A stretch of DNA of 64,000 nt from Ancylomarina sp. DW003. Its GTDB lineage: Bacteria; Bacteroidota; Bacteroidia; Bacteroidales; Marinifilaceae. The stretch spans positions 124,001-188,000 of the forward strand of contig NZ_JAKJSD010000001.1 of NCBI RefSeq assembly GCF_029029505.1. The letters run 5' to 3'. The translations under genes and the position numbers were made by a program. Positions 1-64,000 of the stretch are shown here, piece after piece. Each line of letters begins with the position of its first letter. Within the stretch, counting starts at the first letter, position 1. Under the pieces are notes generated by a model, which saw only the letters and a list, made by a program, of their open reading frames with translations, searched no databases and had not been told where the DNA came from.

Positions 1-3000
1 AATATTTCCATCTTCCAATTCTCCCCACGTTATCTTGGTTTTTGCACCTATATTCTCAGTTGTAAACTCTCCACCTTCAACCTGCCACAAGTAATTAATT
101 TCTGGCTGATCAGGTGTTGTATAAGTTACTCTATCTTCTAATACACAGAGTTTCATTCGTCCATATATTTGAGCATTTGGAAGTGCATTAACATCTAATT
201 TTTTAGAATCTGAATATCGCTTTGAAGTACATTTATCTGAAATTTCACAAGTGTAATATCCTCTATCTTTTAGGCTTGTTTTAACAATCTGATAATTTGT
301 ACTATTAGCTCCTTCAATAGCCTCTCCATTAAATTGCCATTGATATTCCACGTCTCTTCCTTTCGCTTCTACAACAAAATCAACACCTTCACCCTGACAA
401 ACCTCCAAGTCACCACTCTCACTTAAAATTTTCAACCCAGGAATCACCTTCAAAATCATTTCAGGGCTTATAAATTCCTTACTACAAGCTGAATTTACAG
501 CACAAGTATATGTTCCTGCATCTATTTGTTTTACATTCCTAAGAGTAATTGATGAGCTATTTTCACCTCCTATATCGACTCCATCTTTTCGCCACTGATA
601 GCTTATTTTATCACCCCCATAATTGACTCTAAAATGTGTTTCGTCGGTGTTCTCACAAATTTCTACACTTTCACTATGACTAATATAGTAAGGTAACTTC
701 TGTATTTCAAGATTAGCTTCACTACTCACATCGCCGCACTTGCCCGAAATATCAAGGCGATAGTCACCTGCTTGATCCATCTTCAAATCAATCAAATTCA
801 AGACAGGTTCATCAGAGATACTAGTTCCCTTATATTGCCAGTCATACTTTAAACTCGCCCCTTCAACATCTAACGACCAAAACAAGTTCTCTTTCTCACA
901 GAGTATTTGATCCCTTAGATTTGAATTTAATACAGTTTGCTTGTGAACTATCAAATCAACAGTTTCACTCAACTTTGCTCCTTCTCCATTAATCTCGCAA
1001 TGGTATTTTCCAGCGTCGGTATAATCTAGTTCTGAAATAAAATAAGTTAGCTCATGATGATTTAAATTAATATCATCTTTGAACCAATCAATTTTATAAA
1101 CCTCTCCTTTTACAGATATATCCAAACTTAACGGTTCTCCATAACATTTTTCAATGCTAGATAATTCGTTCAATCCTTTCACAATCTTTAGTGGATCTTT
1201 TACAATCAAATATCCGGAAGTAAACCTTCTTCCACACACACCTGAGATATAACAAGAATATTCACCTCCATCATCTAAAGTCAGATTATTCAATTTCAAA
1301 CTAGAACTCGTTTCTGTCAATAATTTATCTACTCCATCTTTATTGGTATGATGCCATTCGTAACTTAAATTACTACCTGTTACATCTAAACTAAACTCAT
1401 AATCACTTTCTACATACACCACCTCTGCTTTAAGAGATGATTGAAGAATAGTATTAGGGTAAACAATCACTTGTGACTTTTCAACTTGTTCATCGCCACA
1501 TGAACTTAAACTACGAACCCGACACTCTATTTCATAAATTCGGAAAGTATTGTCATCAATTGTTTGAACATTGTCAATTTTCAATTCTGATTTTCCTGAA
1601 TATGCTAATTTTTCTACTCCATCGACCAACCACTTATAGGTTAAATCTTCTCCTGTTGTCACAGTACGAACAATTACATCTTCTCCTTGACAAACTTCTT
1701 GAGCTGGAATAGCGGCGAGAGTTGGTAGAGTAATAATTTCTTGAAAACCTAAACTAAAATCTGAACCACAAGTGTTACTTACTTCTACTTTATAATTTCC
1801 TTCTTCACTCTGTTCTGCTTTCGCAAGATTTAATGTATTTGCATGTATTGAACTCGTACTTCCATCGTTCAATATCCAATTAATAGAAGTTTCATTCCCT
1901 TGAACTATAATAGGTCCTAGCTCCAAATTTTCACCTAAACAAACCGGACTCAAACCATCTATTCCTTTAGTTATAACTGGTGCTTTATTAACTATTAACT
2001 CTGTTGTAAAGACTATATCTCCTGCTCCTGTACATGTTCCGCTAACAACGCATTTATAAATCCCGGAATCTGCTTCAGTAACCTCATCGATCTTAAGTTT
2101 CGAGACATTTCCAACCAATCTGCCATTTGGAACCGTCCATGTAAATACAGGATTATCTCCACTAACCATGGCTTCAACTATAAACTCATCTCCACTACAA
2201 AGCTTTTTCGTTCCATCCCATGTCGAAGTGGCTTTTATTTCATCATAGATATGAATCATTTTAGTTTTGACTTTAGTTATACAACCATCACTAACCTCGA
2301 CCTTGTACAATCCACCCTCCGATTTATCGAGGCCAGCAATAGTGTACGAATCAGTACTACTTATAACAGTAGCATCCTCATCTTTAAACCATCGATAGCT
2401 ATCTACCAATGCTTCATCCTTACTAACTAAAACCGTTAATTTTTCTGCATTATTCTGACAAACCTGATCTGAACCACTAATATCACTTACTGTCAATTCA
2501 TCAAAATGTGAAATCCTGAATTTCTCTTCATGTGGAGGACACATCTTATTACTTATCTCCACTGAGTAATCACCTTCAAGTGCATCTACACCGCTCAAAT
2601 TAAGATCGGAATTCGACCAAGAGCGGGTATTTTCTTTCCATTCAAACGAATATGGACTTGTTCCTTTAAGGCTTTTTATTTCGATATTAATTCCTGCATC
2701 TTTACAAATTTCCTTATCTCCAATAGGATCAAAACTAACTGGCTGATAAACTTTGACTTCTACCTCATCAGAAACATCATTTGATATTCCCTCAACAGTA
2801 GCCCTAAACGAATAATTATTTAATAGTTTATTAGCATTGGTAATTTTCAAAATACTCTTATTCGTATTAGATATTACAGAATGATCAGGCAAACCATCTA
2901 TTGCTTTAAATCCGCTACCAGTATTATATTCCCAAAAGCAAGTTTTCCCTGGATTTAATGTTTTGTGCTCAATTACAAACTCAAAAGTGCCACCTTCACA

Positions 3001-6000
3001 AATTTCTACATCTTTCGGATGATTAGTAATCTTCACATTTGGATCAACCAATAACTCTGCTTTTACACTAGTTTCGCTTGAACATGCATTACTTACAATA
3101 CAGTAATACTTATAGGTATTTAAGTCTATCGTTGCAGGATCAATTGTTAATACAGAATTTGTAGCCCCTGCAATTATACCCGTTGGTTCGCAATACCATT
3201 GATAAATTATTGGTTCATCTCCTTCAGCTTCAACAATAAAAACGGCCATACCACCTTCAGCAACCCTAACATCAACAGGCTGTTTAATAATAGTCACGTT
3301 CTTTTTTACTCTCAGGTGTGCTTTGGAAGAAACTGTAATACCACAGTAATTATCCTTAACCTCACAATAATAAGTTTGACCATCATTTGCTAAAGGATCA
3401 GTAATCTCAAGCTTTGAAGATGTCTCTCCAACGATAGCCACACCACCTTTATCGTACCACTGATAACTGAGACTACCATCTCCTACTGCTGTAACTGTAA
3501 AAGTAGCCGAACCCATTCCTTCACAAATTGAAACATCAAGAGGGTGTATGGTAATATTCACAGGTTCGTGAACATCGACCTTAAACTCAACAAACTTATC
3601 TCCACAAGAATTAGCAGAGATTAATTCGCACCTATAGGTTCCCTTATCAGACAAATCAGCAACGCCTAAATCTAATGTTGATAAATTTGACAATGTAATG
3701 GCAGGCTTATCTGTTTTATACCACTTGTATGATAAACCATCTCCAGATCCTTTTACGACAAGATTTAATGGTTCTCCTAAACAAGGATCTGGATTGATAT
3801 TTGAATTTGAAAGAACTAGAATTGGTTTATAGACATTTACTTCAGCGGTAGTTTTTATATTTCCGCAATAGTCCGTATTTATTTTTGCAATATAATTACC
3901 CGAAGCCAATGCATCTGTAGCAGCTAATATAGTATATACTTGCCCATCCTTTAATTTTAAACTTTCATCTGAATTCCACCAGCTTGCACTTGTAAAATCC
4001 GAGCCTGTTATAGTCATGTTCAAAGTAATATCACCTTCACAAGAATTGATATCGGCTATAGGTGCCAATTTTGGTTTTCCATGTACAACAACATCAAAGT
4101 CTCCCTCAATGGTATTACAGTTTCCACTTACTTTATACTTGTATTTATAAATTCCAGCACCACTATGGGTTCCTGTTTGTATACTTGTTTTACCATTAGC
4201 TGCTATTATTTCATCCCCATCCGGATCAAACCATTCAATTGCATTATGGTTTCCTCCAACTTCTATTTTAAGTTCAACTTGTTCATTTTCGCAAACATGA
4301 TTAACTGAAGCACTTTGTTCAACAACATTTATTTTATCATTTACAATTAACTCTCTTTGATATGTTAATATATCATCACAAGCAAGTGATATTTTGCAAT
4401 AATAAACTCCAGCATTCTCAGGCTTTATTTCTGATATTTCATAATACTCATTTGTACTAATTGCTGGTGAGTTTAAGTCATTAAAATGCCATGAAAAATT
4501 CGGATTGCCGATATAAGATATTGTAAATCTATGGTTCAAAGTTCCCTCACACAATTCAATGCTTGAGCCTGTTAGTGTCGAATTAATTTTATCTGCAGAC
4601 AAACTTGCAGTTACAGTCTTAGAAGAACAACGACTAATCACTTTGCAAGTATAGTCACCTAAGTTAACCAACTGTACATCATTCACTTTAAAATATGGAC
4701 TATCTCCTATAGTTACATTTCCTGCAGGGTCTGTCCATTCATATTTTAAATCAGAACCTGAAGGAATATCAGATATAGTAACAAAAAATTGGATATCCTC
4801 TCCTATACAAGTAGATATATCATCCATTTCAGGATCGGAAAAATCTGCCAATAAATAAACATCAAACTCTTTGGTAACCTGATTGCCACATTTTGCTTCA
4901 GCAAATATCTTCCACCGTCCTTGCTTCAAATCAGTCACTACTAACTCAAAAGGATTAGATATAGGATTTATAATTTCACCTGTTGTTAAATTCTCAGCAT
5001 GGTAAAAACTAGCTTCTCCATTATCAGATACTGTAAATTTAACCGTCTCATTTAAGCAATAGGGCCCTACTTTATCAATTTCGATACCATCAACATGTAA
5101 TTTTGGATCAACAGATAAAAGACTTATTGAGTTTTGACTATTACAACGGTTCGACACAGTCACTTTATAATTACCAGCCATTGAGGGAATCACCGACCCA
5201 ATTACAAAATCAGAATTTGTTTTATCAGCAGTGCTAATGAAGGGGATTTCCCAATTGTATGTGTAATAATCACCAGAAGTTCCGAGCTCAGCCTTATAAA
5301 TATGCGACTCTCCTTCGCACAAGTTTACATCACCTAAAGGTTTCAGATCAACCTGAGGATATATTTTACCAGCTGTAATATTCTTAACAACTTGATTACC
5401 CTTGCATATATGCTGACTAGCTAAACCTACATTATAAGTTGCCGATACCGATACTTTATATGAAGCATCATCCATATCTGGTAATATCGAATAGTTTGCA
5501 TCATTGGTTGTTGCTAACAAAACTTCTCCTCGGTACCACTTATATGTCATACTTGCTCCCAAAGGAATCGCATTCAAATTAGCTGTCAACTCAGTTGATA
5601 CATTCTCACACAAGCCTAATGGAATTTGCAATTCATTTAATTGTGGTCGACCGTAAACAACCAAATCCCGACTATCAGAAGGTGAGCCACAAGCATTTCC
5701 AACTTCACACCGAACGGTGTAATTACCAGCTGGATAATCGAAGAGGTACTCTTTGCCAACATATTTTTGTTCTTCATTAACAAACCACTTCACATTTGAA
5801 TATGTTCCGGTAACTACAGCTTCCAGGCTTGTACTTTCTCCTTCACACAATTTAGTATTATCAACATTTATACTGAGTGTTGCAGGCGTATCGACAAGCA
5901 AATCAACCTCAACTGAAGCTGTTCCCGAAGAAACACCACACTGTTGAAAAGCTTCTTTAAAATTTATGGTACAACGATACCTACCGGCATGCTCTTCTTT

Positions 6001-8439
6001 AATATTAGTAATACTTATTTTCGATGAATTCAAACTGGTAATGGCAGGGTCAGTAATTTCTACATAATTCTCACCTTCCTTCTTTTCCCATTTGTATTCG
6101 TACCAACTTACATCACCATTCGAAATATCTAATTCGGCCGACTGCCCTAAACAAAAATGTTGAGGTTCGGTAAAATCCTTATAACTATAATTTGGTACAA
6201 CAAGGGCATTAAATTCAGCCTCATCTTCAACAGCAAGTACAAATGAAATACTGTCAAGGGCAAATATCCCCTCCTGACCAGCAGGGTTGGAGTTCACTAT
6301 AGAAATACTAGCCTTTTCTGCTTCACCTGATGCCCAAAATGCTTTAACTGATTGCCAGGCATTTACATCATCTAACTTAAAATTATCATAAATTTTCTCA
6401 TCATTCACATAAATATCAAGTAGCTGCGAATAGCCCTCTTGAGCCATTCTACCATATAATTTCAGGATAAAACTCTGATTTTTGATATTCTCATTGATTG
6501 TTTTTTTCCAAATGATATCTTCTGTCCCAAAATTTGAAGAATGACTTAAAAGCATTAACCCTCCTCCATCTTTATCATTAAAGTTTTCGAATTGAGTGTT
6601 GATATCTTCAGGGTTGTAACACAAAACGGATTTTCCTTGGTCATTCAAATTTCCTGCTGACATAAAATCGTAATCCGAATCAAAATTTCCTCGGCCAATA
6701 GAAAAATTACCATTGTAAATAATATCCAAATTAGGATCTCGAAAATATGCCTTTACAATATACTTGGTTGGTTCATTAGGTGCGTTTACAATAAGATTGG
6801 AATTTTTGAATAGTAAAGATTCAGGCTTAATCTCATTTTTATACCACTCGTAAAAATCTGCTTTTGGCGTACTTTTAATCGACAGTTCAATCTTATCATT
6901 ATAACTTTCACAAACATATCCTAAATCGTGATCGAAGTCAACTCCAGTTTCTGGCGTTATGGGAGAAATAGCTTTTGTAAAGCCTGAAAAATAACCTGCA
7001 GCTCCCACAGCATTATCTTCTATTGATAATGCCACATAGATAGCCTTATTCGACATTACAGATACATTCTCATCAGAAGTAGAGTATTTGTATACGACCC
7101 ATTCATCGTTACCCGAAATCGGCTTAGCCAAAGATTGACTTAACGGACTTGTTGATTTATTAATAAAAACATTGGATCCTTTTTGTGTATAAATGGCTAC
7201 AATACCCGTTCCAATTTGATTGACAAAGGGAATATCCACCTGACGAAATCCCAGAGAACTAATTGCCGGAATAAAATTCATTCCAATCGTAGCATAAGCA
7301 TAATCAATAGTTCCACTTCTACGGTCGGAAGCCGATGTGGTCTGATACAAATAAACATCCTCACTACAACTAATTAACATTGTGCCATCAGCAGTGTAAT
7401 AATTTGTTTCTATTACAAAATAATCGCCTGCATTTAAAGGCGTAGAATTGACCTTTGTTGAGCTTCCATTTATAAATATATTGGTATTGTCTTTTGTTGC
7501 AACAACAATTGGGCGCTCGGTTTCATGATTTCCTTTACCTTTTAATAGAATATACTGACTTCCGACCAAATCTTCTGGCACTATTTGGTCAGCTCCTATG
7601 TCTTGCCACGAATTAAGCGATGCTCCACCTGTCCAAGATCCCGAATTAACAGCGATTGGTTTATCCGAACTAATATGTGTTCCATTTAAACGATTTACAT
7701 CTGTAGCAGTTAAAAACTTATGATCGGCACCAATCACATAAGATTCTCCGGCATTCAAATTTACTGTTATATCACCACTAACAGTGAGTGCCCTTTTTGT
7801 ATCAGAGGTTAAATTACCAACTTTAATATCTGAAAAAGTAACTTGTGTATTATCAACGGTAGCCATTACAGAAATAAAATGGCTACGATGATTTACAACA
7901 TCATTATCTCCATATAAACCCCAACCATAAATATTTTCACCTCGCTTACTGTATAAATGTCCCGAACGAAATGATGTTCCCAAACCTGCTCGCCCTTTTG
8001 CCGTAAGAAACAGTCCATGAATTTCAGATTTATGCCTGACATTAACATAGAAAGCCTCAGTAGAAGTGAAAATTAAACCTTGATCTGTAATTACCTTATT
8101 TAATTTCGAATAGTTGACTACTCCTAAAGGTGGATTAGCCAAAGTACCACTTCCCAGAGCAATAGATTTTGGTGTATTCTTAGAAACTCCGGTCACTAAC
8201 TGAAAAATTGTTCCATCTCCTTTTTTAATTGTGATATCAATGGGAACTTCAGATGGTGTTGTTAAAACTACCCAGTGGTCTTCAATATCGTATTCATGAG
8301 TAGTACCTGCATATAGTGGCGGCACATAGTGAATCAAATCCAATTGAGCCTTTGTTGACTTGGGTAGAACAAATAGTAAAAGTATAACAGCTAGTTTAAA
8401 GCAATTAGAAAAATTTACATAACGAAATATCAGGGTCAT
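1..8439 (-). CDS. Giant Ig-like repeat surface protein, C-terminus beyond the left edge
   Basis: Likely a huge secreted or surface-anchored adhesin-like protein; function not demonstrated. The frame is open from the ATG at 8437-8439 to position 1 (2813 codons). I checked the frame at several anchors along its length, including around 5941, 3828, 2244 and 1-45. The N-terminus has a hydrophobic signal peptide ending near KAQ, then the start LIHYVPPLY shared with the next gene. An IgGFc-binding-protein-like head (about residues 30-500), a jelly-roll-like segment (about 540-740) and a long run of roughly 85-residue Ig-like domains follow, each with CEG-like, W-x-x-(D/N)-G and Y-x-C signatures. 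The last visible residues match about residue 3900 of the 4398-residue paralogue. By that alignment about 490 residues, including a T9SS sorting domain, should lie outside the window. The strong terminator of the upstream paralogue suggests it has its own promoter. The open frame is certain; the adhesin role is inference. Confidence 0.88.
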   Translation of the reverse strand, partial: MTLIFRYVNFSNCFKLAVILLLFVLPKSTKAQLDLIHYVPPLYAGTTHEYDIEDHWVVLTTPSEVPIDITIKKGDGTIFQLVTGVSKNTPKSIALGSGTLANPPLGVVNYSKLNKVITDQGLIFTSTEAFYVNVRHKSEIHGLFLTAKGRAGLGTSFRSGHLYSKRGENIYGWGLYGDNDVVNHRSHFISVMATVDNTQVTFSDIKVGNLTSDTKRALTVSGDITVNLNAGESYVIGADHKFLTATDVNRLNGTHISSDKPIAVNSGSWTGGASLNSWQDIGADQIVPEDLVGSQYILLKGKGNHETERPIVVATKDNTNIFINGSSTKVNSTPLNAGDYFVIETNYYTADGTMLISCSEDVYLYQTTSASDRRSGTIDYAYATIGMNFIPAISSLGFRQVDIPFVNQIGTGIVAIYTQKGSNVFINKSTSPLSQSLAKPISGNDEWVVYKYSTSDENVSVMSNKAIYVALSIEDNAVGAAGYFSGFTKAISPITPETGVDFDHDLGYVCESYNDKIELSIKSTPKADFYEWYKNEIKPESLLFKNSNLIVNAPNEPTKYIVKAYFRDPNLDIIYNGNFSIGRGNFDSDYDFMSAGNLNDQGKSVLCYNPEDINTQFENFNDKDGGGLMLLSHSSNFGTEDIIWKKTINENIKNQSFILKLYGRMAQEGYSQLLDIYVNDEKIYDNFKLDDVNAWQSVKAFWASGEAEKASISIVNSNPAGQEGIFALDSISFVLAVEDEAEFNALVVPNYSYKDFTEPQHFCLGQSAELDISNGDVSWYEYKWEKKEGENYVEITDPAITSLNSSKISITNIKEEHAGRYRCTINFKEAFQQCGVSSGTASVEVDLLVDTPATLSINVDNTKLCEGESTSLEAVVTGTYSNVKWFVNEEQKYVGKEYLFDYPAGNYTVRCEVGNACGSPSDSRDLVVYGRPQLNELQIPLGLCENVSTELTANLNAIPLGASMTYKWYRGEVLLATTNDANYSILPDMDDASYKVSVSATYNVGLASQHICKGNQVVKNITAGKIYPQVDLKPLGDVNLCEGESHIYKAELGTSGDYYTYNWEIPFISTADKTNSDFVIGSVIPSMAGNYKVTVSNRCNSQNSISLLSVDPKLHVDGIEIDKVGPYCLNETVKFTVSDNGEASFYHAENLTTGEIINPISNPFELVVTDLKQGRWKIFAEAKCGNQVTKEFDVYLLADFSDPEMDDISTCIGEDIQFFVTISDIPSGSDLKYEWTDPAGNVTIGDSPYFKVNDVQLVNLGDYTCKVISRCSSKTVTASLSADKINSTLTGSSIELCEGTLNHRFTISYIGNPNFSWHFNDLNSPAISTNEYYEISEIKPENAGVYYCKISLACDDILTYQRELIVNDKINVVEQSASVNHVCENEQVELKIEVGGNHNAIEWFDPDGDEIIAANGKTSIQTGTHSGAGIYKYKYKVSGNCNTIEGDFDVVVHGKPKLAPIADINSCEGDITLNMTITGSDFTSASWWNSDESLKLKDGQVYTILAATDALASGNYIAKINTDYCGNIKTTAEVNVYKPILVLSNSNINPDPCLGEPLNLVVKGSGDGLSYKWYKTDKPAITLSNLSTLDLGVADLSDKGTYRCELISANSCGDKFVEFKVDVHEPVNITIHPLDVSICEGMGSATFTVTAVGDGSLSYQWYDKGGVAIVGETSSKLEITDPLANDGQTYYCEVKDNYCGITVSSKAHLRVKKNVTIIKQPVDVRVAEGGMAVFIVEAEGDEPIIYQWYCEPTGIIAGATNSVLTIDPATIDLNTYKYYCIVSNACSSETSVKAELLVDPNVKITNHPKDVEICEGGTFEFVIEHKTLNPGKTCFWEYNTGSGFKAIDGLPDHSVISNTNKSILKITNANKLLNNYSFRATVEGISNDVSDEVEVKVYQPVSFDPIGDKEICKDAGINIEIKSLKGTSPYSFEWKENTRSWSNSDLNLSGVDALEGDYSVEISNKMCPPHEEKFRISHFDELTVSDISGSDQVCQNNAEKLTVLVSKDEALVDSYRWFKDEDATVISSTDSYTIAGLDKSEGGLYKVEVSDGCITKVKTKMIHIYDEIKATSTWDGTKKLCSGDEFIVEAMVSGDNPVFTWTVPNGRLVGNVSKLKIDEVTEADSGIYKCVVSGTCTGAGDIVFTTELIVNKAPVITKGIDGLSPVCLGENLELGPIIVQGNETSINWILNDGSTSSIHANTLNLAKAEQSEEGNYKVEVSNTCGSDFSLGFQEIITLPTLAAIPAQEVCQGEDVIVRTVTTGEDLTYKWLVDGVEKLAYSGKSELKIDNVQTIDDNTFRIYEIECRVRSLSSCGDEQVEKSQVIVYPNTILQSSLKAEVVYVESDYEFSLDVTGSNLSYEWHHTNKDGVDKLLTETSSSLKLNNLTLDDGGEYSCYISGVCGRRFTSGYLIVKDPLKIVKGLNELSSIEKCYGEPLSLDISVKGEVYKIDWFKDDINLNHHELTYFISELDYTDAGKYHCEINGEGAKLSETVDLIVHKQTVLNSNLRDQILCEKENLFWSLDVEGASLKYDWQYKGTSISDEPVLNLIDLKMDQAGDYRLDISGKCGDVSSEANLEIQKLPYYISHSESVEICENTDETHFRVNYGGDKISYQWRKDGVDIGGENSSSITLRNVKQIDAGTYTCAVNSACSKEFISPEMILKVIPGLKILSESGDLEVCQGEGVDFVVEAKGRDVEYQWQFNGEAIEGANSTNYQIVKTSLKDRGYYTCEISDKCTSKRYSDSKKLDVNALPNAQIYGRMKLCVLEDRVTYTTPDQPEINYLWQVEGGEFTTENIGAKTKITWGELEDGNI
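2245..3828 (-). repeat. Single copy of the six-domain Ig-like block in the smaller giant gene
   Basis: This 1584-nt, 528-codon coding segment runs from the KPI motif to the position before DEI. It aligns domain for domain with each of the three tandem blocks in the neighbouring giant gene (12676-17493). The ISHFDEL motif occurs once here, matching the three HHPDLVL/HHDDLVL motifs there. It represents the unexpanded state of the block. Confidence 0.75.
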
Positions 8440-8973
8440 TTCAAGAATTTTAATTAGCTGGCTAAAATACAAGCAATGAACATAAATAAGAAAACTGTAT
8501 AGTTAATAAATCTTAATAAATTCAACTTGACAAATACAAAAGGATTCTTTTTTATGACAAAAAGCCTTTTTTATTACACTAATAAACATTTCTAAATTTA
8601 CGCAACAAACTAAATACCATCCAAATAATTAATTCTACAACATAAAAACCCCAAAACACAATCGATCATAATAATAAATTTCAATTCAAATAATAATTTC
8701 ACTATCAGAAAGATAGAGTCCTATCATTGTAAATATTAAAAACTACTCTTAATTACGTATCACATACACACTAACACCACAAATCAATGACTAAACACCA
8801 AAAATAAAGCATTAAACATCGTTTTACTTACACTAATGAAAACAGAACACAATGGCAGTTAAATATTATTGTTAATTTTAAAACTAACATCAATTTATAT
8901 AGTAATCCTATTCACAAAAAAAAAGAGTTGACCTCTAGGGCCAACTCTTTCAATCAGGTTTTATAATTTTCGC
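8440..8973. other. 534-bp intergenic region between the two giant genes
   Basis: Very AT-rich. It contains the terminator of the upstream giant gene (8914-8950) and must contain the promoter of the smaller giant gene. I found no exact TAnnTTTG element on the minus strand, only one-mismatch forms. I see no open frame of note, tRNA or repeat. Confidence 0.6.
8914..8950 (-). terminator. Rho-independent terminator of the 4398-residue giant gene
   Basis: On the minus strand, AAAGAGTTG pairs with CAACTCTTT, with a further CC/GG pair near a short loop. The stem is followed by about nine U residues. It lies 24 nt past the stop codon at 8974. Confidence 0.85.
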
Positions 8974-11900
8974 TTAGCGAACTAATATGACATTACCTTT
9001 CTCTTTTACTTTTCCATCTAACATCACAACCCATACATAAGCTCCAACAGGACAATCTTCGCCTTTGTATGTTCCATCCCATCCATTAGCATAACCTGCT
9101 TCATTCGTTTTATAAAGCAATTCACCCCAACGGTTATAGATGTACATTTCAAACTTATCTGTAATGTTGATATCCTTAAGATAAAAACGGTCATTTTCAT
9201 TCTTTGATAAAGGTGTAAATGCATTTGGTGATTCAATACCAATTGGCTTAACAACGACATCAACTGAGTCAGTTGCAACACATCCAATATTATCAACAAC
9301 CTTTAGCTTATAAGTATTCGTTTCACTAACCTCTAATTGTGGTAATACACTACCATCACTCCAATCATAAACATATGGTCCATAATCTGGATTCAAATCC
9401 GGATCAAGCACTATTGTTTGTCCTTCAAATATGACAATACCTGGCTGAATTGTATTATCTAATTTAAACTCCGGCAAAGGATTCATTACAATTCTTTGCT
9501 TTAATTCACAATCATGTTGTTCTACCGTTAATTCATATTCTCCAGGCTTATCAATCACTCTTTCCCAAGCAGTATAACCATCAGTCCAAATTGGATTGGA
9601 TAAATCCTTCGTGTCAATAACAATAGATTCACCCTCGCAAATAAATTGACTTTCTCCTATTTCAGGATTAGGTAAAACTTCAACTCTGATCGATTCTGAA
9701 CCGATACAACCATATTTATCCGTAACATTTATCTGATAATCGTTTACTCCAACTTTTCGTTTTATTAATTTTGGATTCGAATTGGTTGGGTTATCCAGAT
9801 CATCAGCATTGCTCCAGTTGATTTCCTCAATATCACCAGAAATATGAGTTGTTAATTCAATCTCTTTACACTCACCTATAATCGTATCATTTATCGTTGT
9901 TATGAGAGGTAAAGGTGCAACTGTTACATTTACAATATCATTACCAACACAACCATTTTTATCAACAACGGTAGCAACATATAATGTTGTCTCGCCCGCT
10001 GTAAAAGTCGGTGTTTCTGAATTTGGATCATCCAAGAAACGACTTGGTGCCCATCTAATATTATTCTCTTCAGTATTTGCACTTAATAAAGTGCTTCCAC
10101 ATGATCCGACAACAATATCTTCAATTAACTTCACTACTGGTAATGAATCAATAGTCATAGTGGTTTCGCTAGTACTATTCGAACAGCCTAAATCATCGGT
10201 ATATGAATATCGAACTTGGTACTCACCATTACCTTGTGCCGGATCAAATGTATTTTGAGCAACACCATTCACCCAATAGATACCACCTTCAGGCAAACCG
10301 CCGCCAAGATCAAATTCTGGTTCACAAATTCCTCTAGATTCAAGCGTACTCAAAGTAACGTCTGGTAAAGCATGAAGCGTAACCAAAGAATCAATTTCAG
10401 AATAACAACCTGTAGATTCATTTAGAATTTTTAGTTTAACCTTACCATTCAGATCGACATCCCCCCAAGTAATTTTGGTTTTAACCACATCCTCGGCAGG
10501 AGTAGTAAATGCTCCGCCATCAACTAACCAACCATAATTTATGTCTGGCTGAATACTTGTATTATAAGCAACTCTATCTTCGAGTACACAAAGTGTCATT
10601 CTACCAAAAATTTCTGAGTTTGGTAATGAATTTACTTTCAATCTCTTCGAATTAGAATAACGTTTTGCTGTACATTTATCTGATACTTCACAACTGTAAT
10701 ATCCATCTTCCACAAGGCTAGCAGGATTAATAGTCAATTGTGGTGCGTTCTCTCCAGATATAGCAACACCATCTTTTTGCCACTGAAATACTTCATCAGT
10801 TCCTTCAACATCAATAATAAACTGAGCGTTTTCACCATCACAAATTTCCATTCCCGGGCTTTCACTCAATATCTTAAGCTGTGGTATAACAATAAGGTTC
10901 ATTACATGATCACCTGGTGCAACACCACATGTAGAACTAACAACACATTTATACACTCCGGCATCAGTTGTTCTTAAATTTAGAAGTTTAAGTTCCGGGC
11001 TATTAGCTCCGGCAAGATCAACACCATCTTTCTGCCATTGATAAACCAAATTGTCTCCAGTATAACTTACCGTGAATATTGCTTCTGCATCATTTTCACA
11101 TTTTTCTAAATCATTACTCTTACTATCAAACCTTGGTAGCTCATTAACACTTAAATCAGCTTCAGTACTCACACTTCCACACTTACCTGTAATATCAACA
11201 GAATATGTACCGGAAGCAGCAAGAGGTAGAGTCGAAATACGAAGTGTTGCATCAGTCGAAACTGTTGCTCCTCCATATTTCCAATCGTAAATCAATTCCG
11301 AACCTGTTACATCAGGAGTCCATGATAAATTCTCATTTTCACATAATGTCTCATCTACCAAATCAGCATTTAAAACAGTTGTTTTATAAACGATGACATT
11401 AACCGATTGACTACTACTAGCACCTTCACCAACTATTTCGCAACGATACAAGCCTGCGTCAGAAATATCAAGAGCTGGTATTGAATAATTCAATTCATGA
11501 TGACCAAGAGCTGTCGTTCCTTTGTACCAATCGATCGAAAAGATTTCACCTTCAACGCTTATATTCAAGTTTAATGGCTCTCCAAAACACTTCTCAATAT
11601 TAGCAAGAGTATTTAAACCTTCAACCACTTTTAATGGATCCTTAACTGTCAAATATCCCGAAGTAAAACGAACACCACAGTCACCGGTAATCTTACACGT
11701 ATACTCTCCGGCATTCGCCAAACTAAGATTATTAAGGGTTAACGTTTTTGTTGTTTCACCAAGAGGAACAGAAGTGCCATCAGTTTTTATATGAGTCCAT
11801 TCAAAGACTAGATTACCACCAGTTACATCTAAATCGAATTCATGATCAGTTCCAACATAAACAACTTCACCTTTAAGTGACTTATTCAGAATTGTATTTG

Positions 11901-14900
11901 GATTCACAGTAACACTAGCAAGTTCACTTAAGTTTGTTCCACAAGAACTTACTCTACACTCCACATCATAAACTCTAGAGGTGAAAAGTGAACCAGATAA
12001 TACATTTGCAATTTCTAGTTCTGCTATATCATCAAATGCTGCTTGAGGAGCTCCATCAAGAAACCAACGATACGTTAAATCCTCACCTGTTGTTACAGCT
12101 CTAAAAATAACATCTTCACCCTGACATGCTATTTGATTATCGATAGCATCTAGAGTTGGAATTGGTTGCACATCCTGGAAACCGATACTAAAATCAGTTC
12201 CACAAGCATTGGTCACCTCAACTCTGTAATTACCCTCTTCAATAAGATCTGCATTAGCTAGATCTAAATTAGGATTCGTTTCACCTGATTTTACAAGATT
12301 ATTAAATTTCCAAATAATACTTTCTCCTCTTGTAGCATCATAAGCGATAGGTCCAAGACTTAATGGTTCATTTACACACACAGCACCCAAACCTTCGATA
12401 CCTGCTGTAATATTAGGTACATCATTCACAAGAATGTTAGTAGTATAAGTTATTGATGTACCACAGCTACCAGAAACAACGCAAATATAAGTTCCTTCAT
12501 TTACTCCGGTAACAGCATCAACTTTAATACTAACTACGTTTCCTGGATTTGTTACTCCAACTGGAACAGTCCATGAATATGTTGGATTATCACCCGTCAC
12601 TTTAGCTTCAAGCAATAACTCATCACCAACACATAGTGATTGATTTGTCCATACACCTGTCGCTACAAGCTCATCTAAGATATCAATGTTTATGGACTTC
12701 GATTGAGTCATACAATGATCTTCAACTGTGACCTTATATAAACCACTTTCCGTATCAGTAACATTCGATTTACTGTATGTTGCTGTGGCTTCAACTAAAT
12801 CAACATCATCTTTAGTCCACGAATAAGTTGCTGCTATTGCAGGTCCACTTGATAAAACAGCATTTAAACTGATATCATCTGTTGGACAAAGTTCTGTAGC
12901 ATGAATCAAATCATCTAATACTAAATCATCGTGATGAGAAATACTAAATGTATTCACTGTTGCAGGACAAACACCAGCAGTAACACCTATAGAATAAGTT
13001 CCATCTGTGGCATCAGCAGCTATTAAATTCAAACTTGAATTAGTACCTAAATTTCGAACACCTTCAGTCCACTGATAAGTGTTTGGAATAGATCCTGACA
13101 AATTATCAACAATAAAGCTAGCTCCATCACCATTACAAAGCACTTCACTTGCAATAGGATCAAAAGTCGCTGGAATATCAACCCGAACACTTACATCATT
13201 CGATACATTATTCTCATAATTCGTTCGCTTAACTACTGCTCTAAATTCCCATGAATTCATAACATTAGTTGCTGTAGTAATTGTTAATTCAGAATAACTA
13301 GGGGCACTATTGTCAATTGTTCCTAGTCCTCCAATTGCATTGTAAATCCCATCGTTATCATCATCATACTCCCAAACACAATCATCTGTCGTATTCTTAT
13401 AATCAACCCTAAATGTGAACGGATTTCCTTCACAAACTTCAGTGCTTTCAGCATGTACTAGAATTCTATTCTCTTTAATAACAGTAACAGCTGCAGGATC
13501 ACTTTCATCATCTAAACATGTTCCCGTTACGACACACTTATATGTATAACCATTATTTGCAAATGGAACAGAAGTTAATGTCAAAGTCTTAGTTTGAGCA
13601 GAAACTGGCGTACTTCCCATACTCACACCATTCTCATACCACTGATAAGTTAAACCTGTACCTGTTGCATCAACTGTAAATGTTGCGTCACCCCTTTCAT
13701 CAATCGTGATATTATCAGGATGATTTGTAATTGTTACATTTTCATTTACGGTAAACAAAGCCTTATCAGACTCATCTGATTTACATGCTCCACTTACAAT
13801 ACAATAATAATTTTGACCACTATTGGTTATAATATTATCAACATCAATACTTGTACCTGTTTTACCAGCCATCAAGCCAGTATTATTGTACCACTGATAT
13901 GTTAATGGTCCTTCTCCAGAAGCTGTTACTACAAAACTTGATGTAGATCCATTTTCACATAAAGTTATTGAAGCTGGATCACTAACGGATACATCTTCTT
14001 GTACAGTAACTGTAAAATCTTGATCAGGTCTTGTACAATCCGGAGTTGAACTTAGTACGCAACGGTAATAATTTGCACCAGTTGTTGTTAAAGAAGCAAT
14101 ATGATAATCTTTATCAGTCGATAAGACGCCACTAACTGTTGATCCGCCAAGTGCATCAATCTTATACCAATTATAAACCAAATCCTCACCCGTTCCGTTA
14201 ACTTGAAGGTCTACAGATTCTCCTTCACAAATTGTTTGACTAGCAGGCGAAACGGCTGCTAAAGAAATTGCATCTAATACATTGATTGATACCGAAGATG
14301 TTTTTGAAGTACATACATCCGCAACAACAACCTTATATATTCCACTCTCTGTAGTATTAACACTCAAATCACTATAGGTTGGATCATCTATACCAATAGC
14401 TCCACCATCTTTTGTCCAAGCATATGAAACTTCTGGTGCCGGACCTTCAGTTAACACAGCACTTAAATTAATATCGCCTCCTATACAGAGCGGATTTGCA
14501 TGTGTGATATCTGTTAACACTAAATCTGGATGATGTGCAATATTAAAGTCCTGATCTACATCTGGACATATAGAGTTAGAAACATTCACATTATATGTTT
14601 CACCTACGGCTTCCACATCAGATAAAGTTAAGCTTGACAAATCACCTAAATTATCTCCCGACGCTACCCTAGTCCATGTATAATCAAAAGGCCCTGTTCC
14701 TGTCGTAATATTAACATTAAAGGTCTCGCCTGTATTTGGACATAAAGTTACATCTGAAATTGTAGCGAACGTTATTTTCTGAAAAACATTAACCCTCGCA
14801 ACACTAGATTCTTCCGGACCTCCATCAATAATCAATTTAAACTTCCAATTATTCATTGCGAGATCTGAATCTAAAACAGTTAAGACATTTGTTTTAATAG

Positions 14901-17900
14901 TTCCATCATCAGAAACAGCTTGAGTACCTACAGATCCTGGTATTGGATCATAAACATCATCATTATCATCATCATACACCCACACACCAGCAGCCGCAAT
15001 CTTATATTTCACCTCAAAATCAAATGATAAATCTTCACATATCTCAACATTATGAGGTTGACTTGTAATTTTATCAGTCACATTAATTGTTAGTATTGCA
15101 GGATCTGAATCAACTGTAGCACAATTACCATTAACTTTACAATAATAACTATCTCCACTTGTAAAATCTGCAGCCAACACTTCTAAAGTTTTAGTTTGCG
15201 CCGAAGCTGGTGTATTTACCATATCCACACCATTCTTATACCATTGGTAATTTAATCCACTACCATTTGCATCAACAGAAAAATACACTGGATCAATTGC
15301 AAGATCAGATACACTCACACTAACAGGTTGTGTCGCAATACTCACATTTTCATCAACAGTGAATAAGGCTTTATTAGATTCTGCATCTTTACAAGCTCCT
15401 TCTACAACACAATGATAATTATGCCCATTGTTTAGTAATATGTTATCAACGGATAAACTTGCTAGTGTTTTACCTGGCATCAATACATCATTATCAAACC
15501 ATTGATACGATACTGGGACACCTTTAGTTACTGTTACTGTAAAATTTGAAGAACCTAAATCCTCACAAATGGTAATTGGAGCAAGAGGATCTAATTCTAT
15601 ATCTTCTTGAACATTAACAGTAAATTCCTGCACCGAAGTATTACAATTAGGCGTTGAACTAAGAACACATCTATAATAGTTTGCACCAATTGATGTCAAT
15701 GCATCTAAATGATAATCTTTATCATTGGACAAAACACCACCAACTACTGCTCCAAGTAGAGCATCAATCTTATACCAAGTATAAACCAGATTATCTCCTG
15801 TTCCATTAACTTGAATATCTACGGGTTCTCCTTCACAGATTGTTTGAACTGGAAGAGACACAGCTGCTAAACTAATTGCATCCAATACATTAATTGATAC
15901 TGAAGATGTTTTTGAATTACACACATCCGCAACTACAACTTTATAGATACCACTTTCTCCAGTAGTAACATTTAATTTACCATATGTATTACTTGGCTCT
16001 AATAAATCAGTCCCGTCTTTCGTCCATGTATAAGTTACACCTGGTGCTGGCCCTTCAGTTAATAGAGCACTTAAACTAATATCATCTCCTATACATAACG
16101 GACTTGCATGAGCAATATCTGTTAACACTAGATCTGGATGATGTGTAATATTAAAGCCATCAGGTACAGGATCACAAACATTATTACTTACCTCAACAGT
16201 ATAGGCTCCATCAATTGCAGAAACTGCATCCAAATTTAAACTTGAACCAGATCCTAAATTCGTTGCTCCCCTTTTCCATTCATATGTAAATGGTCCCGTT
16301 CCTGCAGTAATATTAACATTAAAACTTTCCCCTACATTAGGACATAAAGTTGCATCTGCAATATCGGTAAAAACAACCTGTTCAAATACCTTAACACTTA
16401 CTGGATTAGATACATTATCTACATAACCAGTTCTCTGAACTCGAGCTCTAAACTTCCAGGAATCTGTTTCCATCGCCGTTGTAGCGGTAGTAACTGTCAA
16501 TGTAGAAGAGGTTCCCCCAGAGACAACGCCACCTATTCCGCTTGCATCTGAATAACCAGATCCATCATCATATTCCCAAACACATCCAGTAGCAGTAGCT
16601 TTATAATCTACAGTGAAAATAAATGAACTTCCCTCACAGGCTTCAGCATTCACAGCTTGAACTGTTATTCTATTATCAATATTCACATTTAATGTTGCTG
16701 GATTACTATCCTTAAAATCACAAGAATTTGTAACCTTACAATAATATGTATTGCCATCATATGAATAAGGTATATTAGATAAATTCAAACTAGCCGTTTG
16801 TGCAGACGCTGGTGTAGCATCCATACTTACACCATTCTCGTACCATTGATAAGTAATTGTCCCACCACCTGTAGCAACTACAGAAAAAGTAACTGATCCA
16901 TTCTCATCAATTGTCTGAGATACAGGATGGTTTGTTATTGAAATATCTTGTATTACATCTAAACTAACTTTATCAGATTCAGCATACTCACAAAAATCAC
17001 CACTTACTTTACAGTGAAATAAATCAGCATTGTGTCCAACTACATTTGAAACGGTTAAAGTTCCCGTTGCAGTACCAGCAAAATCAGGACTATCACTTAT
17101 TTGAACATTGTTACTAAACCACTGATAAGATGGAGAATCTTCTGCAGTTCCTGTAACAGTAAAAATTGCAGACGCATCATCACATGGTGTTTGAGGAAGA
17201 GGTTGCAGTGTAACTTTTGCATGTTCTCGTACATCAACTCCAAAAATCACATCTACATTCGCACATCCATTTCCGGACACAAGTTCACATCTATAAGTCG
17301 CTTCATCAGTCAAATCTGCCACACCTAAGTCAAGAATATTCTCAACAGCTTGAACAGGAAGTATCAAACCATCTTTATACCACCTATATGATAAACCACC
17401 TCCGTCGCCATCTCCGTTTACAAATAAACTTAATGGTTCTCCAATACATGGTGTTGGATTCGATTCTGATTTTGCAAGAACAGTAATTGGTTCGTATACA
17501 CTTACTTTAGCAATAGTTGTCACCTCTCCACAATAATCTGAACTTATCTTTGCAATATAGTTTCCTGAAGACGCAGGATATGTGGCTCCGATAATAGTAT
17601 GATTTAAACCATCTTCCAACTTCACACTCTCATCAGAATTCCACCATTGCGGATCTTTATAATCAGTACCAACCACAGTCATAATTAAAGGAATATCACC
17701 AACACAAGCATTAATGTCAGCAATAGGATTTAGACTTGGCTTATCATGCACAGTAACAACAAAACTTGCTTCAGGATTTTCACAATCCCCGGCTAACACG
17801 CACTTATAATTTAATATGCCTGCCGAATTTAAAATTCCTGTTGATATTCTGGTTTTTCCTTCATGAGCAACTAATTCAGTCCCTCCATTATCAAACCATT

Positions 17901-20900
17901 TAATTGAATTAGGAGTTCCCGTAATATTTACAATCAATTCTGTTTGTTCTCCTTCACAAATATCCAATATCGATGCAGGATCTGCACTAATAGAAATATG
18001 ATCGTTTACGATTAACTCTTGTTGATATTTTAAGACAGAACCACAAGCAAGTGTTATATCACAATAATAAACACCGGCATTAGCCAACTCAACTGTAGGA
18101 ATAGTATATGAATCAAGAGTACCGATAACAGTTCCAGCAGGATTGTTGAATCTCCATTCAAAAGTTGGAGTTCCCACATAAGTTATATTAAAACTATGAT
18201 TCAGTGTACCTTGACATACTTCAACCGGATTTGGCTTTAAAGCGCTTGTTACACTTTGTATGTTTAAGTTCGCAGCAACAGTTTTACTATAACCACATTT
18301 GTTTTCAATTAAGCAAGAATACAAACCTAACTCATCAGCTTGAACATCTATAATATCCAAAATAGCAGTTCCACTATCTACAATCGGTGATCCTACAGGA
18401 ACAGTCCAAGTATAAGTCAACTCAGAACCAGAAGGAATAGTTTCAATTTGAACTTCAAATCTGGCATCTTCACCAAAACAAGTTGTAATATCACTCAAGG
18501 ATGGATCTGAAAAATTCTCCAATACATCAATGGTAAATGGCTCTTGATAAGTTGTTCCACAATTACCTATAGCTGTGATATTCCAAATACCTTCATTTGC
18601 GGTATTAGCAGTTAAAGTAAACGGACTCAGAATAGGATCAATAATTTGCTCCTGACCAATTGTTATATTTTCGGCCTTATAATGATTAGCATCATCAGCA
18701 TCTATAGTAAATTTAACAAGATCTCCACTACAATATGGCCCCACATTATCAATGGTAATATCTCTAGCATCCATTTTTGGTGTTACACTTAAGACACTTG
18801 TTGAATTTGCGGTACCACAGCGGTTTGATACGGTCACCTTATAATTTCCTGCCATAGCAGTCGTTATATCCGTCAGGCTCAAATCAGGATTACTTTTATT
18901 TCCACCTACTGCAGCAGGCGTTTCCCATAAATAAGTATAATAATTTCCAGAAGTTTCTAAATCTGCGCTATACAAATAAGCTTCTCCCTCGCATAAAGTG
19001 ACTGGCACAAGATCAGTCAATACTACTTGTGGATAAATATCAGTAGCTGATAAATTCACAATTTTCTCATTCCCTGGACAAGTGTGTGTAAGTCCTGAAC
19101 CAACATCATATTGGGCAGAAACTGATACTTTATAATACGAATCAGTTATATCAGGAGTTATAAGCTGGGTATTAACACTACTTGTGCTAAATGGTAATAT
19201 ACTTTTATCTGTATACCATGAAAATTCCATCGTTGCACCTGCAGGAAATGAGCCTAATGCTGTCAGAGTCACCTCATCGGAATGGCACAAATCAGTTGGA
19301 ACCTGCAAGCCCGTTAAGTTTGGATTACCAAATATTTCGATTTGTAATTCTTGTGATAATGGCGCACAAGCGTTCTCAACATCACAACGAATTGTATATA
19401 CGCCTGCTCCGTTCGACTTATCCAGGTTGAAATCAAATACATTTCCTTCTGATATTTCAACACCATTAACCGACCAGGCAATTCGACTAAATTTCCCTTC
19501 TACATTAACTTCAAGAGGTACTGACTCCCCTTGACAAATATCTTTTTCTCCCGTTAAGGATACAATTCTAGCAAGTTCGTCAACAATAACTTCAACCTCC
19601 AAATGTGCAGGTTCTACAGATGAACCACACTGTTGAAATTCTTCCTTAAATGTTATGGTACATTGATATATACCAGCATTGTTATCTGCAATATTTGTAA
19701 AACCAAGAATATGACTATCTAAACCTGTTACATTTGTTTCCGCTACTGGTATATAGTTCTCTCCATCTTTTCTTTTCCACTCATAATTATACCAACTGGT
19801 ATCTCCATTGGAAATATCAATATCCCCGGATTCTTCCTTACAAATATGTGTTGGTGCGTGTGGAGTAAAACTATAGTTTGGTACAACTAGTGCATTGAAT
19901 TCACCTTCTTCTTCTACAGAAATAGCAAATGCAACCGTATCAATTGCAAAAACACCTGATACTCCTGAAGCATTCGCATCAACTAATTTGATCGTAGCTT
20001 TCTGATTGTCCTTTGATTTCCATAACATATCAACAGATTGCCACTTGCTTACATCATCTAATAAAAAATTAGATTTTATTTTTTCTTCATTGATGTAAAC
20101 ATCTATTAATTGCGGTTTAAGCTCTTGAGCCATTCGCCCTACTACACTAATTATATAATTCGTGTTTCGGTCAATTGGCATATCCTCTTTCTTATAAATA
20201 TCTTTTGATTGCCCATCTGAATAAACAATCAACATCTTTTCTCTACCTTCTTCAGGATTAACATCTATAAAATTTGTATTTTCAACCTTAGGTGTAGTGC
20301 TTATTCCATAAGTACCTGGATCCTGCATATTACCTTCTGATAAATCAAATCCTGTTGTAAACACAACTTGACCAGAATTAAAATTAGCATTTGTATTAAT
20401 ATTCAATGCCGGATCTCTATAGTAGGCCTTCAGAATGTATTTTGTAGGCACATCCGGAGCAAGTTCTTTTAGTTTCTCACTTTCGAATATTAAACTATCC
20501 TCAGTAACCTCATTTCTATACCACTCGTAGAAATCTGGTTCTGGTGTTGATACAAAACCAACCTCAATATAGTCATTATAACTCTCACATATTATATCCA
20601 AATCTGTTTCAATATTGACCTCAGGAGTAATTTTAGGTATTGCTTTAGAGAAACCTGAATAATATCCTGCAGATCCAATATACCCCGACTGAACAGTCCA
20701 AGCCACATTTATCGCCTTATCTGCTTGAAAACTTAAATGCCCATCTACATTGAGTATTTTATAACTTTTCCATTCGGGGGCGCCTTGAATGGATGTAGCA
20801 TTAGATTCGTTTAATAATGTCGATGCGCCTCCATCAACTGAATAATTTATCTCTGCTCCATTCTGAGCTAATATAGTAACAACAGCAGTAACTCCTTTTT

Positions 20901-22170
20901 TTGCCAATTCTCCCGAATAGGGTACATCAACCTGATGCATACCTGTTGCAGCAAGAGGAGCAATAAAGTTCATACCAACTGTAGGTCCGATTGTAGATGC
21001 ACTACCTGACATTGTTTGATAGACATAGACATTCTTTTCATCGGTATCAATAAACATAGTAGGTATACCCTTCCCATCCGGATCTGTGTAGAAAGATTCA
21101 GGAATTACAAGGTGTTCACCAGCTGACAATGGACTACTCGGGTTAATTGCGGCACCTGATCCGTTGACATAGACATAAGTATCATCAACAGTGGCAACAA
21201 CAATAGGTCTTTCAGTTCTTCCATCTCCTTGACCTTGCATCACAACATATTGGTCTCTAATTTGATCGTAGGGAACAATCTGATCAATACCCATATCCTG
21301 ACCATCATTAGGTCCGGCAGTCCAGGATCCTGTATTAACAACGATATCTTTATCAGCCAAAATATGAGTACCATTCATATCATTTATCTTATTACCGTCT
21401 ATTTTTGGTAAATCATGATCAATGGCAATCACATAACTTTGACCTTTATTTAATGTAATTTCAGGTAAAGCATTTGAGGCAGGAACATCAAAACTGTAAT
21501 CAGTTGGTACATTGTAATCTGTTAATATTCCCGATTTAAGATCAGAAATATTAACTTTAGTTCCATCTTCTGTTGCCATTACCGAAATAAAATGCGATCG
21601 TCTACTGGTAGCTTTATAAGCATTATCAGTATAAACATGTCCAGAACGAAACTCCTTACCAAGCGCAAAACGACCTTTTGTGGTTAATGAGCCACCTTGT
21701 ACACTACTTACGTGCCTAATATTAACATAAATAGGTTCATCGTAAGATCTAAATTTTAAACCATCTTCCGTCAAAATCTGATTTAATTTATTAGGTCCAA
21801 TCACACCGTATGGAAAATCATATACTGTAGGGCTCGAAATAGTTCCAGTAGCATTATCATTTGTAGTTCTAAATTGATACCTGTAAGGCGCTGACTTAGA
21901 AACTTGAATAGTAATAAAAGCAACATCAGCCCCCCCTTTAAAGATATCTACATCAATTAAGGATTCTGAATTGGTTGTAATTACAGCAACATGTGTCCCA
22001 ATATCACCAGAATTACTTGAACCATCATACAATGGCGGCACATAGTGGATATAATCCAATTGAGCAAAAAGTTTGGGGGCAAATAAACTTAATACAAGAA
22101 CCGTAAAAAGCCTCAATAAAAACGATGAGCACAACATGCCCCGTTTATCATTCACAGTATAATTATCCAT
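8974..22170 (-). CDS. Giant Ig-like repeat protein with T9SS/gliding-motility C-terminal domain
   Basis: A 4398-residue secreted protein, probably a cell-surface adhesin or filament exported by the type IX system; the role is inferred from architecture. A signal peptide ends at FAPKLFAQ. The ATG at 22137 would also give a good signal peptide. Residues about 45-510 resemble the IgGFc-binding-protein N-terminal domain (GTHILADKDIVVNTGS, DQIVPYDQIRDQYVV). Residues about 600-760 look like a jelly-roll binding module. From about 770 to 3900 there are roughly three dozen Ig-like domains with two cysteines and a Y-x-C motif, including three tandem six-domain blocks (residues about 1560-3165). PKD-like domains follow. 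The last 90 residues form a CHU_C/type B sorting domain (PNAFTPLSKNENDRF, YNRWGELLY, PVGAYVWVV). A paralogue lies directly downstream. The T9SS plug gene at 24665-25954 is part of the matching secretion machinery. Confidence 0.9.
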   Translation of the reverse strand: MDNYTVNDKRGMLCSSFLLRLFTVLVLSLFAPKLFAQLDYIHYVPPLYDGSSNSGDIGTHVAVITTNSESLIDVDIFKGGADVAFITIQVSKSAPYRYQFRTTNDNATGTISSPTVYDFPYGVIGPNKLNQILTEDGLKFRSYDEPIYVNIRHVSSVQGGSLTTKGRFALGKEFRSGHVYTDNAYKATSRRSHFISVMATEDGTKVNISDLKSGILTDYNVPTDYSFDVPASNALPEITLNKGQSYVIAIDHDLPKIDGNKINDMNGTHILADKDIVVNTGSWTAGPNDGQDMGIDQIVPYDQIRDQYVVMQGQGDGRTERPIVVATVDDTYVYVNGSGAAINPSSPLSAGEHLVIPESFYTDPDGKGIPTMFIDTDEKNVYVYQTMSGSASTIGPTVGMNFIAPLAATGMHQVDVPYSGELAKKGVTAVVTILAQNGAEINYSVDGGASTLLNESNATSIQGAPEWKSYKILNVDGHLSFQADKAINVAWTVQSGYIGSAGYYSGFSKAIPKITPEVNIETDLDIICESYNDYIEVGFVSTPEPDFYEWYRNEVTEDSLIFESEKLKELAPDVPTKYILKAYYRDPALNINTNANFNSGQVVFTTGFDLSEGNMQDPGTYGISTTPKVENTNFIDVNPEEGREKMLIVYSDGQSKDIYKKEDMPIDRNTNYIISVVGRMAQELKPQLIDVYINEEKIKSNFLLDDVSKWQSVDMLWKSKDNQKATIKLVDANASGVSGVFAIDTVAFAISVEEEGEFNALVVPNYSFTPHAPTHICKEESGDIDISNGDTSWYNYEWKRKDGENYIPVAETNVTGLDSHILGFTNIADNNAGIYQCTITFKEEFQQCGSSVEPAHLEVEVIVDELARIVSLTGEKDICQGESVPLEVNVEGKFSRIAWSVNGVEISEGNVFDFNLDKSNGAGVYTIRCDVENACAPLSQELQIEIFGNPNLTGLQVPTDLCHSDEVTLTALGSFPAGATMEFSWYTDKSILPFSTSSVNTQLITPDITDSYYKVSVSAQYDVGSGLTHTCPGNEKIVNLSATDIYPQVVLTDLVPVTLCEGEAYLYSADLETSGNYYTYLWETPAAVGGNKSNPDLSLTDITTAMAGNYKVTVSNRCGTANSTSVLSVTPKMDARDITIDNVGPYCSGDLVKFTIDADDANHYKAENITIGQEQIIDPILSPFTLTANTANEGIWNITAIGNCGTTYQEPFTIDVLENFSDPSLSDITTCFGEDARFEVQIETIPSGSELTYTWTVPVGSPIVDSGTAILDIIDVQADELGLYSCLIENKCGYSKTVAANLNIQSVTSALKPNPVEVCQGTLNHSFNITYVGTPTFEWRFNNPAGTVIGTLDSYTIPTVELANAGVYYCDITLACGSVLKYQQELIVNDHISISADPASILDICEGEQTELIVNITGTPNSIKWFDNGGTELVAHEGKTRISTGILNSAGILNYKCVLAGDCENPEASFVVTVHDKPSLNPIADINACVGDIPLIMTVVGTDYKDPQWWNSDESVKLEDGLNHTIIGATYPASSGNYIAKISSDYCGEVTTIAKVSVYEPITVLAKSESNPTPCIGEPLSLFVNGDGDGGGLSYRWYKDGLILPVQAVENILDLGVADLTDEATYRCELVSGNGCANVDVIFGVDVREHAKVTLQPLPQTPCDDASAIFTVTGTAEDSPSYQWFSNNVQISDSPDFAGTATGTLTVSNVVGHNADLFHCKVSGDFCEYAESDKVSLDVIQDISITNHPVSQTIDENGSVTFSVVATGGGTITYQWYENGVSMDATPASAQTASLNLSNIPYSYDGNTYYCKVTNSCDFKDSNPATLNVNIDNRITVQAVNAEACEGSSFIFTVDYKATATGCVWEYDDGSGYSDASGIGGVVSGGTSSTLTVTTATTAMETDSWKFRARVQRTGYVDNVSNPVSVKVFEQVVFTDIADATLCPNVGESFNVNITAGTGPFTYEWKRGATNLGSGSSLNLDAVSAIDGAYTVEVSNNVCDPVPDGFNITHHPDLVLTDIAHASPLCIGDDISLSALLTEGPAPGVTYTWTKDGTDLLEPSNTYGKLNVTTGESGIYKVVVADVCNSKTSSVSINVLDAISLAAVSLPVQTICEGEPVDIQVNGTGDNLVYTWYKIDALLGAVVGGVLSNDKDYHLDALTSIGANYYRCVLSSTPNCNTSVQEFTVNVQEDIELDPLAPITICEDLGSSNFTVTVTKGVPVSYQWFDNDVLMPGKTLASLSVDNILLNNGHNYHCVVEGACKDAESNKALFTVDENVSIATQPVSVSVSDLAIDPVYFSVDANGSGLNYQWYKNGVDMVNTPASAQTKTLEVLAADFTSGDSYYCKVNGNCATVDSDPAILTINVTDKITSQPHNVEICEDLSFDFEVKYKIAAAGVWVYDDDNDDVYDPIPGSVGTQAVSDDGTIKTNVLTVLDSDLAMNNWKFKLIIDGGPEESSVARVNVFQKITFATISDVTLCPNTGETFNVNITTGTGPFDYTWTRVASGDNLGDLSSLTLSDVEAVGETYNVNVSNSICPDVDQDFNIAHHPDLVLTDITHANPLCIGGDINLSAVLTEGPAPEVSYAWTKDGGAIGIDDPTYSDLSVNTTESGIYKVVVADVCTSKTSSVSINVLDAISLAAVSPASQTICEGESVDLQVNGTGEDLVYNWYKIDALGGSTVSGVLSTDKDYHIASLTTTGANYYRCVLSSTPDCTRPDQDFTVTVQEDVSVSDPASITLCENGSTSSFVVTASGEGPLTYQWYNNTGLMAGKTGTSIDVDNIITNSGQNYYCIVSGACKSDESDKALFTVNENVTITNHPDNITIDERGDATFTVDATGTGLTYQWYENGVSMGSTPVSAQTKTLTLTSVPFANNGYTYKCVVTGTCLDDESDPAAVTVIKENRILVHAESTEVCEGNPFTFRVDYKNTTDDCVWEYDDDNDGIYNAIGGLGTIDNSAPSYSELTITTATNVMNSWEFRAVVKRTNYENNVSNDVSVRVDIPATFDPIASEVLCNGDGASFIVDNLSGSIPNTYQWTEGVRNLGTNSSLNLIAADATDGTYSIGVTAGVCPATVNTFSISHHDDLVLDDLIHATELCPTDDISLNAVLSSGPAIAATYSWTKDDVDLVEATATYSKSNVTDTESGLYKVTVEDHCMTQSKSINIDILDELVATGVWTNQSLCVGDELLLEAKVTGDNPTYSWTVPVGVTNPGNVVSIKVDAVTGVNEGTYICVVSGSCGTSITYTTNILVNDVPNITAGIEGLGAVCVNEPLSLGPIAYDATRGESIIWKFNNLVKSGETNPNLDLANADLIEEGNYRVEVTNACGTDFSIGFQDVQPIPTLDAIDNQIACQGEDVIFRAVTTGEDLTYRWFLDGAPQAAFDDIAELEIANVLSGSLFTSRVYDVECRVSSCGTNLSELASVTVNPNTILNKSLKGEVVYVGTDHEFDLDVTGGNLVFEWTHIKTDGTSVPLGETTKTLTLNNLSLANAGEYTCKITGDCGVRFTSGYLTVKDPLKVVEGLNTLANIEKCFGEPLNLNISVEGEIFSIDWYKGTTALGHHELNYSIPALDISDAGLYRCEIVGEGASSSQSVNVIVYKTTVLNADLVDETLCENENLSWTPDVTGSELIYDWKYGGATVSTDATLRISTLPLAASGTYSVDITGKCGSVSTEADLSVNELPRFDSKSNDLEKCENDAEAIFTVSYTGDNLVYQWQKDGVDLAGANSPELKLLNLRTTDAGVYKCVVSSTCGVAPGDHVMNLIVIPQLKILSESPGMEICDGENAQFIIDVEGTDEVFQWQKDGVAISGENAPQLTINPASLVEDGYYSCEVSDKCTAKRYSNSKRLKVNSLPNSEIFGRMTLCVLEDRVAYNTSIQPDINYGWLVDGGAFTTPAEDVVKTKITWGDVDLNGKVKLKILNESTGCYSEIDSLVTLHALPDVTLSTLESRGICEPEFDLGGGLPEGGIYWVNGVAQNTFDPAQGNGEYQVRYSYTDDLGCSNSTSETTMTIDSLPVVKLIEDIVVGSCGSTLLSANTEENNIRWAPSRFLDDPNSETPTFTAGETTLYVATVVDKNGCVGNDIVNVTVAPLPLITTINDTIIGECKEIELTTHISGDIEEINWSNADDLDNPTNSNPKLIKRKVGVNDYQINVTDKYGCIGSESIRVEVLPNPEIGESQFICEGESIVIDTKDLSNPIWTDGYTAWERVIDKPGEYELTVEQHDCELKQRIVMNPLPEFKLDNTIQPGIVIFEGQTIVLDPDLNPDYGPYVYDWSDGSVLPQLEVSETNTYKLKVVDNIGCVATDSVDVVVKPIGIESPNAFTPLSKNENDRFYLKDINITDKFEMYIYNRWGELLYKTNEAGYANGWDGTYKGEDCPVGAYVWVVMLDGKVKEKGNVILVR
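12676..14274 (-). repeat. Tandem six-Ig-domain block, copy 3 of 3
   Basis: A 1599-nt (533-codon) in-frame unit running from LDAISLAAV to just before DELVATG. It includes HHDDLVLDDL. Its last domains are more diverged from copies 1 and 2. A domain with a WEYDDDNDGIYN loop lies in this copy. Confidence 0.8.
14275..15882 (-). repeat. Tandem six-Ig-domain block, copy 2 of 3
   Basis: A 1608-nt (536-codon) in-frame unit beginning at DAISLAAVSLP. Over 120 nt at the boundary, compared by eye, it is about 80% identical to the equivalent DNA of copy 3. That indicates tandem duplication rather than independent domain gain. It carries HHPDLVLTDI and a VYDDDNDDVYD loop. Confidence 0.8.
15883..17493 (-). 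repeat. Tandem six-Ig-domain block, copy 1 of 3
   Basis: A 1611-nt (537-codon) in-frame unit beginning at EPITVLAKS. Its third to sixth domains match copies 2 and 3 closely (HHPDLVLTDIAHAS). Its first two domains are more diverged and closer to the single copy in the neighbouring giant gene. Confidence 0.75.
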
Positions 22171-22388
22171 ATCTAGGTAGAGATGAGGTTAAAATTACTA
22201 TTATTTATAATAAGTGGGGTGAAACAATAAATTTCGAAACAACCCAATTTATGTTAATACAAGGTATTCAAAAAAAACAGCAATAGCCTAATTTCTTACA
22301 CAAAACGCAACTTCACAATGACCAACATGTCAAATTCATAGACTAGACAATGTTTACAAATATACACAATTTATGGCTGATATAAACT

Positions 22389-22423
22389 AAAAAAAAGAGA
22401 CATCCCACAATAGGATGTCTCTT
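22389..22423 (-). terminator. Terminator of the Xaa-Pro aminopeptidase gene
   Basis: A perfect 11-bp stem (AAGAGACATCC / GGATGTCTCTT) with a 7-nt loop, followed on the minus strand by a U-run. It begins 25 nt after the stop codon. Confidence 0.88.
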
Positions 22424-22447
22424 AAAAACTTTATTTTGATAATTATA

Positions 22448-23836
22448 CTATGAAAGCACAGTGTTTTCAACCTCTTCAACAGTGATTGGAATTCTCTTAC
22501 CTATTAACTGACAACCCGTTTCAGTTACTAATAAGTCATCTTCAAGGCGAATTCCTCCAAAATCACGGTATTCATTTACTTTATCGTAGTTGATGAAATC
22601 TAAATACTGCTTTTCGTTTTGGAATTTATCAATTAGGGCAGGAATAAAATAGATACCAGGCTCATTGGTAATAACAAAACCAGGTTTCAATTCTTTTCCT
22701 AAACGCAAATAAGCAGTTCCAAATTGGCTGGCACGCTGAATCTTTTCATCATACCCAACGTAGTCTTCACCAAGGTCCTCCATATCATGAACGTCAAGTC
22801 CCATCATATGACCTAGACCGTGTGGCATAAATAAAGTATGAGCTCCAGCTGCAACAGCCGAATCAGCATCGCCTTTCATCAATCCAAGCTCAATCAAACC
22901 TGAAGCAATCACCTTACACACTTCTAAATGAATAGAACGGTAATCAACTCCTGGACGGATTAACTCTGTTCCTTTATCAATAGCAGCTAATACAATCTCA
23001 TATATTTCCCTTTGCTTTTGAGTAAACTTACCGCCCACTGGAATGGTACGTGTGTTATCTGAAGCGTAATGTGTATCCGTTTCGGCACCACAATCAACAA
23101 GCAACAAATCTCCTTTCTTAAGCAAGTTACCATGCTCATGGTTATGAAGCGTTTCACCACGCTTAGAAACAATTGCAGGGAAAGACAACATTCCACCAGC
23201 ACGAAGGCTAATAGCCTCAACTTCTCCAGCAACTTCTCTTTCGTAAACACCATCCTGCGCCATTTTCATAGCAGCAACATGCATTTGATATCCAGTTTCA
23301 GCAGCACGCTCAAGCTCTACAATCTCACAAGGCTCTTTAATCTCACGCAAAGCAACAATAGCCTTAATCAATTCTTCTGAAATATTCGCTTTAATATCAG
23401 CTGGTTTAACACCAACTAAATCTTCTAATAAAATTTTATTCTCAGCACGATAAACAGGCAAAAAGTGGATCTTACGACCAGCGGCCATTGAATCGGCAAT
23501 AAACTTGTTTAAATCAGAAAAAGGAGCAGTCGCATCAATACCAACCTGCGCTGATTGATCCTTAACCGAAGGCTGAGGCCCCATCCAGATAATATCATCG
23601 ATATCTACATCGTTTCCAAAAATATAGTCCTTGTTATTGTCGATATCACAAACACCCGCAAATCCAGGATGATCTAAACCGAAAAAATACAGAAAGTTAC
23701 TATCCTGGCGATAGTGGTAGATATTATGAGGGCAATTCATTGGTGCATCTGGGTTACCAAGGAATAATGCTATTCCATCTGACATGGATTGACGCAATTT
23801 TTCACGTCGGTTAATATAAACGTCTTTTGAAAACAT
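22448..23836 (-). CDS. pepP: Xaa-Pro aminopeptidase (aminopeptidase P, M24B)
   Basis: A dinuclear-metal cytoplasmic peptidase that removes the N-terminal residue before proline. It has 462 residues from the ATG at 23836. The frame is open to an ATG at 23899, but the extra 21 residues are not family-like, so MFSKDVYINRR is preferred. Residues 1-150 are the aminopeptidase P N-terminal domain (RREKLRQSM, NFLYFFGL); residues about 175-450 are the M24 pita-bread fold. The metal ligands are visible: Asp in LLLVDCGAE and SDNTRT, His in PHGLGHMMGLDVHD, Glu in TNEPGIYF and GGIRLEDD. It is followed by its own terminator and preceded by an Lrp-type regulator on the same strand, which has a terminator between them, so it is probably transcribed alone. 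Confidence 0.93.
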   Translation of the reverse strand: MFSKDVYINRREKLRQSMSDGIALFLGNPDAPMNCPHNIYHYRQDSNFLYFFGLDHPGFAGVCDIDNNKDYIFGNDVDIDDIIWMGPQPSVKDQSAQVGIDATAPFSDLNKFIADSMAAGRKIHFLPVYRAENKILLEDLVGVKPADIKANISEELIKAIVALREIKEPCEIVELERAAETGYQMHVAAMKMAQDGVYEREVAGEVEAISLRAGGMLSFPAIVSKRGETLHNHEHGNLLKKGDLLLVDCGAETDTHYASDNTRTIPVGGKFTQKQREIYEIVLAAIDKGTELIRPGVDYRSIHLEVCKVIASGLIELGLMKGDADSAVAAGAHTLFMPHGLGHMMGLDVHDMEDLGEDYVGYDEKIQRASQFGTAYLRLGKELKPGFVITNEPGIYFIPALIDKFQNEKQYLDFINYDKVNEYRDFGGIRLEDDLLVTETGCQLIGKRIPITVEEVENTVLS

Positions 23837-23981
23837 GATATGTTGTTTAATGGTGTAATAATTAAAATATCTTAACAGATTCACTATCTCATTAATCAAC
23901 GAGAATCTTTTCCGTCAAAACAGACGAAAGATAAAAATTAACTTCGAATAATCCCTATTAAAAAATCTTAATAGAGCGCAC

Positions 23982-24011
23982 AAAAAAAGGCCTTCTAATT
24001 ATAGAAAGCCT
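23982..24011 (-). terminator. Terminator of the Lrp/AsnC gene
   Basis: A minus-strand stem AGGCTTTCT / AGAAGGCCT (one G-U pair) with a 6-nt loop, followed by seven U residues. It lies 27 nt after the stop codon. Confidence 0.85.
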
Positions 24012-24037
24012 ATTTGACTATATTTTCAATTCAAAGT

Positions 24038-24499
24038 CTACTTTTGTACAGGAACATCTCGATCAATAAGCTGATCTAATGAAATAAATGTTTCTGTTTT
24101 TGAAACACCTGGCACATTCTGAAGAGTATTGATTAACACATCCATCAAATGCTGATTATCACGACAAAGCATTTTTACAAGAAATGTGAAATTCCCAGTG
24201 GTAAAATGGCATTCAATAATTTCAGGAATAGCTTCAATTCGCCCTACAACTTGCTTGTATTGATGCGCATGATCAAGAAAAATACCTACATAAGCGCAAA
24301 CCTCATAACCTAATGCTCTTGGTTTCACAATAAACCTCGATCCATCAATTACTCCTGCATCTTCAAGTTTTTTCACTCTCTGATGGATAGCAGCTCCGGA
24401 AATACCACATTCACGCGCAATCTCCAAAAATGGAATACGTGCATTCTTTATTAGATATGATAATATCTTCTGATCAACATCATCTATTTGAAACTTCAT
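24038..24499 (-). CDS. Lrp/AsnC family transcriptional regulator
   Basis: A 153-residue protein of the usual family length. Residues 5-55 form the winged helix-turn-helix (DVDQKILSYLIKNARIPFLE, GISGAAIHQRVKKLEDAGVI). Residues 65-145 form the RAM ligand-binding/oligomerisation domain (VCAYVGIFLDHAHQY, ECHFTTGNFTFLVKMLC). Such proteins respond to amino acids or related metabolites and bind DNA as dimers to hexadecamers. The ligand cannot be read from sequence. It ends in its own terminator. Upstream, a minus-strand TAATTTTG (24567-24574) is a possible -7 element without a convincing -33 partner. The neighbouring peptidase and T9SS plug genes are possible but unproven targets. Confidence 0.92.
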   Translation of the reverse strand: MKFQIDDVDQKILSYLIKNARIPFLEIARECGISGAAIHQRVKKLEDAGVIDGSRFIVKPRALGYEVCAYVGIFLDHAHQYKQVVGRIEAIPEIIECHFTTGNFTFLVKMLCRDNQHLMDVLINTLQNVPGVSKTETFISLDQLIDRDVPVQK

Positions 24500-24664
24500 C
24501 CTATTTTCTTTTGTTCAGAGACCAATATCACATTAGCCCCGCAATTACAATCTATTACTTTAAAAACAAAATTAGTAATAATTCATAAGCGAAATACGAG
24601 CTAAATTTGATTTAATGAAATTTAGAACGAATACAGGGAAGCTATCATCTATTCCAAACGAAAT

Positions 24665-25954
24665 TTAGAAATTCTTTGTCGAATTCAAAGTTTTAAAACC
24701 AATCAGACGATCATAATTTTTCTCTATATCATGATAATACACGTAAATCATATAGTTATTTTCAGTTTGCCAGTGACTTCCTTCAATATAATTGATATTC
24801 GGATCATCCTCTCCATTTTCCTTTAGGGCATAAACGTAATTGTAATACCCTTGCTTTAAGTAGATACTCTTCTGATAAGCTCCAAGTTCATAATTATAAA
24901 TCATCTTGTTCTTATCATTACACTCCCAATTATTAAAGCCTCCGTAAACATACATATCTCCATGTTTCAATTCATTGTCTGATGGCAAAGTGAAAACAAC
25001 ATGAGCATAATCGGCTTCAGTTGTCGGCTCTTTTCTTTCATCAACTGACACAACTGAGATACCATTATTATCTCTTCTAAAAATATATGGACTAAAATGG
25101 CGATTTTTACCTGGACTTAGATTAACGATCGTTTCATCATCAATGTTTTCTATTGATTGAATATAGATCGACTGATAGCGAAAATTCTTCAAATCAAAAT
25201 AATGAAATTCATTGTTTCCTGGAAAGACATACTCCATATTATTATCGAATACCAATTCATCTTTTCTAATAAAAACAGGTTTCACTTTCATTTCGCTTCC
25301 GTCTGACCTATCGTTCTGTCGAAGAATTACCGTGAGATCAGAATGAGGGTTATCGATTAAAAATCCAGGATGAAGAATACTAAACATTACCTCCTGGTGT
25401 GTTTTACGTCTCTCCATATCAATAGGATGCTTCACCTTTCCTTTAAATTGGACCTTCGAATCTAGAATCATAAATCGCTGTCGAAACACAACATTTTCAG
25501 TATCGAAATCTTGATAGACTTCGAGTATATAATTACCAGAAAGTTTCAATTTCACATCTTCATTAGGCAACAACAACGAGTAGTGGACGTAATCAACATT
25601 TGTATTAAAAGAAAACTCATAATCTTGAATCTGATTTTCCGAAAATCCATTTAGAAAATCAAATTCACTCAATTCTGATGATTTCCAATCCGAATCACAA
25701 TGAATAATACGATAAGAATAATCCTGAATCTCCTTCCCCAGCTCATCGAATGAAAATTGAAGTTGATTCTGACTATTCAATTCAATTATAGGAGGAGTCA
25801 ATTCCCATCCCAAAGGAAAACACTGAACAGTATGAATACTAACTTTTTTTATTTCGTTCTTATAAACGTCTAATTCGCCAGAGGCAAAAGCGCTTAAGCA
25901 ATAAGAGATACAGAGGTATGAAATAAAAAAAACTCTAAAGTGAAACTTATACAT
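24665..25954 (-). CDS. Type IX secretion system plug protein (DUF5103)
   Basis: A 429-residue protein with a signal peptide (residues 1-25, ending SAFAS). It matches the DUF5103 family, first characterised as the periplasmic plug that closes the SprA translocon of the type IX secretion system. Recognisable features are QCFPLGWELTPPIIEL near the mature start, the YRIIHCDSDW motif, two beta-rich domains, and a late YVYGGFNNWE segment typical of the family. It is divergent from nqrA with 205 nt between them and about 2.5 kb from the giant T9SS substrates. Its own terminator is not obvious. Assignment is by family resemblance; whether it acts on the giant proteins is inference. Confidence 0.82.
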   Translation of the reverse strand: MYKFHFRVFFISYLCISYCLSAFASGELDVYKNEIKKVSIHTVQCFPLGWELTPPIIELNSQNQLQFSFDELGKEIQDYSYRIIHCDSDWKSSELSEFDFLNGFSENQIQDYEFSFNTNVDYVHYSLLLPNEDVKLKLSGNYILEVYQDFDTENVVFRQRFMILDSKVQFKGKVKHPIDMERRKTHQEVMFSILHPGFLIDNPHSDLTVILRQNDRSDGSEMKVKPVFIRKDELVFDNNMEYVFPGNNEFHYFDLKNFRYQSIYIQSIENIDDETIVNLSPGKNRHFSPYIFRRDNNGISVVSVDERKEPTTEADYAHVVFTLPSDNELKHGDMYVYGGFNNWECNDKNKMIYNYELGAYQKSIYLKQGYYNYVYALKENGEDDPNINYIEGSHWQTENNYMIYVYYHDIEKNYDRLIGFKTLNSTKNF

Positions 25955-26119
25955 TTGGATATCTATATATGATGTTTATAAATTGCAAGAATTACTACAA
26001 ATATATAAAATTGCTTTATATCTTTGTTTTCGATTTTCCAAGACAATCTATCTGGTTTCTTATAAGTTCTATAACAGGATTTAGTTACCATTCTCATAAT
26101 AGAAACGATCTTGGATTTA

Positions 26120-26141
26120 ATTAATTTTGAAACAAATTAAT
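26120..26141. promoter_or_regulatory. Inverted repeat in the nqrA leader
   Basis: ATTAATTT-N6-AAATTAAT is a perfect 8-bp inverted repeat ending 18 nt before the nqrA ATG. It overlaps a TAATTTTG that resembles a -7 element. It could be an operator or a leader hairpin, or chance in AT-rich DNA. Another TAnnTTTG match (TATCTTTG) lies at 26019-26026. No proper -33 element accompanies either. Confidence 0.25.
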
Positions 26142-26159
26142 CATATCAAATAGTTTAAC

Positions 26160-27515
26160 ATGTCTGAAGTTAAAAAGATCAAAAAAGGCTTAGATATTAA
26201 GCTGATAGGAAAGGCTGAAAAAGTACTTGAAAAGGCTGATCGTTCTGAGACATTTGCAATTAAACCTACCGATTTCCCTGGACTTACACCAAAATTAAAA
26301 GTAAAGGTTGATACTGAAGTAAAAGCAGGTTCTGCTTTATTCTTCGACAAGTATCGTCCTGAAATTAATTTTACCTCTCCGGTTAGTGGTAAGGTTGTTG
26401 CCGTGAATCGTGGCGAAAGAAGAAAAATTCTTGAAGTCATTATTCAATCGGACAACGAATTGCAATACGAGGAATTCAAAAAAGCTAACCCTACTGACTT
26501 ATCTCGCGATGAAGTTAAAGAGGAATTATTAAAATCAGGTTTATGGGCTTTCCTTCGTCAGCGTCCTTACGACGTTATTGCAAATCCTGCTGATGCGCCA
26601 AAAGCAATTTACATTTCTGCTTTCGATTCTGCGCCTCTTGCTGCCGATTTCGATTACCTGGTTGAAGGTGAAGCTGAGGCTTTCCAAATGGGTCTTGACG
26701 CTTTAACAAAGCTTACCGATGGAAAAGTTCACTTAAACATCGATGCACAGAAAACACAGTCTAAGGTTTTCACTGAAGCAAAAAATGTTGTTATCAACAA
26801 GTTTGCAGGTGTTCACCCAGCTGGTAATGTAGGCGTACAAATCCACAAACTTGATCCTATTAATAAGGGTGATGTTGTTTGGGTTATTCGTCCGCAAGAA
26901 ATTCTATTCATTGGTAGACTATTCCAAAACGGAACCTACGATGTAAGTCGTAAAGTTGCTCTTACCGGTTCAGAAGTTAAGAATCCTGCATACTACTCTA
27001 CTATATTAGGTGGTTCTGTTCGTAATATTCTTAAAGCTCAGCTTAAAGATGACGATAAGATCCGTGTTATCTCTGGTAATGTTCTTACAGGGACTCAAAT
27101 TCCTGAAGATGGTTTCCTTGGATTCTACGATTCTCAAATTACTGTTATTCCTGAAGGTGACGAGTATGAATTCTTAGGTTGGGCACTTCCTGGCTTGAAG
27201 AAATTCTCTATGTCTAAAACATTCTTCTCTTGGTTAACTCCAAATAAAGAATACCGCTTAGATGCGAACCTTCATGGTGAGCACCGTGCTTTCGTAATGA
27301 CTGGAGAATACGATAAAGTATTACCAATGGATGTACTTCCGTTACAATTGATCAAATCTATTATGGTTGAAGATATTGACCAAATGGAACAATTGGGTAT
27401 CTACGAAGTAGCTCCTGAGGATCTTGCTTTGTGCGAATTTGTTTGTACTTCTAAAATTAATGTACAAGACTTAGTTCGTCAGGGAATTGATCTGATGGTT
27501 AAAGAAATGAGCTAA
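26160..27515 (+). CDS. nqrA: Na+-translocating NADH:quinone reductase subunit A
   Basis: A 451-residue cytoplasmic-side subunit of the sodium-pumping NADH:quinone oxidoreductase, which oxidises NADH, reduces quinone and exports Na+. It is soluble with no membrane segment. The N-terminus shows the barrel-sandwich hybrid seen in NqrA and RnfC (KPTDFPGLTPKLKVKVDTEV, FTSPVSGKVVAVNRGERRK). The middle contains HPAGNVGVQIHKLDPI and the C-terminal third ends with CEFVCTSKINVQDLVRQGID. Length fits the family. It is first in a six-gene operon, 24 nt from nqrB. It is divergent from the T9SS plug gene. Confidence 0.97.
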   Translation: MSEVKKIKKGLDIKLIGKAEKVLEKADRSETFAIKPTDFPGLTPKLKVKVDTEVKAGSALFFDKYRPEINFTSPVSGKVVAVNRGERRKILEVIIQSDNELQYEEFKKANPTDLSRDEVKEELLKSGLWAFLRQRPYDVIANPADAPKAIYISAFDSAPLAADFDYLVEGEAEAFQMGLDALTKLTDGKVHLNIDAQKTQSKVFTEAKNVVINKFAGVHPAGNVGVQIHKLDPINKGDVVWVIRPQEILFIGRLFQNGTYDVSRKVALTGSEVKNPAYYSTILGGSVRNILKAQLKDDDKIRVISGNVLTGTQIPEDGFLGFYDSQITVIPEGDEYEFLGWALPGLKKFSMSKTFFSWLTPNKEYRLDANLHGEHRAFVMTGEYDKVLPMDVLPLQLIKSIMVEDIDQMEQLGIYEVAPEDLALCEFVCTSKINVQDLVRQGIDLMVKEMS

Positions 27516-27539
27516 GAATAAAACGGAAAACTATTTATA

Positions 27540-28718
27540 ATGAAAGCACTAAGAAAATTTCTTGATAAAAAGAAACCCTTATTTCAAAAGGGTGGGAAGT
27601 TTGCAAAGTTGCAGTCCTCATTTGAGGCTTTTGAGACTTTCCTATACGTCCCTAATATAACGTCCCATAGTGGAACCCACATTAAAGATGCTATCGATTT
27701 GAAGCGTACCATGTCGGTTGTTGTATTGGCTTTGATTCCAGCTTTATTGTTCGGAATTTATAACACAGGTTACCAGCATTTCCTTTCTCTTGGCCAAACA
27801 GCTGAGTTCATGGATATCTGCATTTATGGTTTAATCGAAATCCTACCTATTATCGTTGTTTCATACGTGGTTGGTTTGGGTATTGAATTTGCCTTTGCAC
27901 AAATGCGTGGTCACCAGGTAAACGAAGGCTTCCTTGTTTCAGGTATGCTTATTCCTCTTATTATGCCAGTTGGAGCACCACTTTGGATGGTTGCTGTATC
28001 TACTGCTTTTGCTGTGGTTATTGGTAAAGAGGTATTTGGTGGAACCGGAATGAACATTTGGAATCCAGCTCTTGTAGCTCGTGCCTTCTTCTTCTTCGCA
28101 TACCCATCAAAAATGTCGGGTGATATTGTTTGGATTGCTGATAAAGCGGATAGCTTCTCAGGAGCTACACCTTTAGCGCATGCTGCTTCACTTGTTGATG
28201 CAACTGGCGAGACCGCAACTTCAATTTACACTCAACATCTTTCTGATGTATGGAACCAGTTTGTTGGTTTAATCCCGGGATCTATTGGAGAAACTTCAAC
28301 TATCGCTATTCTAATTGGAGCTGTTATTCTAATTGCTTCAGGAATTGGTAGCTGGAAAATTATGGCTTCCGTATTTGTCGGTGGTTACACAATGGGTGCT
28401 ATTTTCAACTTAGTAGGTGCTAATGCTTACATGGAGTTGATTCCTGCATGGCAACACCTTATTATGGGTGGTTTTGCTTTTGGTGCTGTGTTTATGGCAA
28501 CTGATCCTGTATCTGCTGCTCAAACAGCTCGCGGAAAAATCATTTACGGTTTCCTTATCGGTTTCCTAGCTGTTTTGATTCGTGTTATGAACGCAGGTTT
28601 CCCAGAGGCTATGATGTTAGCAATTCTATTGATGAATACCTTTGCTCCACTTATCGATCATTATGTGATTCAAGGTAACGTCAAGAGAAGATTGAAACGT
28701 GTTAAGGTAAATGCTTAA
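27540..28718 (+). CDS. nqrB: Na+-translocating NADH:quinone reductase subunit B
   Basis: A 392-residue polytopic inner-membrane subunit of the Na+ pump that carries covalent FMN and non-covalent riboflavin. About ten hydrophobic segments are visible from residue 58 on. The flavinylation motif DSFSGATPLA places the FMN-bearing threonine at residue 210. The N-terminal about 55 residues are cytoplasmic and contain the usual SHSGTHIKDAIDLKRTM. It is 19 nt from nqrC. ApbE, encoded after nqrF, should attach the FMN. Confidence 0.97.
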   Translation: MKALRKFLDKKKPLFQKGGKFAKLQSSFEAFETFLYVPNITSHSGTHIKDAIDLKRTMSVVVLALIPALLFGIYNTGYQHFLSLGQTAEFMDICIYGLIEILPIIVVSYVVGLGIEFAFAQMRGHQVNEGFLVSGMLIPLIMPVGAPLWMVAVSTAFAVVIGKEVFGGTGMNIWNPALVARAFFFFAYPSKMSGDIVWIADKADSFSGATPLAHAASLVDATGETATSIYTQHLSDVWNQFVGLIPGSIGETSTIAILIGAVILIASGIGSWKIMASVFVGGYTMGAIFNLVGANAYMELIPAWQHLIMGGFAFGAVFMATDPVSAAQTARGKIIYGFLIGFLAVLIRVMNAGFPEAMMLAILLMNTFAPLIDHYVIQGNVKRRLKRVKVNA

Positions 28719-28737
28719 TTAAAAAAACGTTTAGAAA

Positions 28738-29442
28738 ATGAATACTCAAAGCAATACATATACATTTCTTTATGCTGCCATTATGGTAGTTGTGGTTGCG
28801 GCTGTACTTTCTTTTACATCATTGTCATTGAAAGAGCGTCAAAACATGAATAAAGAAGTTGAGAAAAAGCAAAACATTCTAAAAGCTGTGAATGTTGCTT
28901 CGACTCCTGCAAATGCGGTTGAGCTTTACGACAAATACATCGTAAAAGCAATTATCGTAGACTCAGAAGGCGAAGTGAAATCAAATGATAAAGTCGAGAC
29001 TTTTAAAGTAGATTTGAAAAAAGAGAACAAGAGAGAACTTTCAAAAAGAGATCTTCCTGTTTTTGTTTTCAATAAAGAAGGTGTTGGCGAAAAACTAATT
29101 ATTCCTGTTCGTGGAAAAGGAATGTGGGGTCCTATTTGGGGGTTTATCTCAATGGAATCTGATCGTAAAACTATTTACGGTGCAACATTCGACCACCAAG
29201 GTGAAACGCCAGGTTTAGGTGCTGAAATTGCTAACGCAGATTTCCTTGCTCCTTTCACTGGAAAACAGATTTTTAATCAAGCTGGAATGTTTACTTCACT
29301 AAAATTAGCAAAGGGAACAGCTTCGACTAATCCACACGCATTTGATGCTGTATCTGGTGGTACTGTTACTTCAAAAGGTTTAGAAGATATGCTTCTAAAA
29401 AGCCTTGGCAGTTATGAAAAGTTTTTAAAATCTTCAAAATAA
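28738..29442 (+). CDS. nqrC: Na+-translocating NADH:quinone reductase subunit C
   Basis: A 234-residue protein with one N-terminal membrane helix (about residues 10-30) and a periplasmic FMN-binding domain. The flavin site is DAVSGGTVTS with threonine 209 as the expected phosphoester-linked residue. The second residue before the Thr is Gly-Gly rather than the canonical Gly-Ala of D-x-x-(S/T)-G-A-T, a mild variation. GKGMWGPIWGF and GETPGLGAEI are the conserved FMN-domain motifs. It passes electrons within the pump. It is 7 nt from nqrD. Confidence 0.97.
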   Translation: MNTQSNTYTFLYAAIMVVVVAAVLSFTSLSLKERQNMNKEVEKKQNILKAVNVASTPANAVELYDKYIVKAIIVDSEGEVKSNDKVETFKVDLKKENKRELSKRDLPVFVFNKEGVGEKLIIPVRGKGMWGPIWGFISMESDRKTIYGATFDHQGETPGLGAEIANADFLAPFTGKQIFNQAGMFTSLKLAKGTASTNPHAFDAVSGGTVTSKGLEDMLLKSLGSYEKFLKSSK

Positions 29443-29449
29443 GCAAAAG

Positions 29450-30091
29450 ATGAGCGATAAAGAACCATTATTCTCAGCTAAGAATCGAAAATTGCTTACC
29501 AATCCGTTGGGAACCGATAATCCGATTACGATTCAGGTACTGGGTATCTGTTCGGCCTTAGCAGTAACTGCAAAATTGGAGCCAGCTGTTGTCTTAACAA
29601 TTTCTGTTATGGCCGTATTGGCGCTAGCTAATGTTATAGTTTCGTTACTTAGAAATACTATCCCTTCACGAATTCGTATCATTGTTCAACTGGTAATTGT
29701 TGCTGCATTGGTAATTCTTGTAGATCAAATCCTTAAAGCTTTTGCTTACGAAGTAAGTAAACAACTTTCAGTATTTGTAGGTCTTATTATCACCAACTGT
29801 ATTATCATGGGACGTCTTGAGGCGTTTGCTCTTGGTAACAAACCTTGGCCAGCTTTTCTTGATGGTATTGGCAATGCGGCCGGATACGGTATCATTCTTG
29901 TAATCGTAGCTTTCTTCCGTGAATTGTTAGGGTCTGGAACTCTTTATGGTTTCCAGATTATTCCTCAGGCATTTTACGATATGGGATACGAAAACAACGG
30001 TTTAATGATCCTTCCTCCAATGGCATTGGTTGTTGTAGGTATCATTATCTGGGTACAAAGATCTCGTGATAAATCTCTTATTGAGAACTAA
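29450..30091 (+). CDS. nqrD: Na+-translocating NADH:quinone reductase subunit D
   Basis: A 213-residue integral membrane protein with six predicted helices. It is homologous to NqrE and, with it, forms the inverted-repeat membrane core that binds an iron centre. The two family cysteines are present in [10 protein letters not shown] (Cys34) and ITNCIIMGR. The latter sits in the half-helix proposed to hold the intramembrane iron-sulfur centre. [13 protein letters not shown] is a family signature. It is translated closely after nqrC and 20 nt before nqrE. Confidence 0.97.
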
Positions 30092-30111
30092 TTTTAAAGA
30101 TAAATCGAAAC

Positions 30112-30729
30112 ATGGAAAATCTGATTAATATATTTATCAAGTCGATTTTTATCGACAACATGGTGTTCGCATTCTTCTTTGGAATGTGTTCATACCTTGC
30201 AGTTTCTAAAACTGTAAAAACTTCTATGGGACTAGGTTTAGCTGTAATCTTCGTATTAGGAATTACAGTTCCTATGAACTACTTGCTAAACAAATATATT
30301 TTGGCTGAAGGTGCACTTGTATGGATTGACGCTTCAATGGCTGATGTTGACTTAAGTTTCTTAAGTTTCATCATGTTTATTGCGGTTATTGCCTCAATGG
30401 TACAATTGGTTGAAATGATTGTTGAGAAATTTGCTCCGGCACTTTACTCATCTCTAGGTATTTTCTTACCACTTATTGCTGTAAACTGTGCAATTTTGGG
30501 TGGATCTCTTTTTATGCAAGAAAGAGGTTATTCAACTTTGGCAGAAGCAACTTCATTTGGTCTTGGATCAGGTATTGGTTGGTTATTAGCAATTGTTGGT
30601 ATTGCAGCTATTCGCGAAAAAATCCGTTACTCTAACATTCCAGCTCCTCTAAGAGGTCTTGGTATTACTTTTATTGTAACAGGATTAATGGGAATTGCCT
30701 TTATGAGCTTCATGGGTATTAAACTCTAA
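30112..30729 (+). CDS. nqrE: Na+-translocating NADH:quinone reductase subunit E
   Basis: A 205-residue six-helix membrane subunit, homologous to NqrD in inverted topology. The conserved cysteines are Cys26 ([11 protein letters not shown]) and Cys126 ([12 protein letters not shown]), the partners of those in NqrD around the intramembrane iron. The start [20 protein letters not shown] and the end [19 protein letters not shown] are typical. The 50-nt gap to nqrF is the longest in the operon and contains no terminator. Confidence 0.97.
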
Positions 30730-30779
30730 GCTGATAAAAAACAGTAAAATTTAGTTTTAAAAAATTAATCGAACTAGAG

Positions 30780-32039
30780 ATGATATTATTAACAACACAG
30801 GGAACTGTTATTTCCATAAGTATAGCTGTCTTTTTACTTGTGACCCTGATTCTAGTTTCTATACTTTTATTTGCGAAGAAGAAACTAACTCCATCAGGAG
30901 AAGTAACGATTGATATTAACGATGGCGATCAACAATTGGTTGTAGAGCCAGGGAGTACCCTTTTAGGCACTTTGGGTGCTGCAAAAATCTTCTTACCATC
31001 AGCTTGTGGTGGCGGTGGAACATGTGCAATGTGTAAATGTCAGGTACTTGACGGAGCAGGTAGCATTCTTCCAACTGAAGTTGATTATTTTACTCGTAAG
31101 GAAGCGCAGAACAACTGGCGCTTAGCTTGTCAGGTAAAAGTAAAAGAAGACATGAGCATGTCAATACCTCAAGAAATCTTAGGTATTCAGAAATGGGATT
31201 GTGAAGTGGTTTCAAACGGTAACGTAGCGACCTTTATTAAAGAATTCGTTGTGAAATTACCTGAAGGTGAAATTCTTGATTTCAAATCAGGTGGATATAT
31301 TCAAATTGACGTACCTAAAATCGATGTTGATTTTAAGGACATGGATATTGAAGAAGAGTATCGTGGCGAATGGGAACAGTTTAAGATGTTTGATCTTAAG
31401 ATGAAAAACCCGGAACCAACATATCGTGCTTATTCTATGGCTAACCACCCTGCTGAAGGTAACATTGTAATGCTTAATATTCGTATTGCAACGCCTCCAT
31501 TCGATCGTGTAAACGGTGGCTGGATGAATGTTAACCCAGGTATCTGTTCTTCATTTATCTTCTCGCGTAAGCCAGGTGATAAAGTGACTGTTTCAGGTCC
31601 TTATGGTGAGTTCTTCATCAAAGAGACGAATAACGAAATGATGTTTATTGGTGGTGGTGCTGGTATGGCTCCAATGCGTTCTCATATCTTCCACTTGTTC
31701 CATACCGTGAAAACAGGTCGTAAGGCTACTTTCTGGTATGGTGCTCGTTCATTAAAAGAAGTATTCTACGCTGATCAGTTTGATGCTATTGCAGCTGATT
31801 TCCCTAACTTCGAGTGGCACTTAGCTCTTTCTGAGCCACAGCCAGAAGATAACTGGGAAGGACCTACCGGATTTATCCATCAGGTGATCTACGATAACTA
31901 TCTGACTAATCATGATGAGCCAGAGGATATTGAATATTACCTTTGTGGACCTCCAATGATGAATTCAGCTGTTACAAACATGCTGTATGATTTAGGTGTA
32001 CCAGACGAAATGGTTGAATTTGACGATTTCGGATCATAA
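30780..32039 (+). CDS. nqrF: Na+-translocating NADH:quinone reductase subunit F
   Basis: A 419-residue electron-input subunit that oxidises NADH. One N-terminal membrane helix (residues 9-32) is followed by a plant-type [2Fe-2S] ferredoxin domain with ligands Cys76, Cys82, Cys85 and Cys117 (SACGGGGTCAMCKC, LACQV). The FAD-binding domain has YRAYSMAN. The NADH-binding domain has GGGAGMAPMRS and ends YYLCGPPMMNSAV. The last gene before a strong terminator, so it closes the nqr operon. Confidence 0.97.
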   Translation: MILLTTQGTVISISIAVFLLVTLILVSILLFAKKKLTPSGEVTIDINDGDQQLVVEPGSTLLGTLGAAKIFLPSACGGGGTCAMCKCQVLDGAGSILPTEVDYFTRKEAQNNWRLACQVKVKEDMSMSIPQEILGIQKWDCEVVSNGNVATFIKEFVVKLPEGEILDFKSGGYIQIDVPKIDVDFKDMDIEEEYRGEWEQFKMFDLKMKNPEPTYRAYSMANHPAEGNIVMLNIRIATPPFDRVNGGWMNVNPGICSSFIFSRKPGDKVTVSGPYGEFFIKETNNEMMFIGGGAGMAPMRSHIFHLFHTVKTGRKATFWYGARSLKEVFYADQFDAIAADFPNFEWHLALSEPQPEDNWEGPTGFIHQVIYDNYLTNHDEPEDIEYYLCGPPMMNSAVTNMLYDLGVPDEMVEFDDFGS

Positions 32040-32047
32040 ATATTTTA

Positions 32048-32076
32048 AAGCCTCGGATTTCCCGAGGCTTTTTTTA
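32048..32076 (+). terminator. Terminator of the nqr operon
   Basis: A perfect 10-bp GC-containing stem AAAGCCTCGG / CCGAGGCTTT with a 5-nt loop and a U-run, 8 nt after the nqrF stop. It separates nqrABCDEF from apbE. Confidence 0.92.
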
Positions 32077-32150
32077 TTCCTACGAACAAGCAATATTACT
32101 TACCTTTACGCCCTATTCATTTACCAATTCAATTTTGATATTACATCGTC

Positions 32151-33155
32151 ATGATTAAAAAAATTCAACTATTCTTATTGGCTTCACTACTTTTACTTGC
32201 CTGCCAACCAACAAAAAGAGAATATCAATTCAACGAAGGCTATATTTGGGGCACCATTTATCACATTGTTTACGATAGCCCTAATGGTAATGATTTACAT
32301 GAAGAAATTAAAATTAAGATGAATGAATTCGATCATTCACTTTCAACTTATAAACCCAATTCAGTTATTTCACGCGTTAATAATAATGATACAACGGTTG
32401 TTCTCGATCATTACTTTGAAACTGTTTTTAATCGAAGCTTAGAGATTGCAGAAATCACTAATGGAGCTTTTGATATGACAATAGCTCCACTTGCTAACGC
32501 CTGGGGTTTTGGTTTCAAAAACAAATTAGAGCCAGAAGACATTCCTGTTGATAGTCTATTACAAATAGTCGGTTATCAAAAAGTAAAACTGATTAATAGT
32601 AAGATTGTAAAAGAAGATCCAAGAATCATGTTTGATCCAAGTGCTATTGCTAAAGGCTATGGCGTTGATGTGGTAGCCGATTTTCTTGAAAGTAAAGGAG
32701 TCTCAAATTATATGGTTGAAATTGGTGGTGAGATTAGAGTTAAAGGCGTTAGTAATAAAAATCGTTCATGGCGAGTTGGTATTGACAGACCAATAGATGA
32801 TCCTGAAGTTAGGAACAGAGAAATTCAGGATATTTTAAGTTTACCAAACGGGGCAATGGCTACTTCTGGTAATTATCGTCAGTTCTATATAAAGAATGGT
32901 AAAAAATACGCTCATACCATCGATCCAAAACTAGGTTACCCGGTACAACACAGCCTACTGTCAGCATCAGTTATTGCTTCGGATTGTATGACTGCTGATG
33001 CCTATGCAACGGCATTTATGGTTTTAGGTTTTGAAAAAAGTAAAACTATTGTAGAAAATAATCCAAAACTTGAAGCTTATTTTATTTACACAGATGAAGC
33101 TGGTAATTATAAAACCTACTCTACAGATAAAATCAAACAAATGATTTTAAAATAA
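32151..33155 (+). CDS. apbE: FAD:protein FMN transferase (lipoprotein)
   Basis: A 334-residue protein that transfers FMN from FAD to Thr/Ser of target proteins, here most likely NqrB and NqrC. The N-terminal signal ends in a lipobox, LLLAC, with Cys18 as the lipidated residue. Family motifs are NEFDHSLSTYKPNSVISRVN, FDMTIAPLANAWGFG, DPSAIAKGYGVD, YMVEIGGEIRVKG and HTIDPKLGYPV. The Mg/FAD site residues (D and T in SDCMTADAYATA) are present. It follows nqrF by 111 nt but lies behind a terminator, so it probably has a separate promoter or depends on readthrough. Confidence 0.95.
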   Translation: MIKKIQLFLLASLLLLACQPTKREYQFNEGYIWGTIYHIVYDSPNGNDLHEEIKIKMNEFDHSLSTYKPNSVISRVNNNDTTVVLDHYFETVFNRSLEIAEITNGAFDMTIAPLANAWGFGFKNKLEPEDIPVDSLLQIVGYQKVKLINSKIVKEDPRIMFDPSAIAKGYGVDVVADFLESKGVSNYMVEIGGEIRVKGVSNKNRSWRVGIDRPIDDPEVRNREIQDILSLPNGAMATSGNYRQFYIKNGKKYAHTIDPKLGYPVQHSLLSASVIASDCMTADAYATAFMVLGFEKSKTIVENNPKLEAYFIYTDEAGNYKTYSTDKIKQMILK

Positions 33156-33165
33156 AAAGACCTGA

Positions 33166-33197
33166 CAAAAGAAAATCCCCACTTAAAAGCGGAGATT
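33166..33197 (-). terminator. Possible terminator of the small NqrM-like gene
   Basis: On the minus strand AATCTCCGC pairs with GTGGGGATT (two G-U pairs), followed by UUUUCUUUU. It is about 90 nt past the stop at 33288. On the plus strand the same sequence has mismatches, so it does not look like an apbE terminator. Confidence 0.5.
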
Positions 33198-33287
33198 CTT
33201 ATTCTATTTGAAATCCTCATCTGACAATATTTGTCATAAAATCAGTTAATTCTTCTGATAGTTAATCTAAAAACTTCGATAATAATT

Positions 33288-33533
33288 CTAAAGTTTGCTT
33301 AGTTCTTTCTCTAGAATTGTCTCCTTACTAAACTGTCCTTTTTTAAAAGCTTTCGCTTGTTCCATCTTATCCTGAGATGTTGCACAACTCACGCCCTCCT
33401 TCTTAAGAAACTCCGTTTTTCCAATATGTGTTTCAGGAAACTGCCCATTTTTCTTGACAAGGATAGTTATAGCAAAGCCAATGAAACCAATCCCTAACAA
33501 TACAACACTAACCAATATAAGTTTTATAACCAT
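33288..33533 (-). CDS. Small single-helix membrane protein, NqrM-like but with one cysteine
   Basis: An 81-residue protein with one membrane helix (about residues 4-27) and a short hydrophilic tail. The pattern KKNGQFPETHIGKTEFLKKE followed by GVSC resembles the NqrM/DUF539-like proteins encoded near nqr and apbE. Those supply iron to the NqrD/NqrE centre using several cysteines. Here only Cys50 remains, so either iron handling differs or this is a related protein with another job. It is convergent with apbE, so it is not in the operon. No recognisable domain lies in the last 25 residues. The gene is likely real (plausible start, own terminator); the function is a weak inference. Confidence 0.6.
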   Translation of the reverse strand: MVIKLILVSVVLLGIGFIGFAITILVKKNGQFPETHIGKTEFLKKEGVSCATSQDKMEQAKAFKKGQFSKETILEKELSKL

Positions 33534-33651
33534 TTCTATAGATATTTATATTTGTTACAAAAATACCAATTCCTAAACACATTCCAAATCATTTAAGACA
33601 TAGGGGTCCTAAATATTCAATCAAATCCTTCTTATTTAGAATAAATCTCCC

Positions 33652-33659
33652 TAAATTTG
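33652..33659 (+). promoter_or_regulatory. Possible -7 element upstream of the fused E1 gene
   Basis: TAAATTTG matches the Bacteroidota TAnnTTTG consensus, about 90 nt before the ATG at 33748. No clear TTTG lies at the -33 position, so this is tentative. Confidence 0.3.
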
Positions 33660-33747
33660 TATGGCTTAACAAAATGGGTGATAAAACACTAATGAAAACG
33701 CAAACGTTTACATTTTCTATCACTATTAATCATTAGTAATTGTGAGT

Positions 33748-36183
33748 ATGTCAGAAACATTTAAGGAGAATACAAAAAAGGAAATGTCTTTCGAAGATTT
33801 CAAAAATGAAGTCCTGGAAGATTTCCGAATTGCAAATATAAGTCGTCAACTAAGTTTATTAGGACGTAAAGAAGTTCTTACAGGAAAAGCAAAATTTGGA
33901 ATATTTGGTGATGGTAAAGAACTTGCCCAAATTGCTATGGCCAAAAGCTTCAAAAATGGCGATTGGCGATCAGGCTATTATCGTGATCAAACATTTATGC
34001 TTGCATCAGGCATGCTCACTCCGGAAGAATTTTTTGCTCAACTATATGGGGAAACTCAACTCGACAAAAATCCAGGTAATGGTGGCCGATTGATGAACAA
34101 TCATTATGCATCAAGAAGCTTAAACGAAGATGGAACGTGGAAAAACTTAACGGAACAGAAAAACTCTTCGGCAGATATCTCGCCGACAGCCGGACAAATG
34201 CCACGTCTTTTGGGTTTAGCTTATGCTTCTAAACTATTCCGCCAAAATAAGGAATTACACAGCTTTTCAGAGTTCTCTGATAAAGGTAACGAAGTTGCTT
34301 TTGGCACCATTGGTGATTCAAGTACATCAGAAGGGCATTTTTGGGAAACAATTAATGCTGCTGGTGTATTAAAAGTACCCATGGCCATGAGTGTTTGGGA
34401 TGACGGATGGGGAATATCGGTTCCTAATAAATACCAAACGACCAAATCTAACATCTCTGAAATCCTTAAGGGGTTTGAAATTGATGAAAATGGCGATGGT
34501 TACCATATTTACAAGGCAAAAGGTTGGGACTATCCGGAACTTTGTAAGATGTATGAAGAAGGTGTTGCTAAATGTCGAGAAGGTCATATTCCAACACTAT
34601 TCCACGTTATTGAGATGACTCAACCTCAAGGTCATTCAACCTCAGGCTCACACGAACGCTATAAAACTGAAGAACGTTTGAAGTGGGAACTTGAATACGA
34701 TCCAATCAAAAAAATGCGTGAGTGGATGCTTGATATGGAGCTGGCAACCGAAGAGCAGTTAGCTTCTATTGAAAGTGAAAGTACGAACATTGTAAAGGAA
34801 GCAAAAGTTAAAGCTTGGAAAACCTTTATTACTCCAGTTAAGAAAGAACGTGACGACTTAGTCGCATTGGTAAAAGCATCAGCTTGCAATTGCAAAAAAA
34901 CAGAACGTATCGATGCTATTGTTGATGATTTAAAAAAAATCATTCATCCAATAAGAAAAGATAACGTTAGTTCTGCAAAAAAAATTCTACGACATATATG
35001 TAGTACATGTGCCACGTTTAAACCTCTTAAATCGCAGCTTCAACAGTGGTTAAAGGATACAATAGAAGAAAATCATGAGCGATACAGCTCACATTTATAT
35101 AGTGAAACGGACAAACAAATTTCAAATATTCAAGCTGTCAAGCCTGTTTATTCTGACAACTCGAAGCTTGTTAACGGACGTGAAATCTTAAGAGATAACT
35201 TCGATCAACTTTTTAGTAAATACCCTTTATTATTAACTTTTGGTGAAGACACTGGTTTTATTGGTGGTGTAAACCAAAGTTTAGAAGGTATGCAAGAAAA
35301 GTACGGTGAATTACGAGTTGCCGACACGGGTATTCGTGAAGCTACAATTTTAGGTCAAGGAATTGGATTAGCCATGCGAGGCCTTCGTCCAATTGCTGAA
35401 ATCCAATATTTCGACTATCTTTTGTATGCTTTGCAAACCATGAGTGATGATTTAGCAACGCTTCAGTACAGAACAAAGGGGGGACAAAAAGCGCCTGTCA
35501 TTATTCGTACAAGAGGACATCGACTTGAAGGCATCTGGCATTCCGGATCTCCACTAAGTATGGTGATCAATTCCATTCGAGGAATTCATATTTGTGTACC
35601 GCGTAATATGACTAAAGCTGCTGGTCTTTACAATACACTAATGGAGGCTGATGAACCTGCTTTAGTAATCGAACCATTAAATGGCTATCGTCTTAAAGAA
35701 AAAATGCCTGATAACTTAGCAGAGTTCAAAACACCTCTTGGTATTCCAGAAGTTTTAAAGGAAGGTAATGACATTACCTTGGTAACTTATGGCTCATGTG
35801 TAAAAATTGCTGAGGATGCCGTTAAACAACTGAAGGAGTTTCATATTTCTGTCGAACTTATCGATGTACAAACACTTCTCCCATTCGATGTCAACCATAT
35901 GATTGTTGAATCTGTTAAGAAAACCAATCGTGTTATTTTCTTCGATGAAGATGTGCCTGGTGGAGCAACGGCATTTATGATGCAAAAGGTTCTTGAAGAA
36001 CAGAAGGCATACTTCCATCTTGATGCAGAACCCAGAACCATAACTGCCAAAGATCACAGACCAGCTTACGGAACCGATGGTGATTATTTCTCGAATCCAA
36101 ATGCAGAAGATGTTTTCGAAATTATTTATGATATTATGAGAGAAAGTGAACCTGATAAATTTTCTCCAATCTATAAAGTATAA
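33748..36183 (+). CDS. Fused 2-oxoacid dehydrogenase E1 alpha-beta subunit
   Basis: An 811-residue thiamine-diphosphate enzyme combining the alpha (about 1-370) and beta (about 465-811) subunits of a 2-oxoacid dehydrogenase E1 component in one chain. Related single-chain proteins decarboxylate branched-chain 2-oxoacids or pyruvate and hand the acyl group to lipoylated E2. The ThDP/Mg motif is GDSSTSEG followed by VWDDGWGIS. The alpha C-terminal end shows GHSTSGSHERYKTEERL. The beta part has GEDTGFIGGV, ADTGIREATILGQGIGLA and FFDEDVPGGATAFM. The start at 33748 (ATG) is preferred over a GTG two codons earlier. A cysteine-rich linker (CNC about residue 380, CSTC about 418) is unusual. No E2 or E3 gene is adjacent, so the substrate is not settled. 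Confidence 0.9.
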   Translation: MSETFKENTKKEMSFEDFKNEVLEDFRIANISRQLSLLGRKEVLTGKAKFGIFGDGKELAQIAMAKSFKNGDWRSGYYRDQTFMLASGMLTPEEFFAQLYGETQLDKNPGNGGRLMNNHYASRSLNEDGTWKNLTEQKNSSADISPTAGQMPRLLGLAYASKLFRQNKELHSFSEFSDKGNEVAFGTIGDSSTSEGHFWETINAAGVLKVPMAMSVWDDGWGISVPNKYQTTKSNISEILKGFEIDENGDGYHIYKAKGWDYPELCKMYEEGVAKCREGHIPTLFHVIEMTQPQGHSTSGSHERYKTEERLKWELEYDPIKKMREWMLDMELATEEQLASIESESTNIVKEAKVKAWKTFITPVKKERDDLVALVKASACNCKKTERIDAIVDDLKKIIHPIRKDNVSSAKKILRHICSTCATFKPLKSQLQQWLKDTIEENHERYSSHLYSETDKQISNIQAVKPVYSDNSKLVNGREILRDNFDQLFSKYPLLLTFGEDTGFIGGVNQSLEGMQEKYGELRVADTGIREATILGQGIGLAMRGLRPIAEIQYFDYLLYALQTMSDDLATLQYRTKGGQKAPVIIRTRGHRLEGIWHSGSPLSMVINSIRGIHICVPRNMTKAAGLYNTLMEADEPALVIEPLNGYRLKEKMPDNLAEFKTPLGIPEVLKEGNDITLVTYGSCVKIAEDAVKQLKEFHISVELIDVQTLLPFDVNHMIVESVKKTNRVIFFDEDVPGGATAFMMQKVLEEQKAYFHLDAEPRTITAKDHRPAYGTDGDYFSNPNAEDVFEIIYDIMRESEPDKFSPIYKV

Positions 36184-36207
36184 GAATTCTCGCAATGAGA
36201 TAATAAG

Positions 36208-36237
36208 GACGTTGATAGCAATATTGACGTCTTTTTT
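36208..36237 (+). terminator. Terminator of the fused E1 gene
   Basis: GACGTTGAT pairs with ATTGACGTC (two G-U pairs), followed by TTTTTT. It starts 25 nt after the stop codon. Confidence 0.75.
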
Positions 36238-36316
36238 ATTTTAGGTATAGACAAGATGTTCAGTAAAGGATATTTTCATTAATTTTACAATTAGAACCAA
36301 CACAGCATATCCCACA

Positions 36317-36625
36317 ATGAATAAATCGAAAATTAAACAACTACTAATTAAAGCCGTCAGTAATAAATTCACTATTACTTTACTGATCTTCTTTCTTTGG
36401 TTGTTGTTTTTAGACCAACACTCCATATGGGAAAGGAAAAAATACCAGAACAATATTGAGGCTCTTAAAAAAGATAAAAAGCACTATCTCACAAAAATTA
36501 AGAAGGATAAAGAAAGTATACATGAGTTAAAAACGAATCGGGAAAACTTAGAAAAATTCGCTCGGGAAAAGTATCTCATGAAAAAGAGAAATGAAGATAT
36601 TTTCATTATAATCGAAGAAGAATAG
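36317..36625 (+). CDS. FtsB/DivIC-type septum formation initiator
   Basis: A 102-residue bitopic membrane protein of the cell-division complex. It has a short cytoplasmic N-terminus, one membrane helix (about residues 17-34), then a charged coiled coil (residues 40-80: QNNIEALKKDKKHYLTKIKK) and the conserved end FAREKYLMKKRNEDIFII, typical of FtsB/DivIC. In the septum it would act with FtsL- and FtsQ-like proteins to activate septal wall synthesis. The stop codon lies inside a perfect palindrome that forms the terminator. Confidence 0.9.
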   Translation: MNKSKIKQLLIKAVSNKFTITLLIFFLWLLFLDQHSIWERKKYQNNIEALKKDKKHYLTKIKKDKESIHELKTNRENLEKFAREKYLMKKRNEDIFIIIEEE

Positions 36626-36644
36626 CAATTGCTATTCTTTTTTT
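36618..36644 (+). terminator. Terminator overlapping the ftsB-like stop codon
   Basis: AAGAATAGC-AATT-GCTATTCTT is a perfect 9-bp stem followed by a U-run. The left arm contains the last sense codons and the TAG stop (36623-36625). Confidence 0.85.
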
Positions 36645-36802
36645 GTATTTTACAGTATCATGATCAAGCCAATGGGTTAATCTGAAACTAAAAAAGTAAC
36701 TTATCGTATAATAAGATAAACGTTCTTTATAAACTGACCTTACCTTAACCTCTGAATTGCGATTTATTTGAGATTATTCAATAAACTTAAAAAATCCTAG
36801 CC

Positions 36803-37519
36803 ATGTTACCTAAAAAAAGAAAGAATGCCGACCTAGAGAAGAAAAAGAGTTTATTCTTTGAAATTGGACTTGCCATAGCCCTTTTAATGGTATTAATTGC
36901 ATTTAAATGGCGAGTTCCAATTAATGAAACAGAAACTATTGTAAGTCCGCAAGAACTCACCGATGTTGAAGAAATTGTCCCTATCACGAGGCAGGAACCT
37001 GAAAGACCTAGGGAAAAACCTCCTGTAAAAATCAGATTACAAGATGTTATAACCATCGTCGAAAATGATTCAAAAGAAATTCCTAATTTAGAAATTGAAG
37101 ATGAAGAAATAACTCAGGAAACAGAAGTTGAAATTCGTCCAACAGAAGTTTCATATGACACCGAAGTTGTTGATGAAGCTGAGATCTTTGTTGTAGTTGA
37201 AGAAATGCCAATTTTCCGCCCGGATATTTGCAAAAATATGACAGAAGGCAATATTGAGTTGAACAGACATATTCAAAAAAGTATTCGATATCCTGTCATA
37301 GCCCAGGAAAATGGAATTACAGGGCGAGTGTTTGTCCGATTTGTAGTGGGAAGAAGCGGCAAAGTAAAGAATATTGAAATTCTAAGAGGTGTCGATCCGT
37401 CTTTGGATCAGGAAGCTATTCGTGTTATTAAAAATTTACCTGCTTTCCAGCCAGGGAAGCAGAGAGGTGTTCCGGTTCAAGTTACCTATTCAACAGCAAT
37501 TAATTTTGTACTCCAGTAA
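36803..37519 (+). CDS. TonB family energy-transducing protein
   Basis: A 238-residue protein with one N-terminal membrane helix (about residues 22-40), a periplasmic Glu/Pro-rich spacer (EPERPREKPPVKI), and a C-terminal TonB domain (about 155-238: IRYPVIAQENGITGRVFVRF, AIRVIKNLPAFQPGKQRGVP). It would couple the proton-motive force through ExbB/ExbD to outer-membrane receptors. No exbB or exbD is adjacent. The SusC-type receptors at the right end are the kind of partner it serves, but nothing links them specifically. Convergent with the glycosyltransferase gene. Confidence 0.92.
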   Translation: MLPKKRKNADLEKKKSLFFEIGLAIALLMVLIAFKWRVPINETETIVSPQELTDVEEIVPITRQEPERPREKPPVKIRLQDVITIVENDSKEIPNLEIEDEEITQETEVEIRPTEVSYDTEVVDEAEIFVVVEEMPIFRPDICKNMTEGNIELNRHIQKSIRYPVIAQENGITGRVFVRFVVGRSGKVKNIEILRGVDPSLDQEAIRVIKNLPAFQPGKQRGVPVQVTYSTAINFVLQ

Positions 37520-37530
37520 GAGAATCCAAT

Positions 37531-37559
37531 AAAAAAGCATGGACTAAAATCCATGCTTT
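37531..37559. terminator. Bidirectional terminator between the TonB and glycosyltransferase genes
   Basis: A perfect 10-bp stem AAAGCATGGA / TCCATGCTTT with a 6-nt loop and A/T runs on both sides. It serves both convergent genes. Confidence 0.8.
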
Positions 37560-37568
37560 ACTATTTAA

Positions 37569-38837
37569 TTAATGCGTCTTTTCGTATTCCCTATATATCT
37601 CCAGCAATTCTTTTGCTGAATAAATACCTTTGGTAGAAACCCCCAAATCCTTAAGAAGTAGTTTAGCACTTACAATAACACTTTCTTCTTCCATAAACTG
37701 TTCATGCACATTATTTAAATACTTAAGAACTTTAAATGCATTAAACGCACCAAAAAATTTCTTTTTAAAAGTATCTATCGATGCGCAATTCCTATTAATC
37801 TCATCCAAAGCCTTAAAGAAATTATCTTCTTTTAAATAACTACGAACAGGGCCAGGAAGCTCAACAATCAACTTATTAATAAATGTATCGTGGTCAACCC
37901 CGAAGAAATCGTCAACTCTATCGAAAAATACCTTTAAATCTTTGAAAGCTGCGTAATTATAATTCTTGTAATTGCTTATTCCCTCACTTACAAAAGTTGA
38001 GATAGCTTTACCCGTTCCAAAAGGTACACGATCCGATGTACGCGGTGACGGAATAACTCGTGTATGCTTTATTTCGTAAAATTTACCTAATGCAATAATC
38101 TTCTGAAGAAAATAAAAGTCCTCACCAGCCTGACGACGGTTCATGCCTCCTTGTTTAATATAGGCATTAGCCGATACTGCAAAACTCGAACCTACAGTAT
38201 GGTAGGCATGTGGATGACCAGTAAAGCGCATTGCAAGCATGTAGTATCGCAAATACAGTTCGTATTGAGCTATTGAATTGTAAATCAATTCTGTAAATTC
38301 ATTACCCTCAAGCGGATGCTCATAGAAAATGTTTGAACCATTTGCCTTAGGGTACTTTTTAAATAGCTTTTCTATCTCAGTAAAATAATTGACATCACAA
38401 GATGAATCAGCATCGTAGCCGGTAATAATACCATTTGACTTGCCAATTTTATTAAAACGACTCACAGCCTCATCCATGGCTATTTTTCTTGCCAAACCAA
38501 CGCCTGCAGACTTCTTAGGTAAATCTGGCTGATTAATCAAATAAAATTTCAGTTTATCATCCTCGTGCTGAGAAATCCATTCCATCGCATCAGCAAGTGT
38601 TTTTGTATTTTGAGCCAATACTTCCTCAGAAGCTTGTTCCCCTGAATTAATAATAACAATAACCTCAACTTGAAATTCAGGTCTATCACAAAGCCATAAA
38701 GCTTTCAAGCTTGAAATCAAATCAGGTTCATCGTAACAAGGTATGGTAACAATTAATCCCAGATTTTCTGAGACCTCATCATTTATATAATCAGGATAAA
38801 CCTGTTGTTTCTTAAGGTATTTATCTGCAAAACTCAT
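37569..38837 (-). CDS. Family 2-like glycosyltransferase
   Basis: A 422-residue soluble protein with a GT-A type nucleotide-sugar domain in its first about 260 residues. It begins LGLIVTIPCYDEPDLISSLK and has a DxD-like metal/donor site in GYDADSSCDVNYF. QAGEDFYFLQKI is the acceptor-side ED motif of GT2 enzymes. The C-terminal about 150 residues are alpha-helical and not recognised. No membrane segment is seen. Donor and acceptor are unknown; no polysaccharide cluster surrounds it. A minus-strand TATCTTTG (38895-38902) is a possible -7 element within the neighbouring terminator. Confidence 0.85.
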   Translation of the reverse strand: MSFADKYLKKQQVYPDYINDEVSENLGLIVTIPCYDEPDLISSLKALWLCDRPEFQVEVIVIINSGEQASEEVLAQNTKTLADAMEWISQHEDDKLKFYLINQPDLPKKSAGVGLARKIAMDEAVSRFNKIGKSNGIITGYDADSSCDVNYFTEIEKLFKKYPKANGSNIFYEHPLEGNEFTELIYNSIAQYELYLRYYMLAMRFTGHPHAYHTVGSSFAVSANAYIKQGGMNRRQAGEDFYFLQKIIALGKFYEIKHTRVIPSPRTSDRVPFGTGKAISTFVSEGISNYKNYNYAAFKDLKVFFDRVDDFFGVDHDTFINKLIVELPGPVRSYLKEDNFFKALDEINRNCASIDTFKKKFFGAFNAFKVLKYLNNVHEQFMEEESVIVSAKLLLKDLGVSTKGIYSAKELLEIYREYEKTH

Positions 38838-38901
38838 TGATCGCGTTCTATTATTTGAATGATCTGACGTATTTGTTTATAGTCATATCAGGCACAAAGA
38901 T

Positions 38902-38937
38902 AAAAAAAGGGCAGAAAGCTATTAGCCTCTGCCCTTT
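38902..38937 (-). terminator. Terminator of the OmpH/Skp gene
   Basis: AAAGGGCAG / CTGCCCTTT stem followed on the minus strand by a seven-U run, 20 nt after the stop codon. Confidence 0.85.
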
Positions 38938-38956
38938 AATTCAATATTTTTCGGTC

Positions 38957-39532
38957 TTATTTTTTATATCTGCCATTTAAGCCGTCAATGATATCTTTTG
39001 TAATATCTAAACCATTAGCAGAGTGTAGAACTGTTCCTCCTTTTGTTGTGCTAATAATTAGGCTATACTTGTGCTTCGCGTTGTATAACTCCAAATAGTT
39101 TGTAACACTATCGAATAAACGCTTAGAGTTCTCATTTTGTTCAGCCATCAACTCAGAACTTAATTTTCTATCAAGTTGCTCTAAGTTTTGTTTCTTCTCT
39201 AATAATTCTCTTTGAGCTTTTTCAGCACGATCACGATTTAAAAAACCCTTGTTTTGAAGTTTACGTTGGAAATCTACAGCTTCCTTCTCCAATTTTTGAG
39301 CCTTAAAGTTAAAATCAGTTCTAGAATCTTCCTGCTTTTTAAGAAATTTCTCATTCAAATCGACAGAAAAATTATAATTCGACAACAATGAATCAGTGTT
39401 CACATACACAACAGCACCTTCACCAGCAACAGTTTTTACTTCTGTTTTATCTCCTCCTGAAAAGTGGAAAAAGAATAAAACGCCAACAGCAACAATTAAA
39501 ATTGCATTAAGAACAATGGATAAATTTTTCAT
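38957..39532 (-). CDS. OmpH/Skp family periplasmic chaperone
   Basis: A 191-residue protein with an N-terminal signal or anchor helix (residues 5-24). The core begins at VVYVNTDSLLSNYNF, the family beta strand. A long heptad-rich coiled coil (about 60-145, QREL, KKQNLEQLDRKLSSEL) follows. The end returns to the core (YSLIISTTKGGTVLHSA). Skp-like proteins hold unfolded outer-membrane proteins during transit to the BAM complex. Here it is a single gene with its own terminator. Confidence 0.9.
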   Translation of the reverse strand: MKNLSIVLNAILIVAVGVLFFFHFSGGDKTEVKTVAGEGAVVYVNTDSLLSNYNFSVDLNEKFLKKQEDSRTDFNFKAQKLEKEAVDFQRKLQNKGFLNRDRAEKAQRELLEKKQNLEQLDRKLSSELMAEQNENSKRLFDSVTNYLELYNAKHKYSLIISTTKGGTVLHSANGLDITKDIIDGLNGRYKK

Positions 39533-39907
39533 GTTTTTCTAGTTTGATTTTAAACAGCCAACCTGTTTGAATGCACAAATCAGGAAATTTAGTTCGAATT
39601 CCTATTTTCTTTAGAAAATATCTTTCGGAACAAATAGCAGTGTATATTAATTGATTTTGGTTCTTATTTATACAATTCACAATTGACAAAAACCATGAAT
39701 TTGACTCGTCTTAAACTTAAGCCTAGCAAATATAAGTTTTAAATGATAATGGAAAAATTTCTGAGATAGATTTTTCTTTTGATCGTGGAAAATACGATGA
39801 TATTCAAAATCAACCCAATTTGCTGATAAACGTCATTCTTTTTATTTCTGATGATGTCTACATTTAGCCAACAATAAACCCAAGATTAACCCTTAAAACC
39901 ACAAGAG
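39533..39907. other. 375-bp divergent intergenic region
   Basis: It separates the divergent ompH-like and proline dehydrogenase genes and must hold both promoters. A minus-strand TATATTTG lies at 39727-39734, without a paired -33 element. No other structure is seen. Confidence 0.5.
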
Positions 39908-40816
39908 ATGTTTAATAAAATGATAGCAGCGACCCTGCCTTACATGCCAAAAAAATTAGTTTGGCTTTTTTCGAAAAGATATATTGCCGGAGAAACAATT
40001 GATGATGCAGTAAAAGCTTCACTCGACTTAAATGCAAAAGGCATAAAAGTTACCGTCGACCTTTTAGGTGAATTTATTGAAGATTTGAATCAGGCGACTG
40101 AAAACAAAGATGCCTATCTGGAGATTATAGAAGCTTTTGAAAAAAATAAGATTGATGGTAACTATTCTGTAAAACCAACTTTCTTTGGTTTATTAATAGA
40201 CCCTGAAGTTTGTTACGAAAACATCAGGACTGTTGTAGCTAAGGCTGCCGAATACAACAATTTCGTTCGAATTGATATGGAAGATTCTCCATGTGTGGAT
40301 AAGGAAATTGATATGTACAGACGCTTAAGAAAAGAATTTCCGAAAAATGTAGGATTAGTAGTCCAATCGTACCTAAAACGTACTTATTCTGATCTGGAGA
40401 ACATGTTGGATATGCAAAATGGAACAGCACTTAACTACCGCTTATGTAAGGGGATTTATGTGGAGTCAGAAGAGATTGCTTATAAGAAATATGAAGAAAT
40501 CAACGAACACTACATTAAGGATCTTGAGTTCATGTTAAAAAATGGTATCTATCCAGGTATTGCAACTCACGATAAAAATTTAATTCAGCCATCATACGAT
40601 TTAATTGAGAAATATAACGTGCCTAAGGATAAGTATGAATTCCAAATGCTTTATGGCGTTACGCCGGAACTTAGACAATCAATCCTTGATAAAGGACACA
40701 AAATGCGTGTTTACGTTCCTTTTGGGAAAGATTGGTTTGGTTACTCAACCAGAAGACTTAAGGAAAATCCTAAAATGGCAATGCTAATTATAAAAGCACT
40801 ATTTAGTAGAGGATAA
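39908..40816 (+). CDS. Proline dehydrogenase (monofunctional)
   Basis: A 302-residue flavoenzyme oxidising proline to pyrroline-5-carboxylate and passing electrons to quinone. It matches the short monofunctional PRODH type: IRTVVAKAAEYNNFVRIDME, LCKGIYVE, GIATHDKNLI, FQMLYGVTPE and the C-terminal signature YVPFGKDWFGYSTRRLKENP, which binds proline and FAD. No P5C dehydrogenase gene is adjacent. The gene is single, bounded by a long divergent region and a terminator. Confidence 0.95.
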   Translation: MFNKMIAATLPYMPKKLVWLFSKRYIAGETIDDAVKASLDLNAKGIKVTVDLLGEFIEDLNQATENKDAYLEIIEAFEKNKIDGNYSVKPTFFGLLIDPEVCYENIRTVVAKAAEYNNFVRIDMEDSPCVDKEIDMYRRLRKEFPKNVGLVVQSYLKRTYSDLENMLDMQNGTALNYRLCKGIYVESEEIAYKKYEEINEHYIKDLEFMLKNGIYPGIATHDKNLIQPSYDLIEKYNVPKDKYEFQMLYGVTPELRQSILDKGHKMRVYVPFGKDWFGYSTRRLKENPKMAMLIIKALFSRG

Positions 40817-40820
40817 AAGA

Positions 40821-40852
40821 AAAGCGGTGATAAAATCACCGCTTTTTTTATT
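40821..40852. terminator. Bidirectional terminator after proline dehydrogenase
   Basis: A perfect 10-bp stem AAAGCGGTGA / TCACCGCTTT with a 5-nt loop and a seven-T run on the plus side. It overlaps the stop codon of the convergent gene at 40848. Confidence 0.88.
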
Positions 40853-41555
40853 TCTTTTTTGTTCCGTATCGATACATTTGTTGAAGAATTTTAATTTCCT
40901 CATCTGTAACCATTGCATCAGGAATTTTCATTTTCCTTTTACGCTTAAGTCTCTTCAGTTCTGGTAATGTCCGAGTCGTACTCACACCAGCTGTCATCTC
41001 AGTTGGAACCATCGTTTTGTTCTCAATAGCTACCACATGATTTCTTATTAGTAAATCAGTATTTGCTTTGGCATCCATCTTTGTCGGTCTGGTGGTTAAA
41101 GCTTCATAGGTTGCAGAATTGACGTTATTTTTTGCCCTCACATACTCTGGTGTATTCACCTTTGCATTCATGAATGCTTCTTTAAAATCACCAAAGCGAG
41201 GCAAAATTAATACCTCCTGAAGGGCAATCGTATCTTTCGCAAGAAATACGCCAAACAGATAATCATCTTGCTGGAGACTATCGCTCACCACAACTTTTAC
41301 ATCGTTGTAACCAACATAGGAATAATTTATTGTATCTCCCGAACTTACCCAAATGGAAAATCGACCATACTCATTGGTAATACCACCTTGCTTTTTATTT
41401 ATGCTAAAATGAGCATAAGGAAGAGTTTTCAAATCGACTTGGTCCATAACAGCTCCTGTGAAAAAAATAGAATCTAAGTTATATTTCTGAGCTCGGGATT
41501 CTTTAGCAAAACAGAGGCTTAAAACTATTACACAGCAAAAAAATAATTTTCTCAT
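40848..41555 (-). CDS. Secreted protein with carboxypeptidase-regulatory-like domain
   Basis: A 235-residue protein. A signal peptide (residues 1-22) is followed by one CarboxypepD_reg-like beta-sandwich (about 30-115: FTGAVMDQVDLKTLPYAHFS, GITNEYGRFSIWVSSGDTIN, YVGYNDVKVVV) and a charged tail of about 100 residues. The domain occurs alone in many Bacteroidota proteins and at the start of TonB-dependent receptors. No enzyme or transporter domain is present, so the function is unknown. It lies 21 nt downstream of the nitroreductase gene, possibly co-transcribed. Confidence 0.8.
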   Translation of the reverse strand: MRKLFFCCVIVLSLCFAKESRAQKYNLDSIFFTGAVMDQVDLKTLPYAHFSINKKQGGITNEYGRFSIWVSSGDTINYSYVGYNDVKVVVSDSLQQDDYLFGVFLAKDTIALQEVLILPRFGDFKEAFMNAKVNTPEYVRAKNNVNSATYEALTTRPTKMDAKANTDLLIRNHVVAIENKTMVPTEMTAGVSTTRTLPELKRLKRKRKMKIPDAMVTDEEIKILQQMYRYGTKKK

Positions 41556-41576
41556 AATGTATCGTATTTCGGTCTA

Positions 41577-42146
41577 TTATATATCTATTATAATATCGTC
41601 AAGCTTACGTTTGGGAACATAATGAACACCATTCTCATCTCTCCAATATTTTATATCTTCATTCTTCATTTCTTCAATTACAATCTCCTCTTTAGGCTTA
41701 CCTAGAGCTACTACTTGAATGATTGAATAATCCTTTGAAATCTTTAAAATCTCTCTTATTTCTTTTTCTTTAAACGCTCTGAGTATGCAGCCACCAAATT
41801 CATCTTCCACGGCTCCAAGCAACAAATTTTGTACCGCTATCCCATCATCACAAAAATAATTTCTGCTTAATTTCTCATCATTTAGCATGATAACATAAGC
41901 TGCAGGCCTCTCTCCCTCAATTGGCCCATTCCAATCGCTCAAATATCCCGCCCAGGCTAGGTTCTCAAAAATCTGATCACATAAATCAGGCTCATTTATA
42001 ACAGCATACTTAAGGCTCTGTGCATTTCTACCAGAAGCCCCTAGTCTCGCTAAATCAATCCACTGAATCAATTTCGCCTTACTTATTCTTTCATTCTGAT
42101 AAAATCGACGATAACTTCGATTCTTTAATACTAATTCTCTTAACAT
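41577..42146 (-). CDS. Nitroreductase family protein
   Basis: A 189-residue FMN-dependent oxidoreductase of the nitroreductase fold. The N-terminus NRSYRRFYQNERISKAKL carries the phosphate-binding Arg pair. LGASGRNAQSLKYAVI is the flavin loop. The centre has DDGIAVQNLLLGAVEDEFGG, and IQVVALGKPKEE closes the fold. The physiological substrate is not predictable. It is followed after 21 nt by the carboxypeptidase-regulatory-like gene. Confidence 0.9.
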   Translation of the reverse strand: MLRELVLKNRSYRRFYQNERISKAKLIQWIDLARLGASGRNAQSLKYAVINEPDLCDQIFENLAWAGYLSDWNGPIEGERPAAYVIMLNDEKLSRNYFCDDGIAVQNLLLGAVEDEFGGCILRAFKEKEIREILKISKDYSIIQVVALGKPKEEIVIEEMKNEDIKYWRDENGVHYVPKRKLDDIIIDI

Positions 42147-42459
42147 TCGTACTTGACTTATTATACAGTTGACATTGCAAATTTGATACGTTACAGTGTC
42201 AATAAAACAGATATTTCTTTATTTCTCGTTGATTACTTTTTAAGGTAAGGATTATATTACATTTCGTCAATAGTTAGTTTCAATTTTATATGGAAACATT
42301 TTTATTGATTAGGCACAAATAAACCTGATCTTAGACTTATCTAATTAACTAAAAATTACTTTACATGAGCACCATTGAGAATAAAAAAAGCTGTTAATAA
42401 AATAACAGCTCTTTCATTTTACTTGTTACCAGTAAAATTGCATAACTCATGTGGGATAA
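42147..42459. other. 313-bp intergenic region
   Basis: It lies between the nitroreductase start and the Fe-type SOD end. It contains the SOD terminator at 42383-42410 and AT-rich sequence that should hold the nitroreductase promoter. The best -7 candidate has one mismatch. Nothing else is seen. Confidence 0.5.
42383..42410 (-). terminator. Terminator of the Fe-type SOD gene
   Basis: AGCTGTTA / TAACAGCT stem with a 6-nt loop, then a seven-U run on the minus strand. Confidence 0.82.
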
Positions 42460-43044
42460 TTATAACTTATCAAAACGTGATTCAATTATTTCCCAATTAA
42501 CTAATTCCCAGAAGTTTTCAATATATTTTGGTCTCGCATTTTGTGTATCTAAATAATAAGCATGTTCCCACACATCAAGTGTCATTATTGGCATTAAATT
42601 ATCCGTTAATGGGGTTTCTGCATTTGAAGTTTTCACAATTCTTAACTTATTATCAGAGTCAGCAACTAACCAAACCCAACCTGAACCGAATAGAGTTGCT
42701 CCAACTTTTGAAAATTCAGATTTAAAATTCTCAAAAGATCCAAATGTATAAACCAAGGCATCGTATAATCCATTTCTTGGTTTTCCTCCTCCTCGGGATT
42801 TTAAAGCCACAAAATAAAATGTGTGGTTGTAAACTTGAGCAGCATTGTTGAAAATTCCACCATCTGATTTCATAATAATATCAATCAAATCTGCATTTTC
42901 AAAAGATGTTCCTTCAATTAAATTATTCAGATTATTGATATAGGCCTGATGATGCTTTCCATAATGAAACTCAAGTGTTCTTTGAGAAATAAAGGGTTCC
43001 AAAGCATCTAGTGCATAAGGTAATTTAGGAAGTTCATGTTTCAT
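42460..43044 (-). CDS. Superoxide dismutase, Fe-type
   Basis: A 194-residue enzyme converting superoxide to hydrogen peroxide and oxygen. Metal ligands are His27 (LEFHYGKHH), His74 (VYNHTFY), Asp157 and His161 ([10 protein letters not shown]). The outer-sphere glutamine that marks iron enzymes is Gln70 in NNAAQVYNH. The position that carries Gln in Mn enzymes is Ala142 (TSNAETPL). It lies 118 nt downstream of the Mn-type SOD, on the same strand, behind that gene's terminator. No export signal is present, so it is cytoplasmic. Confidence 0.93.
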   Translation of the reverse strand: MKHELPKLPYALDALEPFISQRTLEFHYGKHHQAYINNLNNLIEGTSFENADLIDIIMKSDGGIFNNAAQVYNHTFYFVALKSRGGGKPRNGLYDALVYTFGSFENFKSEFSKVGATLFGSGWVWLVADSDNKLRIVKTSNAETPLTDNLMPIMTLDVWEHAYYLDTQNARPKYIENFWELVNWEIIESRFDKL

Positions 43045-43095
43045 AATTTTGTTTATTTGATTTATTCTAATTTCACCAAAAATCTTGAATTAGGC

Positions 43096-43135
43096 AAAAA
43101 AAAGATCGGCTCTCGAATAAATTCGAAAGCCGATC
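43096..43135 (-). terminator. Terminator between the two SOD genes
   Basis: A 14-bp stem (GATCGGCT-T-TCGAA / TTCGA-G-AGCCGATC, one wobble) with a 4-nt loop, then eight U residues. It closes the Mn-type SOD gene. Confidence 0.88.
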
Positions 43136-43162
43136 CCAAAATCAAAAAAACAATAAACAAAA

Positions 43163-43765
43163 CTAATCCTGAAAGCGCCTTGACGCTTCCTCCCAATTAA
43201 CAACTTCAAAAAATTCTGAAATGTAATCGGGTCTTCTATTTTGAAACTTTAAATAGTAAGCATGTTCCCATACATCCAATCCAAGGATTGGAGTTCCTTT
43301 TACTTCTGCATCGTCCATCAGCGGATTATCTTGATTTGGTGTTGAACAAACTTTCAAACTTCCATCTGATAGTTTTACCAACCAAGCCCATCCTGATCCA
43401 AATCGAGTTGCAGCTGCTTTTGAAAATTTCTCCTTAAACTGCTCAAAACTTCCAAACGTATCATTAATAGCTTTTTGCAATTCTCCAGAAGGTTTACCAC
43501 CTCCATCAGGAGACATTAATTTCCAAAATAAATCGTGATTATAATATCCTCCACCATTATTCCTAATTGCTGAAGATTGTTTTGAAACACCAGCTAAAAT
43601 CTCACCAATACATTTTCCATCAAGATCAGTATTAGCAATTGCAGCATTCAAATTATTAGTATAACCTGCGTGATGCTTTGAATGGTGAATTTCCATAGTT
43701 CTTGCATCAATATGCGGCTCTAAAGCATCATATGCATACGGTAATTTAGGTAATTCAAAACTCAT
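43163..43765 (-). CDS. Superoxide dismutase, Mn-type
   Basis: A 200-residue enzyme of the Fe/Mn superfamily. Metal ligands are His27 (MEIHHSKHH), His77 (YYNHDLFW), Asp164 and His168 ([10 protein letters not shown]). Gly72/Gly73 in [10 protein letters not shown] and Gln145 in TPNQDNPLM are the pattern of manganese enzymes. Its paralogue downstream has the iron pattern. A good promoter (43841-43872) precedes it. It is cytoplasmic, with no signal peptide. Confidence 0.93.
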
Positions 43766-43840
43766 ATCTAACCATTTAAATCAATAAAAGAAATTATCAA
43801 ATTTGATTATTTTTATTTAATCTCGTTTTTGATAACAAAA

Positions 43841-43872
43841 CAAATCTATAATATAATTGAAACTCTTCCAAA
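43841..43872 (-). promoter_or_regulatory. Bacteroidota-type promoter of the Mn-type SOD gene
   Basis: On the minus strand TTTG (43872-43869), a 20-nt spacer and TAGATTTG (43848-43841) match the -33/-7 consensus exactly. The implied leader is about 70 nt. Confidence 0.6.
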
Positions 43873-44044
43873 CATTTTAAGACTTATTTGTCTTTTATTT
43901 TTCATCCTTTTTAAAACATCCATTTTAAAATTGTGTTTTAGTCGCTTTATTAAAGAAACTTAGCTCAACATTTATCATTCTATTTTAGTTTCTAAAAACC
44001 TATTTCTGTATTTTCGCAGCAAATTTAATTTTAAGAACAAACAC

Positions 44045-45346
44045 GTGAATAAGAAAATTCTCGATATCGCGATACCTAATATTATTAGTAATATCACTAT
44101 TCCTCTTTTGGGTATAGTGGATTTAGCACTGATGGGTCACCTTGGAGAAGTTGATTTTATTGGTGGGATTGCCTTAGGAGGAACAATATTTAACTTCTTA
44201 TATTGGGGTTTTGCTTTTCTTAGAATGGGGACAAGCGGAATTACAGCTCAGGCTTATGGTGCTCGAAATTTAAACGAAAGTATCCTTTCACTTGGAAGAG
44301 CATTACTCGTTGCAACAGCTGGAAGCTTACTGATATTACTACTTCAAAAACCAATTGCACTTTTAAGTTTTTCTTATATCGATTCTGAAGCTTCGGTCGA
44401 AAATATAGCACTCTCATACTACAATATTCGAATTTGGGCAGCACCAGCAACTATTAGTTTATATGCCTTAACAGGGTGGTTTATTGGCATGCAAAATTCT
44501 AAAATACCGATGGTCATTGCCATTATTTGTAATACTATCAATATTAGTCTATCAGCTTATTTTGTTTATGGATTAAATATGGATGCCAGAGGTGTTGCTC
44601 TTGGAACTGTTATTGCTCAATATTGTGGTCTTGTTTTAGCATCACTATTTATTTGGAAATATTATCGAAGATTATTCAAATATTGGACAAATAAAGGTTT
44701 ACTTAAAATACAAGAATTAAAGCATTTTGTATTAGTTAACAAAGATATTTTCCTGAGAACTCTTTGTATTATTTTTGTATTTACCTTCTTTACAACTGAA
44801 TCTGCAAGCACTAATAAAACCATTCTTGCCGTCAACTCACTATTACTACAATTCCTTTTCATCTTTTCATATCTTATGGATGGTTTTGCTTATGCAGCAG
44901 AAGCTCTTGTTGGTCGATTTGTTGGGGCACAGAACCGTAAAAACTTCCTAACAACAGTTCGTTATCTGTTTATGTGGGGAACTGTTATCAGTTTAATTTT
45001 CACGGTATTTTATGCATTGGGAGGAAACTGGATACTTTCAATACTTACTAATAGTGCAGAAACGATTCATGCTGCAAGTCCTTATCTTAAATGGCTAATA
45101 TTATTGCCTTTATTAAGCTTTGCATCTTTCCTTTACGATGGAATTTATATTGGAGCAACAGCCTCGGTTTACATGAGAAAAACAATGATGGCAGCAACCT
45201 TACTCATTTTTGTTCCGGTTTATTTTGGCTTAAAAGGTGTACTTTTAAATCACGGACTATGGATAGCTATGTTGTCGTTTATGCTTGCCAGAGGCTTATT
45301 TCAGGCTATCTATTTTAAGAAAGCCATCATGATCAAGTTCAAATAG
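44045..45346 (+). CDS. MATE family multidrug/metabolite exporter
   Basis: A 433-residue inner-membrane protein with about 12 hydrophobic helices. Exporters of this type use a Na+ or H+ gradient to expel cationic compounds. The N-terminal repeat starts IAIPNIISNITIPLLGIVDL, with LGEVDFIGGIALGG and GTSGITAQAYGARN, and the second repeat has DGFAYAAEALVGRFVGA, both typical of the DinF-like group. The GTG at 44045 is the only suitable start. It converges with the futalosine-hydrolase-like gene with a 4-nt gap. The substrate is unknown. Confidence 0.92.
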   Translation: MNKKILDIAIPNIISNITIPLLGIVDLALMGHLGEVDFIGGIALGGTIFNFLYWGFAFLRMGTSGITAQAYGARNLNESILSLGRALLVATAGSLLILLLQKPIALLSFSYIDSEASVENIALSYYNIRIWAAPATISLYALTGWFIGMQNSKIPMVIAIICNTINISLSAYFVYGLNMDARGVALGTVIAQYCGLVLASLFIWKYYRRLFKYWTNKGLLKIQELKHFVLVNKDIFLRTLCIIFVFTFFTTESASTNKTILAVNSLLLQFLFIFSYLMDGFAYAAEALVGRFVGAQNRKNFLTTVRYLFMWGTVISLIFTVFYALGGNWILSILTNSAETIHAASPYLKWLILLPLLSFASFLYDGIYIGATASVYMRKTMMAATLLIFVPVYFGLKGVLLNHGLWIAMLSFMLARGLFQAIYFKKAIMIKFK

Positions 45347-45350
45347 AAAA

Positions 45351-46052
45351 TTAGCTTTTGAGTAGTTGAAATTGATATAACTTGACTAAAGTTTCGTTTA
45401 AGACATCTGTAATGATATCAATTTCTTTTTCTTCGACATCCAGATTATTGCTTGCGTTATCAAGGTTTCCAGCTACGTATGAAAGTTGTATTAAATCGAT
45501 TTTCGATTCAAGACAAGCGTATAATATCGCAGCACCTTCCAGGCTAATAACTTCAGGATAATTTTTTATATAAATCTCTCCTATTTGAAATAAATTCGAG
45601 GGTATAGTATTACACGTCATTCCACTTACCTTCCTAAACGCTGTAAGTATTTCAGAGTAGTCAGAAGTATTTTCTAATATTCCCTTGTTAAAAGGATATT
45701 CATTTTTTTGAATCAAATCGAAATCAAATAATGATTGAAAACCAGAATCGTAAGTAAAACCCAAATCTCCAAAATAATCATCGATAACATTCACCAAACT
45801 ACCAGGCTCAGATTTCTCGCTCAAAGCAAAAGATCGTCCAAGATGAATAACAATATCATAATTTTTACGCTGAATGGCTTTATTTATCCAATGGCTGGCA
45901 ATTGCACCACCATATCCTGAAATTAGAATATCAAATTCGTTATCGGCAAGTTGAAAACGGGCATAGTTCTTCCCATAATTATCAACCAATTGAAGTTGAC
46001 TTATGAATTTTTGTAACGATATAAAAGTAGGACTAACAATTAAAATATCCAT
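45351..46052 (-). CDS. Futalosine hydrolase-like nucleosidase
   Basis: A 233-residue protein of the purine nucleoside phosphorylase/MTA nucleosidase fold. It most resembles futalosine hydrolase (MqnB), which splits hypoxanthine from futalosine in the alternative menaquinone pathway. Matching points are DILISGYGGAIASHW, DIVIHLGRSFAL, PGSLVNVIDDYFGDLGF and VISLEGAAILYACLE, which keeps the Glu that contacts the ribose. The Glu normally near residue 12 is replaced (VSPTFISLQ). The later Asp/Asn motif is AGNLDNA, so the sequence is divergent. No other menaquinone genes are nearby. The fold is clear; activity on futalosine is likely but unproven. Confidence 0.72.
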   Translation of the reverse strand: MDILIVSPTFISLQKFISQLQLVDNYGKNYARFQLADNEFDILISGYGGAIASHWINKAIQRKNYDIVIHLGRSFALSEKSEPGSLVNVIDDYFGDLGFTYDSGFQSLFDFDLIQKNEYPFNKGILENTSDYSEILTAFRKVSGMTCNTIPSNLFQIGEIYIKNYPEVISLEGAAILYACLESKIDLIQLSYVAGNLDNASNNLDVEEKEIDIITDVLNETLVKLYQFQLLKS

Positions 46053-46089
46053 AGATGCAAGTACTTAGCAATAACAAAGCTTCCAAAAT

Positions 46090-46123
46090 TTTGCTCAATC
46101 GACAAAAAATATACTTAAATTTG
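46090..46123 (+). promoter_or_regulatory. Bacteroidota-type promoter of folE
   Basis: TTTG (46090-46093), a 22-nt spacer and TAAATTTG (46116-46123), about 85-90 nt before the folE ATG. Both elements match the -33/-7 consensus; the spacer is slightly long. Confidence 0.5.
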
Positions 46124-46213
46124 CAAGCTTAAGCTAACAAATTGATAGGCCTATGTACAAAAGGATATCAATTGGATTTTATCGAACGATAGTATTTAAA
46201 CACAAATTATAAG

Positions 46214-46840
46214 ATGGAATTTTCAAGTAACGAAACAGAAAATAAAGGTTTCACAAAAATAGAAAAATTCAACCAAGAAACGACTGAGGAACTCATGTTT
46301 CACTATAAAAAAGTACTTGAACTTTTAGGTGAAGATGCGGAGAGAGAAGGACTTGAAAAAACGCCCCTAAGAGTTGCTAAGGCAATGCAATTTCTTACAC
46401 ACGGTTATCATATCAAACCTGAAGAAATCCTGAAATCAGCCATGTTTAAAGAAGAATATCGCCAAATGGTGATTGTTAAGGATATTGAAGTATACTCAAT
46501 GTGCGAACATCACATGCTTCCGTTTGTAGGAAGAGCTCACGTTGCGTATATTCCTGACGGCACAATTACAGGCCTAAGTAAAATTGCACGTGTGGTTGAT
46601 GCTTTTGCCCGCCGTTTACAAGTGCAAGAAAGACTAACAACTCAAATTAAAGATTGTATTCAAGACACACTTAAACCTCTTGGTGTAGCGGTTGTAATTG
46701 AAGCGACACATATGTGTATGTCAATGCGAGGCGTTCAGAAACAAAATTCGACAACAACAACTTCTGATTTTACCGGAGCTTTCGAAAAAGTCGCTACACG
46801 CGAAGAGTTTATTCGACTGATCTCTACAAAAACTATATAA
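46214..46840 (+). CDS. folE: GTP cyclohydrolase I
   Basis: A 208-residue enzyme making 7,8-dihydroneopterin triphosphate from GTP, the first step of folate (and possibly queuosine) synthesis. Zinc ligands Cys97, His100 (MCEHHMLPF) and Cys168 (MCMSMRGVQ) are present. [20 protein letters not shown] and the end TSDFTGAF are family signatures. It is 44 nt upstream of fabD on the same strand with no terminator between, so the two are likely co-transcribed up to the terminator at 47803. Confidence 0.96.
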
Positions 46841-46884
46841 ATTACTAATTAACGATTGATAAGTATCAATACTAATCGAAAGCT

Positions 46885-47775
46885 ATGAAAGCATATGTAT
46901 TCCCTGGGCAAGGAGCCCAATTTGTTGGTATGGGCAAAGACCTGTACGAAAACTCTGAACTAGGTAAAGAATTATTCGACAAAGCTAACGAGATTCTTGG
47001 TTTCAACATTACTGAATTAATGTTTAACGGAACTGATGAAGATCTTAGACAAACTAAGGTTACTCAACCTGCTATCTTCCTTCATTCTGTAATTTTAGCT
47101 AAAACTTTAGGTGCTGATTTCAAACCAGAAATGGTTGCTGGTCACTCTTTGGGTGAATTCTCTGCACTTGTTGCTAATGGAGCTCTTTCTTTCGAAGATG
47201 GTCTTAAGTTGGTTTCTCAACGTGCAATGGCTATGCAAAAAGCTTGCGAAATTGAGCCTTCAACTATGGCTGCTATCATTGGTCTTGATGACGAAACTGT
47301 TGAAAGAGTTTGTGCTGAAATTGATGAGATTGTTGTTCCTGCAAACTTTAACTGCCCAGGTCAGTTGGTTATTTCTGGTAGTATGAAAGGCATTGAAGTA
47401 GCTTGCGAGAAATTGAAAGAAGCTGGTGCTAAACGTGCTTTGCCATTAAAAGTTGGAGGTGCATTTCACTCACCACTAATGGAACCTGCACGTGTCGAAC
47501 TTGAAGAAGCAATTAAAAATACAAATTTCTCTACTCCTACTTGTGCTGTTTACCAAAATGTAAATGCTAAGCCTGTAACCGATCCTGAAGAAATCAAGAA
47601 AAATCTTGTTGCTCAGTTAACTGCTCCTGTACGTTTTACTCAAACTATGGTTAACATGATTGCTGATGGTGCAAGTTCTTTCACCGAAGTTGGTCCTGGT
47701 AAAGTTATCCAAGGTTTAGTTAAAAAAGTAGATCGTAAAATGGAAACTGCTGGTGTAGATTCATACCAAGCATAA
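46885..47775 (+). CDS. fabD: Malonyl-CoA:ACP transacylase
   Basis: A 296-residue enzyme that loads malonyl groups onto acyl carrier protein for fatty acid synthesis. The oxyanion motif FPGQGAQFVGMG is at residues 6-17. The nucleophile is Ser88 (VAGHSLGEFSAL) and the catalytic histidine is His195 (GGAFHSPLMEPA). FTEVGPGKVIQGLVKKV closes the family signature. No acpP or fabF lies next to it. Codon use rich in GCT/GGT/CTT resembles the nqr genes and suggests high expression. Confidence 0.96.
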   Translation: MKAYVFPGQGAQFVGMGKDLYENSELGKELFDKANEILGFNITELMFNGTDEDLRQTKVTQPAIFLHSVILAKTLGADFKPEMVAGHSLGEFSALVANGALSFEDGLKLVSQRAMAMQKACEIEPSTMAAIIGLDDETVERVCAEIDEIVVPANFNCPGQLVISGSMKGIEVACEKLKEAGAKRALPLKVGGAFHSPLMEPARVELEEAIKNTNFSTPTCAVYQNVNAKPVTDPEEIKKNLVAQLTAPVRFTQTMVNMIADGASSFTEVGPGKVIQGLVKKVDRKMETAGVDSYQA

Positions 47776-47802
47776 GCCAAAATATTGATCTTTAGATCAA
47801 AC

Positions 47803-47840
47803 AAAAAAAGAGATCTCAAATTATTGAGATCTCTTTTTTT
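47803..47840. terminator. Strong bidirectional terminator between fabD and the receiver/ATP-grasp gene
   Basis: A 17-bp perfect stem with AGAGATCTCAA at its core, a 4-nt loop (ATTA) and A/T runs at both ends, serving both convergent genes. Confidence 0.92.
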
Positions 47841-47863
47841 CATATCAATTTTTCAGTCCTTAA

Positions 47864-50839
47864 CTACTTATAGCTAATTACCGATATCTGTTTTTTACCA
47901 TCCATCAATATTTCCAAAGGCTCAGCAAAGCGAACATGTTTAAAGTAATGAACCTGCTCTACTAATTCCTGTTTCCCTAATACATCTTCCTTTACAAAAC
48001 TAGTTTCTAAGTTAGATTTTACAGAGAAATAGCCAACATTCATAGAGGTTACATTATGGAAGAAATGTGATCCTAATGAGGCGTCAAGTGGGAAATCTTC
48101 CAAGCCTTGCTCAACAATCACTTTTGCATTAGAAATTTGCGACCAAAGAACAGGAATTCCAGTAAATCGATCTTTTGTTCCCCATCTTCCAGGTCCAATT
48201 AGAACATATTCTCTATCTTGCTCTTTCATTTTCTGGTTCAAAACGGCCATTTCCTCAGCCATTTCTTCAGTTTTAGTTCTGTCAAATTTGCTTACATCCA
48301 TATAAATGACATCGCGAACATGGTCAATTTTACCATTTCCCATTCCTTTATCAGCCAATAAAACAAGCTTGTCTTTATCAACTTTTTTCATATCAATTTC
48401 GACACTCATTTCCTGACGGATAAGTGGCTTAATTTGTAATAAGTTGAAAGTAGGTAAGCCATTCTTTCCTTTAGATAAGTCAACTGCAAATTCAATCTCA
48501 ACAGGCGCTCCCATTGCTTGCTTAAAAATATTCAGAAGAATACTTAAAGTTTGCGCCAATGGAATCTGATTGTATTTAAGAATGTTTGCAAAATCCACAA
48601 CGCGAGGTCCTCGTAGGTTCAAATCTGGCTCAATCCTATCATTTCGCCCATCGTATACCGAAGCACAATGCAATAAATTTCCATCTTTTTCAGCTACTGA
48701 AAGGTCATACTTATAAGTTGCAGCATCTTCTCCATCCTCAAGCAAATTTAACTTCTCAGACTCCATGTTTATAGCATAGAAATAACTCTGCGAATCTTTC
48801 ACTTGGTCTTGAATTGAAGCCAACTGTAATTTTGGATACTCAGGACAGAAACGATGCGTTTTCTCGCCACCAACAACATACTTACCCAAACCTAATCCCA
48901 GAACAGCAAAACCATCTTCAGGTTTCATATACGAGAATGGATAATAATTGTATGATTGTGCTACCCCACTAATGTTTGGATAATATTTCCCATTGTACTC
49001 TTGCCCTACAACCTCTTGAAGAATTACAGCCATTTTCTCTTCCTCAATCTTATAATCAACAGCTGAGAAATAAGCTTTTGCTTCAGGTGTAAAAATTGAA
49101 GAATAAACCATTTTTATAGCAGTTACCAAATGATCAAAACGCACTTCAAAATCCTCGTCATTATTTGGCAAAAGATAGGTTGCATATACACCAGCAAAAG
49201 GCTGCATCAATGAGTCTTCAAACAATCCTGATGAACGAACAGCCAAAGGCTTATTCATTTTTTCAAGATATTGACGAAGCTTTTTACGAAGTTTCTCTGG
49301 CAGCTGAGCTTCCAGGAATTGCTTCTTTATTTCATCGTAATTCTTTTCATTGTATATTTTCTCAAGCAGATTATTCGCTTCTAAGAAATTATCGTACTCA
49401 TCAACTCCAATAATCGCAGTTCGGGGAATTGTAATGTTAATGTCTTTAATCAGTTTTTGGAAACTGATATTCTCAGTAAAATTACTCAAGAACGCTAATC
49501 CACGGCCTTTACCACCAACTGATCCACGACCTAAACGAACAACGTAATGGTTCGAGTTTGCAAGGCTAGGTTTGAATTTGATGATACGACCACGCAATTG
49601 TTTCAACCTCGAAGCCTCGAATACATCCAAACAAAATTGTCTCAATTCACGAACCGTTTTAAAGTCTGAAATTTGATAGCGACGTAGTTTTTTAGCAATA
49701 TTAATCTCTCCTCTGGCCATTAGCCAAGTTGAAATACCATTTCTTTTAGAGTGAAATAATAAAGATTCATCTGGCACATATCTTAACTTGTTCTCAAAAT
49801 CCTCAAGTGATTTTGCCATGGCAACTTGGGTTCCACTTTGATTTCTGAATACGAAATCTCCAAATCCCAATTTCAAATGTATAAAGTTGAAAATATCTAA
49901 AGCTAGCGTATCACTATTTTTATTGATAAAATCAGCATTTACTTGAAAAGCACGCATTGCATTGTCCGTATCATGCGACTGCATAACACAAGGAATTCTT
50001 AAGTGCTTATCTTGCACATAGGATATCAAATCTACCCCTGCATCGTCATTCAACTTACCATCTCGGGCAAATCGAACATCAGAAATAACACAAAGTAGGT
50101 TTTCCAGATATTTATCTACAATATCAACAGCATCCTCATATGAACTCACCAAAATAACCTTAGGACGAGCACGCATTTTTAGAATTTTATGCATCTCATC
50201 AATATCATCTTCGTCAGAAATTACTTTCTGAGTTTGAGTCATAACGGACGTATAAAGTAAAGGCAGATAACGAGAATAATATTTTACAGAATCTTCTACC
50301 AGCAACATTACCCGAACATCACCAATCTTAGAATCTGGCTCCAGATTCATTTTATCTTCAATGTATTTGGTCATGGCCATAAAGATCTTAGTCGATCCAT
50401 TCCAGACAAATACTCTCTCAATATTATTTTTAATCTTATCGGCAGCCTTATCGAAATAAGCTAAGTCACTATTATTATTCACCAAGACCAAAACGGGTAA
50501 TTCTGGCTGTTTCTTTTTAATCTCTTGGCTCAATTCAAGCGGTGATTCCTTATCAAGTCCTGCCATCAAAATTACAATGTCGAAATTTTTCTCATCCATT
50601 GCCTGGAGAGCTTCTTCATTGGTAGCAACACTAGTAAATCGGGGTGCTGTGTATAAATTTAACTGAAGATATTCTCCAACAATTTTGTCAGAAAATTGAC
50701 CTTCTCTGACGATAGTATATGAATCGTAATAAGTAGCGACAAGAAGAATTTCCTTTACCTTAAATGGCATTAATTCCTGAAATATATCCCTGTCGTTCTT
50801 TTTACGCTTATAAATTTTCGAAATAGCAACTTCTTCCAT
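47864..50839 (-). CDS. Receiver-domain protein fused to a PEP-synthase-type ATP-grasp domain
   Basis: A 991-residue protein from the ATG at 50839; the frame is open to 50896, but the extra 19 residues look unrelated. Residues about 25-150 form a degenerate receiver-like domain. Residues about 173-320 form a receiver domain with its acidic pair (LLVEDS), phospho-acceptor Asp in ISDVRFARDG, and the late Ser and Lys (MQSHD, FINKNS). Residues about 435-830 are a pyruvate phosphate dikinase/PEP synthase N-terminal domain (GRGSVGGKGRGLAFL, VRSSGLFEDS, QPFAGVYAT, LLQIKPLIRQE). The phospho-histidine swivel domain and the PEP-binding barrel are missing, so it cannot be a complete PEP synthase. It is probably a phosphotransfer regulator. 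No histidine kinase is adjacent. Confidence 0.85.
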   Translation of the reverse strand: MEEVAISKIYKRKKNDRDIFQELMPFKVKEILLVATYYDSYTIVREGQFSDKIVGEYLQLNLYTAPRFTSVATNEEALQAMDEKNFDIVILMAGLDKESPLELSQEIKKKQPELPVLVLVNNNSDLAYFDKAADKIKNNIERVFVWNGSTKIFMAMTKYIEDKMNLEPDSKIGDVRVMLLVEDSVKYYSRYLPLLYTSVMTQTQKVISDEDDIDEMHKILKMRARPKVILVSSYEDAVDIVDKYLENLLCVISDVRFARDGKLNDDAGVDLISYVQDKHLRIPCVMQSHDTDNAMRAFQVNADFINKNSDTLALDIFNFIHLKLGFGDFVFRNQSGTQVAMAKSLEDFENKLRYVPDESLLFHSKRNGISTWLMARGEINIAKKLRRYQISDFKTVRELRQFCLDVFEASRLKQLRGRIIKFKPSLANSNHYVVRLGRGSVGGKGRGLAFLSNFTENISFQKLIKDINITIPRTAIIGVDEYDNFLEANNLLEKIYNEKNYDEIKKQFLEAQLPEKLRKKLRQYLEKMNKPLAVRSSGLFEDSLMQPFAGVYATYLLPNNDEDFEVRFDHLVTAIKMVYSSIFTPEAKAYFSAVDYKIEEEKMAVILQEVVGQEYNGKYYPNISGVAQSYNYYPFSYMKPEDGFAVLGLGLGKYVVGGEKTHRFCPEYPKLQLASIQDQVKDSQSYFYAINMESEKLNLLEDGEDAATYKYDLSVAEKDGNLLHCASVYDGRNDRIEPDLNLRGPRVVDFANILKYNQIPLAQTLSILLNIFKQAMGAPVEIEFAVDLSKGKNGLPTFNLLQIKPLIRQEMSVEIDMKKVDKDKLVLLADKGMGNGKIDHVRDVIYMDVSKFDRTKTEEMAEEMAVLNQKMKEQDREYVLIGPGRWGTKDRFTGIPVLWSQISNAKVIVEQGLEDFPLDASLGSHFFHNVTSMNVGYFSVKSNLETSFVKEDVLGKQELVEQVHYFKHVRFAEPLEILMDGKKQISVISYK

Positions 50840-50957
50840 TTTTCTTCTTGGTTTGTGTTTGACGGATGAAAGTAATAAACAATTAACAATTGTCAATAGG
50901 GTTTGCTTTATAAATAAGGCTTTGCATGATAAAAATATTACTCAATCCTCTTCAAAT

Positions 50958-50993
50958 AAAAAAATCCTGTCTGGTACTAACCAACAGGATTTT
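50958..50993 (-). terminator. Terminator of korAB
   Basis: AAAATCCTGT / ACAGGATTTT stem followed on the minus strand by seven U residues, 23 nt after the korB stop. Confidence 0.85.
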
Positions 50994-51015
50994 ATATATG
51001 AATTTAATAATTCAA

Positions 51016-52056
51016 CTAGTCAACAACCCAAGTGTCTCCACTATTTAGTAGATCATCCATAGATTTGATTGATGATATTGCTTTAATATCTTCAATTTGT
51101 TGAACCATTTTCTCGTCGTAAGAAGTAGAATCTACATCACGAATAACACCCAAAGCAACAGGATACTCAGGAGCCATCATACTTGAAAGCAACCAATGCA
51201 TATGTGGGTCTTCAGTATGTGCATCATGAACAAGAACATCTTCTTCGGTAATGCCATGTTCACCAATAGTAACAACTACAAGTTTACCATTACCTCCCAT
51301 GATTAAACCTTTATTTTTCTCCTTACCAAAAATCATCGGTTTACCATGTTCAATTATTACGGTATAGTCTTCTTTTGTCGCTTTATCTGTAATAATAGAA
51401 TGAGCTCCATCATTATAAATCACACAATTTTGAAGAACCTCAACAATAGATGTTCCTTTATGATCAGATGCTGCTTTTACAATCTCTGTCGTTAATTTGA
51501 TATTCGTATCAAGCGATCGAGCGTAAAACTTTGAACCTGCTCCCATAGCTAACTGAGATGGCTTAAATGGCTCCTCAATAGTTCCGAAAGGTGACGTTTT
51601 TGTCACCATTCCATGATTTGATGTTGGCGAATATTGACCTTTAGTCAGGCCATAAATCTCATTATTAAAGAGAAGAATAGTCATGTCAATATTTCTACGA
51701 ACTGCATGAATAAAATGGTTACCACCAATTGCTAAAGCATCTCCATCACCAGAAACCTGAATTACTTCAAGGTCTGGGTTAGCACACTTAGCTCCTGATG
51801 CGATAGCCGCAGCACGTCCGTGAATGGTATGGAAACCATAAGTATCCATATAATATGGGAATCGAGAAGAACAACCAATACCTGAAATTACGGCATAATC
51901 TTCCTTCTTAAAATCCATATCAGCCATTGCCTTTTGAACGGAATTTAAAATACCATGGTCACCACAACCAGGGCACCAGCGATTCTCTTGATCGCTTCTA
52001 AAATCCTTAGCACTTAGCTTCTTAATATTAGGTGAATTTAATACTGTATCAGCCAT
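51016..52056 (-). CDS. korB: 2-oxoacid:ferredoxin oxidoreductase, beta subunit
   Basis: A 346-residue thiamine-diphosphate subunit of a ferredoxin-dependent 2-oxoacid (probably 2-oxoglutarate) oxidoreductase. [4Fe-4S] ligands include Cys28 and Cys31 (WCPGCGDHG) and the Cys in GIGCSSRF. The ThDP motif is SGDGDALAIGG followed by NNEIYGLTKGQ. The C-terminal half includes VEVLQNCVIYND. The gene follows korA by 3 nt and ends in a terminator. The KorAB type with a fused gamma-alpha subunit is common in Bacteroidota. The 2-oxoglutarate preference is inferred from family. Confidence 0.93.
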   Translation of the reverse strand: MADTVLNSPNIKKLSAKDFRSDQENRWCPGCGDHGILNSVQKAMADMDFKKEDYAVISGIGCSSRFPYYMDTYGFHTIHGRAAAIASGAKCANPDLEVIQVSGDGDALAIGGNHFIHAVRRNIDMTILLFNNEIYGLTKGQYSPTSNHGMVTKTSPFGTIEEPFKPSQLAMGAGSKFYARSLDTNIKLTTEIVKAASDHKGTSIVEVLQNCVIYNDGAHSIITDKATKEDYTVIIEHGKPMIFGKEKNKGLIMGGNGKLVVVTIGEHGITEEDVLVHDAHTEDPHMHWLLSSMMAPEYPVALGVIRDVDSTSYDEKMVQQIEDIKAISSIKSMDDLLNSGDTWVVD

Positions 52057-52059
52057 GAC

Positions 52060-53904
52060 TTATTTCTCCTCCAATAATTGGTTAAATCTTTCTTTTAATT
52101 CCACCACAGTAAATGGTAATCCCATTAATTTATTGTGTTGTTCAAACTTAATATCTTGGAACGTACTTCTTAGATATTCTGCAAATTGACCGTCGTTCAA
52201 TTCACACACAATAATTTTTTTGTAACGACCTAACACTTCAGCAGTGTTTTTAGGAAGTGGGAAAATATAATTGAAATGAGCTAAACTAATAGATTTCTCT
52301 TCCTTTTGTAATTCGCGAACTGCCGTTGTAAGGTGACCATAAGTGCCACCCCATCCTACTACAAGAACATCAGCGTCATCCTTTCCTTTCACTTTAAGTT
52401 CAGGAATATTGTCAGCAACAAGCTCTACTCTTTTCTTACGAATATCACTCATCACTTGATGATTTTCTGGTACGTAAGAAACAGTACCAACGCCATCAAT
52501 TTTTTCAAGACCACCAATACGATGCTCTAATCCCTTTGTTCCCGGAATAGCCCATCTACGACTCAATCGCTTCTCTTCACGAGCATAAGGAAGGAAATCG
52601 TCTCCTTCTTTTGCAATAGGGGCAACAATCTCTGGTAATTCAGACATAGTTGGAATCCTCCAAGGTTCAGCACCATTAGCAATAAAACCATCTGTTAAAA
52701 GAATAACAGGCGTCATATGCTCAAGTGCGATACGACTCGCTTCAAATGCGTAATGGAAACAATCAGATGGCGTACTAGCTGCAATAACAGGCATAGGACA
52801 CTCACCACTACGGCCATGAATTGCTTGCAATAAATCAGACTGCTCAGTTTTGGTAGGTAAACCTGTAGAAGGACCTCCACGCTGAACATTCACAATAACA
52901 AGTGGCAATTCAGTCATCACTGCAAGACCTGCAGCTTCCGTTTTCAATGCTAAACCAGGACCAGAAGTTGTAGTAACAGCAAAATCACCAGCAAAACTAG
53001 CACCAATTGCAGTACAAATACCTGCAATTTCGTCCTCCGCTTGGAAAGTTTTCACACCAAGATCTTTGCGAGCCGCTAACTCTTGTAAAATCTCAGTAGC
53101 TGGAGTTATAGGATATGACCCACAGAATAGCTCAAGATTAGCTCTTTCTGCTGCTGCCATAAGTCCCCAGGCTGTTGCTTTATTACCAGTAATATTTCTA
53201 TATGTACCCTTACGGATTTTAGCAGGGGCTACACTATAGTTATAAGGCAATGCCTCAATTGTTTTAGCAAAATTGTAACCTGCCTTAAGTACCTTTTTAT
53301 TAGCATCAACTACTAATGGGTACTTTTTAAATTTTTTCTCAATAAAATCTTCAGAGTGATCCAAAGGACGATCGAACATCCAATATACCATTCCAAGAGT
53401 AAACATATTCTTACATCTCAGAATACTTTTTTGATCAAGTCCTGAATCTTTTAAACACTCACGTGTAAGTGATGTAACCTTTGCCTTAATTAGGTTATAG
53501 TCAGCAAGCTTATCATCTAACAATGGATCTGATTCGTAACCGGCTTTTTCAAGATTCTTATCTGTAAAACTATCCTCGTTCACGATAATTGTACCACTTG
53601 CTTTTACCCACTTTAAATTAGCTTTTAAAGCCGCTGGATTCATTGCAACCAATACGTCGGCATAATCACCTGGAGTATAAATCTCTTGGTGACCAAAGTG
53701 CAATTGAAAACCTGAAACGCCACCTACGGTACCTTGTGGGGCGCGGATTTCTGCTGGATAATCAGGGAAAGTCGCTACATCATTCCCAAATAAAGCTGAA
53801 GTATCAGAGAACTGTGTTCCTGTTAATTGCATACCATCTCCGGAATCACCTGAAAATCGTATAACAACCTCTTCTCTTTCAATAATTTTTGTCTTTTGAC
53901 TCAT
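52060..53904 (-). CDS. korA: 2-oxoacid:ferredoxin oxidoreductase, fused gamma-alpha subunit
   Basis: A 614-residue protein. Residues 1-190 are the gamma domain (VVIRFSGDSGDGMQLTG, PDYPAEIRAPQGTVGG). Residues about 220-614 are the alpha (pyrimidine-binding) part, with NKATAWGLMAAAERANLELF, TTTSGPGLALKTEAAGLA and RGGPSTGLPTKTEQSDLLQA. It carries the CoA-dependent decarboxylation of a 2-oxoacid with KorB, 3 nt downstream. The pair probably makes succinyl-CoA and reduced ferredoxin, or works reductively. The 5' side holds a long intergenic region with an imperfect inverted repeat. Confidence 0.93.
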   Translation of the reverse strand: MSQKTKIIEREEVVIRFSGDSGDGMQLTGTQFSDTSALFGNDVATFPDYPAEIRAPQGTVGGVSGFQLHFGHQEIYTPGDYADVLVAMNPAALKANLKWVKASGTIIVNEDSFTDKNLEKAGYESDPLLDDKLADYNLIKAKVTSLTRECLKDSGLDQKSILRCKNMFTLGMVYWMFDRPLDHSEDFIEKKFKKYPLVVDANKKVLKAGYNFAKTIEALPYNYSVAPAKIRKGTYRNITGNKATAWGLMAAAERANLELFCGSYPITPATEILQELAARKDLGVKTFQAEDEIAGICTAIGASFAGDFAVTTTSGPGLALKTEAAGLAVMTELPLVIVNVQRGGPSTGLPTKTEQSDLLQAIHGRSGECPMPVIAASTPSDCFHYAFEASRIALEHMTPVILLTDGFIANGAEPWRIPTMSELPEIVAPIAKEGDDFLPYAREEKRLSRRWAIPGTKGLEHRIGGLEKIDGVGTVSYVPENHQVMSDIRKKRVELVADNIPELKVKGKDDADVLVVGWGGTYGHLTTAVRELQKEEKSISLAHFNYIFPLPKNTAEVLGRYKKIIVCELNDGQFAEYLRSTFQDIKFEQHNKLMGLPFTVVELKERFNQLLEEK

Positions 53905-54184
53905 GACTGTTTGATTTAACTTCTAGTTAAATTCTTAGTTTGTTAAGTTGTTAGGTTTTATTGTGGTAAAGTATGAGAAGGATAAAAGCAAACTTGTATG
54001 GCAGACCTCTAGTTTTTTTGAATTTTCTATAATTCGGAATTAACTCGTCATCATCAGACATCAAATTCCACACAAGATTTAGGAGGAATTGGATGAAAAT
54101 ATCTCAAAAAAGAATAGACCTTAAAAACAAATACAAATCTTTATGAACTTTCAACCAAGCTGTTAACTCTACTTGTTTGGTTTT

Positions 54185-54224
54185 CTGTTTTAGAACAGTT
54201 CTTAATAAACATGTTCTATAACAG
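54185..54224. repeat. Imperfect inverted repeat between the SusCD and korAB units
   Basis: CTGTTTTAGAACA, 14 nt, TGTTCTATAACAG: 12 of 13 positions pair. The left arm also belongs to a second, overlapping palindrome, AGAAC-A-GTTCT (54192-54202). The two hairpins are mutually exclusive. No U-run follows, so it is not a simple terminator. Confidence 0.5.
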
Positions 54225-54342
54225 TGGGTAAAGGTAATGATTACGGGAACTTAGACAAGAAAATGAAAAAGAATTTTTAAGAAAAATGCAAAGGTTTGCG
54301 TGGACTAGATAAAAACAATCTAATCAAGAAAAATGGTGGCAT

Positions 54343-54367
54343 AAAAAAGCCCGCACAAGGCGGGCTT
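54343..54367 (-). terminator. Terminator of the second SusCD pair
   Basis: AAGCCCGC / GCGGGCTT stem with a 5-nt loop and a short U-run on the minus strand, 18 nt after the SusD stop. Confidence 0.88.
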
Positions 54368-54385
54368 AGTACAATTATAATATAA

Positions 54386-55804
54386 TTAAGGATTTTGATC
54401 CTCATCATTGATATTAAGGTTCGAATCAAGTTCTTTCTTAGGTATTTGTAATACAAACTCCTTGGCATTAGCAGGAAGATCTGCCTGATACCAGTGATCC
54501 GCTCCACGTTTCAATGGTAACTGACGTCTTTTAATATCGAAGAAAGCAAAACCTTCTCCAAATAATTCCTTACGTCTTTCTAATAATACTTCATCAACTA
54601 ATGTACTTCCAGTAGAAGTAGATTTTACAGCTGAAGCATCACGTTGACTTTGAATAGCAAATAATGCAGTTTGAGCAGCAGGATTATTTCCAGCCTCAGC
54701 TTCTGCCTCAGCTTCAATCAAGTACATTTCAGATGCACGCATCATTACGATTGCCCCTGTATTATCAGACTTATCTGTAGCTTTAGTCCCATACCACTTC
54801 TCTTTCACACTATCGTATTCGAACAGGTTTCGAGCATCAGTCGCAGTAAATAGCTCTTTAAATGCTTTGTCGCAATAAATGTTTTTGTAACCACTTGTTC
54901 TATTATGATCCCATAAAGAAAAATATGAAGCCCAAGATAGAGATTGCTCACCATTAGTCGCTAATCCCCAAATCCACTCACTATTGCTTGTATCATTAAA
55001 ACCTGCGGCAAAATCATCACCAGACATCAATGTATAATCTTTTCTAGCAAGTTTAGCATATTTAGATGCATCAGACCAATTTTCCATGTGTAAGTATACA
55101 CGAGCTAAAAGACCATTAATCACATCGATATTAAAGTTACTTTTCAAACTTCTGTCTGAACCCACAAATTTAGCAGCTTCTGTTAAATCTAAAACTACCT
55201 GCTTATATACATCAGAAACACTTGATCTTGCATTTCCTTCTGTTGCAGCTGAAGATGGCTCCAAGTTTATTGGTACACCTGCAGCATTAGCATCTTTTGC
55301 ATAAGTGTGCTGATATAACCTTACCAACTCAAAATGCATATAAGCACGAATACCTAAAGCTTCTCCAAGAATTTGATTTTTTTCAGCATCAGTAGCGTCA
55401 ATACCTGGAGTAAATTTAATGATTGTATTCGCATCATTAATCATTTTATAATATCTAGACCAAATCTCACGAGTACGAGTACTGTTTACAGTACGCATAG
55501 TTTCCATGAATTTATAATCCCAATAGTACCAGCTAGGTGCAACCAGAGCAGCATCTACACCTTTAAGATCACCCATGATTCTAACTGTTAACAATCCATA
55601 ATCATCGGTATTTCCGGCAACATTACCCGAACGCATATATGAATAAATTCCATTCAATGCAGCACGTGCTCCACCAATACTTTTAAAAACCTGTTCCGGA
55701 GATACTGCCGTTGTTGGCTCTGGATCCTCCAAAAAATTATCGCTACATGCTGAAACAAACATACTTCCAGCAAGTAATATAAATAATATTTTATTTAACT
55801 TCAT
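54386..55804 (-). CDS. SusD-family nutrient-binding outer-membrane lipoprotein (pair 2)
   Basis: A 472-residue surface lipoprotein that lids a SusC transporter. The signal peptide ends at VSAC with Cys20 as the lipidated residue. The SusD fold of TPR-like helices is visible in ARAALNGIYSYMRSG, ALGIRAYMHFELVRLYQHTY, NVINGLLARVYLHMENW-type segments and the C-terminal VDEVLLERRKELFGEGFAFF and FVLQIPKKELDSN. It lies 12 nt after its SusC partner and ends before a terminator. The ligand is unknown. Confidence 0.94.
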   Translation of the reverse strand: MKLNKILFILLAGSMFVSACSDNFLEDPEPTTAVSPEQVFKSIGGARAALNGIYSYMRSGNVAGNTDDYGLLTVRIMGDLKGVDAALVAPSWYYWDYKFMETMRTVNSTRTREIWSRYYKMINDANTIIKFTPGIDATDAEKNQILGEALGIRAYMHFELVRLYQHTYAKDANAAGVPINLEPSSAATEGNARSSVSDVYKQVVLDLTEAAKFVGSDRSLKSNFNIDVINGLLARVYLHMENWSDASKYAKLARKDYTLMSGDDFAAGFNDTSNSEWIWGLATNGEQSLSWASYFSLWDHNRTSGYKNIYCDKAFKELFTATDARNLFEYDSVKEKWYGTKATDKSDNTGAIVMMRASEMYLIEAEAEAEAGNNPAAQTALFAIQSQRDASAVKSTSTGSTLVDEVLLERRKELFGEGFAFFDIKRRQLPLKRGADHWYQADLPANAKEFVLQIPKKELDSNLNINDEDQNP

Positions 55805-55816
55805 AATTTCTTTTTA

Positions 55817-58800
55817 TTAAAAATCTACTTTAACACCAAATGAAACTGTTTTAAGAGCGGGATATCTGTTATTTGTTATCCCTGAAGTTGACTGTTCCGG
55901 ATCCATTCCTTTATGGCTTGAAAAAGTCAACATATTATCAGCTTGCACATATACACGTGCTTTAGATAAATTAATTTTTTCTAATAAATTACTAGGAAGT
56001 GTATAACCAAGAGTTATATTTCTTAAACGTGCGTAATCATTATTAAACAAAAATCTAGTTGAAATGGCATTGTAGTTAGTTCCAACACTATTATCCAATT
56101 TTGGAACATTCGTTTTATCACCTTCTTTTCGCCATCTATTAAGCATATCCTCATGCATTTGTTTACCTACATTAGTACCCGCATGCATCAAGGCTGAATA
56201 AGAACTATCGTAAACTTTTCCTCCAACTGAGAAGTTGAACATGAAGCTTAAATCAAAGTTTTTATATCTGAAATTATTAGTTATACCACCAATGAAATCT
56301 GGTTCTGCCGAACCACTATAAAATCTGTCTGCAGAATCGTAATCTTTAGTAGTAACCTTTTTTCCTTCATCATCCATAGTATACCACATAGCAGCACCAT
56401 CAATAGCATCAACACCCGCATAATCTCTAATATAGAAATCGTAAATGCTCGTACCTGCTCTGTATTCACGATAGTTGTCAATTGGCATTTTTTCCTGTGG
56501 CAGTTTTGTTATTTCATTCTTATTGGCAGAAACATTGAAAGAAGTTTCCCAATAGAAATCATCAGTTTCAATATTTACTGTATTAATAACAAATTCAATA
56601 CCTGTGTTTTTTACATCACCAATATTTTCATTTACAGAAGTAAATCCTGATGATAACGGCATTGGACGTGCGAACAACAGATCCTTAGACTTTCGCTCAT
56701 ACAATTCGATAGAACCATTAATTTTCTGATTTAAGAAGCCGAATTCAACAGCAATATTTGCTTGTGCATTACTTTCCCATTTCAAAGCATCGTTTGGAAG
56801 AGATGCCAATACAATACCTGCGTTAGCTAAATCATTATAACCTGTTTCATACAATCCTAGGTATGGAAAGTAATCTGTGTTGTCATCAGCATCTAAAAGT
56901 CCATCATTACCAGAAGTACCATAACTACCGCGAACTTTTAATGAACTTAACCAATCCACATTACTCAAAAATTCTTCCTGATCAATTCTCCATGACCCTG
57001 ATACAGACCAGAAACTACCCCAACGACTATCTGTATGGAATTTTGTTGAACCATCACGACGGAAACTTGCAGAAACGTAGTACTTGTTTCTGAAATCATA
57101 ATTAAACTGGCTGAAATATCCAACAATTCTATGATCATATGTTCCTGAACTCAAATTAGAAACCTGTGCTCCTACTGATAATTCCGTAACACCATTAAAA
57201 GGAAATTCTGTTTTTTGTCCTTTTAATTCCTGTTTATTATATGAGTATGCCTCAGTACCTACTAACGCACCAAAAGTATGATCTTCATTAATCGTTTTTG
57301 TCCAATTTAACGTATTGGTATAAGTCCAAGAGAAAGTTTCATACTTTCTTTTCGTACTACGTCCATTATACCCGGCACCATCACCAAACTCAGAATTATA
57401 ATATGATTCATAACTTCTCATATAATAATCAGAGCGTAGGTTAGTTTTAAAAGTAAAATTTTCTAAAAATGTAGCTTCTGCAAAAGCGTTAATCCCAACA
57501 GTCGTACGAGTATTTTTGATAATATCCATTTCTGTTGAAGCAACTGGATTTGTATTATCAGAAGCGCCCATTGGACGAGTCTTACCATAATCGTATTTTT
57601 TCTTTCCATTCTCGTAAACGATATTCCCTTCACTATCTCTCTCATAAACAGGATAGATACTAGCTGGTGTATTTTCGAACAAGAAAATATTTCTATATGA
57701 GCCTCCGGATGAAGTAGGAGCATTCTGCTCTGTTCTACTCATATTTGCAGAAATACCAGTTTTCAACCATTCTTTAGCTTTAGTTGTAACACTAACTCTC
57801 GAAGAATATCTTTCAAAATCTGATGTTAATGCAATACCTTCATCTTTCAAATAACCTGCCGATAAAAAGTATTGAGTTTTTTCATCACCACCACTTATAC
57901 TTAAACCAGCATCAGTTCTCTTTGCTGTTCTTGATAAAGCATCTTGCCAATCAGCATTATATAGCAATTTTGCACCGTCAACAACCTGACCATCTAAACC
58001 AATTGGCTTATCAACATTAAAAGGATTATAAACTAACTGCTTTACAACATTATCTGTTGCGTAAGCTTCTGCTGAAGCATATCCACTCATTGCAGTAGGG
58101 TCACTGATTGCACCGTTTCTTAATCCTTCCCAATAAAGTTGATAATATTCATCGCCACGAACGAAATCATATCCATCTACAGCACGAGTCGAAAAACCTT
58201 GTTGCAACTTAAATGAAATTTTAGTTTTACCCGATTTTCCAGATTTTGTTTTGATAATAACAACACCATTAGCAGCTCTAGATCCATAAAGAGAAGCAGC
58301 AGCAGCATCTTTCAATACTGTCATTGTTTCAATATCATCAGGATTAATTGACGAAATATTTCCATCGAAAGGAGCTCCGTCTACTACATAAAGAGGTGCA
58401 CTAGAAGCATTAATCGAGCCTGTTCCACGAATACGAATAGTTGGGTTAGCACCTGGCTGACCCGATGAAGAAATCACCTGAACTCCTGGGGCATTCCCTT
58501 GAAGAGCTTTTGTTACAGAACTTACTTGCATATTTTCCAATGCTTCTTTCTTCAATACAGAAGCTGAACCTGTAAATGAAGATTTTTTAGCTGTTCCATA
58601 AGCTACTACCATAACTTCGTCCATACCAATAGACTCAGATTCCATTACCAAATTGATAATATCAGTATTAGCTGACAACTCAGCTGTTTTCATCCCAACA
58701 AAAGAGAAAACAAGAGTTTGTCCCTCTTCTTCAACATTGATAGTATACTTACCATCAAAATCGGTTGTCGTACCGATTGTAGTACCTTTAATAATTACAG

Positions 58801-58927
58801 AAACCCCAGGAATTGAAAGTCCATCATCTGCTGATGTAACGATTCCTGAAATTTCTCGACCTTGAGCCATAAGCCCCTGCAATCCTATAAGACATAGGAC
58901 TAACATCGAAAATAATTTCTTTTTCAT
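55817..58927 (-). CDS. SusC-family TonB-dependent outer-membrane transporter (pair 2)
   Basis: A 1036-residue outer-membrane protein that imports glycans or peptides with its SusD lid, powered by TonB. A signal peptide (1-21) is followed by a carboxypeptidase-regulatory-like domain (about 26-100: ISGIVTSADDG, FDGKYTINV), a TonB-box region (MDEVMVVAYGTAKKSSF), a plug (IRIRGTGSINASSAPLYVVD, TVLKDAAAASLYGSRAANG), and a 22-strand barrel ending in a C-terminal Phe (FGVKVDF). SusD follows after 12 nt. The 551-nt upstream region suggests an independent promoter. The start and plug closely resemble the SusC at the right edge. Confidence 0.95.
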   Translation of the reverse strand: MKKKLFSMLVLCLIGLQGLMAQGREISGIVTSADDGLSIPGVSVIIKGTTIGTTTDFDGKYTINVEEEGQTLVFSFVGMKTAELSANTDIINLVMESESIGMDEVMVVAYGTAKKSSFTGSASVLKKEALENMQVSSVTKALQGNAPGVQVISSSGQPGANPTIRIRGTGSINASSAPLYVVDGAPFDGNISSINPDDIETMTVLKDAAAASLYGSRAANGVVIIKTKSGKSGKTKISFKLQQGFSTRAVDGYDFVRGDEYYQLYWEGLRNGAISDPTAMSGYASAEAYATDNVVKQLVYNPFNVDKPIGLDGQVVDGAKLLYNADWQDALSRTAKRTDAGLSISGGDEKTQYFLSAGYLKDEGIALTSDFERYSSRVSVTTKAKEWLKTGISANMSRTEQNAPTSSGGSYRNIFLFENTPASIYPVYERDSEGNIVYENGKKKYDYGKTRPMGASDNTNPVASTEMDIIKNTRTTVGINAFAEATFLENFTFKTNLRSDYYMRSYESYYNSEFGDGAGYNGRSTKRKYETFSWTYTNTLNWTKTINEDHTFGALVGTEAYSYNKQELKGQKTEFPFNGVTELSVGAQVSNLSSGTYDHRIVGYFSQFNYDFRNKYYVSASFRRDGSTKFHTDSRWGSFWSVSGSWRIDQEEFLSNVDWLSSLKVRGSYGTSGNDGLLDADDNTDYFPYLGLYETGYNDLANAGIVLASLPNDALKWESNAQANIAVEFGFLNQKINGSIELYERKSKDLLFARPMPLSSGFTSVNENIGDVKNTGIEFVINTVNIETDDFYWETSFNVSANKNEITKLPQEKMPIDNYREYRAGTSIYDFYIRDYAGVDAIDGAAMWYTMDDEGKKVTTKDYDSADRFYSGSAEPDFIGGITNNFRYKNFDLSFMFNFSVGGKVYDSSYSALMHAGTNVGKQMHEDMLNRWRKEGDKTNVPKLDNSVGTNYNAISTRFLFNNDYARLRNITLGYTLPSNLLEKINLSKARVYVQADNMLTFSSHKGMDPEQSTSGITNNRYPALKTVSFGVKVDF

Positions 58928-59478
58928 GAATTTTTAGTTAGTGGTTAATTATACTTGTTCAATTCGCTATAAATAAAAACCCAAACTTCCCAAAACCCCT
59001 AATTTTGGTCGATCTAGAGTTTTCCATACGAAAGTTTTTATTTTAAGCGGAACCAAAAATGTAAAAAAAACTTAAATCCACAAACTAAATTCTTGTTATT
59101 CATAACATCGATAAAATAACTATGAAAAACACCTTTTTTTTATCAAAAAAATCAACACATTTAGTATCCATAATTATTCAACACTAGCAAATATTCACAT
59201 TACGCAAACTTGCCAGATCTAAACATCTAGAAAAAAGAAGAATAGAATAATATAGACAATTCAGTTTTTAATCTAATTTTAACACAATTAATAATCCCAT
59301 TATGTACAATTAAACAATCTCCAGTTTCCACAACGTTCCCCTTTATGTTTTAAGACATAGGTACTCCCAATAATTTAAACTATCAAAGAAACATTATATA
59401 CAAACAAACCAGTTAAGCTTGCGCTTAACTGGTTTATATAAAATTCATCTATTTTACAGATGATAAAAAAATCAATTC
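58928..59478. other. 551-bp intergenic region between the two SusCD pairs
   Basis: It holds the terminator of pair 1 (59406-59435) and should hold the promoter of pair 2. No exact minus-strand TAnnTTTG is seen, only one-mismatch forms. Very AT-rich with long A/T runs near 59130-59150. I see no small gene or RNA. Confidence 0.5.
59406..59435 (-). terminator. Terminator of the first SusCD pair
   Basis: A perfect 12-bp stem AAACCAGTTAAG / CTTAACTGGTTT with a 6-nt loop, 43 nt after the SusD stop. The U-run is interrupted (UUUGUUUG), so termination may be partial. Confidence 0.7.
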
Positions 59479-61083
59479 TTAGAAACTAGCCTTAGGGTTC
59501 TGGACCATATTAGTATTAGCATCCATTTCTGATTGTGGAATCTGGAATATCCAGTTATTATTAACAGATGGCTTATCCTGCTTATATCCATTCAAGTAAT
59601 ATGAAGGGTCAGCATGAGAACCTGCTAAATCTAGAGCTTCATCATTACGTAACATATCAAACCAACGATGACCTTCACCGAATAACTCAATGCGACGCTG
59701 AAGAAGAATTTCATCAACTAAAGCTTGTCCTGTATTTGTGCTCTTTATATAGGCAGCATCACGCTCTGAAACCAATTCAAAAAGAACATCAGCAGCTTCA
59801 GAATCTTTATTTTGCTTAGCTAAAGCCTCAGCTTCGATTAAATACATTTCAGAAGCTCTCATATAAAGAACATCTTCAGGCTCAATAGTTGCAGCATTTG
59901 CATTTAAAAATTTTGCAACCTGATAAGGATGTTTCTTAAATGATGATTTTCCAGCAAAATACTGTGTGTTTATTGCAGCTACTGCAGCATCAAATTCTGC
60001 CTCTGTAGGATAGTTAGGATCATAATTAGGTGAAGTTACATCATCAGTATACTCTACAGTCGTATTTGGCATTTTATCCAAGAATACATCTCTTCTATAA
60101 TCCGTAGTTGAAATTTGATCGAATAATGTTTTGTTAATGATACGAGGTGTACCACGGTCAAACGATCCGTTAAAATTCATACCGATATAATAGAACCAAG
60201 ATCTGTAATAGTTAGTTTGATCAGAAACAACTTCTGCTCCCCACATCCACTCAGCATTTTCATAGCTATTAAATCCTGCCTTAAAATCGTCTTCTGACAT
60301 TGGAGTATATCCAGTTCGAGCAGCATTTGCATAAGTAGCAGCAGCTACAAAATCTCCTTTAGTTAAGGCAATTCTCGCTGCAATACCATTCGCAATACTT
60401 GCAGTAATATGTGTTTTAGAAGTACGAGCACCTACACCAGTTAAAAGTGTAATTGCATTTTGAATATCTGACTCACACTGTGCATAAACATTAGCAACAG
60501 TTTCACGTGCTTGACCTTCATATGGAGCTGCAGTTACAAGCATAATTGGTACCCCTAATTCTACACTCTCATCAGTATATTGAGGGTTTTTACCCCATAA
60601 ACAAACCAAACGGTGATGTAAAAATGCTCTATAAGCATAAGCTTGACCTCTTACTTCTTTTAACAGATCAGTTTCAACCATATCTTCAGAAGCATTAAGA
60701 ATATTATTAGCACTACCAATTAAATGGTAATATTGATACCAAACCCAGTCGATATTACTACTCGTTGCTGAAGTATGATTAGTCCATTGGCAAGTAGATC
60801 TAAACCAACTTGTTCCTGGAAGTGCACGAAGATAATCTCCTGCTCCGAATTCCATCATTGGCATTACATAAGATTCACCAGAATGATAAGTCGCGTCAAG
60901 ATCAGATTGTCCGTACATCTCACGATGCATACCATTTAAAGCCAACAACATATTCTCAGGAGATGACAAAGCACTCGATGGCGTATACGCATCTGTTGGC
61001 TGAGTAGTAAGATAGTCATCAGAACAACCTGTGGCTGCGACTACCATTACTAGTACAATTAATTTATTGAAATATTTTTTCAT
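59479..61083 (-). CDS. SusD-family nutrient-binding outer-membrane lipoprotein (pair 1)
   Basis: A 534-residue surface lipoprotein partnered with the SusC gene just upstream. The ATG at 61083 gives a standard lipoprotein signal ending AATGC (Cys20). The frame runs back to 61110, but that start would add nine residues before the signal. SusD helices are visible in MLLALNGMHREMYGQ, VRGQAYAYRAFLHHRLVCLW, ASIANGIAARIALTKGDF and VDEILLQRRIELFGEGHRWF, ending FQIPQSEMDAN. Its ligand is unknown. It is followed by a terminator. Confidence 0.93.
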   Translation of the reverse strand: MKKYFNKLIVLVMVVAATGCSDDYLTTQPTDAYTPSSALSSPENMLLALNGMHREMYGQSDLDATYHSGESYVMPMMEFGAGDYLRALPGTSWFRSTCQWTNHTSATSSNIDWVWYQYYHLIGSANNILNASEDMVETDLLKEVRGQAYAYRAFLHHRLVCLWGKNPQYTDESVELGVPIMLVTAAPYEGQARETVANVYAQCESDIQNAITLLTGVGARTSKTHITASIANGIAARIALTKGDFVAAATYANAARTGYTPMSEDDFKAGFNSYENAEWMWGAEVVSDQTNYYRSWFYYIGMNFNGSFDRGTPRIINKTLFDQISTTDYRRDVFLDKMPNTTVEYTDDVTSPNYDPNYPTEAEFDAAVAAINTQYFAGKSSFKKHPYQVAKFLNANAATIEPEDVLYMRASEMYLIEAEALAKQNKDSEAADVLFELVSERDAAYIKSTNTGQALVDEILLQRRIELFGEGHRWFDMLRNDEALDLAGSHADPSYYLNGYKQDKPSVNNNWIFQIPQSEMDANTNMVQNPKASF

Positions 61084-61116
61084 AATATATTTTCGTATTA
61101 TATAGTTCAAATATGA

Positions 61117-64000
61117 CTAGAATGAAACATTTACACCAAATGAAACAACTCTTGAAGGAAGGTATACATTACTTGTAGTACCCGAGAAAGCCTCTTGAGG
61201 ATTTAAGCCTTTACGCTCAGTTAACATGAACAAGTTCTCACCTGTAGCAAAAATCTTCAATGAATTAATTCCCAAATCTTTAATTTTGCTCTTAGGGAAC
61301 GTATAACTTAAGTTCACATTCTTAAGAGATAGGTAAGAAGCGTCAGTTAACCATCTATCAGAAGTTGGTGCTAGATGTGTGTTACCATTCTGTAATCTTG
61401 GAATGTTAGTTTTATCTCCTGGTTGCATCCAAGCTTTCTTCATATCAACATGTAGAGCCTCTCCATAAGCACCTTCGTGCATCAAATCACGGTAATTGTA
61501 ATCAAGAATTTTTCCACCTAAAGCATAGGTAAACAAAAAGCTTAATTGGAATTCCTTATATTTTAATGTATTTGAAACAGATCCAAATAAATCAGGAATT
61601 GAAGAACTGCCAGTATATCCCTTACCGGCATCTTGCTCGTCATTTGACAATACAGGGTTCCCGTTTTCATCGAATTTCTTAGACGTATTACCATTTTCAT
61701 CTTCTTCCCAAACTTGGTACAAAGCTTCACCAGTATTCTCATCTACACCATAAAAATCGTATAAATAGTAGTCATACACAGAATGGTTTTTAGCCCAACG
61801 TTTAGATCCGTTAACAAATGGATCTGGAATCTCCGTAATCTCATTTTTAACTGTTGAAGCTTGAATCTCCATATCCCATTTAAAATCTTCAGAATCAACA
61901 ATAGTTCCTCCTAAAGAAATTTCAAAACCTTGATTATACAACGTTGCAATATTACGAGGCTGAGAATCTAATCCCATAGAAGATGGTAAAGGCATATTAT
62001 ATAAAAGATCCTCTGAAATCTTGTGATAGAATTCAACTGCACCATGAAGCCTGTTATTCAAAACAGTATATTCAAGAGCAATATCAAATTGATTGTTCGA
62101 CTCCCAAGTTAAATCTTGATTACCTACAGTAGACCAACGAAGACCTGACTCACCAGCATTTGGATGTGGCGCATATAATGCTTGGTATCCATAATAATCA
62201 GATCTTTCATCTCCAATTCTATCATTACCAACCTCACCATAAGAAACTCTAAATTTAAGTTGGTCAATCCAAGTTAAATTCTGAATGAAAGCTTCCTGAT
62301 CCATTCTCCAAGTAGCACCAACTGAATAGAAATTACCCCAACGTACATCAGGGTGGAAAACAGAAGAACCATCACGACGGAAAGATCCTTCTACATAGTA
62401 TTTATTCTGGAAATTATATTTTCCTCTGGCAAAAAAACCTTCAGATTTCTTTTCAGAAGTAAAACCGTCTAATGAAATTGGAGTAACGAAGTTATCAAAT
62501 TCATTAATCCCAGTTACATTTAACTTAGATTTCATACCATACATTTCAGAATAATTCAAATCATATGACTCATGTCCAAGTAAAACTTCAATGTTGTGAT
62601 CTTCACCTATCTTAGTGTTATAGTTGATCAATTGGTTCCAGTTAAGAGCAGTCTGTGTATAACGCGTCTCGTTATAACGACCGTCAGGTGCACCATCTCC
62701 AATAATATTGTTTTCGAAATCACTCTGATGATAACTCTGAACATCAATACCTACATTAGTAGAAACTTTTAAACCTTCTATAATATTAAACTCTGCATAA
62801 GATCTATTACTAATAATATTAGTTTTAGTCTCATTATAGTTATAATCTAATTCAGCAACGATGTGTCTATCAACATTCGTTGGACGAGAACTACCATGAT
62901 CGTATTGCTTTTTACCAGAAGCATCTAAAATATAATCTCCTGTTGACGGGTCGATAACATACACAGGATAAATTGGTCCCATATAACGAGCAAAACGGAA
63001 TGGGTTACCAAAACTAGTATTCCCATCAGTAGTAGAAGCAAGACCTTTTTTAGTGAAAGACCAAGACATGTTCGTTCCTAATTTGAACCATTTCTTTGGA
63101 GTTACATTTATATTCATACGCGTATTAATACGCTCAAAATCAGAATTTGTAACGTAACCTGTCTCATCTAAATAGCCTACAGAAAAGAAATAGTCATGTT
63201 TTTCTCCTCCACCTGAAGCAGATAAGTTATAATTTTGACGGTAACCAGTTTGCTCAATTGGATCATACCAATCTAAACTTTTTGCGATTACACTTGCATT
63301 TGGGTTAATAACACCATTAGCATCTACGATTTGATCATTAGGAACATTAAAAGGATTATAAGCAAGCTTGTCAAAAATTCCAGTAGCAGCAGTTTGAGCA
63401 GCTACAGCAGGGTCAGTACCAGCACCGTGAATTAATGCATTCTTATAAGATTGATACATCAACTCATAATAATCTTTTGCTCCAACAGTTTCATAGTGTG
63501 GTATAGCCTGATCAACAATACCCGTTACAGCCTTAAAGTCGATTTTTACTTTCCCCTGGTTTTTCTTACCACGCTTTGTTGTAATCATTACAACACCATT
63601 CGCAGCACGAGAACCGTAAAGTGCAGTTGAAGAAGCATCCTTCAAAATAGTCATAGATGCAATATCTTCAGGTGAGATATCAGCTAAAGAACCTTCGTAC
63701 TGAGAACCATCAACAACATAAAGAGGAGATGCGTCACCATTCAATGTTCCAAAACCACGAATACGAATAGCTGGAGCAGAACCAGGTTGTCCAGAAGTTG
63801 AAGCAACTTGTACACCTGTCGTAGAACCTTCTAGGGCTTGCCCTACTGAAGACAAAGTTCTTTCTTCTAATTTCTCAGCTCCTACAACACCTGCAGAACC
63901 AGTAAAAGATTCTTTCTTCGCAGTACCATAAGCTACAACCATTACCTCATCTACACCAATGGATTCTGATTCCATTACTAAATTAATAGTATTAGAATTC
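61117..64000 (-). CDS. SusC-family TonB-dependent transporter (pair 1), N-terminus beyond the right edge
   Basis: The frame stays open to the right edge, with NTINLVMESESIG matching the region just after the carboxypeptidase-like domain of the other SusC. The methionine at 63975 is therefore internal, and about 90-110 N-terminal residues lie outside. Visible are the TonB box (VDEVMVVAYGTAKKESF), the plug (PAIRIRGFGTLNGDASPLYV, TILKDASSTALYGSRAANG), the barrel, and a C-terminal Phe (FGVNVSF). 961 codons are present. SusD follows closely. It imports an unknown oligomeric nutrient with TonB energy. Confidence 0.93.
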   Translation of the reverse strand, partial: NSNTINLVMESESIGVDEVMVVAYGTAKKESFTGSAGVVGAEKLEERTLSSVGQALEGSTTGVQVASTSGQPGSAPAIRIRGFGTLNGDASPLYVVDGSQYEGSLADISPEDIASMTILKDASSTALYGSRAANGVVMITTKRGKKNQGKVKIDFKAVTGIVDQAIPHYETVGAKDYYELMYQSYKNALIHGAGTDPAVAAQTAATGIFDKLAYNPFNVPNDQIVDANGVINPNASVIAKSLDWYDPIEQTGYRQNYNLSASGGGEKHDYFFSVGYLDETGYVTNSDFERINTRMNINVTPKKWFKLGTNMSWSFTKKGLASTTDGNTSFGNPFRFARYMGPIYPVYVIDPSTGDYILDASGKKQYDHGSSRPTNVDRHIVAELDYNYNETKTNIISNRSYAEFNIIEGLKVSTNVGIDVQSYHQSDFENNIIGDGAPDGRYNETRYTQTALNWNQLINYNTKIGEDHNIEVLLGHESYDLNYSEMYGMKSKLNVTGINEFDNFVTPISLDGFTSEKKSEGFFARGKYNFQNKYYVEGSFRRDGSSVFHPDVRWGNFYSVGATWRMDQEAFIQNLTWIDQLKFRVSYGEVGNDRIGDERSDYYGYQALYAPHPNAGESGLRWSTVGNQDLTWESNNQFDIALEYTVLNNRLHGAVEFYHKISEDLLYNMPLPSSMGLDSQPRNIATLYNQGFEISLGGTIVDSEDFKWDMEIQASTVKNEITEIPDPFVNGSKRWAKNHSVYDYYLYDFYGVDENTGEALYQVWEEDENGNTSKKFDENGNPVLSNDEQDAGKGYTGSSSIPDLFGSVSNTLKYKEFQLSFLFTYALGGKILDYNYRDLMHEGAYGEALHVDMKKAWMQPGDKTNIPRLQNGNTHLAPTSDRWLTDASYLSLKNVNLSYTFPKSKIKDLGINSLKIFATGENLFMLTERKGLNPQEAFSGTTSNVYLPSRVVSFGVNVSF

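Follow-up and report, generated by a model that had tools for sequence, protein, structure and literature searches.

In this study we describe two giant genes of Ancylomarina sp. DW003 (Marinifilaceae) whose Ig-like domains are arranged in multi-domain blocks. We consider it likely that these blocks are super-repeats shaped by multi-domain duplication together with cassette replacement, giving a fibre whose length and middle surface change fast. The evidence comes from the window, the whole analysed stretch of 64,000 nucleotides, and from genomes of the family, where an alignment-based search of the contigs gave 19 loci. The following features are used below:

8974-22170, reverse strand: gene A, 4398 aa, with synteny seen in relatives; its N-terminal region is homologous to the IgGFc-binding region of B and is followed by 35 contiguous Ig-like domains, additional domains towards the C-terminus and a T9SS type-B sorting domain
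10633-19869, reverse strand: contiguous run of the 35 Ig-like domains of A, residues 768-3846 (iterated HMM; Pfam Ig_3, I-set and Ig_7; one-block model)
15883-17493, reverse strand: block 1 of A, 537 codons, six Ig-like domains
14275-15882, reverse strand: block 2 of A, 536 codons, six Ig-like domains
12676-14274, reverse strand: block 3 of A, 533 codons, six Ig-like domains
15187-16362, reverse strand: junction module, copy 1 (A residues 1937-2328, block 1 domain 5 to block 2 domain 3)
13585-14760, reverse strand: junction module, copy 2 (A residues 2471-2862, block 2 domain 5 to block 3 domain 3)
8977-9234, reverse strand: T9SS type-B sorting domain of A (TIGR04131 / CHU_C), residues 4313-4398
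1-8472, reverse strand: in-window part of gene B (3309 aa in full, ending beyond the window at C1:122543), with an IgGFc_binding domain (PF17517), 23 contiguous Ig-like domains and a TIGR04131 end
2245-3828, reverse strand: single block of B, 528 codons
22448-23899, reverse strand: M24 peptidase, upstream of A
24038-24499, reverse strand: AsnC-type regulator, upstream of A
24665-25954, reverse strand: T9SS plug-domain protein, beyond the peptidase and the regulator

TIGR04131 scores 48.5 bits in A and 56.1 bits in B (scanned in its C-terminal 809 aa), both above the cut-off of 35, and a hydrophobic N-terminus can be seen. The next open reading frame after B on the same strand (L009:15403-16392) encodes a PorP/SprF protein (PF11751, E 3.2e-55), with B lying between it and A. 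This gene recurs at eight loci of relatives, that is, at all those whose sequence includes that flank, and on the other side the M24 peptidase and the AsnC-type regulator adjoin the giant gene also in those relatives with this flank in sequence. Both proteins are predicted to be T9SS type-B substrates encoded beside a PorP/SprF shuttle gene, in the layout of SprB-type adhesins, and the giant protein is probably a surface-exposed fibre of this marine bacterium.

The initial annotation had proposed that A carries three tandem blocks and B the same block once. This was borne out: the three blocks of A are all open in one frame at the coordinates and lengths given above, and the 528 codons of the B block were confirmed. 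It had also put the size difference between the proteins at about two blocks, and the block codons account for 1606 - 528 = 1078 of the 1089 extra residues (4398 against 3309, B counted from its TTG start). The proposed shift in register, about 22 residues before the block and about 1100 after it, is exact when B is counted from its first ATG; from the TTG start it is 11 and 1089 residues. A domain HMM built from these proteins finds six Ig domains per block, 35 in A (71-95 aa each) and 23 in B (residues 766-2761), and the difference of 12 thus corresponds to 2 x 6, or two blocks. Block 3 used as a query against its own genome finds block 2 (E 2.4e-144), block 1 (1.9e-123) and the B block (3.0e-86), and eight weaker matches likewise lie within A and B. 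Tandem Repeats Finder, whose longest period is 500, did not report the blocks in the window. The longest direct match in A by self-BLAST is that between the two junction copies (71% over 1191 nt); it spans the proposed block boundaries, so the phase of the blocks is a matter of convenience.

The blocks in this genome are old copies, strongly diverged away from the junctions. Over whole blocks of A, amino acid and nucleotide identities are 50/61% (blocks 1 and 2), 49/62% (2 and 3) and 46/58% (1 and 3), the B block reaches 32-36% aa and 50-52% nt against those of A, and the longest exact run common to the window copies is 18 nt. The earlier estimate that copies 2 and 3 are about 80% identical over 120 nt stands locally, with 77% over 300 nt (13990-14289 against 15598-15897, the first ~285 nt of block 3 plus the preceding 15 nt against the same part of block 2), and does not extend to the diverged remainder. 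Block 2 is a patchwork, its domains 1-2 being closest to block 3, its domains 5-6 closest to block 1 and its domains 3-4 most diverged. Trees agree, uniting window blocks 2 and 3 in domains 1-4 (96/99) and window blocks 1 and 2 in domains 5-6 (100/99). The same nearest-copy pattern is found for domains 1, 2 and 6 in block 2 of G003 and A. salipaludis, with domain 5 tied (51/51% in G003, 52/51% in A. salipaludis). Max-chi2 values for the middle copy of the three-block proteins were 58.4, 91.8 and 54.2 (p 0.0005-0.0045 when codons were shuffled in stretches of 10 or 30), against 2.3-12.1 in 10 of 11 other three-copy proteins, three of these ten low-scoring proteins having p 0.014-0.039 by site permutation. 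Values are also high with the roles swapped (A. salipaludis block 1 as middle, 60.5; block 3 as middle, 54.2 and 45.5; window block 1, 20.2), so the test shows mosaicism and does not single out the hybrid copy. For domains 3-4 all six comparisons place blocks 1 and 3 nearest to one another, with block 2 further from both, a result that a single clean crossover would not predict. Top domain identity by separation peaks at six domains in A (72%), A. salipaludis (84%) and G003 (74%), and at four in G010 (100%) and Marinifilum fragile (97%). A titin study (PMC12241362) puts forward the idea that near-identical Ig domains are disfavoured as neighbours. Shuffling of domain order gave no significant avoidance of this kind in the window protein (neighbour mean 26.6 vs 26.6, p 0.52; maximum p 0.57), A. 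salipaludis or G003; in G010 (p 0.039 for the maximum) and in M. fragile (p 0.071) it was weak.

Comparison with A. salipaludis separates the outer blocks from the middle one. Domains 2-5 of block 1 are 63-69% identical in amino acids between the two genomes and domains 3-6 of block 3 are 61-78% identical; the middle blocks share 44%. The A. salipaludis middle block is likewise 44% identical to that of G003, its best match there being G003 block 3 (49%). Judged by these identities, the middle blocks of the window and of A. salipaludis are not orthologous. The junction domains (the sixth of blocks 1 and 2, the first of blocks 2 and 3) are 70-83% identical within the window or within A. salipaludis and only 38-44% between them, opposite to what holds for domains 2-5 of block 1 and domains 3-6 of block 3. 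In G003 the blocks match those of the window one-to-one in order (67/60/65% aa). Its junction domains are 61-75% identical to those of the window, as alike as within each genome, so that these junctions are common to both and not newly made.

At the same site in 20 readable genomes of the family we found one six-domain block (n=4), three blocks (n=3), two four-domain units plus one block (n=12) and six units plus one block (n=1). Since the genome collections hold one genome per species, this is variation between species, and it occurs within three genera: block numbers are 3, 3, 3, 1 and 1 in genus g1; in g13 G067 has one block, and the remaining seven readable genomes have two four-domain units and one block; in g5 G074 has one block, G032 and G073 each have two units and one block, and two others are cut by contig ends. 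Fresh duplications exist in M. fragile (95.2% identity along 1409 nt, with a shift of 1104 nt) and in G010 (exact runs up to 274 nt); none was found in the window genome, given its longest exact run of 18 nt. The suggestion that the protein could change length by homologous recombination thus gains from the whole-block differences within three genera and the fresh unit duplication in M. fragile, while the data do not support the present window copies (58-62% nt) as good substrates for it.

A signal stronger than length change, and invisible from the window alone, is the replacement of the block region itself. Orthologues are mostly 80-100% identical outside it and 45-67% nt identical inside, and in the near-identical pairs 013-024 and 066-068 identity falls from 94-100% to ~45-65% nt within one or two domains. 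Cassettes of different genera (012-032, 76-86% nt; 013-026, 69-75%; 024-016, 67-86%) are more alike than the cassettes within two close pairs, 013-024 (52-67%) and 032-073 (45-55%). AU tests, with groups chosen after the identity profile had been seen, reject the flank groupings inside the cassette. From these alignments the block region is a hypervariable cassette that is probably replaced by divergent alleles. Because cassettes group across genera and against their flanks, with a sharp drop in identity inside, the data point to an exchange of cassettes as modules between relatives. In DNA searches of 56 family genomes for silent donors with the cassettes of G024, G013 and the window, strong matches (71% identity or more over ~1 kb or longer) lay solely at giant-gene loci, an absence that is not absolute since scoring covered no more than 7, 7 and 5 initial candidates per genome. 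Matches on other contigs were 29-47 bases long (G009 C7, G032 C9, G074 C231, G069 C112, G003 C73), and G004 C34 is a fragment of a giant gene.

Our preferred explanation is that the three blocks are super-repeats, formed when several Ig domains were duplicated together at one favoured site of the shaft; unequal homologous recombination between adjacent blocks would be the simplest mechanism. Separate events would have produced units of four domains in Labilibaculum, Marinifilum and G010 and of six in Ancylomarina, and block number has changed within genera. It might also be possible that the three blocks are ancestral to Ancylomarina with a single origin, the junctions having been homogenised by gene conversion in each species, the middle block evolving fast and the one-block proteins being deletions; we regard this as a tentative alternative and clearly the less probable one. 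It would fit the presence of all three blocks in G003 in the window's order, the orthology of the outer blocks in A. salipaludis, and the single block of G004, whose domains 5-6 group with block 3 of the window and of A. salipaludis (89/86) as a deletion would leave them; the protein alignment of G001 and G002 also switches between blocks. However, the A. salipaludis middle block shows no extra closeness to that of the window or of G003, and the whole-block tree places G002 and G004 together (100/99) beside B (91/94) and not with the three-block alleles. Assembly artefacts in a repetitive gene are a very unlikely source of the block-number and cassette differences. Contigs of G003, G004, G008 and G022 do end within giant genes, and several genomes are metagenome assemblies (G013, G069, G071 and G074), but the copies in the window have diverged too far to be collapsed, multiple copies are present in G010, G016 and G072, each a one-contig genome, and the cassette swap is also seen in pairs whose records carry no metagenome label (L. 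euxinus A4 / L. manganireducens and M. flexuosum / M. fragile).

Under our duplication and replacement scheme, the same region would in addition be replaced by divergent alleles common to several genera. The simplest route would be homologous recombination in which the conserved flanks serve as anchors for incoming DNA. That the stretch diversified in place, by point change under positive selection and without exchange, is improbable. Other stretches of the giant protein are variable too, as this would lead one to expect; yet the abrupt fall in identity within near-identical pairs, the greater likeness of cassettes across genera than within close pairs and the AU tests all speak against it. 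Replacement would keep base and secretion signal while fibre length and middle surface change quickly, and the likely benefit would be varied reach and escape from recognition by phages, predators or partner surfaces. More speculatively, and in our view doubtfully, the fibre middle might be a recognition module with a discrete allele pool under balancing selection and cross-genus recombination, a titin-like Ig super-repeat surface polymorphism for self/non-self, phage or partner discrimination; about three allele classes were found among the 12 Labilibaculum and Marinifilum type proteins placed in a tree.

The structure model of block 3 is an almost all-beta chain (pLDDT 84, pTM 0.48), and its top Foldseek match is titin I65-I70. 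Aureispira is a member of the Bacteroidota, and its GhpA raises the thought that the fibre is a prey-catching hook and not a general adhesin. Four GhpA fragments stand among the best 23 Foldseek matches, with E values between 1.2e-21 and 1.3e-17 and identities of 18-19%, and a fifth is ranked 41st. Titin at rank 1 and the many matching eukaryotic Ig chains instead indicate a generic Ig-string fold, and GhpA is absent from the 13 sequence matches of A (E<=0.001) and from the 60 listed of the 91 block-profile matches, so that we rejected membership in the GhpA group on sequence and hold the hook reading to be highly improbable.

Across 20 genomes we thus have a bacterial case of a giant Ig-string protein that would grow by multi-domain blocks, a question also posed for titin, and one cassette that changes more quickly than the conserved gene around it and apparently crosses genus borders. 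The cassette offers a concrete place to seek what recognises these marine bacteria. None of the titles and abstract beginnings among the literature matches listed describes the gene or the cassette, which does not prove that no description exists.

Several known systems resemble it. GhpA (9flp, 9flw, 9fly; PMC11205867) is also a T9SS-secreted giant protein with Ig-like domains, but the resemblance is at the level of the fold only, with no GhpA among the sequence matches listed for A and the block profile. Titin/connectin has 6-Ig and 10-Ig super-repeats (PMC12241362), like the tandem six-Ig blocks here with numbers varying by lineage; unlike them it is a protein of eukaryotic muscle in which each domain of that segment has its own exon, and Ig strings match generically. 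The SprB-type adhesins of Flavobacterium johnsoniae (PMC12618676) share the TIGR04131 C-terminus, the very large size and the porP/sprF-like gene directly downstream. Here, in contrast, there is an Ig-like array with multi-domain super-repeats, an IgGFc-binding-like N-terminus and two giant genes before one SprF-like gene. Periscope Proteins (PMC9704523) are surface proteins with tandem folded domains, including Ig-like ones, whose number varies between relatives. The Ig domains and the blocks (528-537 aa) are tandem repeats of more than 50 residues as in that class, with surface location inferred. Periscope repeats are however highly identical, which the window copies are not and only those of G010 and M. 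fragile are; moreover the unit here is four or six domains, and the variation seen is one between species, in three genera. Kgp/RgpA/HagA of P. gingivalis (PMC5266723) undergo domain rearrangement and allelic exchange and are likewise surface T9SS cargo of the Bacteroidota with mosaic domains discordant with the strain tree and, in HagA, a varying repeat number; there the units are cleaved adhesin domains mainly within one species, whereas here Ig blocks are apparently exchanged across species and genera.

At the level of sequence, the giant gene A of Ancylomarina sp. DW003 (Marinifilaceae) contains a tandem of three blocks with six Ig-like domains each, and the number of blocks at this one site differs among its relatives. 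The positions that the initial annotation had given for these blocks, and for the single block of the neighbouring paralogue gene B, matched exactly:

8974-22170, minus strand: gene A, protein of 4398 aa
17493-15883, minus strand: block 1 of gene A
15882-14275, minus strand: block 2 of gene A
14274-12676, minus strand: block 3 of gene A
3828-2245: the block of gene B, again with six Ig-like domains
C1:122543 (same contig, beyond the window): end of gene B, protein of 3309 aa

The blocks of gene A are 46-50% identical to each other in amino acids overall and most alike at the junctions, where domain 6 is 72% identical between blocks 1 and 2, and domain 1 is 70% identical between blocks 2 and 3. 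The longest exact runs in common are 17 nt (blocks 1 and 2), 12 nt (1 and 3) and 18 nt (2 and 3). An AlphaFold model of block 3, built from a four-sequence alignment, is nearly all beta (mean pLDDT 84 for the top model and 58.8 for the lowest of the five; pTM 0.48). Among solved structures it is closest to titin I65-I70 (16% identity; Foldseek E 5.7e-27), and numerous further Ig chains match too. By sequence, the best solved relatives among the matches listed are 9ncf ('Immunoglobulin-like domain protein') and the tail protein 9c2d, followed by titin and other Ig chains.

Both proteins have numerous Ig-like domains and end in a type IX secretion (T9SS) type-B sorting domain. The N-terminal 857 residues of A are 47% identical to B, whose N-terminus is IgGFc_binding (Pfam, E 1.7e-30), a domain not reported for A by Pfam at E<=0.001. 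The next ORF past B, on the same strand, encodes a PorP/SprF family protein. The sorting domain and this neighbouring gene point to T9SS export and surface display of A and B. In relatives the surroundings of the giant gene are conserved: genes for AsnC and M24 peptidase lie upstream, and one for an SprF-like protein downstream (counted only where the fetched stretch included that flank, 12 loci for M24 and 8 for SprF-like). A T9SS plug-domain protein (PF17116) is encoded close upstream of the giant gene, at 24665-25954. Elsewhere in the window genome (4.84 Mb, 70 contigs) a further gene (G000:C56:216679-218142; 1663-aa open frame) has the N-terminal region in common at 35% identity, and its counterparts are present in five relatives.

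Of 56 family genomes, 22 (including that of the window) have a match at E<=1e-60 to the N-terminal 857 residues of A; they fall in 6 of 17 genera. The block region was readable in 20 of these 22, G008 and G022 being interrupted by contig ends. Three six-domain blocks occupy the site in the window genome, in A. salipaludis SHSM-M15 (G001) and in G003, where the N-terminus sits on a separate contig. A single block is found in G002, in gene A of A. euxinus M1P (G004), in Labilibaculum filiforme (G067) and in the metagenome assembly G074. Two four-domain units of ~370 aa plus a full block are present in G013, G024, G069, G016, G026, G066, G068, G071, G072, G012, G032 and G073, and likewise in further named records of Marinifilum caeruleilacunae and M. 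breve; G010 has six units and one full block. Gene B was read in four genomes (G000, G001, G002, G004) and has one block in each. In A. euxinus (L046, L111) a third giant gene follows gene A, split over two contigs at a contig end and with at least two blocks, the first two of which repeat 282 nt at 95.7%. Fresh unit duplications are visible in the sequences of relatives: M. fragile has recently duplicated a 1104-nt unit (1409 nt at 95.2%), and in G010 copies reach at most 93.5% identity with exact runs of up to 274 nt. Block number probably changes through unequal recombination. Marinifilum sp. D737 (L119, L125) and M. breve (L127, L130) carry a second, differing giant-gene N-terminal part on short contigs (3097 and 3375 nt, respectively), with start and end ~81-90% identical to the main copy; a search of D737 found one strongly matching C-terminal half only. 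For this part, a second gene whose repeats have collapsed is one possibility and an alternative N-terminus is another.

Between the window and A. salipaludis the outer blocks are orthologous (61 and 60% aa identity) and the middle blocks are not (44%). G003 is closer to the window than A. salipaludis is, by one housekeeping-gene region (81% nt), and its three blocks correspond in order to those of the window (67, 60 and 65% aa). In all three genomes block 2 resembles block 3 in domains 1-2 and block 1 in domain 6; its domain 5 is clearly block 1-like in the window only (57 versus 35%), with a tie in the other two. Junction copies are 70-83% alike within the window or within A. salipaludis and 38-44% between them; for the window against G003 the figure is 61-75%, so that these two have junctions in common. 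Unequal crossing over between two blocks, once per lineage, would leave such a domain pattern and such junctions. Agreeing with this, trees join window blocks 2 and 3 in domains 1-4 and blocks 1 and 2 in domains 5-6, and maximum chi2 values are 58.4, 91.8 and 54.2 (p 0.0005-0.0045, codons permuted in runs). Placing other blocks in the middle role gives high values too, except for window block 1 (20.2), so the test indicates mosaicism without naming the hybrid copy. Block 2 stands apart from the other two in domains 3-4, so further change beyond crossing over is needed.

The block region also behaves as a variable cassette. We profiled nucleotide identity in 75-codon windows for pairs among the 12 proteins with two units and one block, and identity drops there in pairs that are otherwise close. 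G013 and G024 are 52-67% identical at G013 residues 1998-2351, 69-79% just before, and 94-100% in all other windows but two (82 and 90%). For G066 and G068 identity falls from 83-100% to 54-59%, with shoulders of 74-75%; for G032 and G073 it is 45-55% between residues 1925 and 2563, lowered on either side, and 80-95% over the initial 13 windows as well as from residue 2858 onward. Cross-genus pairs are higher in the cassette (G012-G032 76-86%, G013-G026 69-75%, G024-G016 67-86%), and G016-G072, within genus g13, reaches 68-94%. A merger of Ancylomarina and Labilibaculum into Marinifilum was proposed in 2025 (PMC12325347). The swap is visible in genomes that bear no metagenome label (L. euxinus A4, L. 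manganireducens, Labilibaculum sp. K2S, M. flexuosum and M. fragile), making the signal independent of the metagenome assembly G013. No cassette-like drop was seen in the two B pairs profiled.

Separate trees of the N flank, cassette and C flank conflict accordingly in the sequences compared; groups for AU tests were named after the identity profile was known, and the cassette tree drew a long-branch warning. Both flanks recover G013+G024 and G032+G073 as clades (99.5-100% support); the cassette rejects them (AU p 5e-9 and 5e-62). The cassette clades G012+G032 (100/100) and G013+G026 (97/94) are each rejected in both flanks (p <=6e-4). The flank clade of G026, G066, G068, G071 and G072 (91/94 and 100/99.9) is rejected in the cassette (p 4e-4), as is G066+G068 (p 3e-39), which the flanks do not reject (p 0.23 and 0.31). 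G024, G016, G071, G072 and G069 form no clade in the cassette tree, where G068 and, loosely, G073 join them (AU p 0.10), and G016+G071+G072 is rejected in all three partitions alike. G012 changes position between the two flank trees, and G071 and G072 (L069, L070) differ in a second segment upstream of the cassette (78-96% at residues ~1077-1498, G013 numbering; 98-100% outside it); hence the mosaic extends beyond the cassette. Cassettes have probably been replaced by exchange with incoming DNA. In the region around an E1/transketolase-like gene, G024 (L085) and the window genome (L080) are 89.5% identical over the best aligned piece of G024, and G013 (L097) is 75.2% identical to the window genome and 93.2% to its near relative G024. 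The likeness of G024 to the window genome is possibly a recent transfer, or contamination, which is listed at 5% for G024.

We infer that the variation bears on fibre length and recognition. By analogy, phage pressure could act on giant proteins of this kind; phage receptors of F. columnare are, by one account, not known and likely part of the gliding machinery (PMC7345892). The combination of four- or six-domain units at one site with cassettes that apparently cross genera was not met in the literature among the matches listed. Its elements have known counterparts: length-variable surface proteins in the Periscope Proteins (PMC9704523), six-Ig super-repeats in titin (PMC12241362) and domain exchange in T9SS proteins of P. 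gingivalis (PMC5266723).
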